Assembly (NCBI GenBank): GCA_015494035.1
Contig: WGBZ01000064.1
Coordinates: 1 to 18,961, forward strand
Direction of reading: 5' to 3'
DNA: 18,961 nt
Source of the DNA: Lysobacterales bacterium
Lineage (GTDB): Bacteria; Pseudomonadota; Gammaproteobacteria; Xanthomonadales; Marinicellaceae
Position 1 is the first letter of the stretch; each line of letters opens with the position of its first letter. The position numbers and the translations under genes are program-made. Shown piece by piece: positions 1-18,961 of the stretch. Under the pieces are notes generated by a model. The model was not told the origin of the DNA, ran no database searches, and saw only the letters and a list, made by a program, of their open reading frames with translations.

Positions 1-155
1 CCTGATCGAATCTGGACGAAGCAGCTTATGCCGGAAATGTCCGAGAACAAGGCGAAGTTCGTGGCCAATAGCGGGCTATTGGCAAGGACTTCAACGCAGT
101 TATCGGACATTTCAGGTGTGAGAAGCGAGTTCACGATTTGATCAGGGCTTCCCTT
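1..155 (+). repeat. Palindromic intergenic repeat, copy 1 (subfamily A)
   Basis: This is an imperfect whole-element palindrome. The outer arms are CTGATCGAATC near base 2 and GATTTGATCAG near base 135. An inner arm pair GAAATGTCCGA (about 34-44) and TCGGACATTTC (about 103-113) is exactly complementary. The centre is a perfect 9-bp stem, GCCAATAGC (64-72) and GCTATTGGC (75-83), with a two-base loop. It closely matches the copy at 4331-4494 and shares its outer ends with the copies at 8019 and 12637. The first few terminal bases (GGAAGCT in other copies) probably lie just left of the window. Its right end runs directly into a half copy in the opposite orientation. Confidence 0.9.
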
Positions 156-212
156 AAACTGAACAATTTTGCACGCCAATCTGCTCGCGCCAGATTCAAT
201 CAGCGCTTCCTA
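154..212 (-). repeat. Half copy of the palindromic repeat (subfamily B), reverse orientation
   Basis: Read on the minus strand from 212 leftwards, this matches the left arm of the copy at 8019-8187: the terminus TTAGGAAGCGCTGATTGAAT, then CTGGCGCGAGCAGATTGGCG, then CAAAATTGTTCAG. The similarity stops at an AAGG sequence, where it joins the terminus of copy 1. The central hairpin and the other arm are absent, so this is a truncated or interrupted element. It ends about 45 bp before the dtd start codon, so any dtd promoter must lie partly within it. Confidence 0.8.
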
Positions 213-256
213 AATGAACTGTGCGAAAATAGGCCTTTGTTCTGGAGCACCGTGAC

Positions 257-703
257 ATGATTGCCCTGATTCAACGGGTGCGCAGCGCCTGGGTCGAAAC
301 CGGACAAGAGCGCATCGCCGACATCGGGCCGGGCTTGCTGGCCTTCATCGGCGTGGAAAAGGCCGACCAACCCGCACAGGCCCACAAGCTGCTGCAGCGG
401 CTGATCAACTATCGGATTTTTGCGGATGAAGAAGGCCGCATGAACCGTTCCCTGCAAGACACTGGCGGCCAATTGCTACTGGTGCCGCAATTTACCCTGG
501 TGGCCGACACCCGCAAAGGCACCCGCCCGGGCTTTTCCCGTGGCGCCGACCCGGAAACCGGCCGGCGACTGTTTGATGAACTGCTGGCCGGCGCCCGGGC
601 CGCCTTGCCTGAGGCCGGCCGGGTTCAGTCCGGTCACTTTGGCGCCGACATGCAAGTGGGCCTGATCAATGACGGCCCGGTGACTTTCCACTTGCAGCAA
701 TAG
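257..703 (+). CDS. dtd: D-aminoacyl-tRNA deacylase
   Basis: The 148-residue product is full length for bacterial DTD (E. coli 145 residues). DTD hydrolyses D-amino acids mischarged on tRNA and acts as a cytoplasmic homodimer. The N-terminus MIALIQRV is diagnostic, the nucleophile-region motif PQFTLVADTRKGTRP has Thr80 at the E. coli position, and the Gly-Pro motif NDGPVTF lies at 138-144. The usual SQFT is PQFT here, so Ser77 is replaced by Pro. The ATG at 257 is preceded by GGAG at 245-248, giving good spacing. The gene stands alone between the repeats and the phosphate genes. Confidence 0.97.
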   Translation: MIALIQRVRSAWVETGQERIADIGPGLLAFIGVEKADQPAQAHKLLQRLINYRIFADEEGRMNRSLQDTGGQLLLVPQFTLVADTRKGTRPGFSRGADPETGRRLFDELLAGARAALPEAGRVQSGHFGADMQVGLINDGPVTFHLQQ

Positions 704-731
704 CAGGACAGCCATCGCCACACAATAAAAC

Positions 732-748
732 GGTGATTTTTTATCACC
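732..748. terminator. Short hairpin downstream of dtd, possible terminator
   Basis: GGTGAT (732-737) and ATCACC (743-748) form a perfect 6-bp stem around a T-rich loop, 29 bases after the dtd stop. There is no U-tract immediately after the stem on either strand, so it is at best a weak intrinsic terminator. It could equally be a protein-binding palindrome upstream of the phosphate genes. Confidence 0.3.
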
Positions 749-910
749 CCAGCCTGAATCACGTCCAAATGGCGGCTTGACCCCAAATTATTAACCCGGC
801 AACTAAATATATGGCTCTCAGCGCTTTTCAGCCACAGCGCATGGCGCCTGGATGGTTTAAAATACGCCGCAAACGAATTGAGTAAAAAACCACCTGATCA
901 GGAGAGCCAC

Positions 911-1585
911 GTGAAAACCTTGATTACCGAATTGCTGGGCACCAGCCCGGTTGCGCCACTGCAAAAACACATCAAAACCGTTTACGAATGCGCCTGCCGA
1001 CTGCCAAAGCTGGTGCGAGCCGCCAATCAGGGCGACTGGGACACCGCGAAAAAACTGCACGAGGAGATCGCACAGCTGGAAAACGAGGCCGACCGGCTCA
1101 AGTTCCAGATCCGCTCCAACCTGCCCAAAAGCCTGTTTATGCCCGTGCCCCGTCAGGACTTGCTGGAACTGGTGCTGGTGCAGGACAAGATTGCAAACAT
1201 CACGCGCGATGTTTCCGGCATTATCATCGGCCGCAAAATGCGTTTCCCCGAAGACATACGCGATGACTACCAGGCCTTCGTGGACCTGTGCGTCGAGGCC
1301 GTTGGCCAGGCCGTGCAAAGCGTCAACGAGCTGGACGAACTGTACGAAACCGGTTTCCGGGGCGCGGAAGTTGAGCTGGTGGAAAAAATGATCCGTAAAC
1401 TGGACGAAACCGAAACCAAAACCGACCGACTGCAATCCCAGATCCGTCGCAAACTGTTTGCCATTGAAGACGACCTGCCCCCGGTTCACGTGATGTTTCT
1501 GTACATCGTCATCGAAAAAACCGGCGGCATTGCCGACATGGCCGAACGCGTTGGCCGTCGCCTTGAGCTGTTGCTGGCCAAATAA
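911..1585 (+). CDS. DUF47 family (TIGR00153-type) PhoU-like phosphate transport accessory protein
   Basis: The 224-residue helical protein has the DUF47 pattern: many heptad-like Glu/Asp-rich helices, including ENEADRLK near the N-terminal third and ETETKTDRLQ in the second repeat, as in PhoU-like metal-binding bundles. Members are commonly encoded directly upstream of Pit transporters and are thought to modulate phosphate uptake; that role is family knowledge. I chose the GTG at 911 because AGGAG lies at 900-904 and the protein then begins MKTLITELLG. A TTG at 878 would add 11 residues with no ribosome-binding site. The Pit gene follows after 33 bp, so the two probably form an operon. Confidence 0.9.
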   Translation: MKTLITELLGTSPVAPLQKHIKTVYECACRLPKLVRAANQGDWDTAKKLHEEIAQLENEADRLKFQIRSNLPKSLFMPVPRQDLLELVLVQDKIANITRDVSGIIIGRKMRFPEDIRDDYQAFVDLCVEAVGQAVQSVNELDELYETGFRGAEVELVEKMIRKLDETETKTDRLQSQIRRKLFAIEDDLPPVHVMFLYIVIEKTGGIADMAERVGRRLELLLAK

Positions 1586-1618
1586 GACCCAAATCCCCGC
1601 ATTCAACAGGACATCATC

Positions 1619-2872
1619 ATGGAATATCAAACCATTTACCTGATTCTGGCTGGCATTTTCGGCTTTTTCATGGCCTGGGGCATCGGCGCCAATGACGTGG
1701 CCAACGCCATGGCCACCTCCGTCGGCTCCAAAGCGCTGACCATCAAACAGGCCATCCTCATTGCCGCCATCTTTGAATTTGCCGGTGCGGTGCTGGCCGG
1801 CGGCGAAGTCACCTCCACCATTCGCAAGGGCATTGTGGACACCAGCAGCATCAGCCACCAGCCAGAACTGCTGATTTACGGCATGCTGGCCTCGTTGCTG
1901 GCCGCCGGCATCTGGTTGTTGATTGCCTCACGCAAGGGCTGGCCGGTTTCCACCACCCATTCCATTGTTGGCGCGGTAGTGGGTTTTGCCGCTGTGGGCC
2001 TGGGGCTGGATGCGGTGAAGTGGAGCAAAGTGGGCAGCATCGTCATGAGCTGGGTGGTTTCTCCCCTGTTGGCCGGCCTGATCGCTTTTCTGATTTTCCA
2101 GAGTGTGCAGTACCTGATTCTGCGCCAGAAAGACCCACTGGCCAAAGCCAAGAAATGGGTGCCCATGTACATGTTTTTCACGGCTTTTATCCTGACCCTG
2201 GTCACCATTAAAAAGGGCCTCAAGCACGTGGGGCTGCACATCAGCACCAACGAGTCCTACCTTTACGCCCTGGGCATTGGTCTGCTGGTGGCCATAGTCG
2301 GTGCGCTGGTGATTGCGCGCATCCAGCCCGACCCGGAAAAGGACAAGGACTTTCATTTCTACACCGTGGAAAAGGTTTTTGCCGTGTTGATGATTGTGAC
2401 CGCCAGCGGCCTGGCCTTCGCCCACGGTTCCAATGACGTGGCCAATGCCGTGGGCCCGCTGGCTGCGGTGGTTTCCACCGCCAAGACCGGCCTGATTAAC
2501 TCCAAATCGCCGCTGGAAACCTGGATTCTGTTTCTGGGCGGCATCGGTATCGTCATCGGCCTGGCCACCTATGGCCGGCGAGTCATAGCCACGGTGGGCG
2601 AAAAAATCACCCACCTGACACCCAGCCGCGGTTTCGCCGCCGAACTGGCCGCCTCCAGCACCATTGTGGTGGCCTCGGCCACCGGCCTGCCCATTTCCAC
2701 CACCCACACCCTGGTGGGGGCGGTGCTTGGTGTGGGCATGGCCCGCGGCCTGAGCGCCATTAACCTGAACGTGGTGCGCGGTATTTTCACCTCCTGGCTG
2801 GTCACCATTCCTGCCGGGGCAGCCCTGTCAGTACTGTTCTTCTATATCCTCAAGGCCATATTCCAGCACTGA
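1619..2872 (+). CDS. Inorganic phosphate transporter, Pit family
   Basis: The 417-residue, strongly hydrophobic protein has about ten predicted membrane helices. It carries both duplicated Pit/PHO4 signatures: GANDVANAMATSVGSKALT (from residue 23) and HGSNDVANAVGPLAA in the second half. Each half also carries a copy of the STTH motif (PVSTTHSIVGAVVG and PISTTHTLVGAVLG), as expected for the inverted-repeat fold. Pit proteins take up metal-phosphate complexes across the inner membrane by proton symport. AGGA at 1608-1611 precedes the ATG. The gene pairs with the DUF47 gene upstream and is followed by a strong terminator. Whether it is PitA- or PitB-like cannot be told from this sequence. Confidence 0.95.
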   Translation: MEYQTIYLILAGIFGFFMAWGIGANDVANAMATSVGSKALTIKQAILIAAIFEFAGAVLAGGEVTSTIRKGIVDTSSISHQPELLIYGMLASLLAAGIWLLIASRKGWPVSTTHSIVGAVVGFAAVGLGLDAVKWSKVGSIVMSWVVSPLLAGLIAFLIFQSVQYLILRQKDPLAKAKKWVPMYMFFTAFILTLVTIKKGLKHVGLHISTNESYLYALGIGLLVAIVGALVIARIQPDPEKDKDFHFYTVEKVFAVLMIVTASGLAFAHGSNDVANAVGPLAAVVSTAKTGLINSKSPLETWILFLGGIGIVIGLATYGRRVIATVGEKITHLTPSRGFAAELAASSTIVVASATGLPISTTHTLVGAVLGVGMARGLSAINLNVVRGIFTSWLVTIPAGAALSVLFFYILKAIFQH

Positions 2873-2924
2873 CTCATCACCGGAACCACCGACCCTTCCG
2901 CGTCACCACTAGCGCCTAAGTGAC

Positions 2925-2943
2925 GTGGAAGGTCACTTTCCAC
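2925..2943. other. Inverted repeat downstream of pit
   Basis: GTGGAA (2925-2930) and TTCCAC (2938-2943) form a 6-bp stem between the pit stop codon and the main terminator. There is no T-tract. It may be a protective 3' hairpin on the transcript or incidental. Confidence 0.3.
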
Positions 2944-2947
2944 CTAC

Positions 2948-2998
2948 AAAAACCCTCCCGGAACACGCCTTGGGAAGGTTTTTGTCTTTTTATTTCAT
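2948..2998 (+). terminator. Rho-independent terminator of the DUF47-pit unit
   Basis: AAAAACCCTCCC (2948-2959) pairs with GGGAAGGTTTTT (2972-2983) apart from one internal C-A mismatch. A second T-rich run follows to about 2998. Stem, loop and U-tract are all present on +. The A-run on the other side means it could also act on -, though no minus-strand gene is nearby. Confidence 0.85.
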
Positions 2999-3048
2999 TT
3001 AACCGGACGTGCGTGACTTCTGGCAGGGGTAAAAACCGACTCAAGGCC

Positions 3049-3054
3049 TATAAT
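3049..3054 (+). promoter_or_regulatory. Candidate -10 box for sixA
   Basis: A consensus TATAAT lies 49 bp before the sixA start codon and just after the upstream terminator, where a promoter is expected. No convincing -35 box is present at 16-18 bp spacing, so this is a candidate only. Confidence 0.4.
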
Positions 3055-3102
3055 AAAATCCTGGGCTAAGGGATGGGTGTGCTGACTTGAGACACAATAC
3101 GC

Positions 3103-3591
3103 ATGCACCAACAACTGATCTTATTGCGACATGGGCAGGCCACTTTCGAGGCCAGCAGCGATTACCTGCGGCCACTGACTGAAGCCGGTCGGGAAAGCGT
3201 GCGGCGCACTGCCGAACACCTGCAAGCGCGCCAAATGCGTGGTCATCCCGTTATTCTCAGTTCCGATACCCTGCGCACCCGGCAAAGCGCCGAAATCCTG
3301 GCCCACCATTGTCAGATTCCCACCGAGCGCATTCACACCGACCCGGAACTCTATGGCGCCACGCCCGGCTTGTGGCTGAAAAAAATTCCCGAGTTTTTGA
3401 AACGCACGCCCGCTAAGGTGCTGGTCTGCATTGGCCATAACCCGACCATGAGCCAGTTAATGGCCATCCTCACCGGACAAACCACCCACATGCGGGCCGG
3501 GGCCGCGGCGCTCATCGATACGCAGTGGCAGGGCAGCGAAGTGGTCTTGCCAGGCACCTTAGTGGATTATTTCGATCCAAATCAGGGATAA
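3103..3591 (+). CDS. sixA: Phosphohistidine phosphatase SixA (histidine phosphatase superfamily)
   Basis: The 162-residue protein is full length for SixA. It opens with the phosphohistidine motif LILLRHGQA (Arg9-His10-Gly11). SSDTLRTRQSAEIL supplies further phosphate-pocket arginines, and CIGHNPTMSQL carries the second catalytic His at 112. SixA dephosphorylates phosphohistidine proteins such as HPt domains or NPr in known species; the substrate here is unknown. The ribosome-binding site before the ATG is weak, with only a GAGA-type sequence. The rhomboid gene follows after 90 bp on the same strand and may have its own promoter. Other small histidine phosphatases share the fold, so the exact subfamily is slightly less certain than the superfamily. 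Confidence 0.88.
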   Translation: MHQQLILLRHGQATFEASSDYLRPLTEAGRESVRRTAEHLQARQMRGHPVILSSDTLRTRQSAEILAHHCQIPTERIHTDPELYGATPGLWLKKIPEFLKRTPAKVLVCIGHNPTMSQLMAILTGQTTHMRAGAAALIDTQWQGSEVVLPGTLVDYFDPNQG

Positions 3592-3681
3592 AATACGCCA
3601 TAATAGCCACAGCAACGCGGTGACCGCGGCCTTGCTACTATGTGTTCCCGCGATAAAACCTGCAGATCAAGGAAAAACGGC

Positions 3682-4323
3682 ATGGCATACCCCAATCAAA
3701 ACCCCTTCATGGACTTTATCCAGCGCATTCCTCCGGTCACGCGCAACCTGCTGTTCGGCATGGTGGCGGTGTTTCTGGCTCAACAGGTCAATGAGTTCTT
3801 CGTCATCAAAAATTTTGCCCTGTGGCCCATTGGGACGCCCTATTTCCGGCCCTGGCAATTAATCACTTATGCCTTTGTGCACGCCAATTTCACCCACCTG
3901 CTGTTTAACGGCTTTGCCATCTGGATGTTTGGCACGCCACTGGAGCAATACTGGGGTTCCAAACGCTACGCCACCTACGTGCTGGCCTGCATCATTGGCG
4001 CGGCGCTGCTGCACCTGATCCTCACCTATGTCATGACCGGCGGGGGCATTCCCATCCCCACCATTGGCATTTCCGGCGCGGTTTACGGCCTGTTGCTGGC
4101 CTTTGGCATGATGTGGCCCGAGCAGCGTATTTTGCTGCTGATTCCGCCAGTGCCCATTAAAGCCAAATACTTCGTGATGATCTATGCGCTGCTGGTGTTG
4201 TGGTCGAGCTTTTCCGGTTATGGCAGCGCCGGCATCGCCCATTTCGCACACCTGGGTGGCATGGTCACCGGCTTTTTGCTGATCCAGTACTGGCGCGGCA
4301 AACCGCCTTTCCGCTTTAAGTAG
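3682..4323 (+). CDS. Rhomboid family intramembrane serine protease
   Basis: The 213-residue, six-helix membrane protein carries the rhomboid signatures: HANFTHLLFNGFAIWMFG in the L1/TM2 region, the catalytic serine in TIGISGAVYG (Ser131), and the catalytic histidine in AHFAHLGGMVTG (His190). Rhomboids cleave membrane-anchored substrates within the bilayer. I chose the ATG at 3682 because AAGGA lies at 3669-3673. An ATG at 3640 would add 14 residues (start MCSRDKTCRS) with no ribosome-binding site. The stop is followed within 10 bp by a palindromic repeat, and the convergent gene beyond it ends inside that repeat. The physiological substrate cannot be inferred. Confidence 0.93.
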   Translation: MAYPNQNPFMDFIQRIPPVTRNLLFGMVAVFLAQQVNEFFVIKNFALWPIGTPYFRPWQLITYAFVHANFTHLLFNGFAIWMFGTPLEQYWGSKRYATYVLACIIGAALLHLILTYVMTGGGIPIPTIGISGAVYGLLLAFGMMWPEQRILLLIPPVPIKAKYFVMIYALLVLWSSFSGYGSAGIAHFAHLGGMVTGFLLIQYWRGKPPFRFK

Positions 4324-4330
4324 GATCCCA

Positions 4331-4494
4331 GGGAAGCTCTGATTGAATCTGGACGAAGCAGATCGTGCCTGAAATGGTCGAGAACAAGGCGAAGTTCGCA
4401 ACCAATAGCTCAGGCTATTGGCAAGGACTTCAACGCAGTTATCGGACATTTCAGGTGGGAGAAGCGAGTTCATGATTCGATCAGCGCTTCCCTA
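4331..4494 (+). repeat. Palindromic intergenic repeat, copy 2 (subfamily A)
   Basis: The termini are GGGAAGCTCTGATTGAATC (from 4331) and GATTCGATCAGCGCTTCCC (to 4492). Inner arms CCTGAAATG (about 4369) and CATTTCAGG (about 4447) are exactly complementary. The centre is CCAATAGC (4402-4409), loop TCAG, GCTATTGG (4414-4421). It is very similar to copy 1. It separates two convergent genes, and its right terminus supplies the TAG stop of the minus-strand DedA-fusion gene. Transcribed from either side it would fold into a long hairpin, so a bidirectional termination or mRNA-end role is plausible. Confidence 0.93.
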
Positions 4495-6540
4495 ATCCTG
4501 GCGTTGTCGCCAGTAACGTTCAGTGGCTTGCTGCCTGAGGGCCTGAAACTGCCCGTCAGTCGCCAGTGCCGCATCCACCGCATCGGTGGGCAGTGGCTGG
4601 CGTGAATCCACGCCCAGAAAGTGAAACAAGCCCCATAAATTTTCAGGCCGATGGCGCAGGATTTCTCCCGAATACAGCGGCAATTCATCCGGTGCCAGGC
4701 GCGCTCCATCGGGCCAGAGGTGAAACACCAGCCAGTGACCGCTGTCATCGGGCTTCTTCATTATCAGGGCTTCCACGTGGCCACGGTTGGTGCTGGCCAG
4801 CACCGGCCATTCCGCCCCGCCAGGTTTCTTCTGCCCCGCCTCGGGCGGTTCGCCCGCTTTCGCCGGGCGCTCGTTCTCACTGCCGCCTTCACTGCTACCG
4901 TGGCTGCTGCCTTCGCTGTCGGGCCCCTTGGCCGAAAGGGCACTTAACAGGCCGCCCCAGGTACGCACCGGCACGTTCTGCCAGCCGGCGGCTTCCAGCG
5001 CCTGCCGTAACCGGGCCACGTCCCCGGCGTAATGGAAATTAAGGTCTTCCCGCGAGCGATTCATCCAGTCCGTGCGTTGCCGGTTTGTGCGCACCTGACC
5101 ATGCAGCCATTGCTCAGTGCTGATGGTTTGCCGGGGTGCCGGGGCATTGCCAAAATCCGTCTGCTGAATATTCAGCCAGATGAGGCTGGCGGCGGCCAGG
5201 TGCACGCTGTAGAAAATAATGGTGATGGGCAACCCCCAAAACTGGCGGCGATTGCGGGTGCGATAGGCCACCCCGACCACAAACGCCCAGAGGCTGCCAA
5301 TAAGGATGGAAATCACCACCTGACCCAGCGACAGTTGCTGGAAAAACAGCTGCGCGAAGGCCACCAGCGCCACTTCAATGGCGGCCAGCACATAGGGCCA
5401 GCTACGTAGGCGCACCGGCAGGGCGCCGGAAACCAGCACTGCCCAGAAGGCCAGCACAGCAGTGAGCCAGGCCAGGTGGCCAAAACCCCAGGTCGACACG
5501 TGCCCGGTGCCCCAGTGGGAAAGCATCAGGGCCAGCAGCCAGCCAAACAGGCCCGCAGCCAGCCAGTGCCAGGCGGCAGTGAACCGCTTGCGATACAGCA
5601 ACCAGGCCAGCACCGCCAGAAACGGTGCGGCGATGGCCGCGTCGTGCCCCAATGCCAGCATGATTTTTATCGGTGGCACCGTCCAGGGTGTGTGGAAAGC
5701 CTGCAGAAAATCCATTAGCTGATGATTCCAGCCGATCAGGGTTTCACTGCTTAGCAAGGCCCAGGTGGACAGGGCCGTGAGCATCAACAAGCCCAGCGCC
5801 AGCGCGGCCAGCGAGCCGGATTCCGGCTTGCGCGGGTCCACCAGCGCCGCGGTGACCTTGCCCAGTACCGGATGCCGCTGGCTCCACAGCAAGGTGCGAG
5901 AAAGCCAGCGATAAGCGGTGGGAATCAGCCAGCGATAGACGTGTGAAATCAGCCACCAGGCAAACCAGACCATGGCCACCAGCGCGGCGGCCAGAATCGC
6001 CAGTTTGCCGGCCACCTGAGCGGTGGCGGCCAATGACTGACTGAGGAAAACCCCGGGCAGAATATAGACCGGCGCCCACAGGATGCTGGCGATGACATTC
6101 ACCACCACGTAGCGTTTGACCGGCATGTCCATCATGCCCGCAATGGCCGGAATAATGGGTCGCACAGGGCCGACAAAGCGGCCCAGGAAAACGCTCATGG
6201 AACCGTATTTGCGGAAAAATTCCCGGCCCTGCTCAATCAGCTTGGGAAAGCGGTTGACCGGCCACATGGACAGCAGTTTCTCGTGATAATGGTGGCCAAT
6301 CCAGAAACTCAACCCGTCACCGACGATGGCGCCCAGGGTGGACCAGAACCAGGCCGTGGCAAAATCCAGCACACCCAGACCCACCAGCGTGCCCAGCCCA
6401 AACAGAATGGCCGCGCCAGGTAGCAGAATTCCCACCAGCAGCAGTGATTCACCAAAGGCAATCAGAAAAATGATCAGGCCCGCCCAGTTGGGGTGCGCTT
6501 GCACCCAGTCAACCAGTGTTTGTAGCCAGTGCGCTTCCAT
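4492..6540 (-). CDS. DedA / PAP2-like / LssY C-terminal fusion membrane protein
   Basis: The 682-residue protein has three parts. Residues 1-200 are a DedA (VTT/SNARE-associated) domain with ESLLLVGILLPGAA and the signature GRFVGPVRPIIPAIAGMM (120-137). Residues about 245-430 are a multi-helix segment placed where DedA fusions carry a PAP2 phosphatase. Residues about 485-682 resemble the soluble LssY C-terminal domain, interrupted by a Gly/Ser/Glu/Pro-rich stretch at 538-577. DedA proteins are linked to lipid-carrier flipping and membrane homeostasis. The PAP2 catalytic motifs look degraded: PSGH is WGFGH, and the SR...H...D motif is AQLFFQQLSLGQVV. The gene lies 35 bp downstream of hemL and is probably co-transcribed with it. 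The start MEAHWLQTLVDWV is typical of the family. Its TAG stop lies in the repeat terminus. Confidence 0.88.
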   Translation of the reverse strand: MEAHWLQTLVDWVQAHPNWAGLIIFLIAFGESLLLVGILLPGAAILFGLGTLVGLGVLDFATAWFWSTLGAIVGDGLSFWIGHHYHEKLLSMWPVNRFPKLIEQGREFFRKYGSMSVFLGRFVGPVRPIIPAIAGMMDMPVKRYVVVNVIASILWAPVYILPGVFLSQSLAATAQVAGKLAILAAALVAMVWFAWWLISHVYRWLIPTAYRWLSRTLLWSQRHPVLGKVTAALVDPRKPESGSLAALALGLLMLTALSTWALLSSETLIGWNHQLMDFLQAFHTPWTVPPIKIMLALGHDAAIAAPFLAVLAWLLYRKRFTAAWHWLAAGLFGWLLALMLSHWGTGHVSTWGFGHLAWLTAVLAFWAVLVSGALPVRLRSWPYVLAAIEVALVAFAQLFFQQLSLGQVVISILIGSLWAFVVGVAYRTRNRRQFWGLPITIIFYSVHLAAASLIWLNIQQTDFGNAPAPRQTISTEQWLHGQVRTNRQRTDWMNRSREDLNFHYAGDVARLRQALEAAGWQNVPVRTWGGLLSALSAKGPDSEGSSHGSSEGGSENERPAKAGEPPEAGQKKPGGAEWPVLASTNRGHVEALIMKKPDDSGHWLVFHLWPDGARLAPDELPLYSGEILRHRPENLWGLFHFLGVDSRQPLPTDAVDAALATDGQFQALRQQATERYWRQRQD

Positions 6541-6575
6541 TCCTTTGTCCTGCGATGAATAGGGTGGGACGGTAT

Positions 6576-7853
6576 CTAGAGCGCGGCAAACGCCTCGTTG
6601 GCCGCCTGCAAGGTGTGGGCCAGGGTTTTTTCATTGTGGGTGCTGGACACAAAACCGGCTTCATAGGCCGATGGCGCCAGGTACACGCCCTTGTCCAGCA
6701 TCAAATGGAAGAAACGCTTGAACGCGTCTTCATCACAGGCCTGCAGATCGGCAAAGTTGCGTATTGGCTGGTCGCAGAAAAACAGGCCAAACATGCCACC
6801 GGCCACTTCACCGTGGAAGGGCACACCGGCGCGGTCGGCAGCCGCACTCAAACCCTCCACCAAGGCCTGGGCGTGTTGTTGCAGGCCGGTGTAAAAACCC
6901 GGTTCACTGATGATGTCCAGCATGGCGCTGCCAGCGGCCATGGCCACCGGATTGCCCGACAGGGTGCCGGCCTGATACACCGGCCCCAGCGGGGCAATGT
7001 GCGACATGATCTCGCGCTTGCCGCCAAAGGCGCCCACCGGTAAGCCGCCCCCGATGACCTTGCCGAAAGTGCTCAAATCCGGCGTTACGTCATACAGTTC
7101 CTGCGCCCCGCCACGCGCCACCCGAAAGCCGGTCATGACCTCATCAAAAATCAGCACCGAGCCGTGTTTGTCGCACTCGGCGCGCAAGTGTTCCAGGTAG
7201 CCCGGTTGCGGCTTGATCATGTTCATGTTGCCGGCAATGGGCTCCACAATCACCGCCGCAATGTTATCGCCTTCTGTGGCCATCACCTCGGAGAGGGCCT
7301 GCGGGTCGTTGTAGGGAATGGTGATGGTCAGATCGGCCACTGCAGCAGGGACACCCGGGGAACCGGGAATGCCCAGGGTCAACACGCCGGAACCGGCCTT
7401 GACCAGAAATGAATCGGCGTGGCCGTGATAACAGCCTTCAAACTTGATGATCTTGTCCCGGCCGGTGTAGCCGCGCGCCAGACGAATGGCGCTCATGGTG
7501 GCCTCGGTGCCGGAATTGACCATGCGCACCATATCCAGCGACGGAATCATGTCACACATTTTCTCAGCCAGCGTCACCTCGCCCGGCGCCGGCGTACCGA
7601 AACTCAGGCCATTATCCACCGCCTGATGCACCGCTTCCAGCACCTGCGGGTTGCCGTGCCCGGCGATCATCGGCCCCCAACTGCCCACGTAATCCACGTA
7701 CTGACGGCCTTCCACGTCCCACAAATACGGGCCTTCGGCTTTCTGGATAAAAACCGGCTCGCCACCCACGCCGCGAAACGCACGCACGGGGGAATTTACG
7801 CCACCGGGAATCACCCGTTGGGCCTGTTCAAAAAGTTCGTGGCTGGTGGTCAT
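6576..7853 (-). CDS. hemL: Glutamate-1-semialdehyde 2,1-aminomutase
   Basis: The 425-residue protein is full length (E. coli 426). It is a class III PLP-dependent aminotransferase-fold enzyme that converts glutamate-1-semialdehyde to 5-aminolevulinate, the first committed tetrapyrrole precursor of the C5 pathway. Visible motifs are [17 protein letters not shown] at the N-terminus, [54 protein letters not shown], and the PLP lysine in [17 protein letters not shown] chose the ATG at 7853 ([10 protein letters not shown]) because TTTGGAG sits 5-11 bases upstream and it matches the family start. An ATG at 7877 would add 8 residues. It is divergent from the GGT-family gene. Confidence 0.97.
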
Positions 7854-7939
7854 GGTTACTCCAAAGGTCATTGACAAATGAATGGGTGGTGATCGCCTGA
7901 GGCAATCCAGGCAGGCGTTAATCGGGTAATTATCTCAGG

Positions 7940-7945
7940 TATAAT
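7940..7945 (+). promoter_or_regulatory. Candidate -10 box upstream of the GGT-family gene
   Basis: A consensus TATAAT occurs in an AT-richer patch of the hemL/GGT divergent region. The corresponding -35 position reads GTTAAT, a poor match. If used, transcription would begin near 7952 and the whole repeat at 8019-8187 would sit in a leader of roughly 290 nt. Confidence 0.35.
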
Positions 7946-8018
7946 CGCGCAATGCCACAGGGCCATGCCCGTCAAGATATCGGCTGCCCCCGAGCCAGGC
8001 CCGGAGCCTTTCAAAACC

Positions 8019-8187
8019 CCTAAGGAGCCTCTGATTGAATCTGGCGCGAACAGATTGGCGTGTAAAATTGTTCAGTGCAAGGCGCAAACCGCACGTAATA
8101 GCAAGGCTATTGCGAAGGTTTGCAACACAGAAATGGACGATTTTACGCCACAAGATGCCGTGTCACGATTCAAGCAGAGCTTCCCTA
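8019..8187 (+). repeat. Palindromic intergenic repeat, copy 3 (subfamily B)
   Basis: The termini are CTAAGGAGCCTCTGATTGAA and, inverted, TTAGGGAAGCTCTGCTTGAA. The inner arm pair is GTGTAAAATTGTTCA (from about 8060) and GACGATTTTACGCC (from about 8136). The centre is AATAGC (8097-8102), loop AAG, GCTATT (8106-8111). Its inner arms differ from those of subfamily A, but they still pair with each other. It lies upstream of the GGT-family gene, probably within its untranslated leader. Confidence 0.92.
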
Positions 8188-8244
8188 AAACACCAATGAA
8201 CCGAATACCCCAAAACAACCACAGCAACCCGCCCAGGACAGCAC

Positions 8245-9735
8245 ATGACACACTCACCTGAAGTGGCCGGCATTGCCGCCGGCAGTCGCCACACCAGCCG
8301 TGCCGGCTTGCACGCCCTGGAAAAAGGCGGCAACGCCTGGGACGCGGCCATTGCTGCGCTGGCCATGGCCTTTGTGGCCGAACCCCTGCTGGCCAGCCCC
8401 GGCGGTGGCGGCTACCTGTTGTCTGATCCAGTCAACGGCGATGCCGAAGTGCTGGACTTTTTCGCCCAGACTCCCGGCCTGTCCCCGGCTGAAAACGGCA
8501 TCAAAACCGAGACGCTGGACTTTCGCCCCATTCACGGCGATTTTGGCGGCACAAAACAGGAATTCCACATTGGCGCGGCCGCCGCTGCGGTGCCCGGCGC
8601 CATCGCCGGTTTGCTGGCCATGCACCGCCAGTACGCCAGCCTGCCGCTGCCCGAACTGCTGGCCGATGCCATTGATGCCGCGCGGGCTGGCATTGAGCTG
8701 GAAGCCAGCCAGCGCTATGTGGCCGACATACTCACGCCCATCCTCCAGTCCAGCAGCCTGACAAGTCAGACCTTTCTGCCCGATGAAAACGGACGCTACC
8801 GCAACCCGGCACTGGCGGATTTTCTGCAAACCCTGGCCGAGCTGGGCTGTGAAAAGGCCCACCACTGGTTCTACCGTGGCGAAGTGGCCGAAGCCATTGC
8901 CGCTGCCCAGGACACAGCCGGGCTGATCCGTTTGCAGGACCTGGCCGACTACGCCGTGATCCCGCGACAACCGTTACGACGGGACTTTCCCGGCTATACC
9001 GTGCTCACCAACCCGCCACCGTCCACCGGCGGCCAGTTGATTGTCGCCGAATTGGCACACGCCCACAGCAACGACGCCCCGTTGCCGCAGCGCCTGGCCG
9101 AAGCCATGCGCGAAGCCGACCGCCTCAAGGGCACGGCCAGCCGCCGTGGCACCACCCACATTTCCGTTTTCGACTGCCATGGCAACCTGGCATCCCTGAC
9201 CGTTTCCAATGGCGAAGGCAATGGTCAGGTCATCGCCCCATTCGGCTTTATGCTGAACAATTTTCTGGGCGAGGAAGACATCAACCCCGGCGGTTTTTTC
9301 CGCTGGCCTGTGGCCACGCGACTGGCTTCCATGATGGCCCCCACCGTGCTGCACAGCGACAGCGGCCACCGTTTCGCCCTGGGTTCGGGTGGCTCCAACC
9401 GCATCAAAACTGCCATTTTTCAGGTTATCTGGCACGCCATGATGGGCGCAGGCAATACACCCGGACAAGGCAAACCGCTTAATTTCGCCATCAGCCACCC
9501 GCGCCTGCATTACGAAAACGGCGTGCTGGATATCGAAGCCGGCTGGCCCGAGGAAGCCATTGCCCAGCTCACCGCCGCCTTCCCCCAGCACCGGCTCTGG
9601 GATCGCCCCAACCTGTATTTTGGTGGCGTGCACGCGGTGCAAACCGGCACCACCAACACCGCCATCGGCGATTTCCGCCGCCAGGGCTGTGGCATTGCGC
9701 GCGACGTGCTCCCCCAATCTGCGGAAACACCGTAA
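8245..9735 (+). CDS. Gamma-glutamyltransferase-family Ntn hydrolase, cytoplasmic type
   Basis: The 496-residue protein is shorter than E. coli GGT (580) and starts directly in the catalytic fold (SRHTSRAGLHALEKGGNAWDAA), with no signal peptide, so it is inferred to be cytoplasmic. The family's autocatalytic cleavage site and nucleophile is the first Thr of GTTHISVFD (Thr303). Downstream are GFMLNNFLGEEDINP, TRLASMMAPTV and the oxyanion-type GSGGSNRI. The RE of the classical LDFRETAP motif, whose Arg binds the gamma-glutamyl carboxylate in E. coli GGT, is replaced (LDFFAQTPG). The substrate may therefore not be glutathione. AGGA at 8235-8238 precedes the ATG. It is followed by hemX after 147 bp on the same strand, and any link to heme synthesis is only positional. 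Confidence 0.88.
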   Translation: MTHSPEVAGIAAGSRHTSRAGLHALEKGGNAWDAAIAALAMAFVAEPLLASPGGGGYLLSDPVNGDAEVLDFFAQTPGLSPAENGIKTETLDFRPIHGDFGGTKQEFHIGAAAAAVPGAIAGLLAMHRQYASLPLPELLADAIDAARAGIELEASQRYVADILTPILQSSSLTSQTFLPDENGRYRNPALADFLQTLAELGCEKAHHWFYRGEVAEAIAAAQDTAGLIRLQDLADYAVIPRQPLRRDFPGYTVLTNPPPSTGGQLIVAELAHAHSNDAPLPQRLAEAMREADRLKGTASRRGTTHISVFDCHGNLASLTVSNGEGNGQVIAPFGFMLNNFLGEEDINPGGFFRWPVATRLASMMAPTVLHSDSGHRFALGSGGSNRIKTAIFQVIWHAMMGAGNTPGQGKPLNFAISHPRLHYENGVLDIEAGWPEEAIAQLTAAFPQHRLWDRPNLYFGGVHAVQTGTTNTAIGDFRRQGCGIARDVLPQSAETP

Positions 9736-9882
9736 AGCAGGCGAGAAGCGTTCGCCCCGTCACTCACCCGTTGTCAGTAAAGGATTGTCCCAAAACGGCC
9801 CGGCAGCGGATTGAACCCGACCTTAGGCAGGCGGTGGTGTAAAATAATACCACCCTCTTCACTTTTTCAGTGGCACACGACC

Positions 9883-11418
9883 ATGAGCAATAAAAAAGAC
9901 AGCGACCAATCCGGCACCGCAGACACCCGCAAAAACGCCGCTGGCAGCCAGGGCGAAGGTTTTGCTGCCAAAGTGGACAGGCTAAGCCAGAACACCTCAG
10001 CCACCGGCGCCAGCGAAAGCCCTGAAAGCACAAACGGCCATAGAGACGATACCAGCGACGCTGACACAGCACACGAGCCCGTGCTGATCACCGAAAGCCT
10101 TCCTGAAAGCGGCCACGCGCCGGTGAAAATCATCAAAAAACGCTCCCTGGCCGGCTTGCTTGGCCTGCTGTTCGGGGCCGCTGCCCTGGGCGGGCTGGGC
10201 TACTGGTATTACCTGCAAAACGGCTGGCACTGGCCACCGGTGGGCACCGCCCGCGTCAAGCACGCCGACCTGCGCGCACTGGAAAAGCGCCTGCGCGATG
10301 ATTTCAATAACCAGCTGAAACAGATTTCCGAACAACTGGCGCAAAATGCCGTTCCCAGCGGAAACGCAAGCACCTCAGCGGCTGACACCACAGTGCTTAC
10401 CGAACAAATCCATACCCTGCAAACACGGCTGGACGAGCTGCAACAGCAGCTGCAATCCCTGCCCCAGGGGCAATCCACGGCCAACCAGCTGGCCGAAACA
10501 AACAGCGCCGATGTCAATGAACAACTGGCGGCCCTGCAGAACCAGCTGCAACAGGCCAGCGAACAGATTCAGGCCCTGCAAATCGCCCTGGCCGAAAGCC
10601 GCGAAACCACCCAGGCGCAATTGGCTCACTGGCAACAACAACTGGAAGCGGCCCTGGCCGAGGGCCCAGCACGCACCGCCGACGCCTCGGGTCTGCCGGT
10701 CAACCCCCAAACCGCGCAGGATCTGAGCCGCCAGCTCTACCTGCAACAGGCCCTCAACGCACTGACGTCTGCCCGCCTGGCGCTGGACGTACAACAGCGC
10801 CCGCAGGCCGCCGCAGTGGCTTTGCAACAGGCCGCCGAAGCACTGGATGCCGCCAAGGCCACCACCGAAGCCCAGGCCGTGCGCGATGCCCTGACGCAAC
10901 TGCAACGCAGCAGCGCGCAAGCCGACCCAAGCCCCGCCACGCTGACCGAAACCATGCAGGCCATCAGCCAATGGCACTGGCAACCACCGGCGCAGGCGAC
11001 CAACAACACCGGCAACAAAAAAGACAGCTGGCTGGGCAAGCTGATTGTGATCAAAAAAATTGACCAGCCACAACAGGCCGCCATGACGCTGGCCGAGGAA
11101 ACCGCGCTCAAAAATCAGGTGCTGGATGCCCTCAATGCCGCGGCCCTGGCTCAACAAAACGGCGATCAGGCACGCTGGCAACAGCAACTGAACCGCGCCA
11201 TCCAGCGGCTGCAGCCCTATGCCGAAACCCAGCCCACCCTGGCTGCGGCCATCAACACACTGGAAACCCTGCGCCAGCACAGCGTCACGCCGCACTGGCC
11301 GGATCTGGAACCCATCCGCCAGGCGGTGGAAAAAGCCATGAATCGCACTGAGCGTCCAGACAACGCAGAAAACAAAGAAAACGAAAACACAGAAAACAGC
11401 GGAAACAGCCCCACATGA
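9883..11418 (+). CDS. hemX: HemX-family membrane protein (heme biosynthesis operon)
   Basis: The 511-residue protein has the HemX layout. A charged, low-complexity cytoplasmic N-terminus (1-85) is followed by a single membrane helix (about 88-110, SLAGLLGLLFGAAALGGLGY). A long Gln/Leu-rich coiled coil (about 128-280) and a helical C-terminal domain containing YLQQALNALTSARLALDV follow. HemX homologues are often mislabelled uroporphyrinogen-III C-methyltransferase, but no methyltransferase motifs are present. I chose the ATG at 9883 (MSNKKDSDQSG). A TTG at 9811 would add 24 residues. The ribosome-binding site is weak. The gene overlaps hemY by 4 bp (ATGA), indicating translational coupling. 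The usual upstream partners hemC and hemD are not adjacent. Confidence 0.88.
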   Translation: MSNKKDSDQSGTADTRKNAAGSQGEGFAAKVDRLSQNTSATGASESPESTNGHRDDTSDADTAHEPVLITESLPESGHAPVKIIKKRSLAGLLGLLFGAAALGGLGYWYYLQNGWHWPPVGTARVKHADLRALEKRLRDDFNNQLKQISEQLAQNAVPSGNASTSAADTTVLTEQIHTLQTRLDELQQQLQSLPQGQSTANQLAETNSADVNEQLAALQNQLQQASEQIQALQIALAESRETTQAQLAHWQQQLEAALAEGPARTADASGLPVNPQTAQDLSRQLYLQQALNALTSARLALDVQQRPQAAAVALQQAAEALDAAKATTEAQAVRDALTQLQRSSAQADPSPATLTETMQAISQWHWQPPAQATNNTGNKKDSWLGKLIVIKKIDQPQQAAMTLAEETALKNQVLDALNAAALAQQNGDQARWQQQLNRAIQRLQPYAETQPTLAAAINTLETLRQHSVTPHWPDLEPIRQAVEKAMNRTERPDNAENKENENTENSGNSPT

Positions 11419-12641
11419 AAAAGATCATCAGCCTGATTGTGGCCGTGGCGCTGGTGGCCACCGCCGCCTGGTTCACCCCCAAACTCATGGCCGACCCGGG
11501 CGTGCTGGTGCTGCGCATGGGCGGCTACCAGATCGAAATGCGCGCGCTGGTGGCCTTTGGCCTGCTGATCCTCGGCATTGTGCTGTTCTGGCTGCTGGTG
11601 TGGCTGATCCGCGCCCCGCGTCAGGCCGCACGCGGGCTGGCCAACCGCCGTGGCCGCAGCCTGTTCAGCAAGGGCCTGCTGGCCCTGTCCGAAGGCCGCT
11701 GGGACAAAGCCGAAAAATGGCTGAGCGCCAGCGCCAAAAACAGCCCCTCGCCGGAACTCAGCTACATGGCCGCGGCTCGCGCCGCCATCGCCAAAAATCG
11801 CCCGGAACAGGCAGAGGAATACCTGAACCTGGCCGAAGGACACATCGACAACCCGCTCACGGTGGATCTGACCCGGGCCGAACTGTGGCTGAAAACCGGA
11901 CAAACCGACAAAGCCATGGCCCTGCTGCAGCGCATCCTCAAAAGCTACCCCAACAACCCGCGCGCCCTGAGCCTGCTGCTGCAAGCCGCGCCGCGCCACA
12001 ACCGCTGGGACGCCATCCGCCAACACCTGCCCAAAGCCCGGCGGCTGGGCCTGCTGCCGCCGAAACAGGCGCAACAACTGGCGCACGAAAGCCTGCAACA
12101 GGCACTGCAAAACCCCAGCGACGAATACGCCCTGCTGAAAACCTGGGCCGAAGCGACCAAAGCCGAAAAAGCCGAGCCGGATAACCTGATCGCCTTCGCC
12201 CGCAGCGCGGCAAGACTGGGTTTAATCAACGAAGCCCTCACGCCGCTGGAAAAACACCTGAAAAAACACGGCCTGGCCAGCCCCGCCGCTGGTCACAACA
12301 ATGACCATAGCAATAACCACAATGACCTGCTGGATTCCTGGGTGGAAATCGCCTCGGCACGGCCCGATCACCTCATCGCCCAGGCCGGCAAATGGCTGAA
12401 AAAACACCCCAACAACGCCACCCTGTACAAAGCCCTGGGCATCGGCTGGATGCAAAAAGGCGACCAGCACAAGGCCCTGGAAAACTTCGAAAAAGCCGCC
12501 CAGCTGGGCAACGACCGCCAGGTCCTGCTGGCCCTGGCCAACCTGCACGAAGCCCTCGGCAACCCCGGCGCCGCGCTGGAATACCACAAACGCGCCAACA
12601 GCCAGCAACCGCTGGTGGTGCACAGCCAACCTGCTTCCTAA
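11415..12641 (+). CDS. hemY: HemY-family TPR membrane protein (heme biosynthesis operon)
   Basis: The 408-residue protein has the HemY_N arrangement: two N-terminal membrane helices (about 4-22 and 43-65), the motif RRGRSLFSKGLLALSEGRW, and then TPR-type helical repeats, for example ALGIGWMQKGDQHKALENFE near the C-terminus. This is the proteobacterial HemY of unknown biochemical role, not protoporphyrinogen oxidase HemY of Bacillus. A His/Asn-rich insert (GHNNDHSNNHNDL) lies near residue 300. It starts inside hemX. Its TAA stop coincides with the first bases of the repeat that follows, so the native C-terminus may have been altered by the insertion. Confidence 0.9.
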   Translation: MKKIISLIVAVALVATAAWFTPKLMADPGVLVLRMGGYQIEMRALVAFGLLILGIVLFWLLVWLIRAPRQAARGLANRRGRSLFSKGLLALSEGRWDKAEKWLSASAKNSPSPELSYMAAARAAIAKNRPEQAEEYLNLAEGHIDNPLTVDLTRAELWLKTGQTDKAMALLQRILKSYPNNPRALSLLLQAAPRHNRWDAIRQHLPKARRLGLLPPKQAQQLAHESLQQALQNPSDEYALLKTWAEATKAEKAEPDNLIAFARSAARLGLINEALTPLEKHLKKHGLASPAAGHNNDHSNNHNDLLDSWVEIASARPDHLIAQAGKWLKKHPNNATLYKALGIGWMQKGDQHKALENFEKAAQLGNDRQVLLALANLHEALGNPGAALEYHKRANSQQPLVVHSQPAS

Positions 12642-12804
12642 GGAAGCTCTGATTGAATCTGGACGAAGCAGGTTGTCGTGAAAAATTGTTCAGTTCAAGG
12701 CGTAAACCGCACGCTATAGCTAGCTATAGTGAAGGTTTCAACGCAGAAATGGACAACTTTACGCCGCAAGATGCCGTGACACGATTCAATCAGAAGCTCC
12801 CTAG
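12637..12804 (+). repeat. Palindromic intergenic repeat, copy 4 (A/B mosaic)
   Basis: The left terminus is CCTAAGGAAGCTCTGATTGA; the right terminus contains GATTCAATCAGAAGCTCC. The left outer module CTGGACGAAGCAG is like subfamily A, but the inner arms GTGAAAAATTGTTCAG (about 12678) and GGACAACTTTACGCC (about 12752) are like subfamily B. The centre is a perfect 16-bp palindrome CTATAGCTAGCTATAG (12714-12729), different in sequence from other copies but still self-complementary. It lies between convergent hemY and hsdR and contains the hemY stop codon. Confidence 0.92.
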
Positions 12805-12819
12805 GAAAGCTTCCCTAGG
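12800..12819. repeat. Extra repeat terminus / 20-bp palindrome at the hsdR end
   Basis: CCTAGGAAAGCTTCCCTAGG is self-complementary at 18 of 20 positions. Its right half, GCTTCCCTAGG, is a second copy of the repeat-family terminus placed directly after copy 4. The hsdR stop codon TAG (12815-12817 on the minus strand) lies in it. It may be the relic of another element deleted down to its end, or a terminus duplication. Confidence 0.7.
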
Positions 12820-15800
12820 TGGGTGCCCACAAATCGCATAGCTGTTCTGTTTGCTGCATGATCAACTTGGTGGCCTTTTCCTGTTTGTCAGGAGGGTAAC
12901 CGTATTTGCGCAAAATACGTTTAACCATGATGCGCAATTTTGCCCGTGCATTTTTCCGACGGTTCCAGTCAATGGTGACATTTTTTCGCAGCTTCTCAGC
13001 CAGTTCCTGGGCAATACTTTTAAGCACGGCATCATCCATGTGCTCTACCGCACTATCATTCATCAACAGGGCATCGTAAAACGCCACCTCTTCATCACTT
13101 AGCCCCAACTGTTCCCCACGAGCCTGGGCTTCGTGCACCTCTTTTGCCAGTCGAATCAATTCTTCAATGACTTCAACCGTGGCAATGGTCCGATTGTGGT
13201 ATTTATTCACCGCTGCTTCCAGCATCTCGGAAAAGGCCTTGGCCTTTACGACGTTGTGTTTCAGGCGCGACTTGATTTCATCCTTGATCAGTTTTTTTAA
13301 CATTTCCACTGCCAGGTTCTTTTGTGGCAGGTTGCGCACTTCTTCCAGAAACTCTTCAGACAAAATTGAAATTTCCGGCTTTTCCAGGCCCACTGCGGCA
13401 AAAATTTCCACCACCTCGGTGGAAGACACAGCCTGCGAAACCAACTGCCGGACCGCCGCATCAATTTCCTGCGGACTGCTTTCTCCGGTACTCAGGGTGG
13501 CTTTGACCAGGCTGGCCCTGATTTCCTGAAAAAAACCCACTTCGTCACGAATGGCCAACGCCTTCTCATGCGGCACAGCCAACGCAAAAGCCTTGGATAA
13601 GTCCGCAACCGCTTTAAGGAACCTTTTCTTGCCATCCTGCTGGCCAAGAATATGATCCATCGCCAGTGCTATGCCCCGCATTCTTTCAGCAGTTTCTGCC
13701 TCAAGGTACTGGCCATAGTCAAAACCATGTAGCAAATCGCGCGCCACCTCGTGCTTCTCAAGCATGACTGCGACTGCTTCGGCCTGATCCAGCACCACCT
13801 TGCCCCGACCACCGCTTTCAGTGTAGGTTGCCAGTGCCTGTTTGAGCGAATTAGCCAAGCCAAGATAATCCACCACCAAACCGCCAGGCTTGTTGCCATA
13901 AACCCGATTCACGCGCGCAATGGCTTGCATCAGGTTATGACCAGTCATGGGCTTGTCCACATACATGGTGTGCAGACACGGCGCGTCAAAACCGGTCAGC
14001 CACATATCACGCACAATCACTATCTGCAGTTCATCGTTTGGATCCTTGACCCGTTGAGCCAACGCATCGCGCTGCTTCTTGTTGCGGACATGCGGCTGCC
14101 AGTGAAGTGGATCCGAGGCGGAACCGGACATCACCACCTTTATCTTGCCCTGTGTGTCGTCCTCACTGTGCCAGTCCGGCCGCAAGGCGACAATGGCATC
14201 GTACAACTCCACACAGATACGCCGGCTCATGGCCACAACCATGGCCTTGCCTTTCAAGGCTTCCATCCTTTTTTCAAAATGCGCCACAATGTCTTGTGCG
14301 ATAAGTTTTATGCGGTTCTCGCTGCCCACCAGCGCCTCCAGTGAAGACCACTTGGTCGCCGCCTTCCGGCTTTCCACCTCATCGGCTTCTGTCAGTTCCT
14401 CAAACGCTTCATCAAGCTCCGGCTTAATGTCTTCATTCAGCTCCAGCCGTGCCAACCGACTCTCGTAAAAAATAGGCACCGTAGCGCCGTCCTCAACAGC
14501 CCGCTGAATGTCGTATTTGTCAATGTAGTCACCAAAAACTGCCGGTGTGCTGCGGTCGTCCTTTTCTATCGGCGTGCCGGTAAAGCCGATAAACGATGCA
14601 TTGGGCAAGGCATCGTGCATGTGGCGGGCAAAGCCGTCAATAAAATCGTACTGACTGCGGTGTGCTTCATCAGCCATCACCACAATGTTGCTGCGTTCTG
14701 AAAGCAGGGGATATTGCCCGCCCTTTTCAGCGGGGAAAAACTTCTGCACAGTGGTGAAGATGACGCCACCTGAAGCCACCTGCAACAGTTCCTGCAAATG
14801 TTTGCGGTCCCTGGCTTGTTGGGGCTTTTGCCTTAACAGTTGCCGGTTGTGGGAAAATGTCGAAAACAGCTGCTCGTCCAGGTCATTCCGATCAGTAATC
14901 ACCACAATGGTGGGGTTTTCCATCAGCGGGTGGCGAATCACCTTGCTGCCATAAAAAACCATGGACAAACTTTTCCCCGAACCCTGCGTGTGCCAGACCA
15001 CACCAATGCGGTGGTCCCCAAACTGACGATTGTAATTGTTGTTCGCCTCTCTCACGCCATAGGGGTCGGCGCGTTCCGCTTCCAGGAAACCGGCATAGGA
15101 AGACAAGGACGGGTCGGACTGAATACCACAGGCCTCCAGGGTCAGGGACAAGGCTTTGTTGACGGCGTGGTACTGATGGTAGGCCGCGGCTTTTTTGACA
15201 ATACCGGCCGTGCCCTCGCCCTGATCTTCAAAGGTAATAAAGTTCAGGAAATAATCCTGGAACCGCTGCGGGTCAAACAACCCTTTCAGCAAAGTCTCCA
15301 GCCCCGGTTGTGTAACCCCCTCAGACTGCTGGTCATTGCCCGGCTCCTTGTACAAATCAGTGCCATCAATGGTGCGCCACGGCATAAACCGGTCCCAGCC
15401 GGCAGTGAGGGTGCCGAAACGGGCCTGCATGCCGTCAGAGATCACCAGCAATGCGTTGTAGCCGAACAGGGAAGAAATCTCCTGCTTGTAAGTCTGCAAT
15501 TGGTTGAAAGCATTGTGCAGCGTGGCGTTCTCATCGGCGAAGTTCTTCAACTCAATAACCACCAATGGCAAACCATTGAGAAACAGCACAATGTCGGGCC
15601 GCCTTTCCCGGCAATTTTCAATCACGGTAAACTGGTTCACTGCCAGCCAGTCATTGTTTGCCGGGTTATTCACATCCAGCAACCACACCTTGCCATGGCG
15701 CTCACCTTGGGCCGACATCCACGACACATCCACCCCGTCAGTCAGCATCTTGTGAAAGCGGCGATTGTTCTCAATCAGCGACGGACTTTCACTAGTCAGA

Positions 15801-16036
15801 ACCTGCCTCATGGCCTCCTCAAGCGCCACGGCCGGCATATCGGGGTTAAATCGCCGCAATGCCGAAAGCAACCTGTCCTTCAACACCACATCGGCATAAT
15901 TGGCATTGGCATCCCGCTCCGGCTCTGGCCCGTCTGCGGCAATGTCCGGCCCATAGGCCAGGGAATACCCCAGCCCGGCCAATTGCTGCATGGCCATTTG
16001 CTCTATCCTGTCTTCCGTGGTTTTGATGCTCACCAT
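12815..16036 (-). CDS. hsdR: Type I restriction enzyme R subunit (endonuclease/translocase)
   Basis: The 1073-residue protein is full length for HsdR. The N-terminal nuclease core has [21 protein letters not shown], with Asp148 and Glu162-x-Lys164 as the PD-ExK residues. The SF2 motor has Walker A HTQGSGKS (Lys355), DEAH at 456-459, GFTGTPIEK at about 484-491 and the motif VI-like [12 protein letters not shown] helical C-terminal domain follows. In known systems HsdR needs HsdM and HsdS to recognise DNA, and neither is in this window. The ATG at 16036 lies 7 bp after the fic stop, so the two are co-transcribed. The TAG stop is in a repeat terminus. Key motifs appear intact, so the gene is not obviously decayed. 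Confidence 0.95.
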
Positions 16037-16043
16037 GACACCA

Positions 16044-17201
16044 CTACGCTCCCTTGTTCAAGATATCGAGAAAGGCCTGATATGCATACACCTTGTTTCT
16101 TTGCCGACCCGTCACCTCTCGCACAATACCCATTTTCTCCAGTGCTTCAACACTTTTGGATACCGCCGGGTAGGAAATCTCCAGTTCATTGACCATTGCC
16201 TTAATTGATTGAAGGGGCCGTTGACTGAACTGGCGATGTACTCGCAGGGCTGTACCGGCCCGTCTGCCCAATGGATGGATGCGCTGTTCATCCTGACGCA
16301 TCAGATTAACCAGCCGTCGTGCAGTGTCTACCGCATCCAGCGCTGTCTTTTCCACGCCTTCCAGGAAAAAATCAATCCAGCCTTCCCAGTCACCTTTGGT
16401 TCGCACTTGATTCAAGCGGTCATAATAGGCTTCCCGGTGCGTTTTGAAATATAGACTCAGGTACAACAAAGGCCGGGACAGCATGCCCTCATGGTGCAAT
16501 ATAAAAGAAATAAGCAACCGTCCAAGCCGTCCGTTGCCGTCCAGAAAGGGGTGAATGGTCTCGAACTGTACATGAGCCAATGCCGCCTTGACTAACGTTG
16601 GATACGGCTGTTCAGGATCATGGATAAAACGTTCCAGATCGCCCATGGAAGGCCCCACTTCCTGGGGTGGTGGCGGCACAAAATAGGCATTCCCGGGGCG
16701 GGTGCCACCAATCCAGTTCTGACTGTGGCGAAACTCGCCGGGCTGCTTGCTGCTACCGCGCCCCCTCGACAACAGCTCCTGATGCATCTCCCGCAGCAGG
16801 CGGTTGCACAATGGCATACCGTCGGCCAGCCGCAACAGTCCATGATCCAGCGCCCGAACGTAATTGGACACTTCCACCACATCATCAAAAGGCACGCCCG
16901 GAACCCCGTTTAGCTCAAATTGCAATAAATCCGATAACGAGGATTGGGTGCCCTCGATCTGGGAAGAGAGTACAGCCTCCCTCCGTACATACGAATAAAG
17001 AAAGATTTCCGGCTCAGGCAACAGCAAGGTGATGCTGTCCAATCGACCCAGCGCCAGGGTGGCCCGTTCAAGCAACCGCCGCCGCTCCGGTGTGAAGCGC
17101 AATGGAGGCTCAGGCGGTAACGGCGCTGGCACAAAGGCCTGAACTGTTTCCCCACCAGCCACGCTGACCTGGTAACGCCCTGACCGGCCCCGCTTATGCA
17201 T
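16044..17201 (-). CDS. Fic family protein (class II AMPylase with C-terminal winged helix)
   Basis: The 385-residue protein has an N-terminal Fic_N-type region. An inhibitory-helix motif, SSQIEG (79-84; pattern S/TxxxEG), precedes the Fic core. The catalytic motif is [12 protein letters not shown] (His217-Arg228), with every consensus residue present. A C-terminal winged-helix segment (about 320-385, [17 protein letters not shown]) follows. Such proteins transfer AMP to target hydroxyls; an inhibitory helix upstream of the core is the class II arrangement, as in the Shewanella Fic structure. The gene sits directly upstream of hsdR, a placement often seen near type I loci. AGGG about 7 bases before the ATG is the likely ribosome-binding site. 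The winged helix and a palindrome upstream suggest autoregulation. Confidence 0.93.
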
Positions 17202-17212
17202 AAAAAACCCTG

Positions 17213-17230
17213 ATTTAATGAAAATTAAAT
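17213..17230. promoter_or_regulatory. AT-rich inverted repeat upstream of fic, candidate operator
   Basis: ATTTAA (17213-17218) and TTAAAT (17225-17230) form a perfect dyad in an AT-rich patch 12-29 bp before the fic start codon. It could be a binding site for the Fic winged-helix domain. Upstream of it on the minus strand, TTAACA and TTAATA lie 16 bp apart and are a weak promoter candidate. Confidence 0.35.
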
Positions 17231-17295
17231 AAGCACCGGCACTATTAATCGGAAAGTCATTATCTGTTAATAACTCAGATATCGCAAGCAGCTAG

Positions 17296-17565
17296 GGAAT
17301 TACGAAGCCGTCCTCTGGGGCAGCTTCAGCTCTCAAGCATCCCCCATCGGAAAGCACCCTAGACGTCACGGCGGCTGTTCTCAATGAGCATGGAACACCC
17401 GACGCTGAGTATCTTTTGTATGTTCATCCTCAGATGGCGATTAAGAGAATTAACCAGATTGCTCCACTAACCTTCCTGAATATCCTCCAAGGATTCCAAA
17501 GTAAAACGAGGTTTCCCTTGACCAACTTTAACGGCAAGCAAAGTTATCTTCACAGGTTTGTATAA
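17296..17565 (+). pseudogene. Possible gene remnant in the fic upstream gap
   Basis: A + strand frame is open for 89 codons between a TAG at 17293 and a TAA at 17563. It has no good start and reads, for example, TLDVTAAVLNEHGTPDAEYL and then YVHPQMAIKRINQIAPL. Its 3' part overlaps the end of the minus-strand gene at 17467. I do not recognise the protein. It may be a degraded gene fragment left by a rearrangement, or chance. Confidence 0.2.
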
Positions 17566-18405
17566 ATACTCCCTATTCAGCTTGAGCACATCATCTTCTT
17601 CTATAGCCGAGCCTACTTTGCCACGAATAACCTCATCCTGATCCGAAATCCTGAATTCGAAAGTCCGCCCTTTAGGCAGCACCCCTTGCAGTTCTCCCCT
17701 GTAGGACTCTTTGCTTTCATGGATGTTGTCTTCCTTGATTCTTTCTACCGACCGGCGAAGGTCTTCCAGATCACGAAAACGGAAAGCATGCTCCTTAAAT
17801 TCCAAGACGCACCACGCTTCCTGTCTGCTCATCTGTTCCAGAAAATTAACAACTTTCTTTACTGCGCGAGGGTGAATTTCATCCACCAGCTCAGCCACAT
17901 CGTCATCCGTTCCCGATGCGGCAGCTTCAAGCAATGCTTGCACCTTCTCCAACGCAATCTCTACTTCGGGCGCTTCGGGAAAAAGCTCCATATTTTCGTT
18001 TTTCTGCGGTGGCGGAATCTCAAATTCAAACCCAAACGAACCAATGGCTGTGCCCGTAATCAACAGCTCATTCTTTTGTCGGTCCGGAATAGGCCCCACG
18101 TAACGCAGGTTTTCAGCGATACCCGCCGCTACTGCAGAAACGGCTTCAGTGAATGCGTCCACGGTCTTGCTGGCAAAGCTTGCAACAATGCCGTGCGTCC
18201 CCCAGACCGGTTGACCACGAAACATCAATCGCGCCCTGGGAGCAAGTCGTTCAACTTTAGCATTGGAAAGGATGGAACGCGCTTCTTTTAGCCTTGATTC
18301 CAGCCCCATGCGTTCCAGAACATTCTCTCGTGGAATGTCTTCCAACAAGAATTCCAACTCTTGAACTTCAGAGGAGAGAGCCAAGTATTCTCTTTGGCTA
18401 ATCAT
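17467..18405 (-). CDS. Unrecognised protein, partner of the nucleotidyltransferase gene
   Basis: The 312-residue acidic protein has no signal peptide or membrane helix. The N-terminus (about 1-50) is rich in Glu/Leu and probably a coiled coil (EVQELEFLLED and RMGLESRLKEARSIL). A central segment contains GTAIGSFGFEFEIPPP. A Glu-rich helix (about 145-170) and a C-terminal beta-rich part (GELQGVLPKGRTFEFRI and then VKITLLAVKVGQGKP) follow. I recognise no family. It overlaps the upstream nucleotidyltransferase gene by 8 bp, so the two are translationally coupled and probably act together, possibly as a toxin-antitoxin or defence pair. That role is inference from the partner and context. GC is visibly lower than in the heme and phosphate genes, consistent with acquisition. 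Confidence 0.8.
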   Translation of the reverse strand: MISQREYLALSSEVQELEFLLEDIPRENVLERMGLESRLKEARSILSNAKVERLAPRARLMFRGQPVWGTHGIVASFASKTVDAFTEAVSAVAAGIAENLRYVGPIPDRQKNELLITGTAIGSFGFEFEIPPPQKNENMELFPEAPEVEIALEKVQALLEAAASGTDDDVAELVDEIHPRAVKKVVNFLEQMSRQEAWCVLEFKEHAFRFRDLEDLRRSVERIKEDNIHESKESYRGELQGVLPKGRTFEFRISDQDEVIRGKVGSAIEEDDVLKLNREYLYKPVKITLLAVKVGQGKPRFTLESLEDIQEG

Positions 18406-18790
18406 GCTGCTCTTCTCGCATTTGATTCAGAATATTTTTTACGTTTTCGCCCCGATCATCGAGCTCAACCTGTACAAAACCCTTCCACATAAAATCCCGC
18501 CGATGAGACCACATACTATACCAGTATGAAATAGATCTGACTTCCCTGTTTGTTATGGGAGAACCCAGTTGGACGAAGTAAGCATCCACCTTGAAGTTTT
18601 GCTTGGTCTTTTTCGTGTCAAATAAATGCTGGGCCCGCTTTGCAAGTGTCTTCTGTGTCTCGCCCTCCGGTAAATAAGCAAAAGTCACCACATCCACGTC
18701 GTTGGGAGGGCGACTTTCCTTTTCTTCCACATGCTCCATGAAACTTCCGTTTAACCACTGAAATCCATCATTCAGGCCGACTTTGCGCAA
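18398..18790 (-). pseudogene. Nucleotidyltransferase-fold protein (DUF6932-like), 5' end disrupted by IS
   Basis: About 130 residues are readable from a TTG at 18790, including WLNGSFMEHVEEKESRPPN and then DVDVVTFAYL. This is the nucleotidyltransferase GS...DxD motif (Gly15-Ser16, Asp31, Asp33), and the arrangement resembles DUF6932 proteins as I remember them. The same frame stays open upstream as ITLLSYREQ until it enters the insertion sequence (stop at 18839-18841), and no ATG with a ribosome-binding site exists. The N-terminus and promoter are therefore probably lost to the insertion. Such folds occur in antitoxin, AMPylating and defence proteins. It overlaps its partner gene by 8 bp. Residual expression from a TTG or an IS-derived promoter cannot be excluded. 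Confidence 0.65.
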
Positions 18791-18816
18791 TTGTTCTCGA
18801 TAGGATAGCAGGGTAA

Positions 18817-18961
18817 TCCCCCCGAAAAATAAGCGGGGTCAGAAGTAGAGAATTTTTGTAAACTAAAGACAGAGGTTCTCCCATGAAAAGATCACGATTT
18901 AGCGACAGTCAGATATTGGCCATCCTGAAGGCCCACGAAGCCGGCACAAAAGTGGCCGACC
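18817..18961 (+). mobile_element. IS3-family insertion sequence, left part (cut by window edge)
   Basis: The segment begins near a small hairpin, CCCCG/CGGGG (about 18820-18837), followed by a short leader and the start of a transposase OrfA. The left boundary is inferred from where the interrupted minus-strand gene stops making sense, about 18812-18820. The terminal inverted repeat and target duplication cannot be confirmed because the right end is outside the window. Confidence 0.7.
18883..18961 (+). CDS. IS3-family transposase OrfA, N-terminal fragment
   Basis: Twenty-six codons are visible, beginning MKRSRFSDSQILAILK and continuing with a Glu-Ala-Gly segment. This is the start of the helix-turn-helix OrfA typical of IS3-group elements (IS1222/IS407-like N-termini). 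AGAGG at 18871-18875 is the ribosome-binding site. The gene continues off the right edge. An OrfB integrase reached by frameshift would be expected beyond, but this is not seen. Confidence 0.85.
   Translation, partial: MKRSRFSDSQILAILKAHEAGTKVAD

What the first reader, a model, noticed from the sequence alone, without database searches (positions are those of the whole stretch)
1..12819. ERIC-like palindromic repeat family with covarying arms (four full copies plus fragments)
Copies at 1-155, 4331-4494, 8019-8187 and 12637-12804, plus a half copy at 154-212, share termini (TAGGGAAGCTCTGATTGAATC-like) and a whole-element imperfect palindrome. Inner arms come in two sequence types. Type A pairs a GAAATGTCCGA-like arm with TCGGACATTTC. 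Type B pairs an AAAATTGTTCA-like arm with GACGATTTTA. Each arm type occurs with its own partner, and the central stem changes sequence (CCAATAGC or CTATAGCT) while staying self-complementary. This pattern of compensatory change suggests selection or mechanism acting on the folded form, either RNA or cruciform DNA. I do not recognise the family by name.
Basis: partly seen in the sequence, partly recalled or inferred. Interest (0 to 1): 0.7.

Follow-up and report, generated by a model that had tools for sequence, protein, structure and literature searches.

The report
ERIC-cored mobile hairpin with IS5-type ends
The repeats are about 200 copies of a tiny jumping DNA hairpin whose ends belong to an IS5-type transposon and whose folded core is shared with the classic ERIC repeat of E. 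coli, which suggests that one hairpin module rides on several kinds of transposon ends in many bacteria.

Summary
The copies belong to a family of about 200 in this 2.1-Mb draft genome, also common in one congener and not found in another. It is a MITE: ends GGAAGCTCTGATTGAATC, 4-bp YTAR target duplication, empty sites in congeners. In related genomes such ends flank IS5-family transposase genes, so the mover is IS5-type; none passed the cut-off in this draft. Between subtypes A and B all 18 changed base pairs still pair. The inner core, CAAGGCG-stem-hairpin-stem-CAACGCAG, recurs across Gammaproteobacteria with different stems and different ends, and stands letter for letter in the published ERIC consensus. 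In the stems G-T outnumbers A-C mismatch on one strand, which points to selection on that strand folded singly, though not in every cut of the data. Arm-to-arm template switching also happens, so not all covariation is selection. It is not an ERIC (other ends, target, length) but an IS5-borne relative of one. What the core does is inferred, not shown.

The parts
2..152 (+). type A element, left end lost at the contig start
   Evidence: HMM A 9-161; folds to a whole-element hairpin
153..210 (-). left half of a type B element, reverse orientation, abutting the first copy (limits approximate)
   Evidence: HMM B 2-60, minus strand, 152-210
4332..4491 (+). type A element; flanks CCAG / CTAA; G001 has no element here, G002 has a type B element in the same intergenic gap
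8020..8023 (+). target duplication CTAA, left
8024..8184 (+). type B element
   Evidence: no element in the syntenic gap of G001
8185..8188 (+). target duplication CTAA, right
12642..12800 (+). type B element with the compensated centre CTATAGCT; flanks CTAA / CTAG
12805..12814 (.). short palindromic remnant GAAAGCTTCC between two CTAG, perhaps what is left of another copy after hairpin deletion
   Evidence: remnants of this kind elsewhere in G000 and G002
48..99 (+). ERIC-type core CAAGGCG...CAACGCAG
4385..4438 (+). ERIC-type core
8078..8130 (+). ERIC-type core (right loop CAACACAG)
12696..12746 (+). ERIC-type core

Best explanation
The repeat is a non-autonomous DNA transposon (MITE) of 157-162 bp. 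SHOWN: it has inverted ends GGAAGCTCTGATTGAATC, duplicates a 4-bp YTAR target, is present or absent at orthologous sites in congeners, and lies almost wholly between genes. INFERRED: a transposase of the IS5 family (NCBIfam transpos_IS5_4 kind) binds the ends and cuts and pastes it in trans; the autonomous partner is lost from, or missing in, this draft. Between the ends it carries a hairpin core with asymmetric internal loops (CAAGGCG facing CAACGCAG) and freely varying stems. The same core is in the ERIC consensus and in MITEs with other ends across Gammaproteobacteria. INFERRED: stems stay paired by two processes, arm-to-arm template switching and selection on one strand folded as a single strand (RNA, or single-stranded DNA), and the loops are kept because something binds them. 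The element is selfish; no benefit to the host is indicated.
For: Mobility: 70 of 156 copies have identical 4-bp flanks against 22.8 in shuffles, but only 1 of 156 match at 5 bp; empty sites in G002 and G001. Mover: G420 holds a 1,220-bp IS with a 330-aa open frame hitting NF033581 at 307.5 bits (cut-off 140), ends GGAAACACTGATCAATGG / GATTAAATCAGTGTTTCC (13 of 18 paired) and TAAG on both sides; two of the four MITEs of that genome printed begin GGAAACACTGATTAATG. G454 holds a contig-edge gene of the same family ending in GGAAGCTCTGATTTATTC, near to its MITEs. L247 is a 495-bp remnant with these ends, TTAG on both sides and an IS5 C-terminus, E 4.1e-14. Core: pattern in 133 of 274 class genomes, reversed control in 33 by my count; 22 cores give 184 compensated cells against 60.7 shuffled, 86.7% paired against 30-46% when slid; a model of 8 cores from 5 other genomes finds all 4 window cores, E 3.8e-8 to 8.2e-4. 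Strand: + fold more stable in 156 of 156 copies; stems GT 237, AC 133 over 58 distinct cores, sign 41:8 with 9 ties; in type A singletons are GT 13, AC 23 but variants shared by 4 or more copies are GT 14, AC 1.
Against: No NF033581 transposase over the cut-off in G000 (best 87.7 bits) and none at all in G002; the two PF01609 genes of G000 have no matching pair of ends. The G-T excess is absent if loop columns are counted (154 vs 154) and not clear among shared variants of type B (9 vs 7). Four copies show template switching, so covariation needs no selection in every case. No orientation bias towards tandem genes (25 vs 23). The replication-strand bias (65 vs 25) was not seen in two other genomes (11 vs 9). 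The ERIC link by covariance model is weak: 13.3, 10.4 and 9.2 bits, none with the short-core model. The loop letters are invariant because the search pattern demanded them; in the A/B family, where it did not, they are 96-100% conserved except one position at 81%.
Confidence: 0.75

Rival explanations
1. The covariation is purely mutational: hairpin arms are copied onto each other by template switching during replication, and nothing selects the fold.
For: 4 of 153 copies have the left arm replaced by the exact complement of the right arm (18-bp perfect stem, all others 10 or less), the right arm serving as template each time. Short hairpin remnants suggest that the palindrome is processed in vivo.
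Against: No copy of 156 carries the same loop letters on both arms (exact-match test). Template switching cannot favour G-T over A-C mismatches on one strand; in type A singletons show no such excess while shared variants do (type B does not help).
Confidence: 0.25
2. It is a cis-acting regulatory RNA element kept because it helps its host (mRNA stability or termination), as reported for ERIC in Yersinia.
For: Strand-specific fold; often close behind stop codons (median 26 nt from the gene upstream in the same direction); ERIC alters transcript levels in Yersinia enterocolitica (passage in PMC10969869).
Against: Equal numbers along and against tandem genes (25 vs 23), sites differ between congeners, and a congener with 99% completeness gave no match.
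Confidence: 0.1
3. Core and ends have one common ancestor; the ends merely diverged, so nothing was captured by different transposon systems.
For: Several of the sampled genomes have ends that are recognisably IS5-like (G329, G454, G255, G420).
Against: Other ends look unrelated: TATACCC.. (ERIC-like), AACCTCAGGTTTGGATAA, AAGGAGTACATTGATTGGGCGACATA, GGGCACATCTCATAATA, TAGTGTACTG (by eye). Target duplications of these were not measured.
Confidence: 0.3
4. A REP/REPIN-like hairpin moved by an HUH (RAYT) transposase.
For: Palindromic, intergenic, high copy number.
Against: 4-bp target duplications and 18-bp inverted ends like those of DDE (IS5) elements. RAYT genes were not searched for.
Confidence: 0.03

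Closest known systems
ERIC (IRU, RU-1)
   Same: Imperfect whole-element palindrome, intergenic; the published consensus contains CAAGGCG and CAACGCAG exactly, 60 nt apart (Table 1a of PMC2759123 read as reverse complement); an inner GGAG..TTAC..GTAA..TGA hairpin shared by eye with the long-core relatives.
   Different: 157-162 bp instead of 127; ends GGAAGCTCTGATTGAATC instead of TATACCC..; 4-bp YTAR duplication instead of TA (TA: passage in PMC2759123); different stem sequences and inner loop.
MITEs of IS5-family insertion sequences
   Same: Ends, 4-bp YTAR duplication, no transposase ORF; IS5-type transposases with such ends in related genomes.
   Different: The inside is not a recognisable deleted IS but an ERIC-type core. 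Of seven IS or remnant loci checked for the core, six gave none and L422 gave one degenerate match, taken as chance.
YPAL/RU-2 of Yersinia (about 168 bp)
   Same: Size and long hairpin.
   Different: The printed RU-2 sequence, read by eye, lacks the two loop motifs.
QMITE1/2 of Coxiella
   Same: Gammaproteobacterial MITEs in tens of copies with stable folds.
   Different: QMITE2 has 7-11 nt duplications, QMITE1 is 300-400 bp (PMC5896051, abstract passage); sequences not compared.

Membership tests
ERIC | core with CAAGGCG and CAACGCAG facing each other | tested here: met
ERIC | 127 bp | tested here: not met
   157-162 bp between end motifs
ERIC | terminal sequence TATACCC... and TA target duplication | tested here: not met
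ERIC | recognition of E. coli ERIC by a covariance model of the superfamily | tested here: inconclusive
   right strand and place but 9-13 bits with R1 (filters off), nothing with R2
MITE of an IS5-family element | short, no transposase gene, terminal inverted repeats | tested here: met
MITE of an IS5-family element | 4-bp target duplication (YTAR recalled for IS5) with empty sites | tested here: met
MITE of an IS5-family element | IS5 transposase gene with the same kind of ends | tested here: met
   in G420, G454 and L247, not in this genome
MITE of an IS5-family element | autonomous partner in the same genome | tested here: not met
   draft 88% complete
REP/REPIN | RAYT transposase and GTAG/CGTC tags | not tested
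   no RAYT search was run
Rfam families | match at gathering score | tested here: not met
   0 matches in the window; with E up to 10 three weak matches to unrelated families at the A copy (best 18.8 bits against a cut-off of 40) and none at a Pseudoalteromonas copy

The most novel reading that the evidence does not exclude
CAAGGCG/CAACGCAG is a portable structured module, selected as one folded strand and bound by a conserved host factor, that unrelated transposon end systems (IS5-type, ERIC-type TA, and others) have each captured. ERIC would then be one enterobacterial member of a class-wide superfamily, and its mobility is explained by whichever transposase fits the ends.
Probability: 0.35. 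Interest if true: 0.82.

Novelty: new variant of a known kind. Interest (0 to 1): 0.62.

Why it matters
ERIC is a standard typing target (recalled), yet the passages I saw name no transposase for it; [quoted passage not shown] The family described here carries ERIC's core on ends with an identifiable kind of mover, so what moves such elements and what their hairpin does become testable. The core also offers a structure-based search target that Rfam 15 did not match.

Tried and rejected
Parent IS in the own genome: two PF01609 genes rejected. L159 is an IS5 (transpos_IS5_3) element with its own ends ATAGTGTCGTCAC and CTAG on both sides, read by eye, lying beside a MITE end. L161 has no MITE end within 4 mismatches in its locus (IS1182-like is my recall). 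Exact 18-mer ends in viral contigs: 3 matches, no inverted partner, taken as chance. MITE end in plasmids: no match. Whole element in phages: no match; type B core in plasmids: no match. G-T versus A-C with loops included: no asymmetry. Gene-orientation bias: none. Replication-strand bias: 65 vs 25 in this genus (66 vs 24 with raw skew), 11 vs 9 in G255 and G337, so not general. Sampled stretches of G361 and G208 gave no core, 60 kb of G409 gave two. The E. coli record could not be searched whole.

Row handling: of 188 HMM hits, 160 were full length (span of 155 or more model positions) and 156 had 30 bp on both sides and were used; 3 of these 156 had no core within one mismatch. One search used 36 families that I picked by hand; one search kept 76 rows with a paired outer arm, 58 of them distinct; one search used 80 distinct cores without that filter. 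One search used 22 of the 25 cores listed; L211, L212 and L364 were left out because the core picked there had a mismatch in the right loop. The 22 cores include several from one source (G329, Pseudoalteromonas, the window). One search tested orthologous sites with only the part of G002 held here: 18 rows, of which I read 3 as empty (L006, L032, L088), 2 as same type, 3 as other type and 10 as unclear, mostly for tandem copies. The genome counts of 38 (four or more matches) and 33 (control matches) and about 46 control genomes are my own counts from the tables.

Full report
WHAT IS THERE. The window is the start of contig C64 of a 2,140,903-base draft genome in 386 contigs, 88% complete. Copy 1 is cut by the contig start; the half copy at about 153-210 is the left half of a type B element in reverse orientation. 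Searches with one A and one B copy found many more; only 40 candidates were scored each time. In 20 contigs taken by number (151,721 bases) there are 14 copies, about 200 per genome. The end motif with YTAR, at most one mismatch, occurs 258 times in this genome, 165 times in congener G002 and 0 times in congener G001 (99% complete); in the sample of 200 genomes (this one and relatives) 6 match.

IT IS A TRANSPOSABLE ELEMENT. From the ends inward the element is GGAAGCTCTGATTGAATC ... GATTCGATCAGAGCTTCC, 157-162 bp. The 4 bp on either side are most often CTAA, TTAG, CTAG or TTAA and are identical in 26 of 70 type A and 44 of 86 type B copies, against 8.4 and 14.5 when the right flanks are shuffled; at 5 bp 0 and 1 match. 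Gene order around the window is kept in G001, where the gaps at 4332 and 8024 hold no element. At a G002 site whose flanks are 88% and 92% identical, the empty site has one TTAA where G000 has GTAA-element-TTAA. Of 18 G000 copies compared with the part of G002 held here, I read 3 as empty in G002, 2 as the same type, 3 as the other type (window copy 4332, and copies in L041 and L081) and 10 as unclear. Sixteen abutting pairs occur among 162 full copies, 10 of them A with B in the same direction. Two of 101 copies lie inside an ORF call.

WHAT MOVES IT. A clostridial 495-bp remnant flanked by TTAG encodes the C-terminus of an IS5-family transposase. Searching 14 genomes with NF033581 gave a match in 7 and one over the cut-off in 4. 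In G420 the 330-aa open frame lies in a 1,220-bp IS with TAAG on both sides, whose ends (GGAAACACTGAT..) match those of two of the four MITEs printed; in G454 a contig-edge gene ends in GGAAGCTCTGATTTATTC (the end beside TTAG, read inward), close to its MITEs (GGAACCTCTGATTTATTC). G000 has none over the cut-off and G002 none. I conclude that IS5-type transposition moves the family and that the local partner is lost or unassembled. That IS5 elements use YTAR is recalled knowledge.

THE CORE AND ITS RELATIVES. A distant-match search placed only the centre of the element in Pseudoalteromonas megaplasmids, within elements with other ends. The pattern CAAGGCG-N32..60-CAACGCAG then matched 133 of 274 genomes sampled from the class; by my count the reversed control matched 33, and 38 genomes (own included) have four or more matches while no genome has more than three control matches. 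In a phylum sample it matched 98 of 200 (control about 46), including ERIC-like sequences, by eye, in family f183 and many long-core relatives in f171 (families are unnamed). The stems of these matches differ widely. Over 80 distinct cores, chance matches included, every free position among the first seven of both stems shows more mutual information than any of 500 shuffles. On an alignment of 22 cores, 25 of 27 pairs have double changes, with 184 compensated cells against 60.7 in shuffles, and 86.7% paired cells against 30-46% when slid. A model of 8 long cores from 5 other genomes recognises all four window cores, the next hit having E 0.56. The published ERIC consensus holds both motifs exactly (Table 1a of PMC2759123). 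Individual E. coli ERICs are recognised only weakly or not at all. A typed ERIC core finds a median of 12 places in 5,375 of 5,426 E. coli genomes. Within other genomes the core sits between different ends: IS5-like, TATACCC (as in ERIC), AACCTCAGGTTTGGATAA, AAGGAGTACATTGATTGGGCGACATA, GGGCACATCTCATAATA, TAGTGTACTG (read by eye; their target duplications were not measured). No core was found in the IS copies themselves (one degenerate match elsewhere in L422 was taken as chance).

WHY THE ARMS COVARY. Between the A and B consensus, 59 pair columns are shared: 41 are identical, 14 change on both sides, 4 on one side, and all 18 still pair. Within types, paired double changes exceed independence (20 vs 5.9 in A, 40 vs 16.3 in B; related copies inflate this). 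Two causes are visible. First, template switching: four of 153 copies carry a left arm that is the exact complement of the right arm. Second, selection on one strand: the CAAGGCG strand folds better in 156 of 156 copies (about -80 against -57 kcal/mol). Over 58 distinct cores G-T wobble beats A-C in the stems 237 to 133, sign 41 to 8 with 9 ties. With loop columns included, in a hand-picked set of 36, it vanishes, 154 to 154. In type A the excess sits in variants shared by four or more copies (14 vs 1) and not in singletons (13 vs 23), so it is not a simple mutation bias; in type B it is weak (9 vs 7; singletons 16 vs 15).

ORIENTATION. Copies show no preference relative to tandem genes (25 vs 23); convergent gaps are used more than divergent ones (25 vs 10; background 52 vs 41). 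In G000 and G002 contigs of 5 kb or more the better-folding strand lies on the C-rich strand in 65 of 90 copies (22 of 27 contigs with a majority; third-position skew corrected for coding strand), i.e. away from the lagging-strand template if, as usual, G-rich means leading. Two other genomes show 11 vs 9, so I treat this as a local result. Short palindromic remnants between YTAR sites occur at two loci each in G000 and G002 and none in G001, where the reversed control matched once per strand; one more lies at 12805-12814.

PLACE AMONG KNOWN THINGS. It fails the length, end and target tests for ERIC and passes the core test; it passes the tests for an IS5-driven MITE except for a partner in the same genome. 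What I saw of the literature: PMC2229807 (first of three parts of the text), and passages only of PMC2759123, PMC2267715, PMC10969869 and PMC5896051. They place ERIC in Enterobacteriaceae and Vibrionaceae and, in what I saw, name no transposase for it. My searches for a wider ERIC-core family in print listed no paper on it by title; one search found 26 papers holding both motif strings, of which 10 were listed and none opened. Zo 2011 on ERIC in Gammaproteobacteria, cited in PMC10969869, is not held and may bear on this.

Noticed in passing
L159 1473-2325 (G000:C174): An IS5-family (transpos_IS5_3) element with two overlapping frames, ends ATAGTGTCGTCAC and CTAG on both sides, lies directly beside the left end of a MITE copy.
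   Followed up: partly
window 12815-18790, minus strand: A long HsdR-like ORF (1073 aa), a Fic-like ORF (385 aa) and two further ORFs follow the last repeat; it looks like a type I restriction locus or island boundary. Names are recalled from the sequences, no family search was run.
   Followed up: no
G597, G598, G612: Genomes listed as same phylum but not same class carry 58, 35 and 15 matches to the core pattern, so the module may reach beyond Gammaproteobacteria; the stems were not seen.
   Followed up: no
L229, L239, L243, L260 (Halothiobacillus): Larger elements (272-350 bp) with the same ends carry two hairpins; three of the four show CAAGGCG...CAACACAG within one mismatch of the core motifs.
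   Followed up: partly
window 4332 versus G002 C84: Type A in one species and type B in the other at the same intergenic site, also seen in L041 and L081: the type at a site turns over, perhaps through tandem insertion and loss.
   Followed up: partly
L285, L308 and others: Elements whose first end is itself a 27-bp palindrome of the GGAAGCTCTGATTNAATCAGAGCTTCC kind, followed by a second end and YTAR on both sides; no ERIC core seen in these two. Similar 27-bp palindromes lie in L230, L245, L255, L272, L280 and L297.
   Followed up: no
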